Assembly: GCF_014844135.1 (NCBI RefSeq)
Contig: NZ_CP041403.1
Span: forward strand, 682,001-746,000
Source: Arcobacter sp. FWKO B
Lineage (GTDB): Bacteria > Campylobacterota > Campylobacteria > Campylobacterales > Arcobacteraceae
Direction of reading: 5' to 3'
Length of the DNA stretch: 64,000 nucleotides
Shown: in pieces, positions 1 through 64,000 of the stretch
How positions within the stretch are numbered: the stretch's first letter is position 1
Layout: each line of letters opens with the position of its first letter
Program-made: the position numbers and the translations under genes
Notes under the pieces: model-generated
Database searches by the model: none
What the model was told of the DNA's origin: nothing
What the model saw: the letters and a program-made list of their open reading frames with translations, nothing else

Positions 1-1
1 A

Positions 2-37
2 CTAGAAAAACTACAAAAAGATAAAGGTCATAAATGA
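2..37 (+). CDS. 3' end of upstream gene, possibly ribonuclease III (partial)
   Basis: An open frame runs from the window edge and ends at a TGA that overlaps the aroC start codon (ATGA). It encodes only [11 protein letters not shown]. The rnc-aroC order is common in Campylobacterota, and a Lys-rich tail would suit RNase III, but eleven residues cannot establish identity. The overlap does support translational coupling to aroC. Confidence 0.4.
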
Positions 38-1107
38 ATAGTTTTGGACTAAGATTTAGATTCACAACTTTTGGAGAATCACACGGTGAAGCTATAGGGT
101 GTATTGTTGATGGTGTCCCAGCTGGCTTAAAAATAGATATGGATTATATACAAGCTCAAATGGATAGACGAAAACCAGGGAAAAGTAAACTTGAAACACA
201 AAGAAAAGAAGATGATATTGTAGAGATTTTAAGTGGAGTTTTTGAAGGAGTTACTACTGGTACATCAATAGCTATGGTCATAAAAAATACAAATCAAAAA
301 AGTGGTGATTATAGTAATGTAAAAGATTTATTTCGTCCAGGGCATGCTGATTTTACATATTTTCACAAATATGGAATTAGAGATTATAGAGGCGGAGGAC
401 GAAGTAGTGCAAGAGAAACGGCTGCTAGAGTTGCTGCTGGGGCTATTGCAAAACTTCTTCTTAAAGAAGTGGGTATTGAAATAAAAAGTGGGATTTATGC
501 TATTGATGGTATCGAAGCAGGTCAAATTGACTTTGATTATGCAAATAGTAGTTCTATTTTTGCACTCGATAAAGATATGGAAGAAAAACAAAAAAATGCT
601 GTTACTGATGCATTAAATACCCATGACTCTGTAGGTGGAGTAGTGTTAGTAAGAGCTTTTGGCGTGCCAAAAGGTTTGGGTGAACCAATGTATCATAAAC
701 TTGATAGTCAAATAGCAAATGCAATGATGAATATCAATGCTGTAAAAGGGGTAGAAATAGGAGATGGCTGTGAGTCATCTAAACTAAAAGGTTCACAAAA
801 TAATGATCAAATCACAAGTAGTGGTTTTTGTTCAAACCATAGTGGTGGGATATTAGGTGGAATAAGCAATGGTGATACAATAGAAACGAAAGTATATTTT
901 AAACCAACCCCATCTATTTTTATAGAACAAAAAACTGTTGATATACATAACAATGATACAACTTATTTTTTAAAAGGTAGACACGATCCTTGCGTGGCTA
1001 TAAGAGGGAGTGTTGTGTGTGAGAGTATGATGGCTTTAGTATTGGCTGATATGTTGCTACTTAATATGAGCTCAAAAATGGAAAATATTAAAAAGATTTA
1101 TCAATAA
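34..1107 (+). CDS. aroC: Chorismate synthase
   Basis: Converts 5-enolpyruvylshikimate-3-phosphate to chorismate using reduced FMN, the last step of the shikimate pathway; cytoplasmic. The 357 residues are full length for the family. Visible signatures are GESHGEAIG near residue 14, the [14 protein letters not shown] and [19 protein letters not shown] block around residues 101-136, and [11 protein letters not shown] near residue 317. The ATG overlaps the stop of the preceding frame, so it is probably translated as the distal gene of an operon. A hairpin follows directly at the stop codon. The assignment is secure. Confidence 0.97.
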
Positions 1108-1128
1108 GACTTATACCTTATTGATAAA
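1097..1128. terminator. Hairpin between convergent aroC and csd6
   Basis: A 12-bp perfect inverted repeat (TTTATCAATAAG / CTTATTGATAAA) with an 8-nt loop overlaps the aroC stop codon and lies just before the end of the convergent gene. It is AT-rich with no long T-tract, so it is a probable bidirectional terminator rather than a textbook one. Confidence 0.6.
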
Positions 1129-1145
1129 CCAAACAAACTACTAGA

Positions 1146-2123
1146 CTAACTCTCTGTTAATATAGACATTTTTCCATTTTTAAGTTCTACATATAAAATC
1201 TTTTTTCCACTTGATTGAAAACTTGGTGCCCAATAATCTTGGTACATCTCAATTTTAAATAGTTTTTTATTACTAACATTTGGATAAGGAATGATATTTA
1301 TATTTGAAAAAATGATTTGTTTTCTCTCATTTCTATCAAAGATAATCTTTTTATATCGTTTAAAGAAATTGTAATCTTCTCTTATTCCACCTTTTTTTAT
1401 CCTAATAAAATCTTTGTCATAAAAGCTCATATAAGTTTCTAAATCATTAACTTTCCAACTATGTTGCCATCCATATATTGAAGCAAATAAAGCTGAAATA
1501 TCATCAATATTTGACTCTACAAATTTGTCTTCACTAATTAATAACACAGATTTTCTATGATCTATCAAGCTATCAAGTCTTAGAAGTCTACCATTTTCCA
1601 TAGCGATACACCCTTGAGTAAACTCATCTCTGTTTTCAGATTCAGGAACTCCATGTATCCAAATACCATGTCCATTTTTTCCTAATGATATATCATATAA
1701 GTTAGGATAAGATGTAATAAGTGCTAGTGGTCCATAAAAAGGGTCTACTTGTGTATTTCTTCTTAATAAATCATATACACCAACTGGGGTTTTCAGATCT
1801 CCTTCTTTTTGTTTATCACCATTGCCCTGCCCTATCATAACTGGTTCATCAAATATTTTTGAATAATTTTTACCATCTTTTTTAAATACTTGAAGATTAT
1901 TTAATGATTTTTGATTAAGAAAAACATACTCTAAATCACTTATATATCCAAATCTTAAATCATCGCCTTTTAATGAGCTTTTCCAATAGTTTACATCCTG
2001 TAAACTTTTATTTAACTCTTTTTCTACCGCTGCTATACCATGAAGCCTATACAAATCAACTAATGGATTTGAGTATAAAACACTACTTAATAAAACAACA
2101 CATAATGCAAACTTTTTAAACAA
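1146..2123 (-). CDS. csd6: L,D-carboxypeptidase, Csd6/Pgp2 family (YkuD domain plus NTF2-like domain)
   Basis: Periplasmic peptidoglycan enzyme that trims tetrapeptide stems to tripeptides; in Helicobacter (Csd6) and Campylobacter (Pgp2) it is needed for helical shape. The protein starts with a short signal peptide (MFKKFALCVVLLSSVLYS). The YkuD catalytic segment is visible as HGIWIHG (His157) and TQGCIAM (Cys172). The C-terminal ~120 residues fit the NTF2-like domain of the family. Length 325 aa matches Pgp2/Csd6. It lies divergent from csd3, another cell-shape peptidase, so the two probably share a promoter region. Family is secure; exact activity follows homologues. Confidence 0.9.
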   Translation of the reverse strand: MFKKFALCVVLLSSVLYSNPLVDLYRLHGIAAVEKELNKSLQDVNYWKSSLKGDDLRFGYISDLEYVFLNQKSLNNLQVFKKDGKNYSKIFDEPVMIGQGNGDKQKEGDLKTPVGVYDLLRRNTQVDPFYGPLALITSYPNLYDISLGKNGHGIWIHGVPESENRDEFTQGCIAMENGRLLRLDSLIDHRKSVLLISEDKFVESNIDDISALFASIYGWQHSWKVNDLETYMSFYDKDFIRIKKGGIREDYNFFKRYKKIIFDRNERKQIIFSNINIIPYPNVSNKKLFKIEMYQDYWAPSFQSSGKKILYVELKNGKMSILTES

Positions 2124-2185
2124 ACACTACCCCTTTTTAAACATTTTTTTAGCTTTAACTTACTTAGTATTAAGTATCAAAATTG

Positions 2186-2191
2186 TATAAT
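2186..2191 (+). promoter_or_regulatory. Putative -10 box for csd3
   Basis: TATAAT sits 33 bases before the csd3 start in the 100-bp divergent gap. No clear -35 is visible, which is usual for Campylobacterota sigma-70 promoters. Confidence 0.45.
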
Positions 2192-2223
2192 AAAAAACAT
2201 ATGAAACAATTTAAAGGGTTTTA

Positions 2224-3420
2224 ATGAAAATATTATTATTTATTATTTTGATAACATACAATTTATACGCACTCACTTCACTTCAGTCCACAAAGCTTGA
2301 AGAAACATCGTGGCCAAAGGGTGAAACTCTTCTTACATTCTTAGACAAGTATAATATATCCCAACAGATATATTTTGAGCTTTCTTATACAGACAAAGAA
2401 CTTTGTGCTGAAATCACAGCTGATACAACTTTTCAAAAACTTTTTGACTCACAAGGATTAATACAACATGTCTTAATACCAATTAGTGAAGAAATGCAAA
2501 TTCATATACATAAAGTTGATGGTGCAAACTATAAGCTTGATATAGTTCCTATTGAATTTCAAGAAATAGAACAGACACTTGTATTATCTATTGAATCTTC
2601 ACCATATCAAGATATAGTAAATCAAACTGGTAACAAATTATTGGCAAATGAGCTTGTGAGAGCTTTTAATAAAAGTCTTGATTTTAGAAGACTTAGAGCT
2701 GGTGATTTAATAGCTATTAAATACAAGCACAAAATCAGAATGGGTAAATATTTTGGGACACCGCATATAGATGTGGCAATGGTTGAAGTAAGAAAAACTC
2801 CAAATTATATCTTTAAAAATGATGCTGATGGTAGATATTATGATGACAAAGGTAGAAGTCTTAACAGCTTTTTTCTACAAACACCACTTCAATATAATAG
2901 AATTTCAAGCCCTTTTGATTTAAAAAGATTTCATCCTGTTCTAAAAATATACAGACCACATTTTGGAGTAGATTATGCTGCACCAACAGGAAGAAGGATA
3001 AATTCTGCGGCTGATGGTAGAGTTATATTTGTTGGAAACAAAGGTGGATATGGTAAAACAATAGAAATACAACATGCAAATGGCTATAAAACACTATATG
3101 CTCATCTTAACGGTTATGCAAAAGGAATTCGTGCTGGCAAAAATGTAAAACAAGGTGATTTAATAGGATATGTTGGAACTACTGGAGTAAGTACTGGTCC
3201 ACATCTTCACTTTGGTGTATATCATCATGGGCGTGCTGTAGACCCAATTAAAGTGATCAACTCATCTCGTAAAGAATTACCGCAAAAAGATAAAAATATA
3301 TTTTTATCAAAAGCCAATACTCTCAAAAAAGAGGTAGAACTTGCAATCAAATCGCAACCAAAACCATATAAAATTGAATCTTTTGAATTATTAACAATGT
3401 TGGAACAATCTGCATCTTAA
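2224..3420 (+). CDS. csd3: M23 metallopeptidase, Csd3/HdpA-type peptidoglycan D,D-endopeptidase/carboxypeptidase
   Basis: Zinc endopeptidase acting on peptidoglycan crosslinks in the periplasm; the Helicobacter homologue Csd3/HdpA controls cell curvature. A signal peptide occupies residues 1-16. The M23 domain is C-terminal, with HFGVDYAAPTG (His246, Asp250) and GPHLHFGVY (His329) as zinc ligands and YAHLNGY between them. The N-terminal ~200 residues match the inhibitory/OapA-like region of the family. Length 398 aa is close to the Helicobacter protein. An RBS-like AAAGGG precedes the ATG. It is divergent from csd6 and followed at 21 bp by mgtE, probably in one transcript. Confidence 0.9.
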   Translation: MKILLFIILITYNLYALTSLQSTKLEETSWPKGETLLTFLDKYNISQQIYFELSYTDKELCAEITADTTFQKLFDSQGLIQHVLIPISEEMQIHIHKVDGANYKLDIVPIEFQEIEQTLVLSIESSPYQDIVNQTGNKLLANELVRAFNKSLDFRRLRAGDLIAIKYKHKIRMGKYFGTPHIDVAMVEVRKTPNYIFKNDADGRYYDDKGRSLNSFFLQTPLQYNRISSPFDLKRFHPVLKIYRPHFGVDYAAPTGRRINSAADGRVIFVGNKGGYGKTIEIQHANGYKTLYAHLNGYAKGIRAGKNVKQGDLIGYVGTTGVSTGPHLHFGVYHHGRAVDPIKVINSSRKELPQKDKNIFLSKANTLKKEVELAIKSQPKPYKIESFELLTMLEQSAS

Positions 3421-3441
3421 TCTTAAGAGTAAGGAATTAAA

Positions 3442-4800
3442 TTGATACAAGAAAATAGTATCCTAACTAAAGAGTCTTTGGAACTTCTTGAAAAAATAGA
3501 TACACTACATCCTACTGATATAGCTAAGTACTTAAAAAAAGTCAAAAAAGAGAGTGTAGAAGAGTTTCAAGAACTTTTATCAAAAATTCCTGAAGATTAT
3601 CTAGGAGAGGTTTTACTAGAGCTTCCTGAAAATACTAAAGAACTAGCATATGAATCACTCAGTATTGAACAGCTTACTGATGCTATTGAAGAACTAGAAA
3701 CTGATGATGCTACTGATATTATTCAAGAAATAGCTGAATATGACCAAGAAAAAGCTGATGAAATATTAAACTCTCTTGAAGAAGAAGATCAACAAGATAT
3801 TAAATGGCTTCAAAGATATGAAGATGATGTTGCTGGTGCATTTATGCAAACAGAGCTTTTTAGTGCAAAATTAAATGAAACACTAAAAGACTCTATTAAA
3901 AGACTAAGAAAAGCTAAAGAAAATGATGAACTTGAAAACATACATCAAGTGTATATTGTGGATGATAATGAAAATTTGATTAATGCTATATATCTTGAAG
4001 ATTTAATAATTCATGATTTTTCAAAAACTTATAAAGAAATATTAAAAACTATAGAAGTATCAAATAAACCAATAAGTGTAAGTGTAAATGAAGATATTGA
4101 TGAAGTTGTAAAAATATTTGAACAATATGACTTATCTGTTATTGCTGTAGTAGGATACAAAGGTAGATTACTAGGAAGAATTACAAGTGATGATATTATC
4201 GATATTATAGAACAAAATGCCACTGATCAAATGTATCAATTAGCAGGGGTTGGTGAAGACTATGATTTTGATGATAATGTGATAACAACCACAAAAAAAA
4301 GAGGTGTTTGGCTTTTTGTAAACCTTTTTACTGCTATGCTAGCAGCTAGTGTAGTAGGACTTTTTGAAGCAACAATAGAAAGCCTTGTAGCACTTGCAAT
4401 TTTAATGCCTGTTGTAGCATCAATGGGTGGAAATGCTGGAACTCAAGCACTTGCAACTATGATAAGACAACTAGCTCTTGGTAAAGTAGATGATGAGAAT
4501 AGTAAAGAGATTGTTAAAAAAGAAGTATTTGTGGCTATTTCTAACGGACTTATATTTGGTGTATTAGCAGGGATTATTGCATCATTGTGGTTTGGAAATT
4601 TTATGCTTGGGGTTGTGATACTCCTTGCTATGATAGCAAACTTACTTGTTGCTGGTTTTTTTGGTTCTGTTATCCCAATAGTACTTAAAAAACTTGATAT
4701 TGACCCAGCTGTAGGAAGCTCTGTCGTACTAACAACACTTACCGATGTTGTTGGTTTTTTTGCATTTTTAGGTATTGCAACTATACTTTTAATAAATTGA
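3442..4800 (+). CDS. mgtE: Magnesium transporter MgtE
   Basis: Mg2+ channel/transporter of the inner membrane gated by cytoplasmic Mg2+. The order is an acidic N-terminal superhelical domain (about 1-130), a CBS pair (about 135-255), then five transmembrane helices (about 285-452). The pore signature PVVASMGGNAGTQALA is visible. Length 452 aa is typical. A TTG start is chosen because AAGGA lies 6 bases upstream and the N-terminus then aligns with the family. Confidence 0.93.
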   Translation: MIQENSILTKESLELLEKIDTLHPTDIAKYLKKVKKESVEEFQELLSKIPEDYLGEVLLELPENTKELAYESLSIEQLTDAIEELETDDATDIIQEIAEYDQEKADEILNSLEEEDQQDIKWLQRYEDDVAGAFMQTELFSAKLNETLKDSIKRLRKAKENDELENIHQVYIVDDNENLINAIYLEDLIIHDFSKTYKEILKTIEVSNKPISVSVNEDIDEVVKIFEQYDLSVIAVVGYKGRLLGRITSDDIIDIIEQNATDQMYQLAGVGEDYDFDDNVITTTKKRGVWLFVNLFTAMLAASVVGLFEATIESLVALAILMPVVASMGGNAGTQALATMIRQLALGKVDDENSKEIVKKEVFVAISNGLIFGVLAGIIASLWFGNFMLGVVILLAMIANLLVAGFFGSVIPIVLKKLDIDPAVGSSVVLTTLTDVVGFFAFLGIATILLIN

Positions 4801-4821
4801 GTATATTTAAGCTATATTTAA

Positions 4822-4850
4822 TTGACTTTTCAAATAAAAATAGGTATAAT
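4822..4850 (+). promoter_or_regulatory. Sigma-70 promoter of tRNA-Met
   Basis: TTGACT (4822-4827) and TATAAT (4845-4850) are separated by exactly 17 bp and lie about 67 bp before the tRNA. This is one of the most consensus-like promoters in the window. Confidence 0.75.
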
Positions 4851-4917
4851 CCCACTCTCAAAACTTAATGATATAAACTTTCTGTGAAAACGGAACAAAG
4901 CAAAGTTTTAAAAATGT

Positions 4918-4994
4918 GTCAAGGTAGCTCAGCTGGTTAGAGCGCTGGTCTCATAAGCCGGAGGTCGAGGGTTCGAGTCCCTCTCTTGACACCA
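4918..4994 (+). tRNA. tRNA-Met (CAU), CCA encoded
   Basis: A full cloverleaf can be folded: acceptor GTCAAGG/TCTTGAC, D-arm AGCTCAGCTGGTTAGAGC, anticodon loop CTCATAA with CAT, T-arm GGGTTCGAGTCCC, and genomic CCA. Position 1 pairs with 72 and the anticodon stem lacks three G-C pairs, so it is not the initiator. A CAU tRNA read as Ile after lysidine modification cannot be excluded by eye. Confidence 0.93.
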
Positions 4995-5023
4995 AAACCT
5001 CAAAAGTAAAAATCTAAATATTT

Positions 5024-5938
5024 TTAAAATCTATAGCTAATAGCAAAACTAGACAAATCATATTCTTGTCCGAAACCAACTATATCAGTACCAGATACTG
5101 AACCGTTTGTTAAATCTTTTGTTACACTTGTTCCTTTTTTTAGTTTATATTGCATATGTTCATACGAAATCAATAAAGAGAAATTTTTATTCAGGTGATA
5201 TTTAATTCCCAAACTATAATTAATCATCTGCATATTCTTAAAATTATCTGTAAATTCCAAATCTCTCATATGATGGATATCAATAGCAGTTGTCTTTGAT
5301 TTTGATGAATACTTGCCCATAAATAATATATCCCAATCATTAATGCTATGATGTATTTCAAAGTTTAAATATGGGGTTTGAGTAGTATGAGCGTAAGTTA
5401 TCCCTTTGCCTGAAAAAGTACCAGTTTTATCCCGAAATAATGAAGATGATGTTGTGGAATAGACATATTCTCCATCATATGCTGTGTATCTTGACTGTTC
5501 TTTTTTAAATCCTAATCCAAATAAAAAATTTGTATTTTCATTTAGATAAGTTTGTTTATTTAGTTTGATATCAAATATTTCAATTTTTTCTACTTTAGTG
5601 TTTGGATGTCCAGACCAATGTGTCCAGTCATTTATATTATACATCCAATCATAATCATCCATCCTATTATTGTTTGTTTCATGATTTTTTTTAAATCCTA
5701 TATTGATAAAATATTTTTCATATAAATCAATTTCTGCATTTAAACCCAATAATTTAGCATTATTGACTTTCCAAATCAACTCACTTAATTTACTTCCATT
5801 TGATTTATAAACTACTTCTTTTGCTGTAGATGAGTAATTAGAATAAGATGTTTGTAAGTCAAACTTTATACTTTCATCAGCTACCATACTAGTATAAGAT
5901 AGTAAAACTAAAATTATATAAAAAAATCTATTTATCAT
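5024..5938 (-). CDS. Putative outer-membrane beta-barrel protein
   Basis: Function unknown. The 304-residue product begins with a signal peptide (MINRFFYIILVLLSYTSMVA). The mature part alternates aromatic and polar residues as in beta-strands and ends in a terminal Phe (FAISYRF), the usual signal for outer-membrane barrel insertion. Many Asn, Tyr and Thr and no obvious domain are seen. It overlaps the end of the upstream GNAT gene by 11 bases, so the two are probably cotranscribed. It could be a porin-like or surface protein; I do not recognise a named family. Confidence 0.7.
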   Translation of the reverse strand: MINRFFYIILVLLSYTSMVADESIKFDLQTSYSNYSSTAKEVVYKSNGSKLSELIWKVNNAKLLGLNAEIDLYEKYFINIGFKKNHETNNNRMDDYDWMYNINDWTHWSGHPNTKVEKIEIFDIKLNKQTYLNENTNFLFGLGFKKEQSRYTAYDGEYVYSTTSSSLFRDKTGTFSGKGITYAHTTQTPYLNFEIHHSINDWDILFMGKYSSKSKTTAIDIHHMRDLEFTDNFKNMQMINYSLGIKYHLNKNFSLLISYEHMQYKLKKGTSVTKDLTNGSVSGTDIVGFGQEYDLSSFAISYRF

Positions 5939-6503
5939 CTGTAACTAATACTTTTATCATATGGTGATATGAGTGATTATTTATCTTTAGATCTATATTA
6001 TCTTTGAAACCTAGTTTTTCATAATATTGCTTAGTATGTTTTTTCTCACAATCAACCACTAAAGATACTTTTTTATACTTTAATTCATTTGCTTTGTCTA
6101 TAGCATACTTAAATAATAGTGATGATATTTTTTTACCTCTGTATTCATCAGATACACAAATACAATCTATATAATACTCATCGTCAAAACACTCTTTATC
6201 AATTTCTATTCTTCTTTGTGAATTTTTAAAGATTTGTTCGCTTATCCATTCATCATATTCTTTTGCAAACTTTCCTTCATAAGATGCCATTACTGCACAT
6301 ATATCACCATTTTTTTCAACTATTGTACAGTTTTTATAACTAATCCTAGAATAATGACTTAAAAAATAGCTATTAATGATATTTTTCATCAACATATCAT
6401 TTTTTGTACCAGCTAAGTAATAAGCCGTATCACCCATTGCTTCTATTAACATACCAACAACTTGATGTGCATCTGCTGGTTTTGCACTTCTTATAATGTA
6501 CAA
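5928..6503 (-). CDS. GNAT-family N-acetyltransferase
   Basis: Transfers an acyl group from acyl-CoA to an unknown amine. The acetyl-CoA binding motif is visible as VSDEYRGKKISSLLFKYA near residues 116-134, followed by VSLVVDCEKKHTKQYYEKLGF, the typical GNAT beta5-alpha segment. Length 191 aa suits a single-domain member. The substrate cannot be inferred; the only operon partner is the outer-membrane protein that it overlaps. Confidence 0.85.
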   Translation of the reverse strand: MYIIRSAKPADAHQVVGMLIEAMGDTAYYLAGTKNDMLMKNIINSYFLSHYSRISYKNCTIVEKNGDICAVMASYEGKFAKEYDEWISEQIFKNSQRRIEIDKECFDDEYYIDCICVSDEYRGKKISSLLFKYAIDKANELKYKKVSLVVDCEKKHTKQYYEKLGFKDNIDLKINNHSYHHMIKVLVTDDK

Positions 6504-6619
6504 AAATTCTTCCTTATATACTCTAATAAAAGCAATGCTACCTAAGATAATATTAAAATAGAATTAATTAACTAATTGATATCATTTTCATTTGAATAAT
6601 AAAATTTTTAAGGTAATTT

Positions 6620-7291
6620 ATGTTTATTAGACCTCTTGATAAATACTGCTATACTTTTCCAAATCCTAGATTTGCGAGTGATGAAGGTTTACTTGCATAT
6701 GGTGGTGATTTATCTATGATTAGACTTTTAACTGCATATAAAAAAGGGATTTTTCCTTGGTATAATGATGGAGATCCTATTTTATGGTGGTCTCCAAATC
6801 CTAGAATGGTAATGTTTTTAGAAGATTTTAAAGTATCAATATCATTAAATAAAACTATTAAGAAAAATATATTTGAAGTAAAATTTGATACAAATTTTAA
6901 AGAAGTGATGATAAATTGTGCTAAAGTTAAAAGAAACTATACAGATCACACTTGGATACAAGATGAAATTATAGATGCTTATTATGAACTTCATTTAAAT
7001 GGTTATGCACATTCATTTGAAAGTTATTACAATGGTGAGCTTGTTGGTGGAGGGTATGGTATTGTTATTGGTGATATTTTTTGTGGTGAAAGTATGTTTA
7101 GCCTCAAAACTGATGCTTCAAAAGTAGCATTTTATTATTTAGTTGAGAAGTTAAAACAAAATAGTTTCTCAATGATTGATTGTCAGATACCAAGTGATCA
7201 CCTAAAAAGTCTTGGTGCAAAGACAATTAGCAGAAATAATTTCTTAAACATATTAAAAAAATCATTAACGAACTCCAAAGTATTCATATAA
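6620..7291 (+). CDS. aat: Leucyl/phenylalanyl-tRNA-protein transferase
   Basis: Adds Leu or Phe to N-terminal Arg/Lys of proteins, marking them for ClpAP (bacterial N-end rule); cytoplasmic. Family signatures are FPNPRFASDEGLLAYGGDLS near the N-terminus, GIFPWYNDGDPILWWSPNPR, and GGGYGIVIGDIFCGESMFS. The 223 residues are full length. AAGGTAATTT precedes the ATG. The usual neighbours clpA and clpS are not in the window. Confidence 0.95.
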   Translation: MFIRPLDKYCYTFPNPRFASDEGLLAYGGDLSMIRLLTAYKKGIFPWYNDGDPILWWSPNPRMVMFLEDFKVSISLNKTIKKNIFEVKFDTNFKEVMINCAKVKRNYTDHTWIQDEIIDAYYELHLNGYAHSFESYYNGELVGGGYGIVIGDIFCGESMFSLKTDASKVAFYYLVEKLKQNSFSMIDCQIPSDHLKSLGAKTISRNNFLNILKKSLTNSKVFI

Positions 7292-7411
7292 ATATATTAA
7301 ACAAAAATTATTACTTTTTGGTATATTTTAATTTTTTTATACAATCTTTAATATTTTTAATATTTCTTTTCTGTTTCTTTTGATACAATGGTGTATATTT
7401 AAAGGAAAGTT

Positions 7412-8812
7412 ATGCCAAGTATAAAATCTATTATAACAAAACGATTTGCTATTATTTTTGCATTGTTATCTTTTATAGTAATTATAGCTGTAACACTAGG
7501 CTTTCGACAGTTATCTATTGAAAATGCAAAAGATAAAGCTACTGCTATGGCTGAAGTTATTAAAGCAGGGCTTACTGCTCATATGAAAAGTGGTATTATG
7601 GAAAATAGGGACTATTTTCTAAACGAAATCAAATCAACATATAATGTAAATAATATTCATATAATAAGATCTAAAGAAGTAGATGAACAATTTGGAATAT
7701 CAACTTTGGAAAAAGTTATAGATTTCAACTCCCAATCTGTTTTTGATAATAAAACTCCATTGTTTAACATTATTGAAGATACTGATAAAGCAAAATTACA
7801 AGCTTTTATTCCTTATATAGCTACTGATGAAACTACTCTTAATTGCCTTGCTTGTCATGATGTACAAAAAGGTTCTGTTCTTGGTGTTGTGGAAATTGAT
7901 ATAGATTTAAGTCAATACAAAACTCTTTCTATAATATATATCGTAAGTATTCTTTTATTTTTGATTATATTTATAATCTTTGCATTATTCAAATCAATAA
8001 AAACTATTAATGACTATATTGTAATTCCTCTTGATCTTTTGATTAAAAAATTTGAACATTCTGTACTTCACCATACAAAAATTGATCACAGTCACTTTGA
8101 AACTAAAGAACTTATCAAAACAGTTGATGAAGTAAATACCTTAATAGAACATATTCATGCTAAAAACCATCAATTAGAGATAAAAAATATTGAATTAAAT
8201 AACTTAAATCTTGAAATAGAACAAACACTTAAAGAAACATTAGCTTCTATAGGGATGATTGCTGAGCACAGAAGTAAAGAGACAGCAAATCATGTCAAAA
8301 GGGTTGGTGAGATTTCTAAACTTATAGCACTTAAACTTGGATTTAATGAAGATGAAGCTGAACTTGTTTATATAGCAAGTCAACTTCATGATATAGGAAA
8401 AATTGCCATTGAAGATGAACTTCTACTCAAAAAAGGCAAACTAACACCTGAAGAATATTCAAAGGTTCAATTTCACGCACAAATAGGTTATGAAATGCTT
8501 AGGTATTCTGATAGAAAAATACTAAAAGCATCTTCGATTATAGCACTTGAACACCATGAAAAATATGATGGTACTGGTTATCCTAATGGAAAACAAGGTG
8601 AAGATATTCATATTTATGGTAGGATCGTTGCTATTTGTGATGTACTAGATGCACTTAACTCAAAAAGATGCTATAAAGATGCATGGCCATATGAGGATGT
8701 TATTAAATATATGGAAGATCAAAGTGGTTTACACTTTGACCCTAAAATCGTGAATATTGTTGTAGAAAACAAAGAAGCTATCCGTGAAATATTAATCAAT
8801 TTCAAGGATTAA
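7412..8812 (+). CDS. Membrane haem-c sensor with HD-GYP cyclic-di-GMP phosphodiesterase domain
   Basis: Predicted signalling enzyme that hydrolyses cyclic di-GMP. A helix at about 11-31 anchors a periplasmic domain ending before a second helix at about 172-193. In the periplasmic part NCLACHD supplies a CxxCH covalent haem site (residues 145-149), like the DUF3365/Tll0287-type haem sensors. A HAMP-like/coiled segment leads to the HD-GYP domain with HDIGK (His326, Asp327) and HHEKYDGTGYP (381-391), all catalytic positions intact. It stands alone between aat and the cysteine synthase gene. Redox or ligand sensing by the haem is an inference; the phosphodiesterase fold is clear. Confidence 0.88.
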   Translation: MPSIKSIITKRFAIIFALLSFIVIIAVTLGFRQLSIENAKDKATAMAEVIKAGLTAHMKSGIMENRDYFLNEIKSTYNVNNIHIIRSKEVDEQFGISTLEKVIDFNSQSVFDNKTPLFNIIEDTDKAKLQAFIPYIATDETTLNCLACHDVQKGSVLGVVEIDIDLSQYKTLSIIYIVSILLFLIIFIIFALFKSIKTINDYIVIPLDLLIKKFEHSVLHHTKIDHSHFETKELIKTVDEVNTLIEHIHAKNHQLEIKNIELNNLNLEIEQTLKETLASIGMIAEHRSKETANHVKRVGEISKLIALKLGFNEDEAELVYIASQLHDIGKIAIEDELLLKKGKLTPEEYSKVQFHAQIGYEMLRYSDRKILKASSIIALEHHEKYDGTGYPNGKQGEDIHIYGRIVAICDVLDALNSKRCYKDAWPYEDVIKYMEDQSGLHFDPKIVNIVVENKEAIREILINFKD

Positions 8813-8826
8813 AAGGTAGTATTTGT

Positions 8827-9741
8827 TTATTCATATAGGTTAGAGCTTAAATATCTCTCACCTGTATCACAAAGAATTGTGACTATTATTTTACCTTTAT
8901 TTTGCTGTCTTGATGCCACTAAATTACTTGCATAAACATTTGCCCCTGCTGAAATCCCAACCAAAAGTCCTTCGGTATTTGCTAGTTTTCTTGATGTCTC
9001 GATTGCATCTTCATTTGACACTTGTATCACCTCATCGTATATAGAAGTATCCAAAACTTTTGGTATAAATCCAGCTCCAATTCCTTGGATTTTGTGTGGG
9101 GCTGGTTTGCCACCACTAAGTACTGGTGAGCTTGATGGCTCAACTGCAATGATTTGTATATTTGGATTATGTTGTTTTAGTATTTGCCCTACTCCTGTAA
9201 GTGTTCCACCAGTTCCAACAGCAGCTACAAATATATCAACTTTTCCATCTGTATCTGCAAGTATTTCCTGTGCAGTTGTAAGCCTATGAATATCAGCATT
9301 TGCATCATTTTCAAACTGAGATAACATATATGAATTTGGTGTATTTTCTACTAGCTCTATAGCTTTATTGACTGCTCCGTTCATCCCAAGCTCTGCAGGA
9401 GTTAGCTCTAGTGTTGCACCCAATGCACTAAGAAGCTGTCTTCGTTCCATACTCATAGATGATGGCATAGTAAGTATTAATTTTATTCCCATACTAGCAC
9501 ATACACTTGCTAGTCCTATACCAGTATTTCCACTTGTTGGCTCTATTATGGTAGTATCTTTATTTATTGTACCATTTTCTAATGCTACTTTTATCATATT
9601 GTACCCTATTCTATCTTTTACAGAATGGGTAGGATTCATAAATTCACACTTACCAAGAACTAGTCCATCACTACTAGCTAGGTTTATCTTTACTAATGGT
9701 GTATTTCCTATAAGTTCTATTACATTTTTTGCGTATTTCAT
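8827..9741 (-). CDS. cysK: Cysteine synthase (O-acetylserine sulfhydrylase)
   Basis: PLP enzyme making cysteine from O-acetylserine and sulfide. The PLP lysine is Lys42 in NPTHSVKDRIG; PTSGNTGIGLASVCA binds substrate and GTGGTLTGVG binds the PLP phosphate. At 304 residues it is a standard single-domain enzyme; CysK versus CysM cannot be separated safely by eye. It lies upstream of the REP-like repeats and another sulfur-assimilation gene (metY) on the same strand. Confidence 0.92.
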   Translation of the reverse strand: MKYAKNVIELIGNTPLVKINLASSDGLVLGKCEFMNPTHSVKDRIGYNMIKVALENGTINKDTTIIEPTSGNTGIGLASVCASMGIKLILTMPSSMSMERRQLLSALGATLELTPAELGMNGAVNKAIELVENTPNSYMLSQFENDANADIHRLTTAQEILADTDGKVDIFVAAVGTGGTLTGVGQILKQHNPNIQIIAVEPSSSPVLSGGKPAPHKIQGIGAGFIPKVLDTSIYDEVIQVSNEDAIETSRKLANTEGLLVGISAGANVYASNLVASRQQNKGKIIVTILCDTGERYLSSNLYE

Positions 9742-9754
9742 TTTGTTCCTTTGT

Positions 9755-9798
9755 TCTGTGAGCCGTGAGAGTCGTAAATCGTGAGTCGTAATTTGTGA
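9755..9798. repeat. Heptanucleotide-type repeat array
   Basis: Degenerate 7-base units with the pattern NNYGTRA (TCTGTGA, GCCGTGA, ATCGTGA, GTCGTAA, TTTGTGA) lie just before the cysteine synthase gene on the minus strand. One unit is 9 bases long. Similar 7-base arrays recur between genes elsewhere in the window. Confidence 0.6.
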
Positions 9799-9819
9799 AA
9801 ACTCTACTCACTACTCTCA

Positions 9820-9840
9820 CCAGTCATAGACTGGCTTTCC
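9820..9840. repeat. REP-like palindrome, single copy
   Basis: CCAGTCATAGACTGG followed by CTTTCC. The palindrome and its tail match the right half of the element at 9903-9966, with one base changed in the tail. It is the start of a duplicated segment that also contains a decayed piece of the metY 3' end. Confidence 0.7.
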
Positions 9841-9899
9841 TCAATTAAATGCTTGCTTCACATCTTTATCTTATGGCTACAGGATTGATTCCTGATTTT
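9841..9899 (-). pseudogene. Decayed duplicate of the metY 3' end
   Basis: Read on the minus strand this stretch encodes KSGINPVAIR, then a stop and degenerate sequence ending near ATTTAATTGA. The intact metY just next to it has KSGINPATIRLS and ends in QAFN. The copy lacks roughly 40 bases of the middle of this tail. Both copies are preceded on the plus strand by the same CACCAGTCATAGACTGG palindrome, so this looks like an old tandem duplication of the gene tail that then decayed. Confidence 0.7.
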
Positions 9900-9902
9900 A
9901 AT

Positions 9903-9966
9903 GGAACCCCAGTCTATGACTGGGCTTGTCTTAGCTTCTTTTTCACCAGTCATAGACTGGCGTTCC
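9903..9966. repeat. BIME-like inverted pair of REP palindromes
   Basis: The element starts GGAACCCCAGTCTATGACTG and ends with the inverted counterpart CCAGTCATAGACTGGCGTTCC, so two palindromes face each other around a 20-odd-base spacer. It abuts the metY stop codon. Related elements lie at 50649-50729, 62224-62243 and 32892-32911. It may also act as a transcription terminator for metY. Confidence 0.75.
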
Positions 9967-11232
9967 TTAGTTAAACGCTTGCGTTAAATCAGCTATCAAA
10001 TCTTTTGGATTTTCTAGTCCAATGCTTAGTCTTATAGTCGCAGGATTTATTCCTGATTTTACAAGCTCATCTGATGGTATTTGAGAGTGAGTTGTGCTTG
10101 CTGGGTGAGTTATCAAAGATTTACTATCACCTATATTTACTACCACACTAAAAAGCTTGACACTATCTATAATGTGCTTTGCTTCTTCATAAGTTCCAAC
10201 ATCAAAAGACAATAAACCACTTGCACTACCATTTTTAAAATATTTCTCTACTCTATTATTTTGTGAGCTACTTTTTAATGCTGGGTAATTAACAGATTTT
10301 ACTTTTGGATGAGCTTCTAAAAATTTAGCAACTTCTAAAGCATTTTGAGAGTGTTTCTCTACTCTTAAATCAAGTGTTTCTAAACCATTTATTAAAAGCC
10401 ATGCATTAAATGGAGATATACAAGCTCCAATATCTCTAAGAAGTGCAAGTCTAATTCTTAGACAAAAACAAGGCAATGGTAATGATGTATAAACAAGTCC
10501 GTGATAACTCTCATCAGGCATACTAAAATGTGTATATCTTGGAGATGAACTAAAAAACTCATTTAATCCATCTCTTTCAACTACAATACCACCTATTGCT
10601 CTACCTTGCCCATCAGTGTATTTTGATAGTGAGTGTACAACTATATCAACACCCCAAGAAATTGGATTAAATAGTGCAGCAGTTGCTACTGTATTATCAC
10701 ATACTGTTACAACTCCATGTTTTTTGGCAATTGATACTATTTTATCCACATCACTTACTACTATTTGTGGATTTGATAGTGATTCAAAAAATATTGCCTT
10801 TGTTTTGTCATCTATTTGTGACTCTAAGTTATCAACATTTTCACAATCAAATATTTTTGCTTTAATTCCAAATCTTTTGATAGTATGTGCCAAAAGTGTA
10901 ACAGCTCCACCATAGAGTTTGTTTGATATTATTATATTATCCCCAGCTTCAGCTAGGTTTGCTATGGCATAAAATATCGCTGATTGTCCAGAAGCTACAG
11001 CTATAGCACTAGCCCCACCTTCAATCTCTGCAAATCTTTTCTCTAGTACATCAGTAGTTGGATTTGTAAGTCTTGTATAAATTGGTCCTAGTTCTTTAAG
11101 ACTAAATAAATTTGCAGCATGCTCAGCATCTCTAAAAGCATAAGCAGTAGTCTGCTCTATTGGAACACTCATACTACCAAATCCTGATTTTTTATCATAT
11201 CCACCATGTAATGCTATTGTTTCTTTTTCCAT
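9967..11232 (-). CDS. metY: O-acetylhomoserine sulfhydrylase (O-acetylhomoserine aminocarboxypropyltransferase)
   Basis: PLP enzyme forming homocysteine from O-acetylhomoserine and sulfide, the direct sulfhydrylation route to methionine. The Cys/Met metabolism fold is shown by QTTAYAFRDAEHAA, YTRLTNPTTDVLEKR, ASGQSAIFYA and the PLP lysine in VVHSLSKYTDGQG. The start at MEKETIALHGGY is chosen (421 aa): AAAGG lies 7 bases upstream and the family begins there, while the longer open frame adds 26 unconserved residues. A REP-like pair abuts the stop codon. Confidence 0.93.
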   Translation of the reverse strand: MEKETIALHGGYDKKSGFGSMSVPIEQTTAYAFRDAEHAANLFSLKELGPIYTRLTNPTTDVLEKRFAEIEGGASAIAVASGQSAIFYAIANLAEAGDNIIISNKLYGGAVTLLAHTIKRFGIKAKIFDCENVDNLESQIDDKTKAIFFESLSNPQIVVSDVDKIVSIAKKHGVVTVCDNTVATAALFNPISWGVDIVVHSLSKYTDGQGRAIGGIVVERDGLNEFFSSSPRYTHFSMPDESYHGLVYTSLPLPCFCLRIRLALLRDIGACISPFNAWLLINGLETLDLRVEKHSQNALEVAKFLEAHPKVKSVNYPALKSSSQNNRVEKYFKNGSASGLLSFDVGTYEEAKHIIDSVKLFSVVVNIGDSKSLITHPASTTHSQIPSDELVKSGINPATIRLSIGLENPKDLIADLTQAFN

Positions 11233-11350
11233 TTTAAACCTTTTGTTTGTCATATATAATAAAAGTTTATCATATTCATTGTTAATCATATATAAGATTT
11301 GAAAAATCATAAAGTTTAATTTAATAATCTTTATAGCATAATTATATCAA

Positions 11351-11366
11351 ATGAATAGTCATTCAT
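11351..11366. promoter_or_regulatory. Palindrome upstream of the sulfide:quinone reductase-like gene
   Basis: ATGAAT-AGTC-ATTCAT lies about 20 bases before the start codon, a suitable place for a repressor. No named regulator is matched; the nearby Rrf2 protein is a candidate. Confidence 0.4.
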
Positions 11367-11385
11367 ACATTAAAAGAGGTGTAAT

Positions 11386-12771
11386 ATGTCAGAAATACTA
11401 TTAAAAGATCTTGGTATATCAAGAAGAGAGGCTTTCAAAAGAGTTGCTACATTAGGTGCTTTGAGTTTTGGTACACATTCAAGTGCAAATGCAACAAATA
11501 CAATAAAGTCAACAAATGCGAAAATAGTAATAATAGGTGGTGGTGCAGGTGGCATTAGTGTAGCTGCTAGATTATGTAGAGCTATAAAACAACCTAATGT
11601 AACTATAATTGAACCAAATGATAAACATATATATCAAGCTGGACAAACTCTAGTAGGTGGTGGTATTATAAAAGCTTCAAAACTAATAGTCGATGAAGCA
11701 AGGCTAATTCCAAAAGATGCAAAATGGATAAAGTCATCTGCAAAAAAAATAGATCCAGATCAAAACAAAATATACCTAAGTAATGATGAAATAGTTGAAT
11801 ATGATTATCTTGTTTTAGCTCCTGGGCTTCAGTATGACTGGGAAAAGATAGAAGGTTTAAGTGCCCATAATTTAGGAAAAGATGGTATTTGTTCTATATT
11901 TACACTACAAGGATCTTCACAAACTTGGGAAATGATTCAATCGTTCTCAAAAACAGGTGGGAATGGTTATTTTACACACCCATCAACTCCTATTAAATGT
12001 GGCGGAGCACCAAAAAAAATATTGTATCTTACAGATGCACATATGAGAAGAAAAAGAACACGAAATAATGCTCAATTAACCTTTAGTCCACATAGTATGA
12101 ATATGTTTTCTCTTAAAGAATTTGATGAGGCTATTTATAAACAATTTGATAGTAGAAATATCAAATACCAAATGGGGCACGATTTAGTCAAAATCAATCC
12201 TAGCAAAAAAGAAGCAACCTATGAGTTTATAACACAAAGACAAGGTGAGTGGGATGAGGATTTAGAAGAATATGAAATAATAAAAGAGGCACAGCATATT
12301 ACTAAGCCTTATGATTTCATACATATTACACCCTCTATGAGTGCACCAGATTTTTTGAAAGACTCAAAGCTTATATGGGATAGAGGGGCTCTTGCTGATT
12401 TGAAATTTATCAATGTAGACCAATATACTCTCCAAAATCCAAACTATACAAATGTGTTTGGTATTGGGGATGCAATAGGGACTCCTTTTGGAAAAACTGG
12501 GGGAAGTGTAAGAAAACAAGCACCAGTTGTAGTAGAGAATTTACTTTCTGTAATAGAGGGTAAAGAACCAACAGCTAAATACAACGGATATACTGTTTGT
12601 CCTTTTATCACAAGCTATGGAACGGTAATGTTAGCTGAGTTTGACTATAGTGGTAAACCAACACCGATAATTCCACTTGATCCAACTCAAGAAAGATGGA
12701 TATGGTGGATGCTTAAAGTATATATGCTTGAGCCAATATATTTTTACGGTATGATGAAAGGTGTATTATAA
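11386..12771 (+). CDS. Sulfide:quinone oxidoreductase-like FAD flavoprotein
   Basis: Predicted membrane-associated flavoprotein passing electrons from sulfide to quinone. It has a Tat-like N-terminus (SRREAFKRVATLGALSFG), a Rossmann FAD motif IIGGGAGGISVAARL near residue 48, and GIGDAIGTPFGKTGGSVRKQ near residue 365, typical of the SQR/FCSD superfamily. Cysteines in PIKCGGAPKK and YTVCPFITSYG fit the SQR redox pair. The hydrophobic C-terminal segment with WIWWMLKVYMLEPIYFYGMM would bind the membrane. Length 461 aa. The subtype is unassigned; a related quinone-linked flavoenzyme is possible. The gene is followed by an Rrf2 regulator. Confidence 0.82.
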   Translation: MSEILLKDLGISRREAFKRVATLGALSFGTHSSANATNTIKSTNAKIVIIGGGAGGISVAARLCRAIKQPNVTIIEPNDKHIYQAGQTLVGGGIIKASKLIVDEARLIPKDAKWIKSSAKKIDPDQNKIYLSNDEIVEYDYLVLAPGLQYDWEKIEGLSAHNLGKDGICSIFTLQGSSQTWEMIQSFSKTGGNGYFTHPSTPIKCGGAPKKILYLTDAHMRRKRTRNNAQLTFSPHSMNMFSLKEFDEAIYKQFDSRNIKYQMGHDLVKINPSKKEATYEFITQRQGEWDEDLEEYEIIKEAQHITKPYDFIHITPSMSAPDFLKDSKLIWDRGALADLKFINVDQYTLQNPNYTNVFGIGDAIGTPFGKTGGSVRKQAPVVVENLLSVIEGKEPTAKYNGYTVCPFITSYGTVMLAEFDYSGKPTPIIPLDPTQERWIWWMLKVYMLEPIYFYGMMKGVL

Positions 12772-12856
12772 AAAGTGTGTGGATAATTCTTTATTATCTA
12801 AACTCTTAATGCAAATATGTTATAATAAATATATTTGAATTAAAAGGTTTTTAGAT

Positions 12857-13270
12857 ATGGCTGGAATATCCACAAAAGGTGTATATGGAGTAATTGCAAC
12901 TTATTATATTTACTCACATCAATGTAGTAGTGCTGTAAAAAGTGTTGAAATTGCTGCTAAGATGGAATTACCTCAAAACTATCTCGAACAAATACTACTT
13001 ATTCTAAAAAATGCAAATATCCTCAAAAGTATAAGGGGAGCAAAAGGTGGGTATGTATTGGCTCGTGAGGCAAAAGATATTACTGTTCTTGAAATCATAG
13101 AAGCTCTTGATGGCTCTATTTGTGACTTTGATACTGGCAATAACCGTGATTGTAAACTACTTTCTTTCTGGGATGAAGCTAGAAAAGGGATAAAAGAACA
13201 GTTTAATATCCCTATTTCTAAACTAGATGAATATACAAACAACTACAATAATTTTACCTATATGATATAA
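12857..13270 (+). CDS. Rrf2-family transcriptional regulator
   Basis: DNA-binding regulator of the IscR/NsrR/CymR superfamily. The winged helix shows GVIATYYIYSHQ, VEIAAKMELPQNYLEQIL and IRGAKGGYVLAREAKDITVLEIIEA. Only two cysteines occur in the region (ICDFD and RDCKLL), one short of the usual three Fe-S cluster ligands, so it may be a CymR-like sensor without a cluster or use another ligand. Length 137 aa. Its place between sulfide oxidation, cysteine and methionine genes suggests control of sulfur metabolism; this is inference. Confidence 0.88.
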   Translation: MAGISTKGVYGVIATYYIYSHQCSSAVKSVEIAAKMELPQNYLEQILLILKNANILKSIRGAKGGYVLAREAKDITVLEIIEALDGSICDFDTGNNRDCKLLSFWDEARKGIKEQFNIPISKLDEYTNNYNNFTYMI

Positions 13271-13282
13271 AATACTAAATAT

Positions 13283-13302
13283 TGGTAAAATTTTATTTAC
13301 CA
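13283..13302. promoter_or_regulatory. TGGTAAA-N6-TTTACCA palindrome (copy 1), possible operator
   Basis: Perfect inverted repeat TGGTAAAATTTTATTTACCA, with arms extending to 11 bp (ATATTGGTAAA). It lies 13 bases after the rrf2 stop and about 180 bases before the PhnD-like gene. It could serve as the rrf2 terminator, but the arms and spacing are identical to palindromes at 13450, 24954 and 41333, which favours a protein-binding site. Confidence 0.6.
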
Positions 13303-13354
13303 ATATTATAAATTTTAATAATAAATTAAGCTAATATATTTTACAATTCTATCA

Positions 13355-13442
13355 AGAGCATATAGACCTAAGTTTAGGTAGACGCTAATAGAAGCTTTTG
13401 CATCTTATTTTTTGTTCAATCCATAAAAATCACAACTGCTCT
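13355..13442 (+). other. Candidate structured 5' leader of the PhnD-like importer operon
   Basis: AGAGCA (13355-13360) can pair with TGCTCT (13437-13442), closing an 88-nt element with an internal hairpin ACCT/AGGT at 13366-13379. A TACAAT -10-like hexamer at 13342-13347 would start transcripts near the first strand of this helix. No known riboswitch class is recognised. Confidence 0.3.
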
Positions 13443-13449
13443 ATATATG

Positions 13450-13469
13450 GTATAAATATTTTTACCATA
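13450..13469. promoter_or_regulatory. TGGTAAA-N6-TTTACCA palindrome (copy 2), possible operator
   Basis: TGGTATAAATATTTTTACCA matches the 14 conserved positions except one. It ends 15 bases before the start codon of the PhnD-like gene, next to the ribosome binding site AGGAG. The same placement (13 bases before the start) is seen at the fdh-linked polyferredoxin gene. Confidence 0.65.
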
Positions 13470-13484
13470 AAATAGGAGAAAACA

Positions 13485-14360
13485 ATGTCAAAAACAATCC
13501 TTAGATTAATAGGACTAGTCGCAATTCTTTGCTTATCACTTTTTGCTGCACCGCAAAAACTCATCATTACTGCTATACCAGATGATAGTGCAACCAATAT
13601 GAAAGAGTTTTTTGGACTTATTGCATCACATATCCAAAAAGAAACTGGGATTCCTACAGAATATGTACATGTGGAAAACTACGCTGCAACTGTAACTGCT
13701 CTTGCTACTGGTAAAGCTCATCTTGCATGGTTTGGTGCTGTTACAACGGCTCAAGCATATATGATGATGGGAGATGATTTAGAAGTTGTAGCTGCAAGAG
13801 ATATAGACAAAGAGTTTGTAAGCTATTTTATTGCAAATAGTGAGCTAAATATACCGCCAGTCAAAGACTTAAAAGAACTAGCCCTTCTAGCAAAAGATAA
13901 AAACTGGAACTTCACATTTGGTAGCAAAAGCTCCACTTCAAGCCATCTTATGCCAAGAAGTTTTTTTGCTGAACAAAGTGGACAAAGACCAGAACAAGTA
14001 TTTAGAAATGTAGCATATAGTGGAAGCCATGATGTGGTAGTACAAAAAGTTGCAAATAATGAGTTTCATATAGGTGCATTGGGTCAGCCTCCTTATGATA
14101 GAACAAGTGATGATATTAAATCTAAAGCCCCAATTATCTATACAACTCCAAAATTTACAAACTATTGTTTTGCTACAAAGAAAAATATAGGTGCAGATAC
14201 AATAGCAAAGATAAAAACTGCACTATTAAATCTACATACATCAGATGAAGGGGCAAAAGCTCTTGGTTATCTCAAATCAAAAGGGTTTGTGGATGCACAT
14301 ATCAGCGAATGGATGGGATATGTAGAACTACTTAAATCAGGAGTGGATATTGGTAAATAA
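13485..14360 (+). CDS. PhnD-like ABC transporter substrate-binding protein
   Basis: Periplasmic binding protein of the phosphate/phosphite/phosphonate family. A signal peptide (about 1-20, ending LFAAPQ) is followed by the family segments TAIPDDSATNMKEFFGLIA, VENYAATVTALATGKAHLAW and FGSKSSTSSHLMPR. Length 291 aa is typical. The start has AGGAG 9 bases upstream. It heads an operon with an ATPase and a fused permease. The ligand is unknown: phosphonate or phosphite by family, but the shared operator with selenium and formate genes leaves another oxyanion possible. Confidence 0.85.
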   Translation: MSKTILRLIGLVAILCLSLFAAPQKLIITAIPDDSATNMKEFFGLIASHIQKETGIPTEYVHVENYAATVTALATGKAHLAWFGAVTTAQAYMMMGDDLEVVAARDIDKEFVSYFIANSELNIPPVKDLKELALLAKDKNWNFTFGSKSSTSSHLMPRSFFAEQSGQRPEQVFRNVAYSGSHDVVVQKVANNEFHIGALGQPPYDRTSDDIKSKAPIIYTTPKFTNYCFATKKNIGADTIAKIKTALLNLHTSDEGAKALGYLKSKGFVDAHISEWMGYVELLKSGVDIGK

Positions 14361-15129
14361 CAATACCGATATAATATTTAAACTTGAAAATGTATCCAAA
14401 AACTTTGGAACTACTAAAGTAATAGACAATATTTCACTCACTATTAATTTGGGTGAAAAGGTTGCAGTTATTGGTCCTTCTGGGGCTGGTAAAACTACTT
14501 TATTTAGGCTAATGTCTGGGATTATACACCCAAATGATGGGAGATTAGAGATATTTGGTATTGATAGTGCTAAGCTAAATAGCAAAAATCTCAAAAAAAT
14601 AAGACGAAATATTGGTGTATTATACCAAAATGACAACCTTATCTCACAACTTCGGGTGGTACATAATGTTCTTATGGGTAAACTTGGGGTTTGGAATATT
14701 TTTAAATCAATATTGTCACTCATTTGGCCTCAAGATATAGCTCTAGCAAAAGAGGCACTCAAAAAAGTAGAACTACAAGACAAACTTTGGGCGATGCCAA
14801 CAGAACTATCAGGTGGACAACAACAAAGAGTAGCCCTTGCAAGGCTTTTGGTACAAGAGCCTAAGGTAATGCTTGCGGATGAGCCTGTAAGTCAGCTTGA
14901 TATAAGACTTGGTAGAGAAATCATAGAAATATTATCAAATATAGCATCAAATCTTAATAATACTCTAATAGTAAATCTTCATACTTTAGAGTTATTACAC
15001 GGACATTTTGATAGGGTAATAGCACTAAAAAACGGTAAGATTTTTTGGGAAGGCAAACCCGAAGAACTAACCCAAGAGATACTTTTTGAACTCTATGGTG
15101 CAGAATATAAAACACTACATTTAGGCTAA
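14350..15129 (+). CDS. PhnC-like ABC transporter ATPase
   Basis: ATP-binding subunit of the importer. Walker A is GPSGAGKTT, the signature is LSGGQQQRVALARLL, and Walker B is VMLADEPVS. Length 259 aa is typical of PhnC. The TTG start overlaps the end of the PhnD-like gene by 11 bases and is supported by AGGAG at 14339-14343, 6 bases upstream. The next gene starts one base after the stop, so the three genes form one tightly coupled operon. Confidence 0.88.
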   Translation: MVNNNTDIIFKLENVSKNFGTTKVIDNISLTINLGEKVAVIGPSGAGKTTLFRLMSGIIHPNDGRLEIFGIDSAKLNSKNLKKIRRNIGVLYQNDNLISQLRVVHNVLMGKLGVWNIFKSILSLIWPQDIALAKEALKKVELQDKLWAMPTELSGGQQQRVALARLLVQEPKVMLADEPVSQLDIRLGREIIEILSNIASNLNNTLIVNLHTLELLHGHFDRVIALKNGKIFWEGKPEELTQEILFELYGAEYKTLHLG

Positions 15130-15130
15130 T

Positions 15131-16996
15131 ATGACTTATATAAACGAACAAAAAAGACCTTGGGGGCATTGGGCTGGGATATTTACTATCATAGTTCTTT
15201 TAATAGCATCTTTTGTGGCTGTAGAATGGGATTTTCATTCATTAAGCGATGCTAATCAAAGAGCTATGGCATTTGATAGAATGCTCTCTTGGCTTTATGC
15301 TTTTTCAAATCCTGATTTGAGTAAAGAGTTCTTACAACACTCATTTGCTCTCACACTTCAAACTCTAAGTGCTGCTGTACTAGCTACATTTTTATCTATA
15401 ATAGCTGCTTTTTTTCTTGCTATGGGTTCAGCAAAAAGTGTTTGTGTGGCTCAAAGTAAAGGTGTGTTTTATTATTTTTGGTCTTTTGTTTGTTCATTTT
15501 GTAGAATTGTGCAAGATATTTTAAGAGCTGTTCCTGATTTTGTCTGGGCTGTGATATTAGTAGCAGTTATTGGACTAGGACCACTAACTGGTGCATTGGC
15601 TTTGGCTCTTAGTATGACTGGGATTTTGGCAAAAGTATATAGTGAATTATATGATAGTGTAGATAAAAAAAAGTACGAACAAGTAAATTCTCTTGGTGCT
15701 GGAAAATTGGGAGTGTTTTTTTATGCTATTGCTCCACTATCTTCTAGGGGGGTTTTGAGTTTTACTTTGATGAGGGCTGAGTGTGCTATAAGAAATGCTG
15801 CTGTTATAGGAGCTGTTGGAGGGGGAGGACTTGGGTCTGATATTTGGTACAATATCCAATTTGGTGACTGGGCTAAAGTTGCTACTTTGATACTTTTTAC
15901 ACTCGCACTTACTCTTAGTGCTGATTTAGTGAGTAACTTTATAAGAAAACAACTAAGAAACGATCCAAATCACCCAAAATCTAACAAACAAAAATCTTTA
16001 TTTAAAGAGCTATCAAGAAGTTATATTGCTTTAGCTACTGCTGGGATTATTGTGATATGGTCTGTTTGGTTTATGGGATGGGGGAACAATACTCCACAAG
16101 GGAACAAAAACCATCTTCAAAGTGTTGTGGAACTTTTCACCCAAGATTCTTGGAAAAACTTATCTTTTTTTGAGAGATTATTAAAACCTGATTTTGATTT
16201 GGCAGCTATTGGGATAGGTGATGAAGAGAGTATTTTGAAAAAAGAAGCCAACAACCAAACAGTAAAACTTTTTAGTCAATATTCAGTATTTGACCTTTGG
16301 CAAATCAATGCGTGGAAAAGCTGGGATGAAGAGCTAAATAAATGGTTTGTTTATAGAGTTATCAAATCAGCTGGTGTTCCTTTGGCAATGGCAATTGTAG
16401 GGACTTTGCTTGGTGTTTTGATGGCTATAGCTATTAGTTATCCCCATTCGTATGGATTTATGTGTGAATCAAGTCAATTTACAGGGGAAAAACCATCACT
16501 AATAAAAAAAACTATTGGCAATATTAAACTCTACCTTGCAAAACTAACTGGACTAATCTCAAGAGGAGTTCCTGAGGTTATGTGGGCATTTTTATTTATA
16601 TCTTTTTTTGGACCAGGTATCCTTGCTGGAACACTAGCTATTGCCATTCATAGTGCTGGTGTATTGGTGAGAGTTTTTAGTGAAAGTATTGATAATATCC
16701 CTTATAGAAAGTTTGAGCAATCATTTAGTGGCTCAAAAATCACATGTTTTGGACTTGTAGCTATTCCAGTTGCTTGGAAAGAGTGGCTTACATATTCGTT
16801 TTTTCAATTTGAATCAAATGTTCGTATGGCTGTAGTTCTTGGAATTGTAGGTGCTGGTGGTCTTGGATTTATGTTTAGTTTCAATTTCGAATGGTTTATG
16901 TTTGAACAAGCATCAACTTATCTTTTGATGATAATCGCCCTTACTATTATCATAGATAGAATATCAAGAAGACTCAACCTTTCTAGGGTTGGGTGA
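15131..16996 (+). CDS. PhnE-like ABC transporter permease, two permease domains fused
   Basis: Inner-membrane permease of the same importer. It has 621 residues, about twice a usual PhnE. Two BPD_transp_1 units are visible, one in the N-terminal half (ILRAVPDFVWAVILVAVIGLG, with the EAA-like segment EQVNSLGAGKLGVFFYAIAP) and one in the C-terminal half (GLISRGVPEVMWAFLFISFF, with EQSFSGSKITCFGLVAIPVA). Each half ends in an IGAVGGGGLG / LGIVGAGGLGF repeat. The fusion presumably replaces a homo- or heterodimer of PhnE. Confidence 0.85.
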   Translation: MTYINEQKRPWGHWAGIFTIIVLLIASFVAVEWDFHSLSDANQRAMAFDRMLSWLYAFSNPDLSKEFLQHSFALTLQTLSAAVLATFLSIIAAFFLAMGSAKSVCVAQSKGVFYYFWSFVCSFCRIVQDILRAVPDFVWAVILVAVIGLGPLTGALALALSMTGILAKVYSELYDSVDKKKYEQVNSLGAGKLGVFFYAIAPLSSRGVLSFTLMRAECAIRNAAVIGAVGGGGLGSDIWYNIQFGDWAKVATLILFTLALTLSADLVSNFIRKQLRNDPNHPKSNKQKSLFKELSRSYIALATAGIIVIWSVWFMGWGNNTPQGNKNHLQSVVELFTQDSWKNLSFFERLLKPDFDLAAIGIGDEESILKKEANNQTVKLFSQYSVFDLWQINAWKSWDEELNKWFVYRVIKSAGVPLAMAIVGTLLGVLMAIAISYPHSYGFMCESSQFTGEKPSLIKKTIGNIKLYLAKLTGLISRGVPEVMWAFLFISFFGPGILAGTLAIAIHSAGVLVRVFSESIDNIPYRKFEQSFSGSKITCFGLVAIPVAWKEWLTYSFFQFESNVRMAVVLGIVGAGGLGFMFSFNFEWFMFEQASTYLLMIIALTIIIDRISRRLNLSRVG

Positions 16997-17040
16997 TTTT
17001 TTATTTATGGTACAAAAACTTATAAGTATCAAAAATTGCC

Positions 17041-18222
17041 TTATCGTTTCTCTAAATCAAAATAAACTACTCTTAAATTGAGTTTTGATTGTGCTTCTTG
17101 GCAATATGTATATTTTAGTTTTGGTTGTTTTTGGTCAAGTCTAGGGTAGATTAAATAGAGCTGATTGTTTTTGTATTTTTTTCCATAAGCATATAATTGA
17201 TACATATCTGATTGGCTTATATCTTTTTCCTCTGTGATATTCTTCCATTTGGTATCGACTATAATAATAGATTCTTTCCAGTTTATTACAATATCTGGGC
17301 GGAGTGCAAATTTTTGATGACTATCTACAAGATATTTTCCTTTATCTTGAAGACTCACATCAAAGCCTTTTTTCTTCAAATAACGCCCTACATAGCTTTC
17401 AAAAAGTAAATTCATATCAAAAAGTAATGCAAATGCTATTGTATTACCTTTATATGGACTAAAACTATTATCAAGTAAAAATGTCTTACACCATAAAAGG
17501 ACTAATTCATAATCTTTCATTTGACGGTTTAGTTTGATTTTTTCAAAATCAGTTTTGATATTGTGTGAGATACCAACATCATCAAAAACAAATAAAAACT
17601 CCCTAATTCGCTGTTGATTTTTGTTTAATTTTGATTTTTTATAAAGATATTGAAGTGTAGTTTTTATAAGTCTATTTTCCACCCTATCACTTACAAATTC
17701 TTGATACTGCACAAAAAACCTCTCTTTATGGATATAGTTGTATTTTATCTGTTCATTTATTTTGAGTTTGCCTTTTAAAAATTTGAGATTTTCTTCTTTG
17801 GTGATATAGTCTGATTTTATCCCTTTTTGTACAAGTCTAGCCAGTTCTTCTACAAACATAGTGATAAATATTTCAAGAAGTGGCATTTTGTAAGTTTTCA
17901 GATTTGCCGTATTAAGATTTTTAAATGGCGATTTTTTTAGAGTTTTTAGCATCTTTAGTAAAATATCTTTTGATTTTTGTTCATCTACATTTTTAACTTT
18001 TGGTAATATCTCTATAGTAGTACCATCTTTTGTTTGAATAACTCCTACGAATTTTTGAGCTTGAAGAACTTTACCATAACCTTTTTTTGTGGTAATTTTG
18101 AGATATTGTGTTGTTTCATTATCTAAAACAAATTTTTCAAGTGCTTCAAAAGTTTCTGGTTTGATATAATTTTTATCGTTTATATCTTTATATTGGAGAT
18201 ATTCAAACTCTTTAATTATCAT
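17041..18222 (-). CDS. mcrC: McrC-family subunit of a McrBC-type modification-dependent restriction system
   Basis: Nuclease partner of the McrB GTPase; McrBC cleaves DNA carrying modified cytosine. The protein shows family segments such as KNVDEQKSKDILLKMLKTLKK, FVEELARLVQKGI and the C-terminal PD-(D/E)xK-like region LRPDIVINWKESIIIVDTKWK, where Asp and Glu/Asp-x-Lys would bind metal. The start at MIIKEFEYLQYKDI (394 aa) is preferred: it overlaps the mcrB stop by only 11 bases, whereas the longer open frame would overlap by 83. Third gene of the fic-mcrB-mcrC operon. Confidence 0.88.
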   Translation of the reverse strand: MIIKEFEYLQYKDINDKNYIKPETFEALEKFVLDNETTQYLKITTKKGYGKVLQAQKFVGVIQTKDGTTIEILPKVKNVDEQKSKDILLKMLKTLKKSPFKNLNTANLKTYKMPLLEIFITMFVEELARLVQKGIKSDYITKEENLKFLKGKLKINEQIKYNYIHKERFFVQYQEFVSDRVENRLIKTTLQYLYKKSKLNKNQQRIREFLFVFDDVGISHNIKTDFEKIKLNRQMKDYELVLLWCKTFLLDNSFSPYKGNTIAFALLFDMNLLFESYVGRYLKKKGFDVSLQDKGKYLVDSHQKFALRPDIVINWKESIIIVDTKWKNITEEKDISQSDMYQLYAYGKKYKNNQLYLIYPRLDQKQPKLKYTYCQEAQSKLNLRVVYFDLEKR

Positions 18223-20083
18223 TTTTAAATTCGCTAAAATCAAATTCTTTTTTAATTGTATAAACAGATGATTTTTCTTCAAGATAATCGTCATTTTTAT
18301 AACTAAAAATACTAGGAACTACTTCTTCTTTTTCGACAAAACCATCTTTACCCAAAACCATAAGTATCTTTTCCCAATCATCATAAAAATACTCTTGTAA
18401 TAGTGGTATTATTTTGTTTCTAAAAATATTTTCTAATTCTCCTTTTTTATCAGTAATTTTATCATCTCTTAAACTCATAAAATAAGCATGACCAATAGTA
18501 TGGTCTCTATCATAAAGGTATTCTACTCGTTTATTGATAGTTTCAAGAAGTGACTTTATATTGATTTTTATTGAATGTTTTTCGTCATTCTGAACTTGAT
18601 TCAGAATCTCTATATCAAAGTCCAATAACTCAGGTTGTGGCATCATCTCAGTAAACTCAAATCTTCTTCTAAGTGCAGTATCCATCAAAGCAATACTTCT
18701 ATCAGCCGTATTCATAGTACCGATGATGTAAAGATTTGAAGGCACTCCAAAATCATCCCCACTATATGGAAGCTTTACTCTTATTTCTTCGTCTGCCCCT
18801 ATTCTTTTTGATGGCTCAATAAGTGTGATAAGTTCTCCGAAGATTTTTGAGATATTTCCACGGTTTATTTCATCTATTATTAAGATGTAGTTTTTTAGAG
18901 GTTCTTCATTCTCAATTTCTTCTATATTATCAATTTTAGTTTCATGAAATTTTTTGCTCATAGTAAAATAATATGTATCTCTTTGTCTTTGGTTGTTGAG
19001 ACCAAAAATATCTTTTGCCATTTGCCGTGAAGTTTTTAATTCCAAATCTGTCTCTAGAATTTTATAAAACTCATCAATAGGTATTGATAATTTTTTGTCA
19101 CTATAGTTTGAATCTTCAGCAAAAATAGTTATTTCATCTTGACTTAACTCAATAATCTTGAATTTTCCACCTTTTGTTTTAACAAATTCCGTTCCATTTT
19201 CAAGAGCATCATTTAAAAATATCTCTAATTTTTGCTTTAATGATTTTTCTTGTATAAGTTGTAAATTTGTTTTTCTACTATTTTCAAAATTCTCTTTAGC
19301 TGTTTTTGTGAGTTTTTTTAATATCCCAAATTCAATTTTATATTCTACTCCATTATCTGTAGTTTTAGCTTTTATCCCTTCAACAAACTCTTCATAACCA
19401 TAACTTTGATGAAATGTTACAAACTCTATTTGTCCAGCTTTTTTATACTCTTCAAATTTTGCTTTTGCTTCTACCCTATCATCTGGTACCACACCATCAA
19501 TAATTTCTAAAGCTTTATTGATAGTATTATAAGTTTTTCCAGTCCCAGGAGGACCGTATAAAATTTGATTTAGTGGTTGGTTTGTTTTATTATTAAGCAT
19601 ATATTCTCTCTTTTCTATATAATCTAATACTTTTTGAAAAATCTTACTATCCATCTTTACACTACTTTGTTGTTTATAGTATCCTTGCAATATTTGTTGT
19701 GCAGTATCTTTTTTTATAATTGCATTTTTTTGAAATAAATTATTGATAATTTTGATATTGATTCGAGTTTCATCATTATCATAAAATAAAATTTGTCCAT
19801 TCTTATTTTCAATAACTTCAAAAATTGCATATATTCCTGCATCAAGTTTTTCTGCAATTTGTCCATCAGCTAAAGTTCTTCTTTTATTGCTTCGCTTATC
19901 TTCACCAACTTTAATTATCCCAAAATCTCCAAGTTTAATATCTTTAAAATGACTTTCTCTAACTCTCCAATCTTCAATATCAAGATTAAATAATAGATCA
20001 TTCACTTTTGCATTTTCTAAAACTTGTGAACCAAACCATTCATCTGGATTACACAGAAGTAACCAATAATTTTTTTCATTCAT
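18212..20083 (-). CDS. mcrB: McrB-family AAA+ GTPase with N-terminal EVE domain
   Basis: Motor subunit of the modification-dependent restriction system. The N-terminal ~150 residues look like an EVE domain (NYWLLLCNPDEW, then FGIIKVGEDKRSNKR), a module of the PUA/YTH class linked to recognition of modified bases. The AAA+ module carries Walker A GPPGTGKT, Walker B ILIIDEINRGNISKIFGELI and the McrB signature GTMNTADRSIALMDTALRRR. The ATG is chosen at TGATG, overlapping the stop of the preceding HTH frame, which indicates translational coupling. Length about 623 aa. GTP rather than ATP use follows the McrB family. Confidence 0.9.
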   Translation of the reverse strand: MNEKNYWLLLCNPDEWFGSQVLENAKVNDLLFNLDIEDWRVRESHFKDIKLGDFGIIKVGEDKRSNKRRTLADGQIAEKLDAGIYAIFEVIENKNGQILFYDNDETRINIKIINNLFQKNAIIKKDTAQQILQGYYKQQSSVKMDSKIFQKVLDYIEKREYMLNNKTNQPLNQILYGPPGTGKTYNTINKALEIIDGVVPDDRVEAKAKFEEYKKAGQIEFVTFHQSYGYEEFVEGIKAKTTDNGVEYKIEFGILKKLTKTAKENFENSRKTNLQLIQEKSLKQKLEIFLNDALENGTEFVKTKGGKFKIIELSQDEITIFAEDSNYSDKKLSIPIDEFYKILETDLELKTSRQMAKDIFGLNNQRQRDTYYFTMSKKFHETKIDNIEEIENEEPLKNYILIIDEINRGNISKIFGELITLIEPSKRIGADEEIRVKLPYSGDDFGVPSNLYIIGTMNTADRSIALMDTALRRRFEFTEMMPQPELLDFDIEILNQVQNDEKHSIKINIKSLLETINKRVEYLYDRDHTIGHAYFMSLRDDKITDKKGELENIFRNKIIPLLQEYFYDDWEKILMVLGKDGFVEKEEVVPSIFSYKNDDYLEEKSSVYTIKKEFDFSEFKNDN

Positions 20084-20352
20084 CAATATATCTCTCTATC
20101 AATATAATTTTCTAAAACTTCCCATCTTCCATCTTTCAAACTACCAACTCTTTGCACTCTGTTTTCAACTTTTAATTTTTTTATCACCTTTTTTATGCCT
20201 GATTCACTCATGCTTAGTTGTTGCATCAATTCTTTGATTGTTATCTTACTATTGTTTTTCATAAGTTCCAAAACCTTTTGGTCACTTTTATGGCTACTTT
20301 TTTGGTTACTTTTCACCGAACTTTGGATACTCTTAAGTATCACTACAAGCAT
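20083..20352 (-). pseudogene. Detached C-terminal winged-helix part of the Fic protein
   Basis: Encodes a Lys/Ser-rich linker then a winged helix (KITIKELMQQLSMSESGIKKVIKKLK), exactly what normally ends Fic proteins of this type. It is in another frame from the Fic catalytic part, overlapping it by 20 bases. Read further upstream in this frame the sequence gives TPFIEFMLVVIL, the usual bridge in intact homologues. Restoring one A in the run at 20373-20376 would join both parts. It may still be translated alone from an internal ATG, and its stop overlaps the mcrB start. Confidence 0.75.
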
Positions 20353-21067
20353 AAACTCTATAAAAGGGGTACTTTTCTACTATGCTACTAGAGTTTTCGA
20401 TAGCCTGATAATACTCTTCTTGATGGTCTCTTATGATACTTTCTGTTGGAATTGCTATAAATGCTTTTTTCCAACTGTGCATTATCACACTTTGCCATAG
20501 TCGCCCTATTCTTCCATTTCCATCGCTAAAAGGGTGTATAAACTCAAACTCATAATGAAAAACAGAGCTAGTTATAAGAGGATGTTCATCTGTGGTACTA
20601 AGCCAATCAAATAAATCTTGCATAAGTTTTGGTACTTGATTTGGTGGTGGAGCTATATGGGATACTCCATCTTTTCCGCCAACTCCTACATTTATACTTC
20701 TAAAACTTCCAGCAGTTGTAATCATATCTTTCATAAGTATTTGATGAGCTTTTAACATATCTGTTAGAGTTTTTGGATTGTAGTTTTCAAACTCTTTGTA
20801 TGCTTCGATAGCACCTTTTGCTTCTGTTATTTCTCTATATGTTCCAAGGACTGTTTTACCGTCAAGTATTGAGGTGATTTTCTCTTCTCCAAGGAAATTT
20901 CCCTCTATTTCCAAAGTACCTGCTAATGTTTTAATACGATTTATTTTACGCAAATTTGGAGTAATGATTCTTTGCTCATCTATCTCTATTTTTGTCAATT
21001 CTTCACTAATTTGTGAGATAAGATTCACTATTTTAGATGTTATTGTATATGGTGGCTTATAATTCAT
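20333..21067 (-). CDS. Fic-domain AMP-transferase (catalytic part; C-terminus lost by frameshift)
   Basis: Fic enzymes transfer AMP from ATP to target proteins. The catalytic motif HPFSDGNGRIGR (residues 178-189) is complete, and the N-terminal inhibitory motif TLEIEGN (51-57, pattern S/T-x-x-x-E-G/N) marks a self-inhibited class II Fic protein. The product is 244 aa and ends in a short out-of-frame tail (YRVYACSDT) where homologues continue into a winged helix. The frameshift maps to the A-run at 20373-20376. It is the first gene of an operon with mcrB and mcrC. Confidence 0.85.
   Translation of the reverse strand: MNYKPPYTITSKIVNLISQISEELTKIEIDEQRIITPNLRKINRIKTLAGTLEIEGNFLGEEKITSILDGKTVLGTYREITEAKGAIEAYKEFENYNPKTLTDMLKAHQILMKDMITTAGSFRSINVGVGGKDGVSHIAPPPNQVPKLMQDLFDWLSTTDEHPLITSSVFHYEFEFIHPFSDGNGRIGRLWQSVIMHSWKKAFIAIPTESIIRDHQEEYYQAIENSSSIVEKYPFYRVYACSDT
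20373..20376 (-). other. Probable single-base deletion (homopolymer frameshift) in fic
   Basis: On the coding strand the run reads GAAAAG; five A would restore VEKSTPFIEFMLVV and fuse the Fic and winged-helix frames. It could be a mutation, a phase-variable tract or a sequencing error. Confidence 0.65.
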
Positions 21068-21164
21068 CCTAATCTCCCTAAGTTTAACACAATATCTAAA
21101 TGACTACAAAAACTCAAATAATCTTTTATTGTACTAAATATTTAGTTAAAGCTTAATTTATAAT

Positions 21165-23000
21165 CTACTTTACCAAAAACCTCTGGTTATCTAGCTTTTT
21201 AATATCTGGTAGGGTATCAAGATAATCAAGCAAAGAGATAAGGTATTTACGGCTTACATTTAGGTGAGTTTTAAAGTTATGAATATCTATATATCCATCT
21301 TGTTTGATGATATTTTTCATCAACTCTTTTGCTTTTATAAGGTTTTCTGTTGTGATAAAATAATTATGGGCAAGTCTTTTTATTTTTTGATTGTGTGTTA
21401 GGTTTTTAAAAGCTTTATCACCATTTTTTCTATCAAGGTCTAGCATATCATATATGTTGTATGGTGCTTCAGGGGTGAGGTATGCTTCGTGTAAGGTTTG
21501 ATATATTTTATTTTCTATGAAGTTTGATATATTTTCTATTTTTATATCTTTTTGCATATATAAACCGTTTTCAAATACTAAGAAGTTTTTGGCTACCATA
21601 TTATTGAGTACAAAATCAGCTAAATAAACACTAGCCCACTTAAATCTATCGTGGATTAGGTGTGCTGATATTAGTGCGTATGGATTTTTTTTGTAGATAT
21701 TTAAAATAATATTTTCCAAATAGTCTACAATCTTATATTCATATACAACAAGTGCTGTTTTGTCCACAAAAAGCTCTTGTTCATCACTTAACATCTCTAT
21801 ACTTTCATCATGACTTAGCCCAAATCTTTGAACAGAGCTTATTAGTCCAAACCCTTTTTTGTGGATTTTGCTTAAAAACATAAAAGACTCTAAATATTTT
21901 TTCTCACTCAAAAGCTCTAAAAGTTCTAATTTTTGCGCTTTTTTCATAGGATCTGCGATAGGATTTAGGACTTTCCCTCCACCTATGGTACTTGAGCCAT
22001 TTCGCAAGACAAACCTATCTCCATACATTGCAAATATTGAGCTTGTGGATGAAATGGTGGCATATCTTTTGTTTGTTTTTTTGTTAAGTTCTAGTTCCAA
22101 TACTTTGACATTACATCTACTTGACCCTATAAAAAACTGGTATATATTATCGTGTAGTACCATATTATTATCTAAAAGTTCTATTTCCACATCAATAGAC
22201 TTAAAGCCTCTCATATAGCCTTTTTTGATAATTTGTTGCCCTCTTTGAAGGGTTGATACATCTATATTTGCAAGATTTAGAGCTACTCTTGTACCAAGTG
22301 TTGCTGAGTCATTTTGGCTGTGTTGTGTTTGGATTGCTCTTATTTCTATATCTTTATCTATATCACAAATATAAAGTTTGTCTTTTTTGGTGACTTCACC
22401 ACCCAAAACTGTACCTGTTACAACAGTACCAGAACCTTTGATAGTAAATGCTCTATCTATAAAATACCTAAAAAACTTGTAATCTTTTTTGTAACTTTTA
22501 TTTAATCCAAACAAAATATTTGCAAGATTTTTGATTGAATTTTCATCATATATACTTACTGCTAAAATATCTATTATTTGTATATTATTCTCTTCTAAAA
22601 AGCTCTTTACTTCATTTGATTTGTCCAATCTCTCTTCATCTGTAATCAAATCAGCTTTTGTAATGACTGCTAGGATATTTGTAATACCCAAAAGTTTACA
22701 AATTTGAAGATGTTCAACTGTTTGTGGCTTGATACCCTCAACCGCTGATACTACTAGCATAGAAGCATCAAGACTAAAAGCCCCTGCAATCATATTTTTT
22801 ATCAAATCCTCATGCCCTGGAACATCTACAAATGTTATGGATTTATTTTCACCTTTTAGATGTGAAAATGATATATCAAGGGTCATTCCCCTTTGCTTTT
22901 CTTGGGCAGTACTATCCCCATCAAATCCACTAAGAGCTTTTACTAAAGATGTTTTACCGTGGTCAATATGTCCGATTGTTCCTATTATTAAATTTGTCAT
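21165..23000 (-). CDS. selB: Selenocysteine-specific elongation factor SelB
   Basis: GTPase that carries selenocysteyl-tRNA to UGA codons followed by a SECIS hairpin. The G1 motif GHIDHGKTS, G2/G3 region MTLDISFSH and DVPGHEDLIKNMIAG, and G4 TKADLI are present in the first 150 residues. EF-Tu-like barrels follow, then C-terminal winged helices that bind SECIS RNA (GYIDIHNFKTHLNVSRKYLISLLDYLD). Length 611 aa is normal. It is the last gene of selA-yedF-selB, starting two bases after the YedF-like stop. Confidence 0.95.
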   Translation of the reverse strand: MTNLIIGTIGHIDHGKTSLVKALSGFDGDSTAQEKQRGMTLDISFSHLKGENKSITFVDVPGHEDLIKNMIAGAFSLDASMLVVSAVEGIKPQTVEHLQICKLLGITNILAVITKADLITDEERLDKSNEVKSFLEENNIQIIDILAVSIYDENSIKNLANILFGLNKSYKKDYKFFRYFIDRAFTIKGSGTVVTGTVLGGEVTKKDKLYICDIDKDIEIRAIQTQHSQNDSATLGTRVALNLANIDVSTLQRGQQIIKKGYMRGFKSIDVEIELLDNNMVLHDNIYQFFIGSSRCNVKVLELELNKKTNKRYATISSTSSIFAMYGDRFVLRNGSSTIGGGKVLNPIADPMKKAQKLELLELLSEKKYLESFMFLSKIHKKGFGLISSVQRFGLSHDESIEMLSDEQELFVDKTALVVYEYKIVDYLENIILNIYKKNPYALISAHLIHDRFKWASVYLADFVLNNMVAKNFLVFENGLYMQKDIKIENISNFIENKIYQTLHEAYLTPEAPYNIYDMLDLDRKNGDKAFKNLTHNQKIKRLAHNYFITTENLIKAKELMKNIIKQDGYIDIHNFKTHLNVSRKYLISLLDYLDTLPDIKKLDNQRFLVK

Positions 23001-23001
23001 T

Positions 23002-23601
23002 TTATCCCAGTGTAATAGTTAGTTTGGAGTCCAATAGCCCTTGAAGCGTATCAAGAGCATTACCTACTTCACCTACTTGCAGTTTATCGCTTAGGTTGTA
23101 GTGTTCTAAACATAGTCCACAACTATATATTTTCACACCTTCGTTTATCAATATTTTTAAAGCATCTATTAGCTCATGGTCATCTTGTGATGTAGTTAGT
23201 TTTACCGCTGAATTAACAAAAAATATATTTTTTGGAAGCGGTGATACTTTTGGCAAGGTTTTAATAAATCCCATTGAGAGTTTTTTGCCTAACACTTCAT
23301 CTTTACCGATAGTATCAGATGTGAAGATTATCGTTTTTTTGTCCGTTTGGATTTGGCAATTTACCTCTTCATTTGGTGCTAAATCTTTGCTTGAAGAAGA
23401 TTTGATACTAAAATAAAATCCATCATCTTTTTCTTCCAAAGAAAACTCCGCTTCCATTTTTGATAAAAACCTACTAATATTCTCTTTTGAGTTGTTTGAA
23501 CCGCAAACTACGATAAAATCTTCTTTTTCACAATTAAGTGCATTTTTTGTTATAAGTACAGGTTGTGGACATGATAACCCTCTAGCATCATAAGTTTTCA
23601 T
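23002..23601 (-). CDS. yedF: YedF/FdhU-like selenium metabolism protein (SirA/TusA domain plus DsrE-like domain)
   Basis: The N-terminal ~70 residues are a TusA/SirA fold with the catalytic CPQP motif (DARGLSCPQPVLITKNAL). The C-terminal part resembles DsrE/DsrF (LMGFIKTLPK-type region, IYSCGLCLEHYNL). Such proteins accompany SelD/SelA and are thought to handle reactive selenium; in C. jejuni the SirA-like FdhU and YedE-like FdhT are needed for selenium-dependent formate dehydrogenase. It overlaps the selA stop (ATGA). No YedE-type transporter is visible in this window. Confidence 0.85.
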   Translation of the reverse strand: MKTYDARGLSCPQPVLITKNALNCEKEDFIVVCGSNNSKENISRFLSKMEAEFSLEEKDDGFYFSIKSSSSKDLAPNEEVNCQIQTDKKTIIFTSDTIGKDEVLGKKLSMGFIKTLPKVSPLPKNIFFVNSAVKLTTSQDDHELIDALKILINEGVKIYSCGLCLEHYNLSDKLQVGEVGNALDTLQGLLDSKLTITLG

Positions 23602-24932
23602 TTATACCCCTTTATCACTTCTTTAATAGTTTCAAATTCATCATCAAAAATAGTTCTAACATCTAAGATAACGCACTCATTTTCAATCCTAGCTATGATA
23701 CTGTTTGCTCTTAAATACTTCTCTAAGTTTGTGATGTTTTTTACTTTTAGACTAATCCCATAAGATATTATTTGTTCGTTTGGCATAGAACCTCCACCTG
23801 CGAAAGTTGTAGTTTGTAGCACACTACTTTGGATAAACGATGAGACTAAACTATGTAGTTTTTGGGCTTTTTCTTTTAGATTATTTGGCTCTTCATTTAA
23901 CATTTTGTATGTAAAAATATCATTATGCTCACCAAATAGATATTTTTTCAAGCTCTCTTCTACTATAGCTATAGTTAGCTTATCTGCTCTAAGCATCCTT
24001 AAAAGTTGGTTTTGTTTGAGGCTAGACATAAGCTCTTTTTTGGCTAAGATTATACCGCCTTGGATAGAGCCTATAAGTTTATCCGTACTAAAACTTATGA
24101 TATCAAGCCCCTTTTTACAAAGCTCTTGGATGGTATTTTCATCTTTTGAAAAGTTCAATTTTTGCAATATTCCGCTTCCCAAATCATAATAACTCACTAG
24201 CCCTTTTTCTTTGCCTAGTGTCACAATCTCATCCAAACTAGCCTCCTCGGTAAATCCTACTATAGAAAAGTTTGATTGGTGTACTTTCATCAAAATAGCA
24301 CTTTGGTCTGTGATAGCTTTTTCGTAGTCACTTATTCTTGTTTTATTGGTAGTCCCTACTTCACATAAAAGGGCACTTGAATTTGACATAACCTCAGGTA
24401 TTCTAAATCCTCCGCCAATTTCTACAAGTTCAGCTCTACTTACTATGGTTTGTTTGTTTTTAGAAAAAGTATTAAGTATCAAAAATACGGCTGCAGCGTT
24501 GTTATTGACTAGTAAAACCTCATAATCTTCAAACAAATACGGTGAAAATTTGTTTAGATGGTGGTATCTATCTCCCCTTTTGCCTTGAGTCATATCGTAT
24601 TCAAGATTGGAGTATCTAGTAGCTATTTTTTTGACATTATCGTATATATCATCGCTTATAGGGCTTCTTCCCAGATTGGTGTGTACCGTAATTCCCGTAG
24701 CGTTTATGACATGTTTTAAAGAGCTAAGTTTTAGAGAATCAAACTCTTTTAAAATAGCGTTTATTATATCTTGCAGTTCAAAAACTTTTATTTCCCCTGC
24801 AATTATCTTATCACGAAACCTTGAAATCTGGCTTTGGATAATCTGCTTTGCCAAATGTGATGGTAGATGAGCTAAATACTCGTTATTTAAAAGTTTATCA
24901 ACTTGTGGTATTTGTCTTAATAATTCATTCAT
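23598..24932 (-). CDS. selA: L-seryl-tRNA(Sec) selenium transferase SelA
   Basis: PLP enzyme converting Ser-tRNA(Sec) to Sec-tRNA(Sec) with selenophosphate. Signatures are INATGITVHTNLGRSPIS, EVGTTNKTRISDYEKAI and the PLP lysine Lys285 in FSTDKLIGSIQGGI. Length 444 aa is standard. The start codon is 47 bases from the oppositely oriented tRNA-Sec gene, with a copy of the TGGTAAA-N6-TTTACCA palindrome in between. Confidence 0.95.
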   Translation of the reverse strand: MNELLRQIPQVDKLLNNEYLAHLPSHLAKQIIQSQISRFRDKIIAGEIKVFELQDIINAILKEFDSLKLSSLKHVINATGITVHTNLGRSPISDDIYDNVKKIATRYSNLEYDMTQGKRGDRYHHLNKFSPYLFEDYEVLLVNNNAAAVFLILNTFSKNKQTIVSRAELVEIGGGFRIPEVMSNSSALLCEVGTTNKTRISDYEKAITDQSAILMKVHQSNFSIVGFTEEASLDEIVTLGKEKGLVSYYDLGSGILQKLNFSKDENTIQELCKKGLDIISFSTDKLIGSIQGGIILAKKELMSSLKQNQLLRMLRADKLTIAIVEESLKKYLFGEHNDIFTYKMLNEEPNNLKEKAQKLHSLVSSFIQSSVLQTTTFAGGGSMPNEQIISYGISLKVKNITNLEKYLRANSIIARIENECVILDVRTIFDDEFETIKEVIKGYK

Positions 24933-24953
24933 AAGCTACCTTTAATTTTATAT

Positions 24954-24973
24954 TGGTTAAAATTTCTTTACCA
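24954..24973. promoter_or_regulatory. TGGTAAA-N6-TTTACCA palindrome (copy 3), possible operator
   Basis: TGGTTAAAATTTCTTTACCA has 13 of the 14 conserved positions at the same spacing as copies 1, 2 and 4. It lies in the 46-base gap between the selA start and the tRNA-Sec gene on the other strand, where it could affect both. Confidence 0.5.
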
Positions 24974-24978
24974 ATTTG

Positions 24979-25078
24979 TGGAGAGTATGTGTTTCTGGTG
25001 GGCACCACGGGCTTCAACCCCGATGTTCGGTATAGTGCTATATCCGATGGTAGGTTCGATTCCTTCACTCTCTCGCCA
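24979..25078 (+). tRNA. selC: tRNA-Sec (UCA)
   Basis: Long tRNA with an anticodon stem-loop CGGG-CTTCAAC-CCCG carrying TCA, a long variable arm (TTCGGTATA...TATATCCGA), T-loop TTCGATT and genomic CCA. The acceptor can form the 8-bp helix typical of bacterial tRNA-Sec, but with a T-C mismatch at the first pair and a G-T at the second, so the exact 5' end is uncertain. It lies between selD and selA on the opposite strand from both. Confidence 0.9.
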
Positions 25079-26116
25079 CTAAAAAACATAAATCCCTTTT
25101 TCTTTTTTGGATACAACTTCACCTATTATTGAAGCTTCATAACCACTTTGTATAAGCTCATCTAAGCAATCTTTACTTTTGTTTTTATCCACTGCTATCA
25201 AAAGTCCACCTGATGTTTGTGCATCAAAAAGTAGTATCTTTAAATCTTCACTTAATCCATCTTTTATATCTACTTTTTCATATAAAAAATCTCTATTTCT
25301 ATAAGTTCCCTCTGGAATAATACCCATACTAGCAAGCTCCAAAGCCTCTTCAAAAACATATATTGCACTAGAATCTATCTCAAAACTAATATGTGGATTT
25401 AACATCTCGCTCAAATGCCCCAAAAACCCAAATCCTGTCACATCAGTCATAGCACTTGCTTGATATTTGAGTGCTAGAAGTGAACCTTTTTGATTTAGCA
25501 TTGCCATAGTGTGTGTTGCTTTTTGTATGCCTATGGCTGATAACAAATCTGCTTTTATGGCAGTAGTCATGACACCAATACCAAGAGGCTTAGTCAAAAT
25601 CAAAACATCCCCTACTTTGCTTGTGTTGTTTCTTTTTATATCTTTTGGATGGGCAGTTCCTAGTACACTAAGACCATATTTCATCTGGGTATCTTCTATG
25701 GTATGCCCACCTATCAATAAGCCTCCACACTCTTGGATTTTTGATAGTCCACCTTTTAAGATTTCATTCATAACATCTTTTGAAAAATGGCAACTATCAA
25801 ACATCACAAGATTTAGGGCAGTATTTACCCTTGCACCCATTGCAAATATATCACTAAGCGAATTTGCAGCTGCTATTTGACCATATAAATAAGGGTCATC
25901 CACCACAGGTGTGATAAAATCAGCTGTTTGAACTGTGGCTAAATCTTCATTTATAAGATATACCCCACCATCATCGCTTGTATCAAATCCAACTAGTAAA
26001 TTTTTGTCAAAACTTTGCGTCATTCCGCTAAAGATATGTTGTAAGTCACACGGACCCAATTTTGCAGCTCAACCAGCAGCTTTGACAAATTCTGTAAGTT
26101 TAGGGTATTTATTCAT
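25079..26116 (-). CDS. selD: Selenophosphate synthase SelD, itself a selenoprotein (Sec16)
   Basis: Makes monoselenophosphate from selenide and ATP. The true ATG is at 26116 and the frame contains an in-frame TGA at 26069-26071 (codon 16) in the motif KAAG-Sec-AAKLGP, where SelD proteins have Cys or Sec in the catalytic loop. The rest shows LLVGFDTSDDGGVYLI, ADFITPVVDDPYLYGQIAA and GGLLIGGHTIED. Total 345 aa. A caller that treats TGA as stop would start late, at a TTG before GPCDLQ, and lose the active site. Its 3' end lies next to the oppositely oriented tRNA-Sec. Confidence 0.95.
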
Positions 26117-26192
26117 TAAGAACCTTTATTGAATCAATTTGTAAGCTTAAACCTTAAGCAATCAATAACTAAAAATATCAAACTAGTTTATA

Positions 26193-26384
26193 TTAACCTT
26201 TTATATTCAAAAAACCTTCTAGCCATTTATTAGCATCTTCGACTGTATCGAATCTTTTTGACTTTGCAACTTGGTCTTTACCTTCATAAAATCTAACTCT
26301 AATCCCATCTTCTACATGGTCTATTTTTGTTCTTGTAATTCTATTAAGATTTAGATAGACTCTATCATTTAGTTGAATAAACAT
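26193..26384 (-). CDS. Small protein of unknown function
   Basis: 63 residues, no signal peptide, mixed charge, with a beta-rich N-terminus (FIQLNDRVYLNLNRITRTK) and an amphipathic helix near the end (DTVEDANKWLEGFLN). I do not recognise the family. AAGGAGTACCTAATG gives a strong RBS. A TATAAT -10 (26411-26416) and an overlapping weaker copy of the TGGTAAA-N6-TTTACCA palindrome precede it, and selD follows 76 bases downstream. The position suggests a role in selenium or formate metabolism; that is inference. Confidence 0.65.
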   Translation of the reverse strand: MFIQLNDRVYLNLNRITRTKIDHVEDGIRVRFYEGKDQVAKSKRFDTVEDANKWLEGFLNIKG

Positions 26385-26420
26385 TAGGTACTCCTTGTTT
26401 TTAATTTTTTATTATAGCAT

Positions 26421-26440
26421 AAGTAAATTTATTTTTACCA
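26421..26440. promoter_or_regulatory. Weak copy of the TGGTAAA-N6-TTTACCA palindrome
   Basis: AAGTAAATTTATTTTTACCA keeps 12 of 14 positions. It overlaps the expected -35 region of the 63-residue gene next to selD, 17 bp upstream of TATAAT on the minus strand. Confidence 0.35.
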
Positions 26441-26443
26441 TTA

Positions 26444-27478
26444 TTATCTAGGAATTTTTACAGCATCATATGTAAAACAAATATATGTAACTTGAGATGG
26501 ATATAAAAGATTGTTTTTAAAGGTAATAAATGGCTCTATTGCTTCTATTAGCTGATTGCCTACTTGGATTTTGACTGAAATTTCATCTGTTTTTGTAAGA
26601 TGGACTATCTCTTTTACTACACCTTCAAGACATATCATATAATCATCAAAACACTCTATTTTTTCTTGTATGATATTTATCATTCTAGGGTTTATTGCAA
26701 CACCTCTTTTTTCACCTATTCCCCACTCTTTTGGCAATGACATAGACTCTTTTTGACTAAAGTAATAGACCATTTTATCGCCATTTTCTTCCCATCTACC
26801 AACAATCAAATTTGTAGTTGAAAATTCCATTGTTCTCCCAAAATGTAGACCTATTTTTCTACTAGTAATACTTGATAACCAATCCAAATCATGACTAGCT
26901 ATGATAATAGTACTTCCCCAAACCCTGTTTGCATAAAGTATTGCTTCTGTAAATGCTGGAATACCACTTATATCTAAGCTGTTTGTTGGTTCATCAAGAA
27001 GTAATGTTTTTGGTTTTAGTATTAGTCTTGCAGCAAGTGCTACTCTTTGGGTTTCTCCACTTGATAACTCATACCAAAAACGATTTATAAATTTTTTTGG
27101 CAATAGCCCGACAAGCTCTAAAGCTTCATTTATCCTTTTGTCTAAGTTTTGCTTTTCTCCTCTTATTTTGAGTCCAAAAAGTAAATTGTCCTTTACGCTT
27201 CTTTTTAAAAGATATGGTTCTGGTAATAAGATACTAATATCTCTTTTTATATCTAAAGGAATAGTTGTAGAGTGATAGCCTTCATAGTACAAATCCCCAC
27301 TATCTTGTGATTCTAAAAATGCAAAATGTTTCAATAAAGTACTTTTACCACTTCCATTTGATCCAACCACACCAACAATTTCACCACTATTGATAGTGAG
27401 ATTTTTTACATTTAAAACAGGCTTATTACCATAAGTTTTGACTAATTCTTGGATTTCATAAATAGGTTTACTCATCAA
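26444..27478 (-). CDS. tupC: Tungstate ABC transporter ATPase TupC
   Basis: Energises tungstate uptake. Walker A GSNGSGKSTLL, signature LSSGETQRVALAARLI and Walker B TLLLDEPTN are clear. After about residue 230 a C-terminal extension ends in a MOP/TOBE-like segment (CLEGVVKEIVHLTKTDEISVK), usual for Tup/Mod ATPases. Length 344 aa. The start overlaps the tupB stop (ATGA). Confidence 0.9.
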   Translation of the reverse strand: MMSKPIYEIQELVKTYGNKPVLNVKNLTINSGEIVGVVGSNGSGKSTLLKHFAFLESQDSGDLYYEGYHSTTIPLDIKRDISILLPEPYLLKRSVKDNLLFGLKIRGEKQNLDKRINEALELVGLLPKKFINRFWYELSSGETQRVALAARLILKPKTLLLDEPTNSLDISGIPAFTEAILYANRVWGSTIIIASHDLDWLSSITSRKIGLHFGRTMEFSTTNLIVGRWEENGDKMVYYFSQKESMSLPKEWGIGEKRGVAINPRMINIIQEKIECFDDYMICLEGVVKEIVHLTKTDEISVKIQVGNQLIEAIEPFITFKNNLLYPSQVTYICFTYDAVKIPR

Positions 27479-28173
27479 AATTGCCTTGCATTTTTTCTCA
27501 AAAAATTAAGTGAAAGGTTTACCAAAAATGCTATCCCTATCAAAACCAATCCAAGGGCTATCCCCATAGAAAACATCCCCTTACTAGTCTCAAGAGAAAT
27601 TGCTGTTGTTATGGTTCTCGTATCGTATTTAATATTTCCACCTATCATCATAGCCACACCAACTTCAGCGATAATCCTACCATAAGCAGTAACACCAGCA
27701 GCTAATAAAGAGTGACGAAGTTCCCATATAACATTTTTTATCATCTGCACTTTGGTAAGTCCAAAGGAGCTTAATGTATAAAAAAGTTTTCTATCCATCC
27801 CCTCAATAGCAGCAGCACTTAGCGAAATCACTATGGGCAATGCCAAAATAGTCTGACCTATAATAATACCTTCAGTAGTAAATAACAACCCATACTCACC
27901 AAATGGTCCTTGATAAGATATCATTGCATATACCAACAATCCTATTACAACTGTAGGCGTTGCTAGAAGTGTATCTGAGATAAGTCTTAATGTTCTGCGA
28001 AATGGAAAATCAAAAAAACCCAAAAGAAAACCTAATGGAAAACCAATCAATATACTTAATAATATAGCGATTGTTGAAGTTTTTAGAGTTACACTTATGG
28101 CTGATATTGTCTCTTCGTCCATATTAAACAAAAGCCAAAAAGCTTCAATAACACCCTCATAAATAAATTCCAT
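27475..28173 (-). CDS. tupB: Tungstate ABC transporter permease TupB
   Basis: Inner-membrane permease with about five helices in 232 residues. The EAA loop region ALSSFGLTKVQMIKNVIWELRHSLLAAGVTAY-type sequence and GRIIAEVGVAMMIGGNIK are characteristic of TupB/WtpB-like permeases. It is divergent from tupA by 177 bp and overlaps tupC. Confidence 0.9.
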   Translation of the reverse strand: MEFIYEGVIEAFWLLFNMDEETISAISVTLKTSTIAILLSILIGFPLGFLLGFFDFPFRRTLRLISDTLLATPTVVIGLLVYAMISYQGPFGEYGLLFTTEGIIIGQTILALPIVISLSAAAIEGMDRKLFYTLSSFGLTKVQMIKNVIWELRHSLLAAGVTAYGRIIAEVGVAMMIGGNIKYDTRTITTAISLETSKGMFSMGIALGLVLIGIAFLVNLSLNFLRKNARQF

Positions 28174-28269
28174 TAATAACCTTAAGTTTTAAATCTGCTG
28201 ATTTTGCATATTACTAAGTTGAATTATCATATTTTTTTGATTAATCTTTCCTTAAATGGTAAAAAAATA

Positions 28270-28298
28270 TTGACTTATTTGCCTTAAGATGATATTAT
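28270..28298 (+). promoter_or_regulatory. Promoter of tupA
   Basis: TTGACT (28270-28275) and TATTAT (28293-28298) are 17 bp apart, about 50 bases before the tupA start. A palindrome lies just downstream of the -10. Confidence 0.65.
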
Positions 28299-28302
28299 TT
28301 CA

Positions 28303-28323
28303 AATATGAAATTTTAGCATATT
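28303..28323. promoter_or_regulatory. AATATG-N9-CATATT palindrome, tupA copy (possible ModE-type operator)
   Basis: AATATG and CATATT flank AAATTTTAG, immediately downstream of the tupA -10 box. The same arms and spacing occur upstream of fdhD at 34102-34122. Placement at the transcription start fits repression by a metal-oxyanion regulator such as the ModE-like protein at 32484. Confidence 0.5.
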
Positions 28324-28350
28324 TCGCAAACATAGACAAATAGGAGCTTT

Positions 28351-29190
28351 ATGGTGCTTTTAACCTCACTAAAACAAAAGGTAATATTTTATTTACTCTT
28401 AATATCTATAAGCTTATCGCTAAATGCGTCACAGCTAAGAATGGCAACAACTACTAGTACTGATAATACTGGTTTGCTAGATGTACTTGCACCTATTTAC
28501 AAAAAAGATAGTGGGGTGTGGTTGAAGTGGATTTCAGCTGGGACTGGAAATGCTTTAAAATTGGGTGAAAACTGTGATGTTGATATAGTTTTTGTTCATG
28601 CACCAGAACTTGAAGAGCAATTCATAGCCAATGGTTTTGGAGTAGATAGAACAGCTGTGATGTATAATGATTTTGTAATCATTGGTTCACCACAATTAAA
28701 AGAAAAATTTGCTGGCAAAACTATCAAAGAAGCTTTTGAAATCATCAAAACAGAACAAATCAAATTTATCAGCCGTGGAGACAACTCAGGCACTCATAAT
28801 AAAGAAAAATCTATATGGCAAAGTATCACAGGAACTGTACCACAAAAAGAACGATGGTATGTAGAAGCTGGTCAAGGGATGATTTCAACTATAAATATTG
28901 CAATGGAGCAAAGAGGAGTAACCCTAAGTGACCGTGGAACATATATCAAATATGAGTCCAACCACAAAGGCAACCCTCCACTTGTCATAGTACTAGAAGG
29001 TGATACAAATCTAAATAACTACTACTCAATAATGGCAGTAAATCCAAAAAATTGCCCAAAAGCCAATTACCAAGGTGCAACTGATTTTATAAATTGGATT
29101 ACGACTGATAAAACCCAACAATCAATAGCAGATTTTAAACTACTTGATAAACAACTTTTTACCCCTGATGCAAAAAGTAGGCAAGAGTAA
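28351..29190 (+). CDS. tupA: Tungstate ABC transporter substrate-binding protein TupA
   Basis: Periplasmic tungstate-binding protein. A signal peptide (about 1-26, ending LNASQL) is followed by the Tup motif MATTTSTDNTGLLD and the second oxyanion loop FISRGDNSGTHNKEK. Length 279 aa is typical. It is divergent from tupBC and followed by a strong hairpin terminator. Together with the Fdh locus it implies a tungsten (or molybdenum) cofactor. Confidence 0.93.
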   Translation: MVLLTSLKQKVIFYLLLISISLSLNASQLRMATTTSTDNTGLLDVLAPIYKKDSGVWLKWISAGTGNALKLGENCDVDIVFVHAPELEEQFIANGFGVDRTAVMYNDFVIIGSPQLKEKFAGKTIKEAFEIIKTEQIKFISRGDNSGTHNKEKSIWQSITGTVPQKERWYVEAGQGMISTINIAMEQRGVTLSDRGTYIKYESNHKGNPPLVIVLEGDTNLNNYYSIMAVNPKNCPKANYQGATDFINWITTDKTQQSIADFKLLDKQLFTPDAKSRQE

Positions 29191-29203
29191 TTTTATCTTA
29201 CAA

Positions 29204-29236
29204 AATAAAAATATTGCATTTTGCAATATTTTTATT
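29204..29236 (+). terminator. Terminator after tupA
   Basis: 15-bp perfect stem (AATAAAAATATTGCA / TGCAATATTTTTATT) with a 3-nt loop, 14 bases after the tupA stop. Confidence 0.7.
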
Positions 29237-29351
29237 ACTCCGCAGATATTTTATGTATAATCCCAAATAGTATTTTATTCAACTAATAGGATATTTATGT
29301 TAATATCTACATATATTTCATAAATATTTACAGTATAAGCTTAAGGAAAAA

Positions 29352-30458
29352 ATGAAAAAATATAAAACAGTAGATTTATTTTGTGGAATAGGTGGAATAA
29401 GAAAAGGTTTTGAATTAACCAATGGATTTCAAAATCTACTATCTGCTGAAATAGACAAATACGCTTGTATAACTTACGAGTACCTTTATGGAGAAAATCC
29501 ACTCAATGATGTAACAAGTGATGAATTCAAAGAAAAAGTAAAAAAATCCAATTATGATGTTTTATTAGCAGGATTTCCTTGCCAATCATTTTCAATAGCA
29601 GGAGATAAAAAAGGTTTTAAAGATACGACACGAGGAACACTGTTTTTTCATGTAGCAGATATTATAAAAGAGACAAAACCAAAAGCCTTTTTACTTGAAA
29701 ATGTTGAAGGGCTATATCGGCATGATAAAGGTAAAACATTTAAAATCATTATTGATACATTAGTCAAAGAATTGAATTATAAAATTGTCGGAGTTGATGA
29801 ACTTGATAATGGTGAATTAAAATATAATGCTGAATCATTTTTACGAAAAACTATTGATTTTGGATTGCCACAAAAAAGAGTAAGAACTTACATAGTTGGA
29901 TTTTCTAATGAGATTATTCCTCAAAATTATCAGTTAAAACCATTGCCTTTAAAATCTAAAAAAGTAATTTTTAAAAACTTATATGATTTATTAGAAAAAG
30001 ATGTGTCAGCAAAATACTATCTATCAGAACAATATATTAAAACTCTTGAAAAACACAAAGCAAATCATAAATCAAAAGGAAATGGTTTTGGGTATAAAAT
30101 TGTAAATAATGGCGATAATCCAATCGCAAATACAATTTTAGCAACAGGAGGAAGTGGGAAAGAGAGAAATTTAGTTTTGCAAGAAAGACCTGAGTATTAT
30201 GGTCAAATGTTTGGGAGCAAACAAACTCCTATAAATAACCAAGGAATAAGGGTTATGACACCGATGGAGTGGGCTAGACTTCAAGGATTTAAAGACTACG
30301 CTTTTGTAAAAAATGGCATTGATACTTTCTCATTTCCGCAAACAGTAAGTGAAACACAACAATATAAGCAATTAGGAAATAGTGTTTCTATTCCTGTAAT
30401 TGAAGAAATTGCAACATATATTTATCAAACACTAGGGGAATTTAAAAATGGGATTTAA
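29352..30458 (+). CDS. DNA cytosine-5 methyltransferase, partner of an HpaII-type restriction enzyme
   Basis: Methylates cytosine in DNA using S-adenosylmethionine. Motif I is DLFCGIGGIRKGF, motif IV AGFPCQSFSIAG with catalytic Cys77, motif VI ENVEGLYRH, motif VIII QKRVRTYIVGF, and motif X QLGNSVSIPVIEEIA. The 368 residues are full length. The stop overlaps the start of the HpaII-like nuclease by 11 bases. By partnership the target should be CCGG; the protein alone does not prove it. Confidence 0.92.
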   Translation: MKKYKTVDLFCGIGGIRKGFELTNGFQNLLSAEIDKYACITYEYLYGENPLNDVTSDEFKEKVKKSNYDVLLAGFPCQSFSIAGDKKGFKDTTRGTLFFHVADIIKETKPKAFLLENVEGLYRHDKGKTFKIIIDTLVKELNYKIVGVDELDNGELKYNAESFLRKTIDFGLPQKRVRTYIVGFSNEIIPQNYQLKPLPLKSKKVIFKNLYDLLEKDVSAKYYLSEQYIKTLEKHKANHKSKGNGFGYKIVNNGDNPIANTILATGGSGKERNLVLQERPEYYGQMFGSKQTPINNQGIRVMTPMEWARLQGFKDYAFVKNGIDTFSFPQTVSETQQYKQLGNSVSIPVIEEIATYIYQTLGEFKNGI

Positions 30459-31497
30459 TAAAGGGGAATGGTCAGAATTATATACATTTTTATATCTACT
30501 AGAAAATCCAAATTTAGTTATTGTTGATGAGAATTTACAAGTTATTAATAATACATTATTTAAGATATTAGAAATCATTTTAACTGATAAAAAATATGAA
30601 ATTAAAGCACAAAATATAATAAAACTATTTAACAATGGACAAGCAAAAAACTATAGCCTTAGTAATTTATCAGCACAAAATAAAATACTGTTAGCAAAAA
30701 TATTGGCTCATAAAAGTGCGAAAGGATCATTTGAAATTAATGAAATTCAACCTCTGATTGATGATTTTTTCGATGGACAAAAACCAAAAGGTGCCTCAAA
30801 TGTAAAAGGAGATTTAATCGCTAATGTTTTGGATAACAAATTTAATAACATTGTAAATTTAAAATACAATATCAAATCTAGTTTAGGAAGCCCTGCTACA
30901 CTATTAAATGCTTCATCTCATACAAATTTTATATATGAAATAACAGGTATAAATGATGCAATTATGAATCAATCCAATAATATAACTACTTCAAAAAAAT
31001 TATTAGATAGATGTAACTTCTTAAAATCAAAAGGAGCAATATTTTCTTTTATTCAAACAGAAAGTTTTATATTTGAAAGAAATTTAAAACTTATTGATTC
31101 AAAACTTGATGAAATATTAGCTCAAATGCTAATTTTATCGTATGAACATAATCAAAAAGATATCAAAGAACTGATTTCACTAATTTCTAAAAGTCCAGAT
31201 GAAAATATTTTTTATAAAAAGAAACTTGGAGATTTTGCAAATGCAGTGACATTTGGTTTGAGGGCTGGTGAAACTTGGAATGGAAGTAATGAGGTTAATG
31301 GTGGAATTATACTTGTGACTAAAACAGGCGAAGTGTATTTACTTGATTTGATATATTTTAAAAATATTGTCGATAAATATTTGATTGATAATATTAAATT
31401 TGATAGTCCAAGTTCTAGTCGATATGGAATGTTTGATATTTATAAAGAACATGGAAAATATTATTTCAAGTTAAATTTACAAATTAGGTTTAAATAA
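30448..31497 (+). CDS. HpaII-family type II restriction endonuclease
   Basis: The N-terminus MGFNKGEWSELYTFLYLL carries the KGEWSE signature of the HpaII family (recognition CCGG), and the 349-residue length agrees with HpaII. The C-terminal half has GGIILVTKTGEVYLLDLIYF. It directly overlaps the cytosine-5 methyltransferase, forming a compact restriction-modification pair. The window itself contains very few CCGG sites, consistent with this specificity. Confidence 0.88.
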   Translation: MGFNKGEWSELYTFLYLLENPNLVIVDENLQVINNTLFKILEIILTDKKYEIKAQNIIKLFNNGQAKNYSLSNLSAQNKILLAKILAHKSAKGSFEINEIQPLIDDFFDGQKPKGASNVKGDLIANVLDNKFNNIVNLKYNIKSSLGSPATLLNASSHTNFIYEITGINDAIMNQSNNITTSKKLLDRCNFLKSKGAIFSFIQTESFIFERNLKLIDSKLDEILAQMLILSYEHNQKDIKELISLISKSPDENIFYKKKLGDFANAVTFGLRAGETWNGSNEVNGGIILVTKTGEVYLLDLIYFKNIVDKYLIDNIKFDSPSSSRYGMFDIYKEHGKYYFKLNLQIRFK

Positions 31498-31509
31498 ATA
31501 TTGAATAAA

Positions 31510-31538
31510 AAAGGCTTTGTACCTACTGTAAAGCCTTT
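31510..31538. terminator. Bidirectional hairpin terminator
   Basis: AAAGGCTTT and AAAGCCTTT flank an 11-nt loop, between the HpaII-like gene and the convergent NifS-like gene, whose stop it overlaps. Confidence 0.65.
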
Positions 31539-32491
31539 ATTTGTCTATAGTTTTTATGTATGAGTTTAACTATTTTTTGAGCTTCTTGCTCGGTGTAATC
31601 TCTATCAAAATTAAGCACCAAAGCACATCTACTCATATCTTCACTATAGCCCATAGACTGGATTATTCTTGATGGAAGACTAAGTCCAAGGCTACATCCT
31701 TCGCCGTTGGATACATATACCTCATCAAGGGCTAGGCTTCTTATTAAATACCTTGCTTTTATCCCTTTGAGTCCTATATGAAGAGAATATTCAAGGGTAA
31801 TATCAGGATTTACAAATAAAAATAAATCATCACCAAAAATCTCTTGGAAGTATTTTAAAAAAAGCTCTTTTGATGTATAGTCAAATATTTGACTAGTTAT
31901 CCCTTCAAAGCATATCTTAGCACCTAGGAAATCTATATTTCCTATATTTTGAATGATTGGTTGATTGGTTAGTAAGACGGCACAAGTACCAAATCCTGAT
32001 AATTTATAACTATCAAGTAATGCCATATCACAAGTTTTATCAAAATTTGCACTGATATTTGAAATAATTTTGGCGTTTGTTAGAGACTTAACTCTACTCA
32101 AATCTGTTTTTACAAAAGTATCTATCACATAAGAAGAGACAAAAATAAAATCGATACCTTTATCTATCTTGTCATACTCAATCTCACCTGTACTTGATAA
32201 ACCTATCCATTTTATTTCTTTGCCGTATTTTTGAGCTAGTTTTGCACCTTGTACTATAGCTTCACATTCACCCATACTTACAGCTACAATTCCTTCTAAA
32301 TCAAGTATAAAAGTACAAAATCCCTCTTTTGTAAAGCTAAAAGTCTTCATATACTCAAAACCAAATCTTTTTTTAAATGCAACTTGCAATAAATCCAACT
32401 CTTCATTTACTTTCAAAGACTCAAAAGAATATCTCTCATCTACAGTAAAATTTGGTAATAAATTGTATTGTAAACCATTAAGTCTAATCAT
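31523..32491 (-). CDS. Divergent class-V aminotransferase (cysteine desulfurase-like) of the fdh locus
   Basis: Resembles NifS/IscS but shorter (322 aa). The C-terminal part aligns well: YVSNGEGCSLGLSLPSRII corresponds to the desulfurase active-site Cys loop, and DSYKLSGFGTCAVLL to the PLP-lysine loop. The expected TSGATESNN-type PLP motif near the N-terminus is replaced by FTKEGFCTF. Its start overlaps the ModE-like gene. By position it may deliver sulfur (or selenium) for FdhD or cofactor maturation; activity is unproven and it could be a degenerate scaffold. Confidence 0.7.
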   Translation of the reverse strand: MIRLNGLQYNLLPNFTVDERYSFESLKVNEELDLLQVAFKKRFGFEYMKTFSFTKEGFCTFILDLEGIVAVSMGECEAIVQGAKLAQKYGKEIKWIGLSSTGEIEYDKIDKGIDFIFVSSYVIDTFVKTDLSRVKSLTNAKIISNISANFDKTCDMALLDSYKLSGFGTCAVLLTNQPIIQNIGNIDFLGAKICFEGITSQIFDYTSKELFLKYFQEIFGDDLFLFVNPDITLEYSLHIGLKGIKARYLIRSLALDEVYVSNGEGCSLGLSLPSRIIQSMGYSEDMSRCALVLNFDRDYTEQEAQKIVKLIHKNYRQIKALQ

Positions 32492-32846
32492 TTTTTACCC
32501 TTAGTATATCGTTTCCATCGATTTTAAACAGCTCATCAAACCTCTGTTTTGCATAGGTGTTTACATCATCATGAAGGATTTTGAATTTTTGGATTATCTC
32601 TTTTGCTTTTGGAGTAAGGACTGTCCCACCACTACTACCTTTTGTGGTGATAGTCAAATCATCTTCAATATAATCTTGAAGTATTTTGATATGATTCCAC
32701 GCTTTTTTATAGTTCATCCCCACTTGTTTGGAAGCATCTGAAATAGAGCCTGTTTTATCTATAGATTCCAAAATCTCACTCTTACCGCTACCAAAAACCA
32801 AATTTGAATCACCGTCTTCAATCCATACTTTTACTTTTGTTATCAT
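32484..32846 (-). CDS. modE: ModE-like transcriptional regulator, DNA-binding domain only
   Basis: The 120 residues match the N-terminal winged helix of ModE (KSEILESIDKTGSISDASKQ and MNYKKAWNHIKILQD, then SSGGTVLTPKAKEII). The two molybdate-binding MOP domains of E. coli ModE are absent, as in the C. jejuni ModE-like protein beside fdhD. It overlaps the NifS-like gene by 8 bases. Likely targets are tup and fdh genes; the AATATG-N9-CATATT palindromes at tupA and fdhD are candidates for its operator. Confidence 0.88.
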   Translation of the reverse strand: MITKVKVWIEDGDSNLVFGSGKSEILESIDKTGSISDASKQVGMNYKKAWNHIKILQDYIEDDLTITTKGSSGGTVLTPKAKEIIQKFKILHDDVNTYAKQRFDELFKIDGNDILRVKND

Positions 32847-32891
32847 AATCTTTATCCCTTTGTAATTAACACTTACTTTAGCTAGTGATTA

Positions 32892-32911
32892 CCAGATAAA
32901 TCTGGTGTTCC
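32892..32911. repeat. REP-like palindrome, diverged copy
   Basis: CCAGATAAATCTGGTGTTCC shares the layout CCAG-N6-CTGG-YGTTCC with the elements at 9903, 50649 and 62224. It lies in the gap between the ModE-like gene and the 128-residue gene. Confidence 0.55.
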
Positions 32912-32920
32912 ATTATTAAA

Positions 32921-33307
32921 CTAGTGCTTCCTTCCGCTGTGACTTCTAGTCCTAAAACATCCCAACTGACAATATACCACTTCTATATCAGAGTTTTTGA
33001 CTGTACTACCGACCATCTTGAGACTACTTTTTTTTGCTTCATCCCATAAAGTTTTGCATTCTATTTGTTTTGATTCATTTGCTTTTTTGATTATTTGGCT
33101 GTAAATCTCTTCATCTTTATCCAAAAATTCCAAATTACCAAAAACTCCAAGTTCGCAATCAGTTACTCTAATACCTAATTCTTTTGTAATTGCACCTATT
33201 TCACAAGTGCTAACTCCTAGCTTTGAAGCAACAGCAAACCCCTTTATACAAGGTAGTTTGCCGTTTTCATCCAAATATTTGGAAATTATCTCAATCTCTT
33301 TGGACAT
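32921..33307 (-). CDS. Conserved fdh-locus protein of unknown function (Cys-rich, HTH-like repeat)
   Basis: 128 residues from an ATG that overlaps the fdhD stop, suggesting coupling; a longer open frame to 33334 is less likely. Two similar helical units are visible: GFAVASKLGVSTCEIGAITK and, after it, ELGIRVTDCELGVFGN; near the end VVYCQLGCFRTR repeats the CELG/CQLG pattern. Six cysteines could bind metal or a cluster. I do not recognise the family and assign no function. The position beside FdhD implies a link to formate dehydrogenase. Confidence 0.7.
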   Translation of the reverse strand: MSKEIEIISKYLDENGKLPCIKGFAVASKLGVSTCEIGAITKELGIRVTDCELGVFGNLEFLDKDEEIYSQIIKKANESKQIECKTLWDEAKKSSLKMVGSTVKNSDIEVVYCQLGCFRTRSHSGRKH

Positions 33308-34088
33308 CAATTCTTCCGCTATGAGTATAAACATTCATTTTTCTACCCCTTGCAAACCCAATCAATGTAAGTCCATGAATATGTGCAGTTTGAACACCAA
33401 GATAAGTTGGAGCTGTTCTTGATACTATTATTGGGATTTTATGCATTACCGCTTTTACAACCATTTCTGAACTTAATCTTCCACTTACAAAAAGGATTGA
33501 TTTTGTTGTATCATGACCTTGTAATTTACATTTTCCCACTACTTTGTCTATAGCATTGTGGCGACCTATATCTTCAGAAGTTACGGTTGTTCCATCAAGC
33601 AAATAAATCATTGCTTTATGAACACATCCTGTTAGTTTGTATAGTTCACTCTCTTCATAAAATTTTGCAACTTCACTAGAGATTGTATGAGGTGTGACTT
33701 TAAAAGCTGTTTGATTAAATGGTATTTTTACATCTCCAGCTATATTTGCAGTCACTCCCCCTCCACATCCACTTACTAGTGTTTTTTCTTTGTAAAGATT
33801 TTCTAATGAGCCTTCATCAATAACTGCCTTGACATCAACTCTTAGTCCATCTTCACTTAATACAAGCTCTTCAATATCATCAATACTTGATATGACATTC
33901 TCACTCATCAAAAACCCTATGGCATGAGCTTCTTGATCTATTGGAATACACATCATTGATATTGCTTTTTCTCCATTGAGATAGACATTTAGTCTTGCTT
34001 CTTCAATGGTTACATCATCTATTTCTTTGGCGTTATTATCTATAAGCTTATCTATTACTACGGTTTTTAAATATCTCGTTTTGTCCAT
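33291..34088 (-). CDS. fdhD: Formate dehydrogenase accessory sulfurtransferase FdhD
   Basis: Carries sulfur from a cysteine desulfurase to the molybdenum/tungsten cofactor of FdhA. The cysteine loop appears as TLVSGCGGGVTANI, and the family core as EDIGRHNAIDKVVGKCKL, FVSGRLSSEMVVKAV and SRTAPTYLGVQTA. Length 265 aa is normal. A palindrome shared with the tupA promoter lies 14 bases upstream. The next gene upstream, fdhC, is separated by a heptamer-repeat hairpin, so fdhD probably has its own promoter. Confidence 0.93.
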   Translation of the reverse strand: MDKTRYLKTVVIDKLIDNNAKEIDDVTIEEARLNVYLNGEKAISMMCIPIDQEAHAIGFLMSENVISSIDDIEELVLSEDGLRVDVKAVIDEGSLENLYKEKTLVSGCGGGVTANIAGDVKIPFNQTAFKVTPHTISSEVAKFYEESELYKLTGCVHKAMIYLLDGTTVTSEDIGRHNAIDKVVGKCKLQGHDTTKSILFVSGRLSSEMVVKAVMHKIPIIVSRTAPTYLGVQTAHIHGLTLIGFARGRKMNVYTHSGRIDVQRD

Positions 34089-34101
34089 TTTTACTCTTTC
34101 T

Positions 34102-34122
34102 AATATGCTAAATTTGCATATT
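34102..34122. promoter_or_regulatory. AATATG-N9-CATATT palindrome, fdhD copy (possible ModE-type operator)
   Basis: AATATGC-TAAATTT-GCATATT is a perfect inverted repeat 14 bases before the fdhD ATG. Arms and spacing equal those at the tupA promoter. Confidence 0.5.
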
Positions 34123-34136
34123 TGTTTATTTAAAAA

Positions 34137-34215
34137 AAGGAGGAAGGTTGAAGGGTGAAGGTTTAAGGAAATAGTATCTCCCTTTATCCTTCATCCTTTA
34201 TCCTTCACCCTTATT
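34137..34215. repeat. Inverted pair of heptanucleotide arrays
   Basis: Five consecutive AAGGNNN units (34137-34171) face five CCTTNNN units (34181-34215) across a 9-base gap, ending in the fdhC stop codon region. The two arms can pair (AAGGGTGAAGG with CCTTCACCCTT), giving a strong hairpin between fdhC and fdhD. Confidence 0.75.
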
Positions 34216-35167
34216 TTTTCATTTCCTCTAAAACATCTGGTCTTAATTGTTCTAAATACTCTTTTGGTAATTTACCACTCCAAACACCAGGGATATATCC
34301 TTTTACCGATACAAAATATGAATATACCGTCTCAAATGTGAAAAATGAGATAATAGCACTACCCATAAAGTGCATAAATAAAGTAAACCTTTTGAGCTGA
34401 ATTGTCTCAGCGTGAGTCAAAGCTTCTGGATGCATAAACCATAACACAAATCCACTCACACATAAGATAAATCCAAACGCAACATACATATAATAGTTGA
34501 TTCTATTCATAGGCTCATACTTGCCTTTTAAAAATACACTATTCCACCATTTGACACTAGGTCTGACGAAAAATTTGTGGTCTTTAAAAGCGATAACTGT
34601 CATAATAAGCCATACTGGAATCCAACCAACTCCAACTATTTCATGCGTTGCTCTCATAAGTCTTGGTATATATCCACCACCTGTTACATTTCCAAATGTT
34701 ATTGAAAATCCAGTGATAAATAGATAAATCATCACTACGATATTAAGTAAAATTACTACCCTTTGAAATACAGAATAAACTTGCACCAAATCATTAGGAT
34801 TTGTTACTTTTGCTTGTTTTCTACCCTTTGCTATGATAAACATAGTAAGGAATAATAAAAACTCAACAAAAAATACTATTGGCAAAAGATGTTGTCTTTC
34901 TTCAAAGGCTCTTATTACCTCTGGTGCCATAGATTCATATTCTGGTCCAAAAGGTCCAACTTTACTTTGTTCATAATGACTTAAAGTTTCAAAAGGTACT
35001 ATTTGACCAGTAAAATTGCCTTGCAACATTTGTAATATAAACTGATATACATAGTTTATGTCTGCAATTGTCGCCAACCAAAAATACCAATATGTTAGTA
35101 GTACAAATAAAAAGCCTATTATCAAATATGCTTTATATTCACTTATGAAACTTGTTTTATTTTCCAT
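34211..35167 (-). CDS. fdhC: Formate dehydrogenase cytochrome b subunit (gamma)
   Basis: Membrane anchor passing electrons from FdhB to menaquinone. Several transmembrane helices are visible, with histidine candidates for haem b in TRLMRATHEIVGVG-type sequence and FMHFMGSAIISFFTFETVYS. An extra N-terminal helix (LIIGFLFVLLTYWYFWLA) precedes the cytochrome b561-like core. The start at MENKTSFISEYKA (318 aa) overlaps the fdhB stop by 11 bases; an ATG six codons earlier is possible. Confidence 0.9.
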   Translation of the reverse strand: MENKTSFISEYKAYLIIGFLFVLLTYWYFWLATIADINYVYQFILQMLQGNFTGQIVPFETLSHYEQSKVGPFGPEYESMAPEVIRAFEERQHLLPIVFFVEFLLFLTMFIIAKGRKQAKVTNPNDLVQVYSVFQRVVILLNIVVMIYLFITGFSITFGNVTGGGYIPRLMRATHEIVGVGWIPVWLIMTVIAFKDHKFFVRPSVKWWNSVFLKGKYEPMNRINYYMYVAFGFILCVSGFVLWFMHPEALTHAETIQLKRFTLFMHFMGSAIISFFTFETVYSYFVSVKGYIPGVWSGKLPKEYLEQLRPDVLEEMKK

Positions 35168-35765
35168 ATGCGTTTGTCCATCCATAAGGTGCAGATTGTA
35201 CTCCTTTTCCTTGTGCTACAAATCTTTGTCTAAAAATATTTGATACTTCTTGGCTATCTCCAACTAAAAGTGCTTTAGTTGAACACATAGCTGCACACAT
35301 AGGAACTTTACCTTCTGCAATTCTGTTTTGTCCATAAAGATGTCTTTCTTTTTCAGAATTTGTCTCTTCAGGACCACCAGCACACATTGTACATTTATCC
35401 ATTACACCTTTTGTACCAAATGCACCATCTTTTGGAAACTGTGGAGCACCAAAAGGGCAAGCGTATAGACAATAAGCACAACCTATACATTTGTTTTTAT
35501 CATGTAATACTATACCATCTTCTCTAATATAGAAACAATCAACTGGACAAACTTGTTGGCAAGGTGCATCTGTACAATGCATACAAGCAACAGATAAAGA
35601 GAACTCTAATCCCTCTATACCTTCGTTGATTGATACAACTTTTCTTCTACTGACACTTACTGGAAGCTCATGAGCCTCAGCACAAGCAATAGAACAGCCA
35701 TCGCAATGAATACATCTTTTTTCATCGCAGTAAAATTTCATTCTAGCTACTTCTAAACTACCCAT
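35157..35765 (-). CDS. fdhB: Formate dehydrogenase iron-sulfur subunit (beta)
   Basis: Electron-transfer subunit with four [4Fe-4S] sites: CIHCDGCSIAC, CMHCTDAPCQQVCPVDC, CIGCAYCLYACPFGAP and CTMCAGG with CAAMCSTKAL. The 202 residues match the Campylobacter FdhB, as does the start MGSLEVARMKFYCDE. It lies 9 bases after fdhA and overlaps fdhC. Confidence 0.95.
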   Translation of the reverse strand: MGSLEVARMKFYCDEKRCIHCDGCSIACAEAHELPVSVSRRKVVSINEGIEGLEFSLSVACMHCTDAPCQQVCPVDCFYIREDGIVLHDKNKCIGCAYCLYACPFGAPQFPKDGAFGTKGVMDKCTMCAGGPEETNSEKERHLYGQNRIAEGKVPMCAAMCSTKALLVGDSQEVSNIFRQRFVAQGKGVQSAPYGWTNAYGK

Positions 35766-35774
35766 CTTCGACTC

Positions 35775-38597
35775 CTAAGCTTTACTAATCGCACATAATC
35801 CACCTTTTGTTTCAGGGATTTGTGTAACGATATCATAACCGTAATTTGTAACAGTATTTGCACTTTCACCTGTTGCATAAGGTTTAGTACCTTCAGGATA
35901 TTTATGACCTAAATCTGTACCTTGAAATACACCAGCAAAATGGAAAGGTATAAAAATTCTATCAGATGCAACTGAATGTGAAAATTTAGCTTTTACCTTG
36001 ATTTTAGTACCTTGAGGAGAATGTATCCACATCATAGCACCATTTCTTATACCATATTCTCCAGCTAAATCTGGATTAATATCACAAAACATCTCTGGGG
36101 TTAATTTTGCAAGATATTTTGATGCTCTGTTTTCAATACCAGCACCATTCATATTTACAAGTCTTCCCGTTACAAGATTGATTGGGAAATCTTTTGCCCA
36201 GTCTTGTTTTGTTTGTTCACTTACATATCTAGTATCAACCCTAAAATGGTTTTTCTTATCAGCAAAACTTGGGAATTGTTGTACTAAATCTGTTCTTGGC
36301 GAATGTAATGGTTCTCTATGAAGAGGTATCTCATCTGCCCAACCCCATACAATAGCTCTAGCTTTTGCATTTCCATAAGGAGCAATTCCAGCTTCCATAC
36401 ATTTTTGTGCAATAAGGTTAGATTTATCAACTTTCCAATTTGCACCCATTTGTGCTTTTTCTTCTTCTGTAAGCTTGATTTTTAAGACTTCTTCAATATT
36501 ATCTTTTGTAATCTCAGGATATCCACTATTTTGAACTCCACCTCTTGGTGCAGAATTATTTTCAGAAAGTAGTGTAACACCATTTCTTTCCATCCCAAAA
36601 TTGTTTCTAAAGCCCATTCCACCTAGTCTTACAGGTTTACTTGTATCATAAAGATTTGGACTTCCACAATGTGTCGTAGTCCAGCAAGGCCAAGGTAAAC
36701 CATAATACTCACCACTCATCTCACCATATCCAGCCAAACTTACCTCATCAAACATATGCCAATTGTCAGTATGTTTTTTAATTCTTTCGCTTGTCCAACC
36801 AGTCAAACCAATAGTTTTTATAACTCTTGCTATTTCATTTGTCGCATCTTCTGGCCAAGTAAAATTTGTCCCCTTACCCATTCCAGCAGTTAACTGTTCA
36901 AAAAAGCCAAGTCTTTTTGCAAGTTCAAACATTATCTCATGATCTGGTTTTGATTCATACATAGGCTCGATAACTTTATATCTCCATTGTGCACTTCTAT
37001 TTGTTGCAGTAACACTACCACTTGTTTCAAATTGAGTAGCTGCAGGAAGTATATATACATTATCCATTTTATCAGTCAAAATAGCAGCTTCATTTACAAA
37101 TGGGTCTGCAAGAACTAATAATTCAAGATTATCAAGTCCTTCTTTAACTTTTGCTGTTTGTGCAGTTGATGTGATACCATTTCCAAATACTAAAAGAGCT
37201 TTCAGCCTTGTACCAGCATTATCAATAGCATCTTCACCAGGATTTCCACCTAAAACTCCAGCCCACCAACGAGCAAGTGTAAAGCCTTGTTTACCCATCC
37301 ACTCTGGTGATTTGAATCTTCCTTGTAACCAATCAAAATCAACTCCCCATTGTGATGCAAAATATTTCCAAGAACCTTCTGCTAGTCCATAATACCCTGG
37401 TAATGAGTCAGATAAACAACCCATATCAGTAGCACCTTGAACATTATCGTGTCCTCTTAAGATATTTGTTCCACCACCAGCAACTCCGATATTTCCAAGA
37501 GCTAGTTGTACAATTGGAGCAAGTCTAGTATTTGATGTTCCTATAGTGTGCTGAGTAAGTCCCATACACCATATCAAAGTTCCAGGTTTGCTTGAAGCAT
37601 ACAGTTTTGTAATTTGGATTAATTGCTCCGCTTTAATTCCTGTAACATCTTCTACCTTCTCAGGAGTCCATTGTTTAGATTCTTCAATTATTTGATCCAT
37701 TCCATAAACTCTACTAGCTATGAAGTTTTTATCATGCCAGTTGTTTTTGAAAATAAGATGCAACATACCATACATAAATGGTATATCAGTACCTGGTCTA
37801 ATAGGTGCATAAATATCTGCTTTTGCAGCAGTTTTTGTAAATCTAGGGTCTATTACTATAATTTTAGCATTGTTTCTTTCTTTAGCTTTTAGAAAATGTT
37901 GGAAACCTACTGGGTGATTTACCGCAGGGTTTGAACCAAAAATTATAATTGCTTTAGAATTTTGAATATCTCCCAAAGAATTTGTCATAGCTCCATAACC
38001 AAAAGTATTCGCCACACCGGCGACTGTTGAGCTGTGTCAGATTCTTGCTTGATGATCTATATTATTTGTACCAAACATTGCTGCAAATTTTCTGAAATAA
38101 TAAGCTTGTTCATTGCTTATTTTTGCAGAACCTAAAAATTGCACAGCATCTGGTCCATCTTTTTGTCTTAGTTCATCAAGTTTTTTTGAAATTCCATCTA
38201 ATGCTTCATTCCAAGAAATTCTTTTCCATTGTCCATTTTGTTTTACCATTGGGTATTTAAGTCTTACTTCAGATCTAACCATATCGATCATATCTGCACC
38301 TTTACAACAATGCCCACCAAGACTCACTGGGTGATCTTGTGCAACTTCTTGTCTTACCCAAACACCATTTTGTACTTCAGCAATAACTCCACATCCAACA
38401 GAGCATGCTGTACATATTGTTTTAACTTCTTTTGACCCTGGAAAAGGATTTTTAATCTCTTCCGCAGTCGCTTCTCTAGTAACACCTGTACTAGCTAAGC
38501 TAGAAGTAACTCCAAACGCACCTGCTAAAGCAGTCATTTTAAGAAATGACCTTCTTCCAACCTTTGCATTTAGAGTCTCATATGCATTTACTGACAT
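35775..38597 (-). CDS. fdhA: Formate dehydrogenase catalytic subunit, selenocysteine-containing (Sec187)
   Basis: Periplasmic tungsten/molybdenum bis-MGD enzyme oxidising formate to CO2. The frame is continuous if the TGA at 38037-38039 (codon 187) is read as selenocysteine: HQARI-Sec-HSSTVAGVANTFGYG is the FDH active-site motif. A Tat signal (GRRSFLKMTALAGAFGV) and a [4Fe-4S] site (Cys62, 65, 69, 97) come first. Total 940 aa, close to C. jejuni FdhA. A hairpin follows the UGA. Without recoding it would be mis-called as two genes of 186 and 746 residues. Operon: polyferredoxin, TorD-like, small Tat protein, fdhA, fdhB, fdhC. Confidence 0.97.
38009..38036 (-). promoter_or_regulatory. SECIS element of fdhA
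   Basis: Just after the UGA, the mRNA forms TCGCC-GGTGT-GGCGA (38023 to 38009), a GC-rich stem with a GGUGU loop starting 13 bases after the stop codon. Spacing and a GGU-type loop resemble the E. coli fdhF SECIS bound by SelB. It holds one of only two CCGG sites I found in the window. Confidence 0.75.
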
Positions 38598-38609
38598 ATT
38601 GACTCCTTT

Positions 38610-38816
38610 TTATTTAGCTTGTTTGTAATATTCTTCCCAAGCAGCTGTTTTTTTGTATAAAATCTCTTGTTTTTTAGATTTTCCAACCACAACACCATTA
38701 CTTACTTGTGATGCTGAACCTTTTACCGTAGTAGCTGTCAATACAGTAGCACCAAGTGCAGCAGTACCAGTCACTATTGCCGCTTTTTTGACAAAATCTC
38801 TTCTGCTATTTTGCAC
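38610..38816 (-). CDS. Small twin-arginine signal protein of the formate dehydrogenase operon
   Basis: 68 residues: a Tat motif (SRRDFVKKAAIVTGTAALG) and a short tail (TAAWEEYYKQAK). A protein of this kind precedes fdhA in C. jejuni as well. It may be a small exported partner or chaperone of FdhA; function is not established. It lies 12 bases before fdhA. Confidence 0.85.
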   Translation of the reverse strand: MQNSRRDFVKKAAIVTGTAALGATVLTATTVKGSASQVSNGVVVGKSKKQEILYKKTAAWEEYYKQAK

Positions 38817-38905
38817 GACTAGCCTCCTCTTATAGAATTAGTCTCTCGCCAAAGAGACTTAAACAAGAAGCAAAAACTTCCTCTTTAAGTCCCTTTGGCT
38901 CAATC

Positions 38906-39646
38906 TTAAACCCCACAACTCCCATCGCTACATGATTGTTTTGGACCTAGAGCTTTCAAAGCTTTATTTCTTTCTCTTCTTGCTCTTTCTTCATCACTAA
39001 GATTATCTTTTGGTTTTAAATCTTCTTTTGGTTTTGGCTTAGAAACTTCAAGATATAACCTCTCAAACTCAATAAATGAGTGTAATATAACCATTAAGTT
39101 TTTGTATATATCTGCTTTTTCATGCTCATAAACACTTTTTGCAAACTCATCTATAAATTCATTTAAAATCTGAGCAAAAATACAATGGATTGTATTGTCA
39201 TACTCTTTTTGTCCATTATTTGAAAGCTCTATAAGTTCAGCCATAAAACCTAGTATAAAACCTATACTATCTTCATATTCATGGTATTTCTTTTCATCTC
39301 TTCTTAAGGCAGTTTTTGCGATAAATTCAAGCATTTGAACCCTTTTTTTACCACTTTCTACTTGCTCATCATAAAACGATGCTGTTGTTCTTATATTTTT
39401 TGTTTGTGGATTATGAAACAATTCATCATACTCGTGCATCAAAGCTTGATTTGATGTAAGGTCAAGCTTACTCAATATATTACTCACAGCTTTTAAACTA
39501 TCATCATCAAGTGGTGCTTTCTTTATAGTTTCAAGCAAATTTAACAAATTAAAATATTGTGAATTATCACCTAAAAAAACAAAAAAGTTCGCAAATAGGT
39601 TATAATAAATTGCCCTAGCTTTATTTAATTCCATATTATTTTTCAT
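38906..39646 (-). CDS. TorD/DmsD-like molecular chaperone for formate dehydrogenase
   Basis: 246-residue, mostly helical cytoplasmic protein with the TorD-family core LMHEYDELFHNPQTKNIRTT and a central helical bundle. These chaperones bind Tat signal peptides and help cofactor loading. The C-terminus adds a charged linker and KQSCSDGSCGV, two cysteines not typical of TorD, possibly metal- or selenium-linked. It overlaps the polyferredoxin gene (ATGA), and the small Tat protein and fdhA follow it. Confidence 0.85.
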   Translation of the reverse strand: MKNNMELNKARAIYYNLFANFFVFLGDNSQYFNLLNLLETIKKAPLDDDSLKAVSNILSKLDLTSNQALMHEYDELFHNPQTKNIRTTASFYDEQVESGKKRVQMLEFIAKTALRRDEKKYHEYEDSIGFILGFMAELIELSNNGQKEYDNTIHCIFAQILNEFIDEFAKSVYEHEKADIYKNLMVILHSFIEFERLYLEVSKPKPKEDLKPKDNLSDEERARRERNKALKALGPKQSCSDGSCGV

Positions 39647-41319
39647 ATATTACCTGCTTTCATTTGATTTACATAATCTTTCATCATAACTTTTGGTTTG
39701 CATTGCTCACAACAATAAAGTGTTCTTTCTTTTATCGGATCAGCAAATATTGGTATCATTTTTGATGCAACCTTTTCGATAGCCTTTACAGTAGCAAACT
39801 CTTTGCCACACTCGACACATGCAAAAAGTTTATCTTTCGCTAAAACTTCTGATTTAAACCAACTAGGATTTAGCTTGATAACATCTTTTTCAATACTCAA
39901 ACACTCTTTTTCAGGACAAGACAACTCACAATATCCACAAGCTGTACAAACAGAAGGATTAAGTTTTAATTCATTTGTTTTAGAATCAGCCCAAAGTGCA
40001 TTTACATTACATGCTCCAACACAACTTAGGCATAAAGTACATTTGGCTTCATCAACACGAACATGTGCATAATGGATATGTTCTCCAGTCAGAACAACAC
40101 CTAAATCATCAGATTTTACGATATTTTCAAGTCTTGTTGCAAAAATCTCTCTTTTTTTCATACCAGCTTGATTGATATTGAAATAACTATCATCAATAAC
40201 AGATACTTCCTCTAATGCTCTTTTTAACTCATCTAAATCTTTTGCTACTATAATGGCATCTTTTCCATATCTTTTTTGATAAATATCATTTAAGATTCTG
40301 ATACTATCTCCACTACCTTTTGATATAAAATCCGTATAAAAAATCACTTGTGAGCCACTTAATTGTAAAAGAGTCAAAAAAGAGCTTTCATGCAAGAACT
40401 TCTCACCATCTATCATAAATGGCAAAACTCCCTCTTTTAAATCTAGTTTTATATTTTGAATATCCATCTTCGCTGGTATAATTAATGGTATATGATTTTT
40501 GTACATTAAACTTATTTCATATAAAGCATCCCTATTTGTAGATGTGTAATCCAAAGCACCACTTGGACAAACCGAAATACACCCACCACATCCATGACAA
40601 TCTATTTGAGAAAAAACCAGATGTTTATTTGTCTCATCTTTTACTATAGCTACAGTTGGGCAAACTTCAACACATTTACCACAAATATCTCCTCTTCTTT
40701 CGTGATATTGACAAATATTTTTATCATAAGTTGTAAATTTTTTATATTCATATTCACTTATATTTTTTCTTACAATTTCTAAGCACTCTTTTTGACCTAA
40801 AATATTTGGGTCTAAAGTACCACTTTGTTTAGTAGCTACCTCTTTTGCATCAAAATATATTATTTGATCAACTTGAAGTTTTACAATAATATCTTTTGAA
40901 TTTACACTCACTTCTAAATTGCCAATATGTCCTGTGATATTTTCTAACATATCTTCACTAATTTGATACAAATCAAACTCATCTGCAAGTATATAATGCT
41001 TTATTGAGTTACAACTAGCTACATCACCTATTAAAAGAAGTTTATTACCAACCTCTTGAGTATATGAAACATCTTGTGCATAATCAAATTTAATAGAGGC
41101 TATATCATATAGTTTTTTTATATTTTGAATTTTTGAAGAAAAATTATCTTTAGTGTTCGATATATAAAAGTCAATCTCTTTTAAAACCACTTCACTTTTT
41201 ATTTTATCTGTATTAGAGAACAAAAAAGTTTCACTATCTTGTAATGATGTAGTTACTAAAATAGACTCATCAATAGGAAAATCTAACCCTTTTGGATTGT
41301 AGTATACATACTCTTGCAT
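39643..41319 (-). CDS. Polyferredoxin (four [4Fe-4S] motifs) of the formate dehydrogenase operon
   Basis: 558 residues, cytoplasmic by lack of a signal. Ferredoxin pairs are at CGKCVEVCPTVAI / CHGCGGCISVCPSGA (about 211-255) and CTLCLSCVGACNVNA / CTACGYCELSCPEKEC (about 428-475). A further CVECGKEF ... CCEQCKPK near the end could bind zinc or iron. The N-terminal ~180 residues are not recognised. The same gene heads the C. jejuni fdh region. It may feed or accept electrons during FdhA assembly. Its start codon is 13 bases from the 20-bp palindrome at 41333. Confidence 0.85.
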   Translation of the reverse strand: MQEYVYYNPKGLDFPIDESILVTTSLQDSETFLFSNTDKIKSEVVLKEIDFYISNTKDNFSSKIQNIKKLYDIASIKFDYAQDVSYTQEVGNKLLLIGDVASCNSIKHYILADEFDLYQISEDMLENITGHIGNLEVSVNSKDIIVKLQVDQIIYFDAKEVATKQSGTLDPNILGQKECLEIVRKNISEYEYKKFTTYDKNICQYHERRGDICGKCVEVCPTVAIVKDETNKHLVFSQIDCHGCGGCISVCPSGALDYTSTNRDALYEISLMYKNHIPLIIPAKMDIQNIKLDLKEGVLPFMIDGEKFLHESSFLTLLQLSGSQVIFYTDFISKGSGDSIRILNDIYQKRYGKDAIIVAKDLDELKRALEEVSVIDDSYFNINQAGMKKREIFATRLENIVKSDDLGVVLTGEHIHYAHVRVDEAKCTLCLSCVGACNVNALWADSKTNELKLNPSVCTACGYCELSCPEKECLSIEKDVIKLNPSWFKSEVLAKDKLFACVECGKEFATVKAIEKVASKMIPIFADPIKERTLYCCEQCKPKVMMKDYVNQMKAGNI

Positions 41320-41332
41320 AACCTATGCCTTT

Positions 41333-41352
41333 TGGTAAAAATATTTTTACCA
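41333..41352. promoter_or_regulatory. TGGTAAA-N6-TTTACCA palindrome (copy 4), possible operator of the fdh operon
   Basis: TGGTAAAAATATTTTTACCA is a perfect 20-bp palindrome in the divergent region between the fdh operon and the three-gene sensor system. A weaker copy ends at 41404. Confidence 0.7.
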
Positions 41353-41384
41353 TTCTAACACCTTAGAACTTAACCGAGCCTTAA

Positions 41385-41404
41385 AAGTTAAAAAAATTTT
41401 ACCA
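41385..41404. promoter_or_regulatory. Weak second copy of the palindrome
   Basis: AAGTTAAAAAAATTTTACCA keeps 11 of 14 conserved positions, 52 bases from the perfect copy, in the same divergent promoter region. Confidence 0.25.
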
Positions 41405-41462
41405 TAAGTATTTTTTTGCTAAGATATTACTATTATATCCTTAGATAAATAAAGGTAATTTA

Positions 41463-42596
41463 TTGATAAAAAGTTTTTATATAAATTTGATTTTATTATT
41501 AAGTATTTTTTCTACTATACAAGCCAAAGAAGAGTTGGTTTTTGGTACTTCTCTTCCTATGAATGGTATTATGCAAGAATGGGGAGATGGTGTTATTAGT
41601 GGAGCAAATTCATATTTTTACTATACAAATGATAATAATATACTTCAACAATATCGTATCAAACTGATTGCATATGATGACAAATATGAACCTGATTCTA
41701 CATATTTAAACACCAAAAAACTAATAACCCAAGATAAGGTTTTTGGACTATTTGGTTTTGTTGGAACCCCAACAGTAAAAAATATTTTATCTATTATCAA
41801 CGATAATAACACACCTTTTATTGCCCCTTTTACAGGTGCTATGTTTTTAAGAGACAATCATAATCCTGATATTATCAACCTAAGAACAAACTACTATAAA
41901 GAGATTAAATCAATCGTAAACTATCTTCATAACATAAAACACATCGATGAATTTTCTGTTTTTTACCAAAATGATGATTATGGTCATGAGGGGTACACTT
42001 CTTTACTTAAAATCCTTAAATTACAAGATTTAAAGCTTATTTCAGAAGGTACATATAAGCGGAATACTCTTTCTATCAATCATGCTATAAATGAAATAAA
42101 AGAATCAAAACCAAAAGCTATTATTATGATTGGTGCACATAAAGCAAATTCAACTTTTATAAAAAAAGCAAGACTAGATGAAAACTTCAAAAATACAATA
42201 TTTGCAATAGTATCATTTGGTGATGCAGATGCAATGATAAAAGATTTGGATTATGAAAGTGAAAATCTAATATTTTCACAAATAGTCCCTAGCTATAATG
42301 ATACTACTATACCTATAGTCAAACAATACAGAAAGATTTATTCTAATTACTATCCAAATAAAGAATATAGTTTTATCTCATTAGAGGCTTTTATAGGTGC
42401 AAAAATTGTGGTTGATTCAATGAGAGAAATATCTGGTAAAATAACTCAAAAAAAGTTTATTCAAAATATTAAGCAATATAAAAATAGTGAAGAAGGGATA
42501 ATCATAGAATACAAAAACAAACAATTACTCAATAAAGTATATTTATTTGAATATACTAATTTTAATTTTAAAGAAATCATATATGATAATCAATAA
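41463..42596 (+). CDS. Periplasmic ligand-binding protein (Peripla_BP_6 / LivJ-like), sensor component
   Basis: Signal peptide (MIKSFYINLILLLSIFSTIQA) then a type I periplasmic-binding fold: FGTSLPMNGIMQEWGDGVI, LITQDKVFGLFGFVGTPTV, FSVFYQNDDYGHEGYTSLL. Length 377 aa. A TTG start is used; AAAGG is 9 bases upstream and a signal peptide follows directly. No ABC transporter genes accompany it; instead it overlaps a histidine kinase, so it probably presents a ligand to the kinase. The ligand is unknown; formate or a related acid is suggested only by the neighbouring fdh operon. Confidence 0.85.
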   Translation: MIKSFYINLILLLSIFSTIQAKEELVFGTSLPMNGIMQEWGDGVISGANSYFYYTNDNNILQQYRIKLIAYDDKYEPDSTYLNTKKLITQDKVFGLFGFVGTPTVKNILSIINDNNTPFIAPFTGAMFLRDNHNPDIINLRTNYYKEIKSIVNYLHNIKHIDEFSVFYQNDDYGHEGYTSLLKILKLQDLKLISEGTYKRNTLSINHAINEIKESKPKAIIMIGAHKANSTFIKKARLDENFKNTIFAIVSFGDADAMIKDLDYESENLIFSQIVPSYNDTTIPIVKQYRKIYSNYYPNKEYSFISLEAFIGAKIVVDSMREISGKITQKKFIQNIKQYKNSEEGIIIEYKNKQLLNKVYLFEYTNFNFKEIIYDNQ

Positions 42597-44124
42597 TCTA
42601 CTAAAAGTATTTGATAAACTCCCTTTTGCAAATAAAACAAACTTTTTAATTTTTATTATAACAGGTGGGATGCTTTGTATTATAATACTTTCTCAGATTT
42701 CAACATATGCTATAAAAAGCGATTTTGAAAGACTTTTTGAAAACAGAACAAAACCACTGGTAGATTTGGAAAATCTAAAAGATACTTGTGAAATAAATAT
42801 CAAAGATACTATCATAGATATATCAAAAGGTGAAATACCACTTGAAGATGGATTAGAAGTTCTTAACCTTGCTCAAGGTCTAATAAAAAACTACTGGAAA
42901 AGTTATAAAGATGCAAAACAAAATCAACATACAAATTTATTTACATCTTTAGTAAAAAAGATTTTTTTACAATCAACTGACAATACCCATAACGAACTCC
43001 TTTTTGAACGACTAATACATAATATAGATACTAAAATAACAAAAATAGACCACTATTTAACAGATTTTGACCCTCAAAAATCAGAGCAGTTAATATTTGA
43101 AGTCAATGCTGTAAAAGTTTATATTACAAGTCTTATTAATTACGATTTAAAAATCATTATTGCAGAAAAAAATGATACTGAAAAGTTATTTGGATTTTTA
43201 TTTTTATTTTCAATAATTTCAATTTTCTTTGTATTTTTATTTTCGATTTTATTATCTATTATTATCTTAAACAATTTTAAAAAACTTCACAAAGTACTTG
43301 AAATAAAAGTTGAGAAAAAAACAAAAGAGTTATTAGAGCTTAATAGTTCCCTAGAACAAAGAATAACAAATGAAGTTAAAAACAGCCGTAAAAAAGATTT
43401 TGTAATGTTCCAACAAGCCAAACTAGCCTCAATGGGTGAAATGCTTCAAAATATAGCCCACCAATGGCGTCAGCCTCTTGGAAGTCTAAGTATGATAATA
43501 CAAAGTTTTCAAACCAAAATGGAACTTGGCAAACTAACACCTGAATTTGTAGATACAAAAGTAAAAGATGCCTTACTTTTGGCTGATAATATGTCTCATA
43601 CATTAGATGATTTTAGAAATTTCTTCAACCCAGAAAAAGCAAAAACAACTTTTAGTATTCAAAAATGTATTGAAAAGTCATTTGAACTTGCAAAATATAT
43701 ACTAGAAAAAGAAAATATAAAACACGAAATTGTCATCAAAAAAGATGTGATTATAACAAGCTACTATAATGAACTCTCACATGTATTTTTAAACCTTATA
43801 AACAATTCTAAAGATGCATTCTTAAATAGATGTACAAAAGAAGAAAAAATCATCAAAGTGCTTGTCAAAGCTTATAAAAATAGGCTTTACATACACTTTA
43901 TAGATAATGGTGGAGGAATACCTGAACATATAATCTCACAGATTTTTGAGCCTTATTTTACAACTAAATACAAAAGTGCAGGGACTGGTATAGGGCTTTA
44001 TATGTCAAAGCAAATCATTGAAACACATATGAAAGGTTCAATTACTTGTAAAAATATCCCAAATACACTAAGTAATTGTCGAGGTTGCAAATCTGCATTA
44101 TTTATCATAGAAATACCAATATAA
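42583..44124 (+). CDS. Membrane sensor histidine kinase
   Basis: Two transmembrane helices (about 20-37 and 200-228 of this start) bracket a helical periplasmic domain. A coiled coil leads to the phosphoacceptor box MLQNIAHQWRQPLGSLSM and the ATPase motifs NLINNSKDAF, FIDNGGGIP and GTGIGLYMSKQII. The start MIINNLLKVFDKLPF (513 aa) overlaps the binding-protein gene by 14 bases. The response regulator follows. The HQWRQPL type is common in Campylobacterota kinases. Confidence 0.88.
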   Translation: MIINNLLKVFDKLPFANKTNFLIFIITGGMLCIIILSQISTYAIKSDFERLFENRTKPLVDLENLKDTCEINIKDTIIDISKGEIPLEDGLEVLNLAQGLIKNYWKSYKDAKQNQHTNLFTSLVKKIFLQSTDNTHNELLFERLIHNIDTKITKIDHYLTDFDPQKSEQLIFEVNAVKVYITSLINYDLKIIIAEKNDTEKLFGFLFLFSIISIFFVFLFSILLSIIILNNFKKLHKVLEIKVEKKTKELLELNSSLEQRITNEVKNSRKKDFVMFQQAKLASMGEMLQNIAHQWRQPLGSLSMIIQSFQTKMELGKLTPEFVDTKVKDALLLADNMSHTLDDFRNFFNPEKAKTTFSIQKCIEKSFELAKYILEKENIKHEIVIKKDVIITSYYNELSHVFLNLINNSKDAFLNRCTKEEKIIKVLVKAYKNRLYIHFIDNGGGIPEHIISQIFEPYFTTKYKSAGTGIGLYMSKQIIETHMKGSITCKNIPNTLSNCRGCKSALFIIEIPI

Positions 44125-44198
44125 AATATTGAATTTTAAATTATCGATATATTATAGCACTTTTGATATAATGCCACTACACAATTAGGAGCAATTTA

Positions 44199-44873
44199 AT
44201 GGGTAGTATTAGAGATTTAAATATTTTAAAATGGTTTAATATTTTATATATTGAAGATGATGTTGATTTACTTACACATACAAAAGATGTATTAGAGGAT
44301 TTTGTTCACAATATTTACACAGCTACAAATTCAAAAGAAGCATTGCAAATATTACAAACTCATAAAGTTGATGCTATTATATCAGATATTTTACTTGAAC
44401 ATGAAAATGGAATTGAGTTTTTGACTTTTTTAAAAAATGAAAAAAATATTTGCATCCCTACAATACTAACAACCGCTCACACAGATACACAATACCTTCT
44501 TGATGCAATAAAACTAAAAGTAGAAAGCTATATAGTAAAACCTATCAATATAAAAGAACTTCTAAATACTTTACACGATATTTTATTGCCTATTATTCAA
44601 CAAAAAGAAATCAAAAAAACAAACAATATCATTAAAATGATTTCAGTAGTTACAGACAACAAACAAGTAGATGTTATCAAACATATTATAAATAATCTTG
44701 ATGAAAATGAATGTTTTACCGCTTCATATAGTGAGATAATGGATATAATAAATATATCCAAACCTACACTTATAAAGCTATTTAAAGAACTTTTAGAAAA
44801 AGAGATACTTGTAAAAATAAACTATAAAACTTATAAATTCAATGAAATAGCACTTTTGGGGGTTGCGGTATAA
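44199..44873 (+). CDS. Response regulator with atypical winged-helix output domain
   Basis: N-terminal receiver: acidic pair in YIEDDVD, phosphoacceptor Asp63 in IISDILLEHENG, TTAHT and VKPINI. The C-terminal ~85 residues are not OmpR- or NarL-like; they show a small helix-turn-helix (YSEIMDIINISKPTLIKLFKELLEKEILVKI) similar to MarR/Lrp-style wings. Third gene of the sensor trio. It is a candidate for binding the TGGTAAA palindromes; not shown. Confidence 0.85.
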   Translation: MGSIRDLNILKWFNILYIEDDVDLLTHTKDVLEDFVHNIYTATNSKEALQILQTHKVDAIISDILLEHENGIEFLTFLKNEKNICIPTILTTAHTDTQYLLDAIKLKVESYIVKPINIKELLNTLHDILLPIIQQKEIKKTNNIIKMISVVTDNKQVDVIKHIINNLDENECFTASYSEIMDIINISKPTLIKLFKELLEKEILVKINYKTYKFNEIALLGVAV

Positions 44874-44881
44874 TAGTAATA

Positions 44882-45898
44882 CTATACAATTATCCCACCA
44901 CCTACAACTAAATCATTTTTATAAACAACCAAAGACTGACCAATTGCTACCCCAAATAAGGGCTCTAACAATGATACTTGTATATTGTTACTATATTTTT
45001 GAACAACTGCTTTGATTTTTTTACTTCTATATCTTGCTTTTACAAAATATTCACCACTTTCAAACTCTTCATCAAGAGAAAAATTGACAGCACTTATATG
45101 TGAAACTTGCAGTTCATCTTCTTTGCCTACAACTACAGTATTTGTTTTTGGCTCAGTATTTAACACATAATGAGGAACTTTTGCCAAAGGTATATCAAGC
45201 CCTTTTCTCTGTCCCACCGTATAATGCATATAACCTTTGTGTTTGCCTATTATTTGACCATCGCTATCTTTGATAAAACCATCTTTATTTACATTAAAAT
45301 GATTTTCCAAAATTTCTATATATGTATTTTTGACAAAACACACTTCTTGAGATTCTTTATACTCTTGAAGTTCACCAAAACAAGGCATAGATTCAAATGC
45401 TTGGGACTTTATATCACTTTTATATTTGTCACCTAGTGGAAAGATGAGTTTATCTATCACATCTTTTTGAAGTCCATACAAAAAATAGCTTTGGTCTTTT
45501 GAGCCATCAAGAGCTTCTTGTATATATCCATTTTCTATCCTTGCATAGTGTCCAGAGGCGATTTGCTCGCATCCGTATTCAAGTATCTTTTCTACTGCAT
45601 ACCCAAATTTTATTTTAGGATTACACATAGCACAAGGATTTGGGGTAAAGCCTAGTTTATAAGAATCTACAAAATAGTCATAAACTTCTTTTTTAAACAA
45701 CTCTTTAGCTTCAATTATCTCTACTTTGATATTGAGGTTTTTTGCGACTTTTTTTACATTTTTAATATTTTCTTTGTGTTTTTCCTCATCATCATGAAGC
45801 TTGAGATAAAACCCAACTACTTCATGCCCAGCTTCCTTCATCAAATATGCACTATAAGATGAATCCACTCCACCACTTAATAAAACTCCCACTTTCAT
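44882..45898 (-). CDS. mnmA: tRNA-specific 2-thiouridylase MnmA
   Basis: Thiolates U34 of Lys, Glu and Gln tRNAs using ATP and relayed sulfur. Signatures: SGGVDSSYSAYLMKEAGHEV (PP-loop), NPCAMCNPKIKFG and EVCFVKN (the two catalytic cysteines), and GQRKGLDIP. The start at MKVGVLLSGGVDSS (338 aa) fits the family; the longer frame overlaps the upstream gene. Confidence 0.95.
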   Translation of the reverse strand: MKVGVLLSGGVDSSYSAYLMKEAGHEVVGFYLKLHDDEEKHKENIKNVKKVAKNLNIKVEIIEAKELFKKEVYDYFVDSYKLGFTPNPCAMCNPKIKFGYAVEKILEYGCEQIASGHYARIENGYIQEALDGSKDQSYFLYGLQKDVIDKLIFPLGDKYKSDIKSQAFESMPCFGELQEYKESQEVCFVKNTYIEILENHFNVNKDGFIKDSDGQIIGKHKGYMHYTVGQRKGLDIPLAKVPHYVLNTEPKTNTVVVGKEDELQVSHISAVNFSLDEEFESGEYFVKARYRSKKIKAVVQKYSNNIQVSLLEPLFGVAIGQSLVVYKNDLVVGGGIIV

Positions 45899-45912
45899 AC
45901 CAAATCCTTTTT

Positions 45913-46233
45913 TTAACTTCCACAATTTGGAACTACATCACTATCACTTGCATAATATATACAAAAAGCTTCAAGATGTTGTAATATTTCACTATCAATC
46001 CCATATTTTGAAATATTCAGCTCTTCAAAAAACTTCTTTCCACTATTTGCAAACTTTTCTTTCCACTCTTGCTTTGTAAATTGTTTTGTAAATACAGCAC
46101 CGTTTATTCCAACTTGAGGAACAATCAAAAATTTATAATAAATCTGCCCTTTATATGGATCTCCTGAAAATGTCACATCACTATTTGCTATTTGTACTAT
46201 CAAAAATACAATAAACAATATCTTTTTCATCAT
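45913..46233 (-). CDS. Small periplasmic protein, cytochrome-like but without a haem motif
   Basis: Signal peptide (MKKILFIVFLIVQIANS) and about 88 mature residues. The layout (FSGDPYKGQIYYKFLIVP, then QEWKEKFANSGKKFFEEL and EILQHLEAFCIYYASDSD) resembles a small monohaem cytochrome c, but CxxCH is absent. Two cysteines remain (EAFCIYY and PNCGS). Start is ambiguous between two adjacent Met codons, and it touches the end of the upstream PLP-enzyme gene. Function unknown. Confidence 0.65.
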   Translation of the reverse strand: MMKKILFIVFLIVQIANSDVTFSGDPYKGQIYYKFLIVPQVGINGAVFTKQFTKQEWKEKFANSGKKFFEELNISKYGIDSEILQHLEAFCIYYASDSDVVPNCGS

Positions 46234-47456
46234 AAATCCTCCAATGCTTGGCTTAAATCTACTATCAAATCTTCAATATCTTCTATCCCAACACTTAGTC
46301 TCAAAGTCCCCTCTCTTAACCCAAAACTTCTTTTTTGCTCATCTGTATATTCAGAGTATATGGTATGATATGGAGCTATTATAAGGCTTTTGTTATCTTG
46401 TATATTGGTACTTCTTCTTACAAGCTCCAATTTATCCATAAATTTATACGCACTTTGTTTGTCTTCCAAATCAAATGTAAGGATAGACCCTGGAAACAAA
46501 AAATACTCTTTTGCTTCATCATAATAAGGATTTGTTTTCAAAAGTGGATAATTGACACTTTTTACTTTTGTATGGTCATTTAAAAAATATGCCACTTCTT
46601 TAGTATTATCTTTTGTTCTATCAGCTCTAAGAGCCAAAGTCTCAAGTCCTAAAGAGAGCATATAAGCATTTTGTGGGCTTAGGCATGAGCCTATATTTCT
46701 AAATGTTTGTTTTTTGAGCTTAGATATAAAGGCATTGATACCAAATTTTGTATGAAATTTTTCTAGATTTTGGAACTTACTCCAGTCATAATTGCCATTA
46801 TCAATAATAATCCCACCAACAGCTACTCCACCAGCTGAAATATATTTTGTAGCCGATAACACATCTATATCAATACCATGTTTTTTTGAATCAAAAAGAT
46901 AAAATGGTGTCATAGTAGTATCAGCAATCAAAACTAAATTATTCTCTTTTGCAATAGTACTCAACATTTTGATATTTGGTATTATAAGCTCAGGATTACT
47001 TATAGTTTCAAAAAATATCACTTTTGTTTTCTCATCTATTGCATTTTTGATTGAATCTTGACTACATATATCAACATACCTTACATCTATCCCAAAATCC
47101 ACCAATGTATTTTGGAAAAAAGACAAAGTATGACCAAAAAGCTTATTGGTTGTGATTATATTATCTCCACTTTTCAATAATGCAAAAAAAGTATTTGAAA
47201 TCGCCGCCATCCCACTAGAAGTAGCTACTACACCTTTTGATGAAGTAATAGATTTTATCTTGTTTTCTAGTTCTTCAATAGTTGGATTTGAAGCACGGCT
47301 ATAAGTATGCCCTGCTGTTTTACCAGTAAATACATCTTCAAGTTCTTGTGATGATGCATACTCAAATGCAGCATTTTGATATATTGGTGTCCTTAAAGCA
47401 CCGAAAGTATCGCTTTTTGGATACTTTGTATGTAATGCTTTTGTTGTATATTTCAT
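46230..47456 (-). CDS. Trans-sulfuration/O-acetylhomoserine sulfhydrylase-family PLP enzyme
   Basis: Second Cys/Met metabolism PLP enzyme in the window, 408 aa. Visible: TPIYQNAAFEYASSQELED, YSRASNPTIEELENK, SSGMAAISNTFFALL and the PLP lysine in VLSATKYISAGGVAVGG. It is distinct from the metY product; O-acetylhomoserine or O-succinylhomoserine sulfhydrylase is likely, cystathionine synthase/lyase possible. A near-perfect promoter lies just upstream, overlapping the divergent promoter of the flavocytochrome-like gene. Confidence 0.85.
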   Translation of the reverse strand: MKYTTKALHTKYPKSDTFGALRTPIYQNAAFEYASSQELEDVFTGKTAGHTYSRASNPTIEELENKIKSITSSKGVVATSSGMAAISNTFFALLKSGDNIITTNKLFGHTLSFFQNTLVDFGIDVRYVDICSQDSIKNAIDEKTKVIFFETISNPELIIPNIKMLSTIAKENNLVLIADTTMTPFYLFDSKKHGIDIDVLSATKYISAGGVAVGGIIIDNGNYDWSKFQNLEKFHTKFGINAFISKLKKQTFRNIGSCLSPQNAYMLSLGLETLALRADRTKDNTKEVAYFLNDHTKVKSVNYPLLKTNPYYDEAKEYFLFPGSILTFDLEDKQSAYKFMDKLELVRRSTNIQDNKSLIIAPYHTIYSEYTDEQKRSFGLREGTLRLSVGIEDIEDLIVDLSQALEDL

Positions 47457-47480
47457 ATGTTTCCTTTAATTTTTATTGAC

Positions 47481-47509
47481 ATTATAGCAAACTTGACTAT
47501 TTCTGTCAA
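47481..47509 (-). promoter_or_regulatory. Consensus sigma-70 promoter of the PLP-enzyme gene
   Basis: On the minus strand, TTGACA (47509-47504) and TATAAT (47486-47481) are 17 bp apart, about 25 bases before the start codon. It is a perfect match to both hexamers. Confidence 0.8.
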
Positions 47510-47520
47510 GATACTTGACA
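47504..47520. promoter_or_regulatory. TGTCAAG-ATA-CTTGACA palindrome between divergent promoters
   Basis: Perfect inverted repeat whose arms are the -35 boxes of both divergent promoters. A further CTTGAC at 47492 makes a second overlapping repeat with GTCAAG. A protein bound here would control both genes at once. Confidence 0.5.
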
Positions 47521-47543
47521 TTAATTTTAAAATATGTTAAGAT
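47515..47543 (+). promoter_or_regulatory. Promoter of the flavocytochrome-like gene
   Basis: TTGACA (47515-47520) and TAAGAT (47538-47543) are 17 bp apart, ending 30 bases before the ATG. Confidence 0.6.
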
Positions 47544-47573
47544 TCCACAAATACAAAAAAACTAGGAGACAAA

Positions 47574-48902
47574 ATGAATAGACGAGATCTACTCAAACTT
47601 GGTGTTTTAGGCACTACTGTTGCACTAACCAACACTTATGCAAGTACACCAAGTCAAACAACAGCACCAAGTACTAATGCTATAAACAAAGTACAAAACA
47701 AAAAAAGAGTCATCATCATAGGTGGTGGTTACGCTGGACTAACAGTTGCAAAAAATATTAGATTACATGATACTACAAGTGAGATTTTGGTGTTTGATCC
47801 AAAAAATATATTTGCATCATGCCCATATAGCAACCTTTGGTTTGGAAATGTAAAAGATACAAATTATGAACAATTAATTTTTTCACCCCTTGTAAGTGGG
47901 GCAAAATATGATTATCAAGTGATAAATGATAAAGTTGTATCCATAAACAAAGAGAAAAAAACAATCTCTACACTTGATAAAGAGTATGAATATTCTATTT
48001 TGGTAGTTGCTACTGGTATAGAGTATGATTATAGTACATATGGGCTTGATGAAACAACTGCAAAAGAGTGTGCAACTCTTTATCCAGCAAGTTATACAGG
48101 TGGATATGAGCAACTTAGTCTAAAGAAAAAAATAGAAGAGTTTAAAGGGGGTACTTTTGTAATCACTGTTCCAAAAGGAGCATACAGATGTCCGCCAGCT
48201 CCTTATGAAAGAGCAGCACTTATTGCATCATATTTCAAAGAAAAAAAACTAAATGCAAAAGTTGTGATTCTTGACCCAAGGGAAAAACCAACCACAAAAG
48301 CAAAAGGGTTTTTAGAAGCATTTAATACATTGTACAAAGATTATATAGAGTATTTGCCCACAAGCAATATCACAAATATAGATACAAAAAACAAAACTAT
48401 CACATACGATACTTTTGATATTGCATCTAAAGCTTTTGTTCAAAAGAAATTAAATTTTGATGATGCAAATATAATCCCATCAAACAAAGCTTCATCTTTG
48501 ATAACAAAAAGTGGCTTAGCAGTCAATTCACAAGGATGGGCAAGGGTAAAAACACCATCATTTCAGAGTCTAAATGATGAAAATATCTATCTTGTAGGTG
48601 ATGTTGTAGGGGAATATCCATTCCCAAAAAGTGCCCAAATGGCACATTCAAGTGGGATAATTCTTGGCGAACAAATAGCCAAAATTTTAAAAGGGCAAAA
48701 CCCACAATTTGGTTTAAAACTTCCTGGTAATATTTGTTATTCAATGGTAAGTCCAGATACTGCCATAGCAGTCACCCATCAAGCTTACCTTGAAAATGGT
48801 GAAGTAAAAGTAAAAACAGAACTATTTGAAGATGCAGACAATATTACAGCTGTTTCAACAAAAAGTTGGTATTTTGGAATAACCCAAAATATATTTGAGT
48901 AG
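47574..48902 (+). CDS. Flavocytochrome c sulfide dehydrogenase flavoprotein-like protein (FccB/SoxF type)
   Basis: Periplasmic FAD protein oxidising sulfide. A Tat signal (MNRRDLLKLGVLGTTVAL) precedes the FAD fold RVIIIGGGYAGLTVAKN. Three cysteines match FccB: Cys83 in IFASCPYSNLWF (position of the covalent FAD link), YRCPPAPYERAAL, and GNICYSMVSPDTAIAV in the C-terminal FCSD domain. Length 442 aa. No fccA-type cytochrome is adjacent, so the electron acceptor must lie elsewhere or the protein acts alone. Confidence 0.88.
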   Translation: MNRRDLLKLGVLGTTVALTNTYASTPSQTTAPSTNAINKVQNKKRVIIIGGGYAGLTVAKNIRLHDTTSEILVFDPKNIFASCPYSNLWFGNVKDTNYEQLIFSPLVSGAKYDYQVINDKVVSINKEKKTISTLDKEYEYSILVVATGIEYDYSTYGLDETTAKECATLYPASYTGGYEQLSLKKKIEEFKGGTFVITVPKGAYRCPPAPYERAALIASYFKEKKLNAKVVILDPREKPTTKAKGFLEAFNTLYKDYIEYLPTSNITNIDTKNKTITYDTFDIASKAFVQKKLNFDDANIIPSNKASSLITKSGLAVNSQGWARVKTPSFQSLNDENIYLVGDVVGEYPFPKSAQMAHSSGIILGEQIAKILKGQNPQFGLKLPGNICYSMVSPDTAIAVTHQAYLENGEVKVKTELFEDADNITAVSTKSWYFGITQNIFE

Positions 48903-48911
48903 GAGAAAAAT

Positions 48912-49088
48912 ATGTCATGCGGAATTAAAAAACCAAACAAATGGTTAAGAATTATCATAGGTGTAGCTATTATTTTGGTAGGACTTTATTTTGATAGTTA
49001 TTTTGCACTTCTTGGGCTTATCCCTATAGGATTTGCAATTACGGGATATTGCCCACTGTGTGCTATAAGAGTATCAAATAAAGATAAT
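48912..49088 (+). CDS. Small YgaP/DUF2892-like membrane protein
   Basis: 58 residues too short for many gene callers. Start ATG has AGGAG 6 bases upstream, 9 bases after the flavoprotein stop. The product has a Cys near the N-terminus (MSCGIKKPNKWLRI), two membrane helices, and ends TGYCPLCAIRVSNKR. The NxWxR start and G-x-CP-L/Y-C end match the YgaP-type DUF2892 membrane domain often paired with rhodanese or sulfur enzymes. Confidence 0.8.
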
Positions 49089-49107
49089 TAAATTTTAAGG
49101 GGATTTC

Positions 49108-49776
49108 ATGGAAGAGTATTTTGCAAGACAACACAAACTTTGGGGTGAAGATACACAAAAAAACCTAGAAAACAAATCCATTGCCATAGTAGGTTATGGA
49201 GGACTTGGCTCAAACCTTGGAATCACTCTTGGTTCTAGTGGTATTGGTAAGATTTATTTAATAGATTTTGATACAGTTAGTATCCACAATATCCATAGAC
49301 AAATAGCATTTAGACTTGATGATGTAGGCAAACCAAAAGCTTCTTTATTAGCAGAGCTTATCAAATCAAGATACGATAAAGTTGAGGTTATCCCTATTAT
49401 TGATGCATTTGATGAATATTTAGAGTTTGAAGATAAAATAGATATCATAATAGACGCCTCAGATAATCTTCCAACAAGAGCAAAAATAGAAAAATTTGCA
49501 AGAAAAACAAATATACCTTGGATATATACATCTGTTGAAGAGTGGCACGGGCAAGTTTGTTTATTTGAAAATGCCTCATTTGCAAACTCAATAGTAATAA
49601 ACGATAGAAAACCAGCAGGTATCGCACCACCTATTGTATCACTTCTTGCTGCATATGAAGCAAATATGACCCTTAGATACTTAGCAGGTCTTAGTGTAAA
49701 AACAGATGTTTTAAACTACCTCTTTTTTGATAACAACGGGCAACTTTGTATCAAAAGTTTGCAAATGCCAACCTAG
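49108..49776 (+). CDS. ThiF/MoeB/HesA-family E1-like adenylyltransferase
   Basis: Adenylates the C-terminus of a ubiquitin-like sulfur-carrier protein. ATP loop GYGGLGSNLGITLGSSGIGK, then DFDTVSIHNIHRQIAF with the conserved Arg, and IDASDNLPTRAKIEKFA with the catalytic Asp. At 222 residues it is short; the paired CxxC zinc site of MoeB/ThiF is absent (only two cysteines in all). It is the third gene of a sulfide-related operon, so it may thiolate a carrier protein using sulfur from the neighbours. Confidence 0.85.
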   Translation: MEEYFARQHKLWGEDTQKNLENKSIAIVGYGGLGSNLGITLGSSGIGKIYLIDFDTVSIHNIHRQIAFRLDDVGKPKASLLAELIKSRYDKVEVIPIIDAFDEYLEFEDKIDIIIDASDNLPTRAKIEKFARKTNIPWIYTSVEEWHGQVCLFENASFANSIVINDRKPAGIAPPIVSLLAAYEANMTLRYLAGLSVKTDVLNYLFFDNNGQLCIKSLQMPT

Positions 49777-49783
49777 TTAGTTT

Positions 49784-49820
49784 TATAAGTTCTTCTAAAA
49801 TAATTTTGGAAGAACTTATA
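49784..49820. terminator. Bidirectional hairpin terminator
   Basis: TATAAGTTCTTC and GAAGAACTTATA (12 bp) with a 13-nt loop, between the convergent ThiF-like and DUF4198 genes. Confidence 0.75.
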
Positions 49821-49828
49821 TTTAAGAC

Positions 49829-50626
49829 TTACTTCATATCTTTAGCCTGTATCCAGATAACTGCGTCTTGACTTAACTCTTTGCCTTCATACTCATCATC
49901 AGGTCCTACACCAAGTGCAGCAAATCCCCACCATCCTGATTTTGGAATACCAAATGTAAACTCACCATCTTTATTTGCTTTTATACCTATTGTTACAAAA
50001 GAATCTTGAGGTGCAGTGTATTTACCTTTGCCCATAGAGTTTTTTTTCATATCTACATCGTGGTTTAGGTATTCTACTTCAATCTCAGCATAAGGTACTG
50101 GCTCGCCATTACTTTTTACTATACCTGTAAATGTTCCGCCAGCATATATTGCATATGGTTTTGTAAGAGGTACAATTTCAGCTTTTAGCCCAAGTTCTGC
50201 GTCCCAATTTGTAGGAAGACCAGCTACATTTACTACCATTTTTGTGATTTGTTGGATATATGCATCTTCATTTTTTTCAAAATAAGGTTTTGGAGTCATT
50301 ACAAAAAGATGATCACCCATTTTTCTAGCAGCATAATCATTTTCAAACCCTTTTCCACTGTTTGTATTACCTTTGAAAGTAATAGGTTTCAAATCTTTCA
50401 TAAGGTCTGTTTTTTCTTCTTTATGTACCACATAAAACTCTTCAATACCAGCCATATCCATAGTATGTTCATCAGCAAAAGGGTGATTGAATACATGTTT
50501 AAGTGTAATCTTCCCACCTTTTTCCAAAGCACTCTCAGGCGTATACAACATTTGGAAATGTGCCATAGCACTACTTGCAGCCAAACCAAAAGCTACTACT
50601 GAACTTAATATTATCTTTTTTGTCAT
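49829..50626 (-). CDS. DUF4198 periplasmic protein, probable metal-uptake accessory
   Basis: Signal peptide (MTKKIILSSVVAFGLAASSAMA) leaves a mature N-terminus beginning with His (HFQMLYTPESAL), a feature of DUF4198 proteins near nickel, cobalt or iron transporters. Histidines HVFNHPFADEHT follow. The C-terminal half is a carboxypeptidase-regulatory-like beta-sandwich (YAGGTFTGIVKSNGEPVPYAEIEVE). Length 265 aa. As the last gene of the Fur-box-preceded feo cluster it probably helps iron reach FeoB; metal is not proven. Confidence 0.82.
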   Translation of the reverse strand: MTKKIILSSVVAFGLAASSAMAHFQMLYTPESALEKGGKITLKHVFNHPFADEHTMDMAGIEEFYVVHKEEKTDLMKDLKPITFKGNTNSGKGFENDYAARKMGDHLFVMTPKPYFEKNEDAYIQQITKMVVNVAGLPTNWDAELGLKAEIVPLTKPYAIYAGGTFTGIVKSNGEPVPYAEIEVEYLNHDVDMKKNSMGKGKYTAPQDSFVTIGIKANKDGEFTFGIPKSGWWGFAALGVGPDDEYEGKELSQDAVIWIQAKDMK

Positions 50627-50648
50627 CTTGTTTTTCTCCTTTTTTATT

Positions 50649-50729
50649 GGAACCCCAGTCTCTGACTGGGCTTGTCTTGATAATCACCAGTCTTGTGCTT
50701 GCACTCTCTGTGAGAAAGACTGGCGTTCC
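50649..50729. repeat. BIME-like inverted pair of REP palindromes
   Basis: Starts GGAACCCCAGTCTCTGACTG and ends GACTGGCGTTCC; the first 29 bases are nearly the same as those of the element at 9903. The right palindrome is interrupted by about 20 extra bases. It lies between the DUF4198 gene and the 99-residue gene. Confidence 0.75.
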
Positions 50730-50756
50730 ATCTACCATCTACCATCTACCATCTAC
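50729..50756. repeat. Perfect heptanucleotide array (CATCTAC x4)
   Basis: Four exact tandem copies, directly adjoining the BIME-like element. Confidence 0.85.
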
Positions 50757-50765
50757 AACCTAAAA

Positions 50766-51065
50766 TCACTCAACTATATTCTTACTACTCACATACACCC
50801 TATGCCCCTCACCTGCATCAAGTACAGCACTATAGTCACCACTTGGCTTTTTGAAAGTAAATTCACTATCAGCGTCAAATTTACCCTCAATTATAGCCTT
50901 ACCGTTTTGTTCAACTTTAAAAGTAGTACCACTTGCACTACTTCCATCGCTAAAACCACCCTCGCAAGTAACACTTCCATCACCATTGTCAAAGCATGAC
51001 ATCAAAGCAGTATGCCCAAATGCAAAACTGCTAGCTATAAATAAACCTAATATTGTTTTTTTCAT
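50766..51065 (-). CDS. Small periplasmic protein, probable metal-uptake accessory
   Basis: 99 residues with a signal peptide (MKKTILGLFIASSFAFG) and a mature N-terminus HTALMSCFDNGDGSVTCEGG. The rest is a small beta-sandwich (KVEQNGKAIIEGKFDADSEF) like the NikL/carboxypeptidase-regulatory type. An exposed N-terminal His plus two Cys suggests metal binding. It lies between feoB and the DUF4198 gene on the same strand. Confidence 0.75.
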   Translation of the reverse strand: MKKTILGLFIASSFAFGHTALMSCFDNGDGSVTCEGGFSDGSSASGTTFKVEQNGKAIIEGKFDADSEFTFKKPSGDYSAVLDAGEGHRVYVSSKNIVE

Positions 51066-51075
51066 TTTTTCTCCT

Positions 51076-51158
51076 TATTTTTAGTATATTGGTATATTAG
51101 TAATTAGTGTATTAGTAAAGCCATCTCTTACCAATGACCAATAACTAATTACTATTGT
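51076..51158. repeat. Degenerate inverted heptanucleotide arrays at the feoB 3' end
   Basis: 7-8-base units ending TTAG (51080-51116) face units of the pattern CNANTNN (CCAATGA, CCAATAA, CTAATTA, CTATTGT at 51131-51158), which run over the feoB stop codon. Confidence 0.55.
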
Positions 51159-53652
51159 TATATTTCTCATAATGACTATGTATTCCCCTAGTCTTAGGTA
51201 CAAATCCCCCTTTCCAGTTGATTTTTTTAGTAGGCATTAGCCCTAAAACAATAGCAATAAAAGCCATACTCACATAAAAGTAAACCATCGTTTCAACACC
51301 GCTCCATCCATAAGCTAAGCCCATATTAAATAGTGCGATACATATCCCAATACCCAAAGTAATAGGAAAGAAAATTGCAAACATCATCCATCTGTATTTG
51401 CCTGTTTGATATTTGATAACTATCATACTAGCAATACATGGAGGTGTCAAAATCATAAATATAATCATAATCACAGCGTGCAAATCCGTGTATCCACTAT
51501 TTTGTGCCATAGCCTCTTCTGCTCTCATAGTTGTAGCTTGATTGTTTTCATACAAGCTTCCAAGAGTCGCCACGGCTGATTCTCTAGCAGCAAATGAACT
51601 TAAAAATGCTATATTTATCTTCCAATCAAACCCAGCATATTTGGTCACTACTTCCATAGATTTACCAATACTTCCAAGAACTGATCGCTCTATTTTTGCA
51701 TCTTTTATTTCTCTAAGAATCTTATTTCTATCACGAGATAGATTTCTCAAAGCTCTGTTTACTTTTTTTGCATCACTATCATTTGCTCTTACTAGCTCAA
51801 AAAATATCTTGTTTTGTGATTCAAAATCACTATCAAGTTTTGCTACAGCTTCAGGTGTAGTAGTATTCATCCTTTTTGCACGATAAAGGTCATAAAAGTT
51901 CAGCAAATTTGCTACTTTTTCACGACTATCAAGATGCTCAAAATATGAGTTGTTTTCTATAGATTTATTAAAATCTTCCAAAGCACTTATCTCACTAGTA
52001 GCAAAAGATTGTTTTTGCTCACTACTAAGTCCTGGAAACTCCAACATCACAAAAAGTACCACAGCCACAGCCATAACAATAGTTACGACCTTTTTGATAT
52101 ATATCCAAACCCTTTGCCAAGCAGTTATTGCCACACCTTTAAGAGTTGGGATATGATAAGCTGGAAGCTCCATCATAAAAGGTGTAGTTTCACGATTGAC
52201 CAGTACTGTACTTGTGACTATCTTCGCCACGATAAGAGCTATAAATATCGTAACAGTAGAAATCAAAAACATCATCACACCCATATCAGCAACAAAAAAC
52301 GCACCAAGTAATAAGGTATAAAATGGAACTTTTGCAAGACAATTCATATAAGGAACTGTCAAAATAGTAGCCATCCTTGCCCTCTCATCTGCGATACCTT
52401 TTGTAGCCATAATCCCAGGAACTGCACATCCACCAGTAAATGCCCCACCAAGAATCAAAGGAAGAGTTGATTGCCCATGAAGTCCAAATTTTCTAAACAC
52501 CCTATCAAGCAAAAAGGCAATTCTAGGCATATATCCACTATCTTCTAGTATCGCAATCAGTGCAAAAAGGATGATAAATATAGGAATGTAGTTTAAAAGT
52601 GCATTTACACTATTTACCATCCACACACCAAAATCACTGATAATAGGAACATTTGCAATATCAGCTTGCGGTAATACTCCAATAACAAGATTTTTAAAAG
52701 CTGCAAGTAATGGCCATGTATAGTCTGTAATCTTATATCCACCTACAATTGCAAGCTGATAAAACAAAAACATCACAAGAGCCAAAATAGGAAAGGCAAG
52801 CCATTTATTTAAGATTATCATATCAAGCTTTTGAGAAAATGTTTTTTGCCCTTTTTTGTGTTCTATGACCGTTTTGTGAAATATTACATCTGCTGAGTCA
52901 TATCTAAAAGTTGCAAGAAATTGGTTTATATCTTTATCGTATGTACTATGGAAAAATTCTTCTTGAGTTTTGGGGAAACTCTCATCAAAAAAATCATCTT
53001 CTTTTACTAATTTATCTATAATTTGCTTATCATTTTCTAGGGCTTTTATAGCATACCATCTTTTTGAAATAGGTGTTGTATCAAGATTTATTGTATCTTC
53101 TACAACTTTGATGCAAGGCTCTAGTTCTTCATAGTTTATCTCAAAAGGTTTGTATAAATCTTTATTTTTATATGTATTTATAATAGCATTTAAAATATCA
53201 GTTTTACCTACACCCTTAGCCCCACTAGCACTTACAACCTCAACTCCAAGCATTGTAGATATTTTTTCTATGTCAAGTTCCAAACCATTGTCTTTTGCAA
53301 TATCCATCATATTAAGCACTACCACTACAGGTATGCCAGTTTCTAAAAGACTAAATGTAAGATACATACTTCTTTTGATATTTGAAGCATCTACGATATT
53401 TACTATAATATCAGGCTTTTCATCAGTTAAGAAATCTTTTGCCACTCTTTCTTCTAGGGAATATGAACTAAAAGAATAAGTCCCTGGTAAATCAACTATT
53501 TCAATCTCTTCATTTTCATAAGAAAAAGTAGTAGATTTTTTATCTACAGTGACTCCAGGGTAATTTGCAATATGCTGATACACACCGCTTAAAAGGTTGA
53601 ATACTGTTGATTTACCACTATTTGGCTGACCAGCTAACGCTACTTTTATCAT
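51145..53652 (-). CDS. feoB: Ferrous iron transporter FeoB
   Basis: Inner-membrane Fe2+ transporter with a cytoplasmic G domain. G1 is GQPNSGKSTVFNLLSG, then YPGVTVDKKS, DLPGTYSFSSYS and NMMDIAKD. The membrane core has two Gate motifs (GGAFTGGCAVPGIMATKGI and FLSSFAARESAVATLGSLY). Length 835 aa is longer than E. coli FeoB because of a roughly 110-residue charged helical insert before the second Gate. The start overlaps the feoA stop (ATGA). Confidence 0.95.
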   Translation of the reverse strand: MIKVALAGQPNSGKSTVFNLLSGVYQHIANYPGVTVDKKSTTFSYENEEIEIVDLPGTYSFSSYSLEERVAKDFLTDEKPDIIVNIVDASNIKRSMYLTFSLLETGIPVVVVLNMMDIAKDNGLELDIEKISTMLGVEVVSASGAKGVGKTDILNAIINTYKNKDLYKPFEINYEELEPCIKVVEDTINLDTTPISKRWYAIKALENDKQIIDKLVKEDDFFDESFPKTQEEFFHSTYDKDINQFLATFRYDSADVIFHKTVIEHKKGQKTFSQKLDMIILNKWLAFPILALVMFLFYQLAIVGGYKITDYTWPLLAAFKNLVIGVLPQADIANVPIISDFGVWMVNSVNALLNYIPIFIILFALIAILEDSGYMPRIAFLLDRVFRKFGLHGQSTLPLILGGAFTGGCAVPGIMATKGIADERARMATILTVPYMNCLAKVPFYTLLLGAFFVADMGVMMFLISTVTIFIALIVAKIVTSTVLVNRETTPFMMELPAYHIPTLKGVAITAWQRVWIYIKKVVTIVMAVAVVLFVMLEFPGLSSEQKQSFATSEISALEDFNKSIENNSYFEHLDSREKVANLLNFYDLYRAKRMNTTTPEAVAKLDSDFESQNKIFFELVRANDSDAKKVNRALRNLSRDRNKILREIKDAKIERSVLGSIGKSMEVVTKYAGFDWKINIAFLSSFAARESAVATLGSLYENNQATTMRAEEAMAQNSGYTDLHAVIMIIFMILTPPCIASMIVIKYQTGKYRWMMFAIFFPITLGIGICIALFNMGLAYGWSGVETMVYFYVSMAFIAIVLGLMPTKKINWKGGFVPKTRGIHSHYEKYNNSN

Positions 53653-53873
53653 AAATTCTCTACTTGTATATTGGATGCTTCACTTCTTCTAATAGCTATA
53701 TTGTATCCTTTGAGATTTACCTCTATTGGGTCAAAAAGCGGTGCATTTCTCACAACTTTGAGTTCACTATTTGGAACAAATCCCATATCAAGAAATTTTT
53801 GTACTATTTTTTTATCGCCATCTAGCTTTTTGATAACACAAAAGCTACCCTCTTTCAAATCATTTAAACTCAT
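53649..53873 (-). CDS. feoA: Ferrous iron transport protein FeoA
   Basis: Small SH3-like cytoplasmic protein acting with FeoB. Visible: SLNDLKEGSFCVIKKLDGDKKIVQKFLDMGF-type core and VNLKGYNIAIRRSEASNIQV at the end. The start at MSLNDLKEGS (74 aa) is chosen because GAGGAAAAA lies directly upstream; the longer frame begins inside a heptamer repeat. Confidence 0.9.
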   Translation of the reverse strand: MSLNDLKEGSFCVIKKLDGDKKIVQKFLDMGFVPNSELKVVRNAPLFDPIEVNLKGYNIAIRRSEASNIQVENL

Positions 53874-53892
53874 TTTTTCCTCTTTCAAATCA

Positions 53893-53948
53893 CTATTAAC
53901 TATCAACTATCAACTATCAACTATAAACTATTTACTATTTACTATTCG
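53893..53948. repeat. Heptanucleotide array (CTATNNN x8)
   Basis: Eight consecutive 7-base units (CTATTAA, CTATCAA x3, CTATAAA, CTATTTA x2, CTATTCG) run from the gap before feoA into the last codons of the DUF2325 gene. Confidence 0.85.
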
Positions 53949-54234
53949 GACAAATATTTGCCAATTCACAAAATTTACAAATTACACTATTTTCATTTCT
54001 ATTGGCACAAACAAAAGGTATTCCCCTCTTTTTGGCTTCTGTTTTAAACTTATACATAGCATTGTGACTAAGAAAATTTGTAAGCATTATTATATATTCC
54101 GTTTTTTGCGGTATTTTTCGACCCATATCTCTATTACTTCTAAGAGTCCAGTGTGTAATATCTGTTACTCCTAAACCATTTAATGAATTCGTAATAGCTT
54201 CTATTTGATCTCCACCAATTACAAGTACACTCAT
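53935..54234 (-). CDS. DUF2325 domain protein
   Basis: 99 residues beginning SVLVIGGDQIEAITNSLNGLG, a Rossmann-like start, then IIMLTNFLSHNAMYKFKTEAKKRGIPFVCANR. The tail CKFCELANICPNSK has three cysteines. DUF2325 proteins often accompany feo genes; no biochemical role is known to me. The gene end is formed by a heptamer repeat array. Confidence 0.82.
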   Translation of the reverse strand: MSVLVIGGDQIEAITNSLNGLGVTDITHWTLRSNRDMGRKIPQKTEYIIMLTNFLSHNAMYKFKTEAKKRGIPFVCANRNENSVICKFCELANICPNSK

Positions 54235-54252
54235 ATGAACTCCTTTGCACTT

Positions 54253-54417
54253 TTATGCAATTTCTCGTTTTATCATATATGATAATTCAAGATTATCCAT
54301 ATAAGGATATCTAGCTTTTAGTATTTTAAACACAGGACATATACAATTACTATTTTTTGAAATATTCAAATCATTTAAGATCTTATTAATTTCAATTTTC
54401 AATCTCAATCTACTCAT
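54253..54417 (-). CDS. Small protein of the feo operon with a CxCP motif
   Basis: 54 residues, missed by longer-ORF tracks: starts MSRLRLKIEINKILNDLN, has NCICPVFKILKARYPYM, ends MIKREIA. AGGAG is 8 bases before the ATG, and two Fur-like boxes lie within 90 bases upstream, so it would be the first gene of the feo operon. No family recognised; the CxC pair could bind iron. Confidence 0.7.
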   Translation of the reverse strand: MSRLRLKIEINKILNDLNISKNSNCICPVFKILKARYPYMDNLELSYMIKREIA

Positions 54418-54428
54418 AGAATTCTCCT

Positions 54429-54446
54429 AGTGATAATCATTATTAG
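54429..54446. promoter_or_regulatory. Fur box upstream of the feo operon
   Basis: The sequence TGATAATCATTATTA shares 12 of 13 bases with the right part of the E. coli Fur consensus GATAATGATAATCATTATC. It lies 14 bases upstream of the first feo-operon start. Confidence 0.6.
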
Positions 54447-54482
54447 AATAATACCGTCTACTAACTTAAACTCTGTTTAAAT

Positions 54483-54497
54483 TGATAACAATTATCA
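54483..54497. promoter_or_regulatory. Second Fur-like box
   Basis: TGATAA-CAA-TTATCA is a perfect palindrome of Fur type, between the feo operon and the divergent CydA-like genes, so it may act on both. Confidence 0.5.
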
Positions 54498-54608
54498 TAA
54501 ATAAGAAATTTTATTAACTTAAACTTATATTAAAAATAAAACTAACAAATAATTAACATTAACACTTTATAATTACAGTGTATTTTTATTTTTATACAAG
54601 GAGGTTTC

Positions 54609-55946
54609 ATGGATATAATAGGGCAATTCCCATTGTTTTATTTCCCAGATTATGGAAGTGCTTGGATGATGGGTGTCACTGGTACGATACACATTTTAGC
54701 TTCACACACTTCTGTTGGTGCTGCTATGCTTTTTGCTTTTTTGGCTTATAAAGCATATTCAGAAGATAGATCAGACCTATATCCTTATATGAAAAAATAT
54801 GGTATGTTTTTACTTATTTTTTCATATGTTATAGGTTCTATCACAGGTCCTGGCATTTGGTACACAGCAACTGCAGCCAGTCCCAGAGGTATAAGTGCTT
54901 TGATACACAACTTCGTTTGGGTATGGGCAACAGAATGGGTCTTTTTTGTGTATGAGGTTATAGGTGTTTTTGTACTTGTTTACTTCATAGACAAAATAGA
55001 TAAGAAAACTCATCTAAAACTCACCTATACATTTGCATTGGCTTCAGTTGGAACTTTGGCTCTTATTATAGGAATTATAAGCTTTATGATGTGGCCTGGG
55101 ACTGATGCATTTTATGCTACAGGAAGTGCAAGTGATGCGTTCTTTGGTGTAAACACATTTCCGCATATGTTCTTAAGAATAGGCTTTATGATTATGTTAT
55201 CTGGGGTTATAGGACTTGTTATATCAAGTGCAATGAAAAAAGACAATGCAGAACTTTCAGCTGAACTTACAACCAAAATGGGTTATGTTGCAATGCTTGG
55301 TGGCTTTTTAACTATGTTCTTTTTTATGTGGTATATGGGTACGCTACCTGATAATGCTCATGCGGTATTTAATGTATCAAAAGATGAAGTTATTCAAAAT
55401 AGAATTATTCTAGCGATAGTTTTTTCTTTGTATTTCTTGCTTGCTATTGTAAAACCAAGATTTATAAATCCAACTTTAGCTTCAGTGATGATTGCTGTAA
55501 TACTTATTTCGGGACTTTGGCCTGGAGAAAAGCTTAGAGAATCTATGAGAAAACCTTATGTTGCTGGTCAATATATTTATTCAAACCAAATTATTAGCCG
55601 TGATGTCGAAGGTAAAGGGATAAAAAGTGAATTGCCTATTATCGCTGAAAAAGGGCTTTTACAAGTAAATCCTTTTGTTCCTGAAAATTTAAAAGTTATC
55701 ACAGAAGAAAATAAACTAGCAGTTGGTGAACTTTTGACAAAAATGTCATGTTCAAATTGTCACTCTTTAGAAAAAACAGGTGTATATAGACCTCTTAGAG
55801 ATAGATTAATTGGTATGGATAAAGATGGTATCAAATCCATATTGTATGCTATGGGTAATGGAGCATTTTCTTATATGCCTACACTTGCTTTACCAGAACA
55901 TGAATATGATGCAATAGCTGAATATATTGCATCTTTGAAATATTAA
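54609..55946 (+). CDS. CydA-like membrane protein with C-terminal cytochrome c domain
   Basis: 445 residues with about nine helices. The helix pattern (SYVIGSITGPGIWYTATAAS, then HNFVWVWATEWVFFVYEVIG) resembles cytochrome bd subunit I, but the classic Q-loop is not seen. Histidines in GTIHILASHTSVG, ALIHNFVW and TFPHMFLR are haem b candidates. A soluble C-terminal tail carries CSNCH (381-385) and SYMPTL with Met423 as likely sixth ligand. It forms an operon with a paralogous membrane protein. It may be a quinol oxidase/reductase of the wider bd superfamily using a c-type haem; substrate unknown. Confidence 0.75.
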   Translation: MDIIGQFPLFYFPDYGSAWMMGVTGTIHILASHTSVGAAMLFAFLAYKAYSEDRSDLYPYMKKYGMFLLIFSYVIGSITGPGIWYTATAASPRGISALIHNFVWVWATEWVFFVYEVIGVFVLVYFIDKIDKKTHLKLTYTFALASVGTLALIIGIISFMMWPGTDAFYATGSASDAFFGVNTFPHMFLRIGFMIMLSGVIGLVISSAMKKDNAELSAELTTKMGYVAMLGGFLTMFFFMWYMGTLPDNAHAVFNVSKDEVIQNRIILAIVFSLYFLLAIVKPRFINPTLASVMIAVILISGLWPGEKLRESMRKPYVAGQYIYSNQIISRDVEGKGIKSELPIIAEKGLLQVNPFVPENLKVITEENKLAVGELLTKMSCSNCHSLEKTGVYRPLRDRLIGMDKDGIKSILYAMGNGAFSYMPTLALPEHEYDAIAEYIASLKY

Positions 55947-55955
55947 GGAGGATTT

Positions 55956-57149
55956 ATGGACGCATCTGTATTATTGGCTCTTAGAGACCCTGCAGGAGTA
56001 CCTTTTTATCCAGTAGTATTCCAAGCATTGTATGTTCTTACTTGGGCGTTGCATGCTGCATTTGTATTGTTATCATTAGGTTCTATGGGATTATCTTTAT
56101 ATGGGACTTTTAGACAAAAATATGACCCAAATTGGAAGGTTCTCACACCTCATTTGATACAAACTGGTAAAATAAGTGTTTCTATTCTTATAGTTTTAGG
56201 GGTTGCACCTCTTTTGTTTACTCAAGTTATTTATGATCCAAATTGGTATGTGGCAAATACACTATCAGGGATGTGGGTATTTATATTTATATATTCATTA
56301 ATTGTTGGATATATTATGTATTATTGGTATTATTATGCAAACAAAGCTAGTTCAGGTGGAGGAAAACTTATTGGGATTATCTCTTTTGCTATATTAGTAT
56401 TTGCAGGGATTTTAATGCATAATTTTGCAGTAACTTCTATCATGCCAAATGATTGGATGAATATGTATGCACCAAATGGAGTAGTAGATACTAGCGGATG
56501 GACTTTTAATGTTGATACTATTAGACTTGCTTTTATGGTGAGTTTGAGTATCCCTGTAGTTGGAATATTTTTGCAAAACTATAGTAGATTTGTCAGCACC
56601 AGAGATGACTTTAGCAAAGAACTAGTATCTTATTCTGCAACACTTGGGACAAAACTAGGTGTTATTGGATTAGTAATAAGTGCTGCTCTTTTTGCTGTTT
56701 GGATGTTGCAAATAGGATATTTAATGCACCCATTAATCATTGCTACGGTTATAGGTGTGGTTATTTTACTATTAATGACTGCTAAAAACGCTAATAGCTA
56801 TATTACTACTGGAGTATTGGTTGTAGTTGCGCTGCTTATTTCAGCAGTTAGAGAACTAATAAGATTTGACATTATGGCAAAACTTGGATATAGTATATAC
56901 GAATATCCAGTAAATCTTGAAGTTCCATCAATAGTGATGTTTTTATTAACATTCCTTATTATGGGTGGAGTAGGTGTTGCTTATTTACTTACTATGGCTT
57001 GGAAAGTTGGAAAATCAAAAGATGTATTTGATGGCTCAAAAGATGTCGCAGTGAATAAACTAGGTAATTATACTATTTCAATTATGGTTCTTTGGATGAT
57101 TATTTATTTTGGTTGGGGTATGGCTATACTCTTTAATAATATACTATAA
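55956..57149 (+). CDS. Multi-helix membrane protein, partner of the CydA-like cytochrome
   Basis: 397 residues, about nine helices, 9 bases after the previous stop with GGAGG between. It looks paralogous to its partner (FQALYVLTWALHAAFVLLSL and LGVAPLLFTQVIYDPNWYV). Histidines in WALHAAF, LTPHLIQ, LMHNFAVT and LMHPLII could bind haem b. No c-haem motif. It is not a recognisable CydB. The pair is followed by a strong terminator. Confidence 0.72.
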   Translation: MDASVLLALRDPAGVPFYPVVFQALYVLTWALHAAFVLLSLGSMGLSLYGTFRQKYDPNWKVLTPHLIQTGKISVSILIVLGVAPLLFTQVIYDPNWYVANTLSGMWVFIFIYSLIVGYIMYYWYYYANKASSGGGKLIGIISFAILVFAGILMHNFAVTSIMPNDWMNMYAPNGVVDTSGWTFNVDTIRLAFMVSLSIPVVGIFLQNYSRFVSTRDDFSKELVSYSATLGTKLGVIGLVISAALFAVWMLQIGYLMHPLIIATVIGVVILLLMTAKNANSYITTGVLVVVALLISAVRELIRFDIMAKLGYSIYEYPVNLEVPSIVMFLLTFLIMGGVGVAYLLTMAWKVGKSKDVFDGSKDVAVNKLGNYTISIMVLWMIIYFGWGMAILFNNIL

Positions 57150-57172
57150 AATTGTAGTTTATTTGATATTAT

Positions 57173-57206
57173 AATGCCAAAGAGTATAATACTCTTTGGC
57201 ATTTTG
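57173..57206 (+). terminator. Terminator after the CydA-like pair
   Basis: Inverted repeat AATGCCAAAGAGTA / TACTCTTTGGCATT with a TTTT end, 24 bases after the stop. Confidence 0.75.
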
Positions 57207-57228
57207 CCGTTAGATTTGGAGATATAAA

Positions 57229-57897
57229 ATGACAGGGACCAAAATACTGTTTTTAGAAGATGACATACTTTATCAAGAGAGTATAAAAGATATATTAGAA
57301 GAGGAACACTATATAGTAGAAAGTTGCAAAAACGGTCAAGAGTTTTTAAATAAGATTTTTGATAATGTATACGATTTATATATAATAGATATTAATGTTC
57401 CAAAAGTTAATGGATTTGAGATTATGAGAATGTTAAAAGAATATAATGATAAAACTATGAAACTTGTATTAACATCTGTTCCAAATAGTATTATTCAGTC
57501 TTTCAAAAGTGGTTGTGATAGTTTTTTAAGCAAAAATACAGATTTAGATGAAATATTAATAAGAATCAAATCTCTTATTAAAAGAACATACCATACTTAT
57601 GATGAATATATCAAAATAACAGACAATATATCATATGATTATTTTAATAAGCAACTATATGATGGTAGCAGAAAAGTTGAACTTGAAACAAGAGCTTTAA
57701 ATGTTTTAGACTATTTAATAAAAAATAGAGGAGAATTTATTTCTACTATAGAACTTGAAAAGAACATTTATCCATGCAATAGTGAGTCAAAATCTGGAGT
57801 AATAAGATATCATATTTGGAATTTACGAAAAGCTATTGGGAAAGACTTAATCCAATCAAAAAAATGTAGTGGATACAAATTAAGGCTACCTGTATAA
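57229..57897 (+). CDS. OmpR-family response regulator (orphan)
   Basis: Receiver with KILFLEDDILYQES and phosphoacceptor Asp54 in LYIIDINVPKVNG; TSVPNS and SKNTD occupy the switch and Lys positions, the latter with Lys in FLSKNT. The C-terminal winged helix has ETRALNVLDYLIKNRGEFIS and GVIRYHIWNLRKAIG. Length 222 aa. No kinase gene is adjacent; it follows the CydA-like operon terminator by 23 bases and may regulate it. Confidence 0.85.
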   Translation: MTGTKILFLEDDILYQESIKDILEEEHYIVESCKNGQEFLNKIFDNVYDLYIIDINVPKVNGFEIMRMLKEYNDKTMKLVLTSVPNSIIQSFKSGCDSFLSKNTDLDEILIRIKSLIKRTYHTYDEYIKITDNISYDYFNKQLYDGSRKVELETRALNVLDYLIKNRGEFISTIELEKNIYPCNSESKSGVIRYHIWNLRKAIGKDLIQSKKCSGYKLRLPV

Positions 57898-58007
57898 CAA
57901 GTAACCTTAAAAAAGCTAAGATAAACACTTAGGAGGAGATTATCTAGCAATATGTGCTGTTTGTCATTAAAATTATACTAACTTTGTGTTAATCAATTGT
58001 TAGTTTT

Positions 58008-58367
58008 CTATATTTTTAAACAATTTCTACAAATACCACTAATTGTTACATTATCTATTCGATGTTGTGGTAAATCTATCATTAGTTTAGCTAAACACTC
58101 TATTTTATTGCACACCTTACATACAAAGTGAGGATGTGGATTTGAAGTGATTTCATAATATCTTTTCTTATCATTTGATTCAAAACTATTTACTAAACCT
58201 TCTTCTTCAAATAGAATTATATTGCGATAAAAAGTAGCCTTATCCATAGATAAACTATCCTTTATATCATCATAACTTATTGGCTTAGTAGATTTTTTAA
58301 GTATAGTAACAAGTTCTATTCTTGCATTTGTAGGTTTGATATTAGTAAATTGAAATAAATTTTGCAT
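58008..58367 (-). CDS. Fur-family regulator, probably zinc-responsive (Zur-like)
   Basis: 119 residues, short for Fur. DNA-binding helix NARIELVTILKKSTKPISYD and KATFYRNIILFEEEGLV; two structural-zinc pairs CKVC (83-86) and CRNC (113-116). The metal-sensing His-rich hinge is seen as NPHPHFVC. It is divergent from a zinc-binding protein gene with matching palindromes in the gap, which supports Zur over PerR or Fur. Confidence 0.82.
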   Translation of the reverse strand: MQNLFQFTNIKPTNARIELVTILKKSTKPISYDDIKDSLSMDKATFYRNIILFEEEGLVNSFESNDKKRYYEITSNPHPHFVCKVCNKIECLAKLMIDLPQHRIDNVTISGICRNCLKI

Positions 58368-58401
58368 ATCAAATTCTACCTAAAATGAATTTAAAAACAA
58401 C

Positions 58402-58459
58402 ATGCAACTAAGTTTTATATAAGTCGTGATTATATATAATTATTGCAACTTAGTCGCAA
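58402..58459. promoter_or_regulatory. Pair of palindromes between zur-like and znuA-like genes
   Basis: Two 17-bp imperfect palindromes centred on AACTWAGTY (ATGCAACTAAGTTTTAT at 58402-58418 and TTGCAACTTAGTCGCAA at 58443-58459) lie 24 bp apart. A TATAAT at 58435-58440 sits between them. Probable Zur operators controlling both divergent genes. Confidence 0.55.
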
Positions 58460-58470
58460 AAGGATATGAA

Positions 58471-59367
58471 ATGTTTAATATAAAAGGATTTTTATTAAGT
58501 GTATTTTTGATTATAGCACCAACACTATACGCAAAAGTAAATACAGTAGTCAGTATAGTTCCACAAAAAAGTTTTGTTGAGGCAATAGGTGGTGATCTTG
58601 TTGATGTTTCAATAATGGTACAACCAGGTTCTTCTCCACATTCATATGAACCAAAACCTTCTCAGATGAAAGAGCTTAGTAATGCTCATATATATTTTGC
58701 AATAGGTGTAGAATTCGAAAGTGCATGGCTAAAAAGATTTCAAAACCAAAATAAATCTTTAAAGATTGTTGATACTTCAAAAGGTATCACAAAGCTAGAT
58801 ATGGTTGCACATCACCATGATGATGAAAAAGACCATGGACACAAACATCATAATCATAAACACAATCATAAACATGATACAAAATCAAAAGATCCTCATA
58901 TTTGGACAAGCCCAGCAAATATCAAAGTCATAGCACAAAATATTTATAATGAACTAGTAAGCGTAGATTCTGCAAACAAAGATATTTATGAGGCTAATTT
59001 AAAAGCATTTTTAGAAAAAGTTGATAGTGTAGACTCCCAAATAAAAGAGATACTAAAAGATACTCCAAAAGGTGCTAAATTTATGGTATTTCACCCAGCT
59101 TTAGGATATTTTGCACATGATTATAACTTGACTCAAATTGCTGTTGAAGTTGAAGGTAAAGAGCCAAAACCTGCTGTTTTAGCAAAACTTATAAATGAAG
59201 CAAAAGAAGAAGGCATTAAAGCAATCTTCACTCAACCAGAGTTTTCAGATAAAAGTGCAAAAGTTGTAGCTGATGAATTAGGTATAAAAGTAATCAAGGT
59301 AAGTCCATTAAACCCAAAATGGGATGAGAACCTTATAAATTTAGCAAAAGCTATTTCTAACCAATAG
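58471..59367 (+). CDS. znuA: ZnuA-like zinc ABC transporter substrate-binding protein
   Basis: Periplasmic zinc-binding lipoprotein-class protein of family A-I. Signal peptide (MFNIKGFLLSVFLIIAPTLYA), SIVPQKSFVEAIGGDLVD, GSSPHSYEPKPSQMKEL, a His-rich loop of about 20 residues (HHHDDEKDHGHKHHNHKH) typical of zinc rather than manganese carriers, and DPHIWTSPANI. The start at MFNIKGF (298 aa) follows AAAAGGATATGAA. Permease and ATPase genes are not adjacent. Confidence 0.9.
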   Translation: MFNIKGFLLSVFLIIAPTLYAKVNTVVSIVPQKSFVEAIGGDLVDVSIMVQPGSSPHSYEPKPSQMKELSNAHIYFAIGVEFESAWLKRFQNQNKSLKIVDTSKGITKLDMVAHHHDDEKDHGHKHHNHKHNHKHDTKSKDPHIWTSPANIKVIAQNIYNELVSVDSANKDIYEANLKAFLEKVDSVDSQIKEILKDTPKGAKFMVFHPALGYFAHDYNLTQIAVEVEGKEPKPAVLAKLINEAKEEGIKAIFTQPEFSDKSAKVVADELGIKVIKVSPLNPKWDENLINLAKAISNQ

Positions 59368-59469
59368 TTAATAATGAATAATTAATAACTATTGTATCGC
59401 TCAAGCGACATATGATTGTTGCAAAGCAACTCAACAATTAATAACTATTAATTATTAGTTATTAATTAA
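59361..59469. repeat. Heptanucleotide arrays flanking a short hairpin segment
   Basis: Units CCAATAG, TTAATAA, TGAATAA, TTAATAA, CTATTGT (59361-59395) are followed by small hairpins (TCGC-TCAA-GCGA and GTTGC-AAA-GCAAC), then by TTAATAA/TTATTAG-type units to 59469. The array begins inside the last codons of the zinc-binding protein gene. Confidence 0.7.
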
Positions 59470-59497
59470 AAATCAGACTATGATAGTCTGATTTTTT
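59468..59497. terminator. Bidirectional terminator
   Basis: AAAAATCAGACTA-TGA-TAGTCTGATTTTT, a 13-bp stem with T-tracts on both strands, overlapping the stop codon of the CNNM gene. Confidence 0.85.
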
Positions 59498-60557
59498 CGA
59501 GTCTTTTCTTCTCTAAAAGCATTCTATCTTGGAATTGTTTACTTCTATCTTTTGCAAAAGCTTGCATATCTTCAACTTCATCCATTTCATCTACTATTTC
59601 AACACCTAAAAGTGTCTCTATAGCATCTTCAAGTGTTACAACTCCACTAGTTTGCCCATAATTATCATATACTATAAAAAGGTGAGTTTTTCTCTTGATA
59701 AACAAATCAATCAATGCAGAAACTGGTACATTCTCAGATATTTTATGAACTGGTACCATAATATCACTTAGAAGCTTATCATCATTTTCTTCAACACTCT
59801 CTTCTAAAATAGTCTGTGAAAACACTATACCTAAAATATCATCTATAGACTCTTCATACACAGGAATTCTTGAGTGAATATACATTTTATCATCTTCAAC
59901 TGCATCACCTACTGTGGTATCAGCTTTCATCGCAAATACTACACTTCTAGGAGTCATTATATCTTTTGTTTTAATATTCTTAAGCTTCAATAGGTTTTCT
60001 ATAAGATTACTCTCTTTTGATAGTATTGATCCTTCTCTTTCTCCCATAGCAACAACAGCCATAATTTCATCTCTTGAAAAGGCATTGCTTTGTTTACTTT
60101 TACCTTTTGAGATATAATTAGTAATAAGCCCTGAAAACCACACAAGTGGATATGTAACTTTTATCATAAAAGATATCAAAAATGCTGATGGAACTAAAAG
60201 TTTTTTCCAATAAATTGCACCTATAGTTTTAGGTATTATTTCAGATACATATAGTATGAGTAGTGTCAATACAAATGCAATCAAAGTTTGCCATTCATTT
60301 CCAAAAAGTACTTGAGCTTGAGCACCTACACCAGCTGCACCCATAGTATGGGCAAATGTATTAAGGATAAGAATAGATGATATTGGTCTATCAATATTAG
60401 ATTTTAACTCTTTTAAAAGTTCAACAGCTTTTGAACTACTGCTTTTTGATAATGTTTCTATGTACGAATTAGTACTAGAAAGCAAAACAGCTTCTAAAAT
60501 AGAGCAAACAAATGAAACAAACAACGCTATAAATAGATAAGTAAGTAGAAGTGTCAT
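59478..60557 (-). CDS. CNNM/CBS-pair (HlyC/CorC family) membrane transporter
   Basis: N-terminal DUF21/CNNM membrane domain (LLTYLFIALFVSFVCSILEAVLLSS and ILILNTFAHTMGAAGVGAQA with LYVSEIIPKTIGA), then two CBS motifs (DIMTPRSVVFAMKADTTVGD and FIVYDNYGQTSGVVTLEDAIETLLG). The C-terminal CorC_HlyC domain is absent; 359 aa. Bacterial relatives move or sense Mg2+ or Co2+. A short frame overlaps its start. Confidence 0.88.
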   Translation of the reverse strand: MTLLLTYLFIALFVSFVCSILEAVLLSSTNSYIETLSKSSSSKAVELLKELKSNIDRPISSILILNTFAHTMGAAGVGAQAQVLFGNEWQTLIAFVLTLLILYVSEIIPKTIGAIYWKKLLVPSAFLISFMIKVTYPLVWFSGLITNYISKGKSKQSNAFSRDEIMAVVAMGEREGSILSKESNLIENLLKLKNIKTKDIMTPRSVVFAMKADTTVGDAVEDDKMYIHSRIPVYEESIDDILGIVFSQTILEESVEENDDKLLSDIMVPVHKISENVPVSALIDLFIKRKTHLFIVYDNYGQTSGVVTLEDAIETLLGVEIVDEMDEVEDMQAFAKDRSKQFQDRMLLEKKRLEKIRLS

Positions 60558-60610
60558 ATTTCACACTCCAAAGAAGAAAAGTGCAATAAGCACCTACGAT
60601 CCGAAGACAT
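60554..60610 (-). other. Possible 18-residue leader peptide upstream of the CNNM gene
   Basis: AAAGGA is 8 bases before an ATG; the frame encodes MSSDRRCLLHFSSLECEI and its TGA overlaps the CNNM start codon (ATGA). A hairpin GTGC-TTATT-GCAC lies inside. Coupling or attenuation is plausible but unproven. Confidence 0.35.
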
Positions 60611-60716
60611 TAAATCATTCCTTTAGATAAAAAATTTTTGAAATGACATTATACCATAATTTTGATAGTTTTTTGCAAAAGTAGTGATTACTACCTCTGC
60701 AAATACCATAAAATCA

Positions 60717-61235
60717 TTATTTATAAGCTTTTATAGCTTTATCTAAAATAGCAGTTGCTGTAGCTTTATCACCATATTCTTTTACTTTTACCCATTTATT
60801 AGGCTCTAACATTTTGTAAGTTTCAAAGAAATTTTTGATTTTGTTTAATTGAGCTTTTGGTAAATCATCTAGTGAATTGATACCTTCAAATGTAGGGTCA
60901 ATTTTTGTCACAGGAACAGCAACAAGTTTTTCATCCATACCAGCTTCATCTTCCATTACAAGTACACCGATAAGTCTACATTTGATTACGCTTCCTGCTT
61001 GAAGAGGTAATTCACCAAGAACCAAAATATCAGCTGGATCACCATCATCAGCTAGTGTATTTGGTACGAAACCATAATTTGCTGGATAATACATAGCACT
61101 ATAAAGCATTCTATCTACTACAACAGCACCAGTTTCTTTATCTACTTCATACTTTACACTTGACCCATAAGGGATTTCTATTAAAGCATTTACTTTTTCT
61201 GGGTTTTCACCACATGGAATTTTATCTATAAACAT
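60717..61235 (-). CDS. ppa: Inorganic pyrophosphatase
   Basis: Hydrolyses pyrophosphate, cytoplasmic. Family I signatures: IEIPYGSSVKYEVDKETGA, YPANYGFVPNTLADDGDP and DILVLGELPL with the Asp metal ligands DDGDPAD. Length 172 aa is typical. GGAGAGAT precedes the ATG. Confidence 0.97.
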   Translation of the reverse strand: MFIDKIPCGENPEKVNALIEIPYGSSVKYEVDKETGAVVVDRMLYSAMYYPANYGFVPNTLADDGDPADILVLGELPLQAGSVIKCRLIGVLVMEDEAGMDEKLVAVPVTKIDPTFEGINSLDDLPKAQLNKIKNFFETYKMLEPNKWVKVKEYGDKATATAILDKAIKAYK

Positions 61236-61335
61236 ACAAATCTCTCCTTTTAATTATATAAAATAATAGAAGTTTATATCTATTATTTATTATAAAGAAT
61301 TATTAACAATATATTAGTTTTTTAACTCTCTTTTA

Positions 61336-61416
61336 AACTCTATCTGCGTTGAAACAATTTCACTTACCGATTGGTAAGCTTCATTGTATCGCCTTGATAT
61401 AGCTTAAAATAGAGTT
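61336..61416. other. Nested inverted repeats, possible structured RNA or repeat element
   Basis: Pairs are nested in order: AACTCTAT/ATAGAGTT (61336-61343 with 61409-61416), GCG/CGC, ACAAT/ATTGT, and CTTACC/GGTAAG around a GATT loop (61363-61378). It sits in the gap between ppa and the CinA-like gene. No known RNA family is recognised. Confidence 0.35.
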
Positions 61417-61447
61417 ACTCTTATTTCATCTATTTAAAATGAGAGAT

Positions 61448-62191
61448 TTACTCTCCTAAATTAAAATCTATTTTTTCTTTTTCTAAAAAGTCTGTAAAAA
61501 GTGCGAAATTTCTCTCTACACTCTCTTTATCATATCCGCTTATTGATATGATAGTTTTTCTCACATCACCTATCATTTGTGGCAATGAAGATAAATCCAC
61601 ATTTTCTTCAACTTGCTCCATCACATCTATCAAAGTATTTTCAGATGTGTATGCAGTCAAAACAAGGCTAAACTTCTCTTGCCCTTGTGGGTAAAATTTA
61701 TCAAAAGCTTCCAGTACCATATCTCTAGCCATAGAAGGAAACCCTGGACAAAAGAAAAATCTCTCATCTATGTAAAACCCAGGCACATTTGAAACTACAT
61801 TTTTTAGTAGTCCAGCATTTATTGGAAGATTCGCCATATTTATACGATGGGGATACATATCATCACCAAATCGCTCATATATAAGCTCTTTTGCCCTAGC
61901 ATTTGTCTCCATATCACCATCACGAAAAACCTTTGCAGCTGCAACTCTAGTATAATCATCAGGAGTTGCCCCAATGCCACCAAAGCAAAACATCACACTA
62001 TTTTCATCTGACTTGACAAGAGCAAAAATATCTTCTATGAACTTTGGCTCATCTTTGATAACAAAAGAGGCTTTGTGTTCAAACCCTCTTTTTAAAAGCT
62101 CACTATTTACAAACTCAAAATGGGCATCTTTTCGTCTGCCGTTAAGCAGTTCAGTACCTATTATGACCGTATAAAAATTTGGCTTTTTCAT
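61448..62191 (-). CDS. CinA/MoaB-like molybdopterin-binding domain protein
   Basis: 247 residues matching the N-terminal COG1058 (CinA) domain: VIIGTELLNGRRKDAHFEFV, FCFGGIGATPDDYTRVAAA and FCPGFPSMARDMVLEAF. The C-terminal amidase domain of full CinA is missing, so it is a stand-alone molybdopterin-binding-fold protein. Possible roles are nucleotide-pyrophosphate hydrolysis or cofactor chemistry; unproven. Confidence 0.85.
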   Translation of the reverse strand: MKKPNFYTVIIGTELLNGRRKDAHFEFVNSELLKRGFEHKASFVIKDEPKFIEDIFALVKSDENSVMFCFGGIGATPDDYTRVAAAKVFRDGDMETNARAKELIYERFGDDMYPHRINMANLPINAGLLKNVVSNVPGFYIDERFFFCPGFPSMARDMVLEAFDKFYPQGQEKFSLVLTAYTSENTLIDVMEQVEENVDLSSLPQMIGDVRKTIISISGYDKESVERNFALFTDFLEKEKIDFNLGE

Positions 62192-62223
62192 ATATACCTC
62201 GTTATTTGGTGTATTGAAGAATA

Positions 62224-62243
62224 CCAGTTAAAACTGGCGTTCC
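62224..62243. repeat. REP-like palindrome
   Basis: CCAGTTAAAACTGGCGTTCC, same layout as the other REP-like copies, directly followed by heptamer units. Confidence 0.65.
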
Positions 62244-62263
62244 TATCTACAACCTACCAACTA
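62243..62263. repeat. Short heptanucleotide array
   Basis: CTATCTA, CAACCTA, CCAACTA: three degenerate 7-base units sharing NNANCTA. Confidence 0.5.
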
Positions 62264-62271
62264 AATTAGCC

Positions 62272-62850
62272 TTAGCTAATTTTAATCCTATTTTGAATAA
62301 AGTTATCCATATCATCAACTATCTCTTCAATAGTTCTTTCACCATTGATTTTGTGTAATAGTTGTTTTGCAGTATAAAACGCTTGAATTTCAGCTAAAGG
62401 CTCTGTATAAACTTTCATTCTGTTGTTAAATACTTCATTATTATCATCAGCACCTCTTGCACGACCAAGAACTCTATCTCTTGCAACCTCTTCACTTACA
62501 ACAACTTCGATAACATTTACAAGTTTTACCTCTTTTTCATTAGCTAAATACTTGTCAAGTTCAGTCATTTGCTCACCGCTTCTTGGGTAACCGTCTATTA
62601 CTACCACTGGAGTTGGGGCTTTTTTGATAGCACCTACGATTGTCTCGATAACTATATCGATAGGTACAAGATTTCCTGCACTAACATATGAATCTATTAG
62701 TTTACCTCTTTCGCTTCCACTTGCAACCTCAGCTCTAAACATATCACCAGTACTATAGTGTGTAATATCATCGTGTTTTTTTGCAATAAGCTCTGCATCA
62801 GTAGTCTTTCCACTCCCTGGAGCACCTATTATTAAAAAAAGTTTTTTCAT
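62272..62850 (-). CDS. adk: Adenylate kinase
   Basis: Interconverts ATP+AMP and ADP. P-loop [22 protein letters not shown]-binding region [17 protein letters not shown], and [10 protein letters not shown]. The start at MKKLFLIIG (192 aa) has AAGGA 7 bases upstream and matches the short Campylobacter-type Adk; the longer open frame adds 16 unconserved residues. Confidence 0.93.
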
Positions 62851-63022
62851 ATCAGTCCTTTTTGAAATTTGGGCAATTTTAGCCAAATATCGTAGCATTA
62901 AAGTAGCAATTTTATCTAAAATTGGCTTATAAGTTTATATCATGGTTTTTAATTTGAATAATAATAGAACATTGTATTGTGCTATTTCGTATATAAATTA
63001 TTCCACATAATTTTGAAAACTT

Positions 63023-63170
63023 CTAATATAATAATTCATCAATATCACTTTCACTATGGCTTTTATCCATTGTTTTTGAGCCAAAAAGTGCAAGTTGTGA
63101 GATTTGATATTTTTTTGCAAACTATTTTTTGTTAGTTTTTAGATACTGTAATATTTCTTCATTAATCATT
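63023..63170 (-). pseudogene. Decayed MNT-type nucleotidyltransferase (toxin-antitoxin) gene
   Basis: The only recognisable content of the 355-base gap between adk and the subtilase gene. It reads MINEEILQYLKTNKK, a TAG stop (63123-63125), then FAKKYQISQLALFGSK and ESDIDELLY before a second stop. Intact MNT proteins have LFGSxARGxAxxxSDIDLLV; the Arg-Gly part is altered and everything after SDID is lost. The rest of the gap shows nothing I can assign. Confidence 0.75.
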
Positions 63171-63205
63171 GTTAAACTTATATCTTTCCACATTTGATTC
63201 AGATA

Positions 63206-64000
63206 TTAGATTTCTATTTGTACTGGTGTAGCAATTTGTACTTGTACTGGTGTGTATATATCTATATCATTAGATGGAGAATAAATACTCACAATGAGTG
63301 TATATCGAGCTACATTTTCATAAGCTTCTAAATGTTTTCTTGTTCTCCACCATCCATTTGTTGGATAAATGGCAATATAATTACAAGAAGCCAATTCTAC
63401 AGCTTTTCCTTTCCATACATCAGATATTATACTTCCTCTATCTCTTGTATTTTTACCAATTGTCCAATAACCTGAAGTACTTAATCCACTTGGTTCAAAT
63501 TCATCTTCTCTCCCATGTTTATTACATCTTGCCTTAAATTCATCTATGCTTTCATGTGGATGATTGATTTCAAATCTTAATCCATGAGATGGATAGTTAT
63601 ATCTATTAAAATTGCTTACGACCATTTCGGTTGGTGCTGGTTCTATGAAGTATGATAAAGTAACTCTCATTTCTACTTCTTGAGAGCCTAAATCTTCTAA
63701 TGCTTCTTTTGGCCAAGGAAGAGTATAAAGATTCATAACATTTGTTTTTATATCATTCCCAATTTTAATAAATGGCTGAATAGTATCTTCTGCAATCAAA
63801 GTTAAACTATTTGTGTAACAATTCACAGCTTTATCAAAATCAGGTACTCCATAACCACAAGTTCTTAATAGTTTTTTATATACATCTCTATCTGAATCTC
63901 TAGTTTCTTTAAATTGTGCAAACATCTCATCTGTCCACTTAGCTGAGTGTATAACTAATCCTCTAATTGTTTCAGGTGTTGCTTCTGGAAAAGTAGCATA
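63206..64000 (-). CDS. C-terminal part of a subtilisin-like (S8) peptidase (partial, runs off the window)
   Basis: The frame is open to the window end; 265 residues are visible. YATFPEATPETIRGLVIHSA and LRTCGYGVPDFDKAVNC match the end of the subtilase catalytic domain (the Ser motif lies beyond the edge). A C-terminal beta-rich domain follows (SLTLIAEDTIQPFIKI, VEMRVTLSYFIEPAP). Subtilases of this kind often pair with an AAA ATPase in defence islands; the partner would lie outside the window. Confidence 0.75.
   Translation of the reverse strand, partial: YATFPEATPETIRGLVIHSAKWTDEMFAQFKETRDSDRDVYKKLLRTCGYGVPDFDKAVNCYTNSLTLIAEDTIQPFIKIGNDIKTNVMNLYTLPWPKEALEDLGSQEVEMRVTLSYFIEPAPTEMVVSNFNRYNYPSHGLRFEINHPHESIDEFKARCNKHGREDEFEPSGLSTSGYWTIGKNTRDRGSIISDVWKGKAVELASCNYIAIYPTNGWWRTRKHLEAYENVARYTLIVSIYSPSNDIDIYTPVQVQIATPVQIEI

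Follow-up and report, generated by a model that had tools for sequence, protein, structure and literature searches.

In Campylobacter jejuni, the FdhTU proteins (YedE/YedF) take part in selenium-dependent formate dehydrogenase biogenesis (Shaw 2012, via PMC6682613), with neither a shared operator nor a two-component regulator being described. Elsewhere, the selenium-responsive regulator LysR_Se/HrsM was predicted by comparative genomics and verified in Methanococcus (PMC9312934). A 2022 review names LysR_Se as its sole predicted selenium-specific regulator; by its account, a high-affinity transport system for selenium had yet to be identified (PMC9312934). A. butzleri is reported to lack any FNR/CRP-family homologue (PMC6682613). 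Our search of the literature found no selenium or formate regulon of a kind matching the one described below.

We analyzed a window of 64,000 nucleotides (C1:682001-746000 of a 2,243,170-base Arcobacter genome) that contains repeated copies of the palindrome TGGTAAA-N6-TTTACCA. We consider it probable that this palindrome is the operator of an Arcobacteraceae regulon for formate dehydrogenase (fdh) and selenium supply, with the response regulator encoded at 44199 as its likely reader, activating from near -50. The same transporter family appears to feed selenium to formate dehydrogenase as with C. jejuni FdhTU, yedE-yedF being members of the regulon in Arcobacteraceae. Transcriptional control of selenium genes is shared with LysR_Se/HrsM, although the latter is of the LysR type, whereas the Arcobacter candidate is a response regulator and its gene set is centred on fdh.

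TorT/TorS/TorR is a two-component system with an auxiliary periplasmic binding protein, and the Arcobacter locus resembles it in having a binding protein, a kinase and a response regulator beside the putatively controlled respiratory genes. TorR, however, is OmpR-like and recognizes direct repeats; the repeat in the Arcobacter operator is inverted, and 44199 has a RepL/Crp-like winged helix. Operators of the CRP/FNR type, TGTGA-N6-TCACA, have an 11-bp half-site spacing; going by geometry, the half-sites of the best-conserved operator core, GTAAA-N6-TTTAC, are spaced as in the CRP family, with a different sequence. A conserved operator of this kind allows selenium genes to be found via their control signal: it marks PhnCDE-like, YedE/YedF and transglutaminase-MerT-MerP importers and a double-cubane-cluster reductase as candidate selenium genes, and it puts the regulator within reach of tests in culturable Arcobacteraceae.

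An inverted repeat at formate dehydrogenase and selenium genes

Four sites in the window match the palindrome at no fewer than 13 of its 14 arm positions (Table 1). Dinucleotide shuffles put the chance expectation at 0.04 (sd 0.20) per window, and none of 100 shuffles reached four matches. These results bear out the first-pass annotation, which had reported four intergenic sites keeping at least 13 of the 14 arm positions and a chance expectation well below one per 64 kb; three of its strong sites were correctly placed, and the fourth, given as 13450-13469, lies two bases away, at 13448-13467. The weaker copies that it had listed at 26421 and 41385 also exist, with two and three mismatches, respectively. 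When up to three mismatches are allowed, the window holds 19 matches against 9.5 expected, an excess so modest that the statistical weight, by itself, is carried only by the strong sites.

Table 1. Positions of operator sites and associated genes in the window.
Feature	Position	Strand	Remarks
CymR-like Rrf2 protein	12857..13270	+	
Operator site, perfect (0 mismatches)	13283..13302		upstream of PhnDCE-type putative selenium importer; -10-like TAATAT ~30 bp downstream
phnD-like gene leader	13364..13441	+	degenerate GGU hairpin copy 13366-13379, ACCTAAGTTTAGGT
Second importer copy of operator, 1 mismatch	13448..13467		within phnD leader, immediately ahead of ribosome-binding site
Selenium-type PhnD-like binding protein	13485..14360	+	
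PhnC-type ATPase of importer	14350..15129	+	
PhnE-type permease of importer	15131..16996	+	
selB	21165..23000	-	
selA	23598..24932	-	
Operator site, 1 mismatch	24954..24973		between divergent selA and tRNA-Sec; identical in congener G284
tRNA-Sec	24980..25074	+	
selD, itself a selenoprotein gene	25079..26116	-	in-frame UGA 26069-26071
Operator-like site	26421..26440		upstream of 62-aa gene beside selD; score 19.0 of 23.9; identical in G284
Weaker candidate site	28257..28276		intergenic, upstream of tupA; score 15.8; missed by first-pass annotation
fdhD	33291..34088	-	
FDH3 beta subunit	35157..35765	-	
fdhA	35775..38597	-	in-frame UGA 38037-38039; SECIS 37984-38042
First fdh operon gene, ferredoxin-type Fe-S protein	39643..41319	-	
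Operator site 1, perfect (0 mismatches)	41333..41352		14 bp upstream of first fdh gene, directly after its -10-like TTAGAAT
Operator site 2, weak here	41385..41404		52 bp from site 1; ~-50 for fdh and divergent sensor trio alike
Periplasmic binding protein (Peripla_BP_6) of sensor trio	41463..42596	+	
Sensor histidine kinase of trio	42547..44124	+	
Response regulator	44199..44873	+	C-terminal winged helix; best DNA-binding candidate

All four strong sites are intergenic, at the selenium-type PhnCDE importer, at selA/tRNA-Sec and at fdh. A genome-wide scan, set beforehand as a check on the motif, found no match with at most one mismatch beyond these four in the whole genome, and a reversed pattern used as a control in the same scan gave two matches. 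The listed places with two mismatches were ranked by a scoring matrix (maximum 23.9) derived from fdh sites that came almost entirely from relatives; nine of the best-scoring ones located beyond the window were retrieved, and each falls within an open reading frame. The motif connecting fdh, selenium genes and a Phn-type importer is operator-like; being intergenic, specific to these genes in its genome and kept in relatives, it withstood the refuting outcomes that the first-pass annotation had named. The palindrome is almost certainly a conserved operator and, judged from sequence comparison, the regulon first suggested is real and larger than proposed.

The PhnD-like importer named in the first-pass annotation does carry a site, and it looks like a selenium importer: the best family of its binding protein is TIGR04553 (putative selenate ABC transporter binding protein), at 178.6 bits, below the cut-off of 250. 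The fdhA SECIS, which lies right at the UGA as expected, scores 44.8 bits (E 2.1e-9) against RF01989, below the gathering score of 63. Site 26421 lies upstream of a 62-aa gene (MFIQLNDRVYLNLNRITRTKIDHVEDG..., at 26198-26384) that neighbours selD and the tup tungstate genes; this small gene is kept in the congener G284 between selD and the tup genes, with the operator upstream. The tupA promoter looks like a sigma-70 promoter whose -35 TTGACT forms the right arm of the candidate match, and the counterpart of this candidate in G284 has diverged.

Conservation of the operator in relatives

A scan of genome contigs with the response regulator returned a single near relative, the congener G284 (MAG UBA6211), in which the sites at fdh, at selA/tRNA-Sec and at the small gene beside selD are all kept and an additional site lies between the Rrf2 gene and the double-cubane-cluster reductase. 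The same genome has a second binding-protein/kinase system, and the site with one mismatch at its start (L108:3514-3533) may be due to chance.

Across the Arcobacteraceae, 45 of 52 fetched intergenic regions between fdh and the sensor trio contain a site, counted at no more than one mismatch to TRGTAAA-N6-TTTACYA. A second site usually stands 52–56 bp from the first, which is the spacing between 41333 and 41385, so that the weak copy at 41385 represents a conserved position; it is kept in the genomes of family f9 as well. Upstream of yedE/fdhT (NF033796, selenium transporter), a site is present at 130–190 bp in 27 of 30 loci compared with 2 of 90 gene-body windows, and four out of four further loci bring the Arcobacteraceae total to 31/34; the motif occurs at none of 16 yedE genes from other Campylobacterales families. 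The transglutaminase-MerT-MerP trio beside selD has a site upstream in 28 of 29 loci and in none of 58 gene-body windows, and divergent sites common to PhnCDE-like and selD genes are found in several genera. The comparison of the same promoters in relatives that the first-pass annotation had called for thus finds the motif kept at fdh/sensor trio, yedE, the transglutaminase trio, selD and PhnD. At selA, conserved sites that extend across the start codon (relative position -5) were discounted because they overlap coding and ribosome-binding sequence, and conservation at this gene is therefore weak outside the genus.

If the sites were AT-rich promoter sequence or terminator palindromes, instead of operators, their abundance might reflect the AT-richness of the genome, and the palindrome at 13448 would indeed lie within the transcript, where it might form an RNA structure. 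However, alignments of the fdh/sensor-trio and other promoters reveal arm positions conserved while the flanks diverged, the distance to a -10-like hexamer is fixed, the gene-body controls are nearly empty and chance accounts for 0.04 matches per window, which leaves this explanation very improbable.

The operator also leads to genes of less obvious function. Transglutaminase-like, MerT-like and MerP-like proteins are encoded together beside selD (for example, L098:14122-15818, L100:2177-3869 and L291:10419-12116) and are candidate selenium uptake genes. Among 13 close orthologs of the double-cubane-cluster reductase, six carry a site, compared with none of nine distant paralogs; the reductase gene adjoins selenium genes, together with its activase and an operator, at L099:7764-9801 and L297:12168-14251. 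A role of this reductase in selenium processing is possible; the literature yielded nothing useful linking the two.

Promoter geometry and the candidate regulator

The first-pass annotation had described the sites as positioned in the way of repressor sites. At the yedE, PhnD, selD and transglutaminase-trio promoters, however, a -10-like hexamer most often starts 23–31 bp after the site, with 28 the commonest distance at yedE, and the site is therefore centred near -50, an activator position. The arrangement at 13283, with the site followed by a -10-like hexamer, recurs at PhnD of relatives. On the strength of this spacing, we rejected a repressor reading for most promoters. Repressor-like geometry holds for two sites, 41333, just past the fdh -10-like sequence, and 24954, which adjoins TATAAAAT. 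With transcription starts inferred from sequence, activation is on balance the likelier main mode of a 44199-type regulator. The TTTAAG repeats near -35 are taken by us to be the known Campylobacter-type promoter signal and were rejected as an operator.

We think it likely that the response regulator 44199 reads the palindrome. About 70 of 104 Arcobacteraceae have an ortholog at an identity of at least 62%, and in almost every locus read this ortholog adjoins the fdh site, the operator being next to the regulator's own operon. Outside the Arcobacteraceae, the sensor trio stands beside fdh with an intervening site in families f16, f6, f20 and f9, in all of which regulator and sites are found together; family f15, described below, departs from this pattern. 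As its output domain, 44199 has a winged helix close to RepL, HTH_36 and HTH_Crp_2; an AlphaFold model of the protein fell short of a usable confidence (pLDDT 34.7). One genome, G176, has fdh, selA and selD, lacks the sensor trio with its 44199-type regulator and has no sites at those genes; it also has no ortholog of the Rrf2-family protein 12857 and therefore does not separate the two candidates.

Of the two regulators put forward in the first-pass annotation, 44199 fits, being encoded next to the fdh site in several families, genomes without an Rrf2 ortholog among them, whereas 12857 was rejected. The latter would bind the palindrome, repress the regulon and sense selenium or sulfur status; Rrf2 proteins do bind palindromes of similar length, and the gene lies immediately upstream of a site both here and in G284. 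Yet 12857 is CymR-like (90 bits against the CymR equivalog, below the cut-off of 195, and so not CymR by that model), and in relatives its orthologs are flanked by OAH sulfhydrylase and cysK, with no site conserved in the intergenic regions there. In the f9 genomes G009 and G044, which keep fdh sites (matrix score 14.1), no Rrf2 ortholog was detected, the best matches having E-values of 3.9e-6 and 6.1e-5; conversely, f20 genomes have the ortholog, together with the response regulator and fdh sites, and their yedE genes lack sites. The failure to detect it in these f9 genomes and the cysteine-gene context are the reasons for preferring 44199, and an Rrf2 regulator is improbable. Points that weigh against 44199 are the lack of sites at yedE in f20, where the response regulator is present, the repressor-like geometry at 41333 and 24954, and the situation in family f15.

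Some other DNA-binding protein, encoded elsewhere, could read the palindrome, with the linkage of sensor trio and fdh reflecting shared physiology. Linkage is not equal to binding, and family f15 (L390, L391, L393, L395, L398) has the sensor trio, with a response regulator 52–55% identical, and no full palindrome at fdh, the promoters there containing the TTTAC half-site alone, directly ahead of TTTAAGC. Several families nevertheless have the site between fdh and the sensor trio, and the loci read show no further regulator gene recurring beside the sites; we regard this alternative as unlikely.

With 44199 as the reader, the histidine kinase (42547) and the periplasmic binding protein (41463) would lead to phosphorylation of the response regulator, a dimer of which, sitting some 50 bp ahead of the transcription start, would activate selD and fdh, its own operon (from the shared site 41385) and the selenium importers, which are PhnDCE in this genome and YedE or the transglutaminase-MerT-MerP trio in relatives. 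The sites at 41333 and selA/tRNA-Sec overlap inferred transcription starts and would probably damp or switch those promoters. Formate, or another signal of formate respiration, seems a likelier cue than selenium, since the selA-negative genomes G222, G243 and G269 retain the regulator and the fdh sites while their fdhA genes read through without a UGA.

Leader hairpins downstream of the operator

The leaders of yedE, transglutaminase-trio, PhnCDE and some selD mRNAs contain a hairpin of 6 bp whose loop is GGU or GGA, downstream of the operator promoters (examples are L106, L171, L293 and L350). Among 20 distinct copies, all six pairs vary on both sides and 98.3% of cells pair, values that somewhat overstate the covariation since the copies were partly selected for pairing; none of 500 shuffles reached the covariation score, and sliding the partners abolishes it. 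RNAalifold recovered from the leader alignment the hairpin only and not the outer helices, and no Rfam family matches the importer leader at gathering score.

The selAB genes of E. coli are controlled through a SelB-bound, SECIS-like leader, and the fdhA SECIS of the Arcobacter genome has GGU in its apical loop as well. A tentative reading, which we think has somewhat less than an even chance of being right, is a two-layer selenium control for formate respiration, in which activation by the two-component system through the palindrome would be combined with tuning of the importers by the GGU-loop leader RNA, which might be a SECIS mimic bound by SelB or a riboswitch that responds to selenium. 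If so, the transglutaminase-MerT-MerP trio and the double-cubane reductase would be new genes of selenium uptake or processing.

Three genomes (loci L176, L177, L180) contain a yedE/fdhT gene with an in-frame TGA, perhaps a selenoprotein form of the transporter.

Follow-up and report, generated by a model that had tools for sequence, protein, structure and literature searches.

Two adjacent genes of Arcobacter encode a CydA-like protein with a haem c domain and a CydA paralogue, a probable copper-free cytochrome c oxidase of the bd superfamily

Two neighbouring genes of Arcobacter sp. FWKO B, P1 and P2, encode a CydA-like protein carrying a C-terminal cytochrome c domain and a second protein with the CydA fold, respectively (Table 1). 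They lie in the 64,000-nucleotide stretch of contig NZ_CP041403.1 that we analyzed (hereafter, the window). In our main reading, to which we give a probability of roughly 0.7, the 2 products, as CydA paralogues, assemble in the membrane into a complex that acts as a copper-free cytochrome c oxidase. The quinol-binding part of CydA has been lost and a cytochrome c gained, and the enzyme is therefore probably an oxidase fed by cytochrome c without a need for copper. The pair is a real, ancient, and widespread two-subunit branch of the bd superfamily, of a kind that has already been named from sequence. An initial annotation of this DNA had placed both open reading frames correctly, and its description of a paralogous CydA-like pair without a Q-loop, with a CxxCH motif and a Met ligand at one C-terminus and with no CydB gene beside it, agrees with the results presented below.

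Table 1. Positions of the features discussed (window coordinates, except for the petABC genes, which are given by locus)
Feature	Position	Strand	Basis or remark
P1 (445 aa), CydA-like, putatively catalytic subunit ending in a cytochrome c domain	54609..55946	+	Pfam, profile, model, ligand mapping
P1 residues 1-327, CydA-like core, eight TM helices	54609..55589	+	VIA-align, ligand mapping, invariance
P1 residues 369-445, class-I-like cytochrome c domain	55713..55943	+	Pfam Cytochrome_CBB3, structure matches
P1 haem c motif CSNCH	55749-55763	+	
P1 Met423	55875-55877		
P2 (397 aa), second subunit with the CydA fold, about 10 TM helices	55956..57149	+	AlphaFold2 model, structure match, synteny
Fur-box-like site 1	54432..54444	.	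One mismatch; more likely serves the divergent feo operon
Fur-box-like site 2	54484..54496	.	One mismatch; more likely serves the divergent feo operon
54-aa open reading frame, GGAGAA Shine-Dalgarno	54253..54417	-	Outside the oxidase; heads the divergent unit
OmpR-family response regulator	57229..57897	+	Pfam Response_reg and Trans_reg_C
petABC upstream of the pair	L209:4613-7407 (G016) and L015:2802-5434 (UBA4036, L015/L212)		

P1 and P2 lie on the same strand with 9 nt between them, and a GGAGG-like site precedes each. The Pfam family of cytochrome bd subunit I (PF01654) was matched by 33 of 36 P1 homologues, with a best E-value of 6e-11, and the window P1 itself reached E 0.07 at best. When a P1 profile was compared with a CydA profile using hhalign, the E-value was 2.6e-6. 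The AlphaFold2 model of P1, built from the alignment (pLDDT 76), had the solved CydA structure 6rx4_A as its best match in VIA-align (Z 26.4 over 311 residues). TM6 and TM7 are linked by only about 3 residues, which means that the Q-loop is absent. The C-terminal domain resembles cytochromes c551/c552 and c6 in structure and sequence matches, and 34 of the 36 homologues matched the Pfam Cytochrome_CBB3 family. C381, C384, and H385 of its haem motif (residues 381–385, C381-xx-C384-H385) are invariant among the 36 homologues, and M423 is present in 34 of them. According to the predicted topology, P1 ends after TM8 and lacks the TM9 of CydA. Because the protein stops there, an N-terminus on the outside, as CydA has, would put its C-terminus outside too, on the side to which c-type haem belongs; with eight TM helices instead of nine, the haem c domain should thus be periplasmic. 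The charge distribution agrees with this orientation, with Lys or Arg at 1 of 71 residues in the outside loops versus 9 of 54 inside.

The window P2 protein had no match in Pfam, and its comparison with CydA at the sequence level by hhalign was not convincing (E 0.004, probability 8%). Its AlphaFold2 model (pLDDT 87.7), however, matched CydA best (7ose_A, Z 25.4 over 336 residues), and the P1 and P2 profiles matched each other with an E-value of 1.3e-5, indicating that the 2 proteins are paralogues. The best reading of P2 is thus a paralogue of CydA, a kinship resting on the predicted fold and the match to P1. We also considered that P2 could be CydB and rejected this identity because CydA leads the structure matches and the CydB profile gave only E 0.1. 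Individual P2 members did have Pfam matches (MnhB, UbiA, and others), which were scattered and were regarded as noise. In P2 the link between TM6 and TM7 has about 6 residues, and the Q-loop is missing here as well. The window P2 has no c-haem motif; H155 is invariant.

In one scan of bacterial genomes, P1 homologues that were nearly all full length and 44–95% identical were found at 80 loci, belonging to Campylobacterota, alpha-, beta-, and gamma-proteobacteria, Methylacidimicrobium (Verrucomicrobiota), and Thermocrinis (Aquificota). P2 lies directly 3' of P1 in every locus where the contig allows this to be seen, and such conservation over 80 loci and several phyla excludes chance. Among the named loci, kin of the window P1 (93–95% identical) are on contigs of Epsilonproteobacteria bacterium UBA6211 and Arcobacter nitrofigilis isolate SulCav, a kinship that points to Campylobacterota and probably Arcobacteraceae. 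Related pairs occur also in Thermus, in Methylosinus, and on Agrobacterium plasmids. Within Campylobacterota, 29 of 298 sampled genomes have a close P1 relative and 3 more a distant type; the window genome (G000) is complete, at 2.24 Mb. The pair had no match to phages, and no Rfam elements were found at the P1-P2 locus.

A tree of these proteins separates all P1 and P2 sequences from canonical CydA by a branch with a support of 100/100, the branches being long and the root set by the outgroup. It contains a P1 clade and a P2 clade, each holding a type I (window-type) and a type II group, which places the duplication that produced P1 and P2 before the split of the 2 types. Type II consists of three Campylobacterota and two Aquificota pairs with a c-haem motif in both subunits; the Agrobacterium pair joins this type, and the motif was seen in its first subunit only. 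One type II pair (locus L150) occupies the site at which a relative of the same genus (L206) has a type I pair, and both loci share acetyltransferase, NicO-family, and ZnuA neighbours. Compared with L206 and L050, the genes at L150 apparently represent a replacement by a functional equivalent, and an exchange of type I and type II pairs is what would be expected if the 2 types do the same work.

To map the haem ligands we used an alignment of 62 sequences, including 24 P1 rows, 18 type I P2 rows, and 6 type II P2 rows, with E. coli CydA as the reference. P1 has all four active-site residues, H28, E116, E311, and R314 being equivalent to H19, E107, E445, and R448 of E. coli CydA, respectively; E109, R190 (beside the H186 position), and P316 are further residues of the core. 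P2 has three of the four, H33, E300, and R303 corresponding to H19, E445, and R448, and does not keep E107. H19 and R448 are kept in all rows of every group. E107 is present in 23 of the 24 P1 rows, with Asp in the remaining one, and E445 has no exception among the 24 P1 and 18 type I P2 rows; the E445 position is occupied by His, another haem ligand, in 5 of the 6 type II P2 rows. Of the haem b558 ligands, M393 is lost in every P1 and P2 row and H186 everywhere except in three type II P2 rows, and an invariant Arg (R190 in P1) occupies the H186 position or a place next to it in P1 as well as in window-type P2. The E99 column contains T, A, or S in type I P1, and the invariant E109 stands one residue further on. 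Because E99 is absent at the aligned column, the active site of type I P1 is not identical to the canonical one. The AlphaFold2 models of P1 and P2 contain no haem.

Genes for electron transfer recur around the pair. A small c-type cytochrome gene is located directly downstream of P2 in all 24 proteobacterial loci whose length allowed the test and also in Methylosinus, and Sulfurospirillum has similar small cytochrome c genes near the pair. In two Arcobacteraceae, G016 and UBA4036, the petABC genes for the Rieske protein, cytochrome b, and cytochrome c of the bc1 complex are immediately upstream on the same strand. The campylobacterotal genome G217, which is rated 100% complete, encodes bc1, a canonical CydA, and the pair, and a search for heme-copper oxidase gave no COX1 (PF00115) match in it; the pair is thus its sole candidate cytochrome c oxidase. 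The window genome encodes bc1, one heme-copper oxidase, and a canonical cydAB approximately 60 kb from the pair, which is therefore not its only oxidase.

A different substrate could be proposed for the pair, with electrons from cytochrome c passed not to O2 but to a different small oxidant, such as nitric oxide or peroxide. The displacement of E99 by one residue fits this proposal, as do the reactivity of canonical bd enzymes with NO and peroxide and the versatile anaerobic respiration of the campylobacterotal hosts, and cytochrome c, which can also serve non-oxygen enzymes, counts to that extent against an oxidase. We nonetheless consider it unlikely because P1 keeps the O2-site residues H19, E107, E445, and R448, because no NO-detoxification or peroxide genes recurred beside the pair in the neighbourhoods of the examined loci, and because bc1 and cytochrome c neighbours suit an oxidase.

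For the oxidase that we favour, we infer the electron path, the haem content, O2 as the substrate, and the association of P1 with P2 as follows. Electrons would pass from bc1 to a small soluble cytochrome c and from there to the haem c domain of P1 in the periplasm. They would then reach a di-haem active site in the helix core of P1 (H28, E109/E116, E311), where O2 would be reduced to water. The haem c would functionally replace the lost Q-loop quinol site and haem b558, and P2, probably haem-bearing too (H33, E300), would fill the structural place of CydB. A bolder version, in which the pair is a widespread copper-free oxidase with haem sites in both subunits that works directly behind bc1 and replaces heme-copper oxidases altogether in some organisms, such as G217, is one that we put forward tentatively, as possible rather than probable.

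The initial annotation had also suggested that the pair is regulated, by Fur and by a response regulator. The 2 Fur-box-like sites do exist, 113–177 nt before P1 and 15–79 nt upstream of the 54-aa open reading frame, which is followed in the divergent unit by DUF2325, feoA, and feoB. However, when the regions upstream of other campylobacterotal pairs were scanned for Fur boxes, the best score was 14/19 (two loci), compared with 15 in the window, and none stood out. Since the boxes are not conserved upstream of these other copies, we rejected Fur control of the pair as the main reading, and the boxes are best read as belonging to the feo operon. The response regulator gene downstream of P2 has orthologues that accompany the pair in several Arcobacteraceae and the type II pair at L150. 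In Sulfurospirillum, more distant relatives of this regulator stand beside the pair with a histidine kinase. Their place is taken in Methylosinus and Agrobacterium by genes of the RegB/RegA kind, for a membrane kinase and for a regulator of 177 aa, the latter with a Fis-type HTH in Methylosinus. The Sulfurospirillum kinase gave moderate matches in the window genome, the best with E 6e-42 and internal stops, and no orthologue was identified there. The recurrence of the gene in Arcobacteraceae partly supports control by the response regulator; its connection to the oxidase is putative, and redox control of the pair is plausible. Transcripts of P2 and of the response regulator may be separated by an AT-rich inverted repeat that lies in the gap between the 2 genes, at 57172-57205 (AATGCCAAAGAGTAT...ATACTCTTTGGCATT).

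The repeated presence of a gene for a response regulator or a histidine kinase next to the pair could also mean that P1 and P2 are no terminal oxidase and constitute a membrane electron-transfer module, for example a redox sensor that feeds the response regulator, or a cytochrome c:quinone reductase. Both models indeed weakly resemble quinone-binding subunits of the PsrC/ActC type (the membrane subunits of polysulfide reductase and ACIII, Z 14–17), an identity that was rejected because it ranks below CydA for both. With CydA matching far better (Z 22–26), and with two-component genes that vary by lineage (OmpR type in Campylobacterota, Fis-HTH type in Methylosinus) and are missing from many loci, we regard such a module as very improbable.

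Compared with the canonical quinol-oxidizing (qOR) cytochrome bd (E. coli CydAB; 6rx4, 6rko), P1 has the same CydA fold and shares H19, E107, E445, R448, and P450, but the pair lacks the Q-loop, the b558 ligands H186 and M393, and CydB, and P1 also lacks TM9. What the pair has in addition is the haem c domain, and its partner subunit is a second CydA paralogue. Archaeal CydAA', likewise made of two CydA paralogues, is reportedly active with quinol, which would favour a quinol oxidase after all, with the quinol site elsewhere and the haem c as an accessory or a sensor, but with the Q-loop gone, the b558 ligands lost, an operon that includes a cytochrome c gene, and petABC in front, this is the least probable of the readings. 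In the textbook view, terminal cytochrome c oxidases are heme-copper enzymes. The cbb3-type oxidase, which is one of them, has the role that we propose for the pair, with cytochrome c as the donor and a c-type domain as in CcoP, but its fold is unrelated and it requires copper.

As a cytochrome c:O2 reductase, the pair would probably belong to the non-quinol branch named OR-C, beside which we set it by description. OR-C reportedly carries a c-type haem. The bd superfamily was divided into qOR, OR-C, and OR-N by Murali, Gennis and Hemp 2021 (ISME J), according to PMC10839748, PMC13189123, and PMC11707229. The pair resembles OR-C (Murali et al. 2021) in being CydA-like, in falling outside qOR in our tree, and in having no quinol site; PMC10839748 presents OR-C only as a clade near OR-N. 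An uncharacterised branch of the superfamily had been suggested initially, and the separation from canonical CydA and the retention of ligands fit this suggestion, but this kind of branch is already recognised in the literature. For the OR-N CydAA' of Nitrospira and Nitrospinota, PMC10839748 and PMC12342949 describe a composition of OR-N1 and OR-N2 subunits, and PMC10839748 proposes that it oxidises cytochrome c, which experiments have yet to confirm. It is like the pair in having two CydA-type subunits and no CydB and in its proposed function as a cytochrome c oxidase. The one OR-N-like protein in our tree, from locus L188, branches apart from the pair on a very long branch and has no c motif. 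This Aquificota protein (L188:3398-5134, 578 aa) is CydA-like (PF01654, E 3.5e-17) and possibly of the OR-N type; its gene is clustered with a thioredoxin-like gene and several genes for c-type cytochromes. Fusions of cydA to multiple c-type cytochromes without cydB were noted in delta-proteobacteria, and set aside, by Degli Esposti et al. 2015 (PMC5322542); both these fusions and P1 combine CydA with c-type haem and have no cydB, but P1 has a single c haem.

In the literature searched, we found neither a purified enzyme of this kind nor a demonstration of a bd-superfamily counterpart to cbb3 with cytochrome c oxidase function, and in the PDB the P1 and P2 sequences matched only cytochrome c domains, with no solved structure for either core. 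If our main reading is true, the pair would be such a bd-type counterpart and would let Campylobacterota, Proteobacteria, Aquificota, Verrucomicrobiota, and Thermus respire without copper downstream of bc1. Its genes in Thermus and Methylosinus are publicly labelled 'cytochrome c' and 'hypothetical protein', and oxidase genes would thus be hidden under these labels. The question can be tested directly with the two-gene core, the cytochrome c as a third gene, the petABC neighbours, and a complete genome that has no heme-copper oxidase.

Several further observations concern the surroundings of the pair. In one member of the Sulfurospirillum genus group (G308, L155:2838-3194), P1 is reduced to a remnant of its c domain, with the cytochrome c, kinase, and regulator genes intact, and this copy has apparently decayed. 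On the Methylosinus plasmid pMSC49c (L094), the pair, the small cytochrome c, and RegBA-like genes are situated between feoB/feoC and genes for the copper chelator methanobactin. A ZnuA-like metal-binding protein is encoded near the pair in the window (58008-59367) and at L050, L150, and L206, together with a Zur-like regulator in the window and at L050, and in Thermus (L093) ZnuA and GTP-binding proteins are found near the pair. Upstream of the window pair, NikL-like (50766-51065) and DUF4198 (49829-50626) proteins are encoded beside feoB, forming another metal-transport unit. Judging from the ZnuA, Zur-like, GTP-binding protein, and methanobactin genes in these neighbourhoods, metal limitation, in the supply of either zinc or copper, is possibly linked to the pair.
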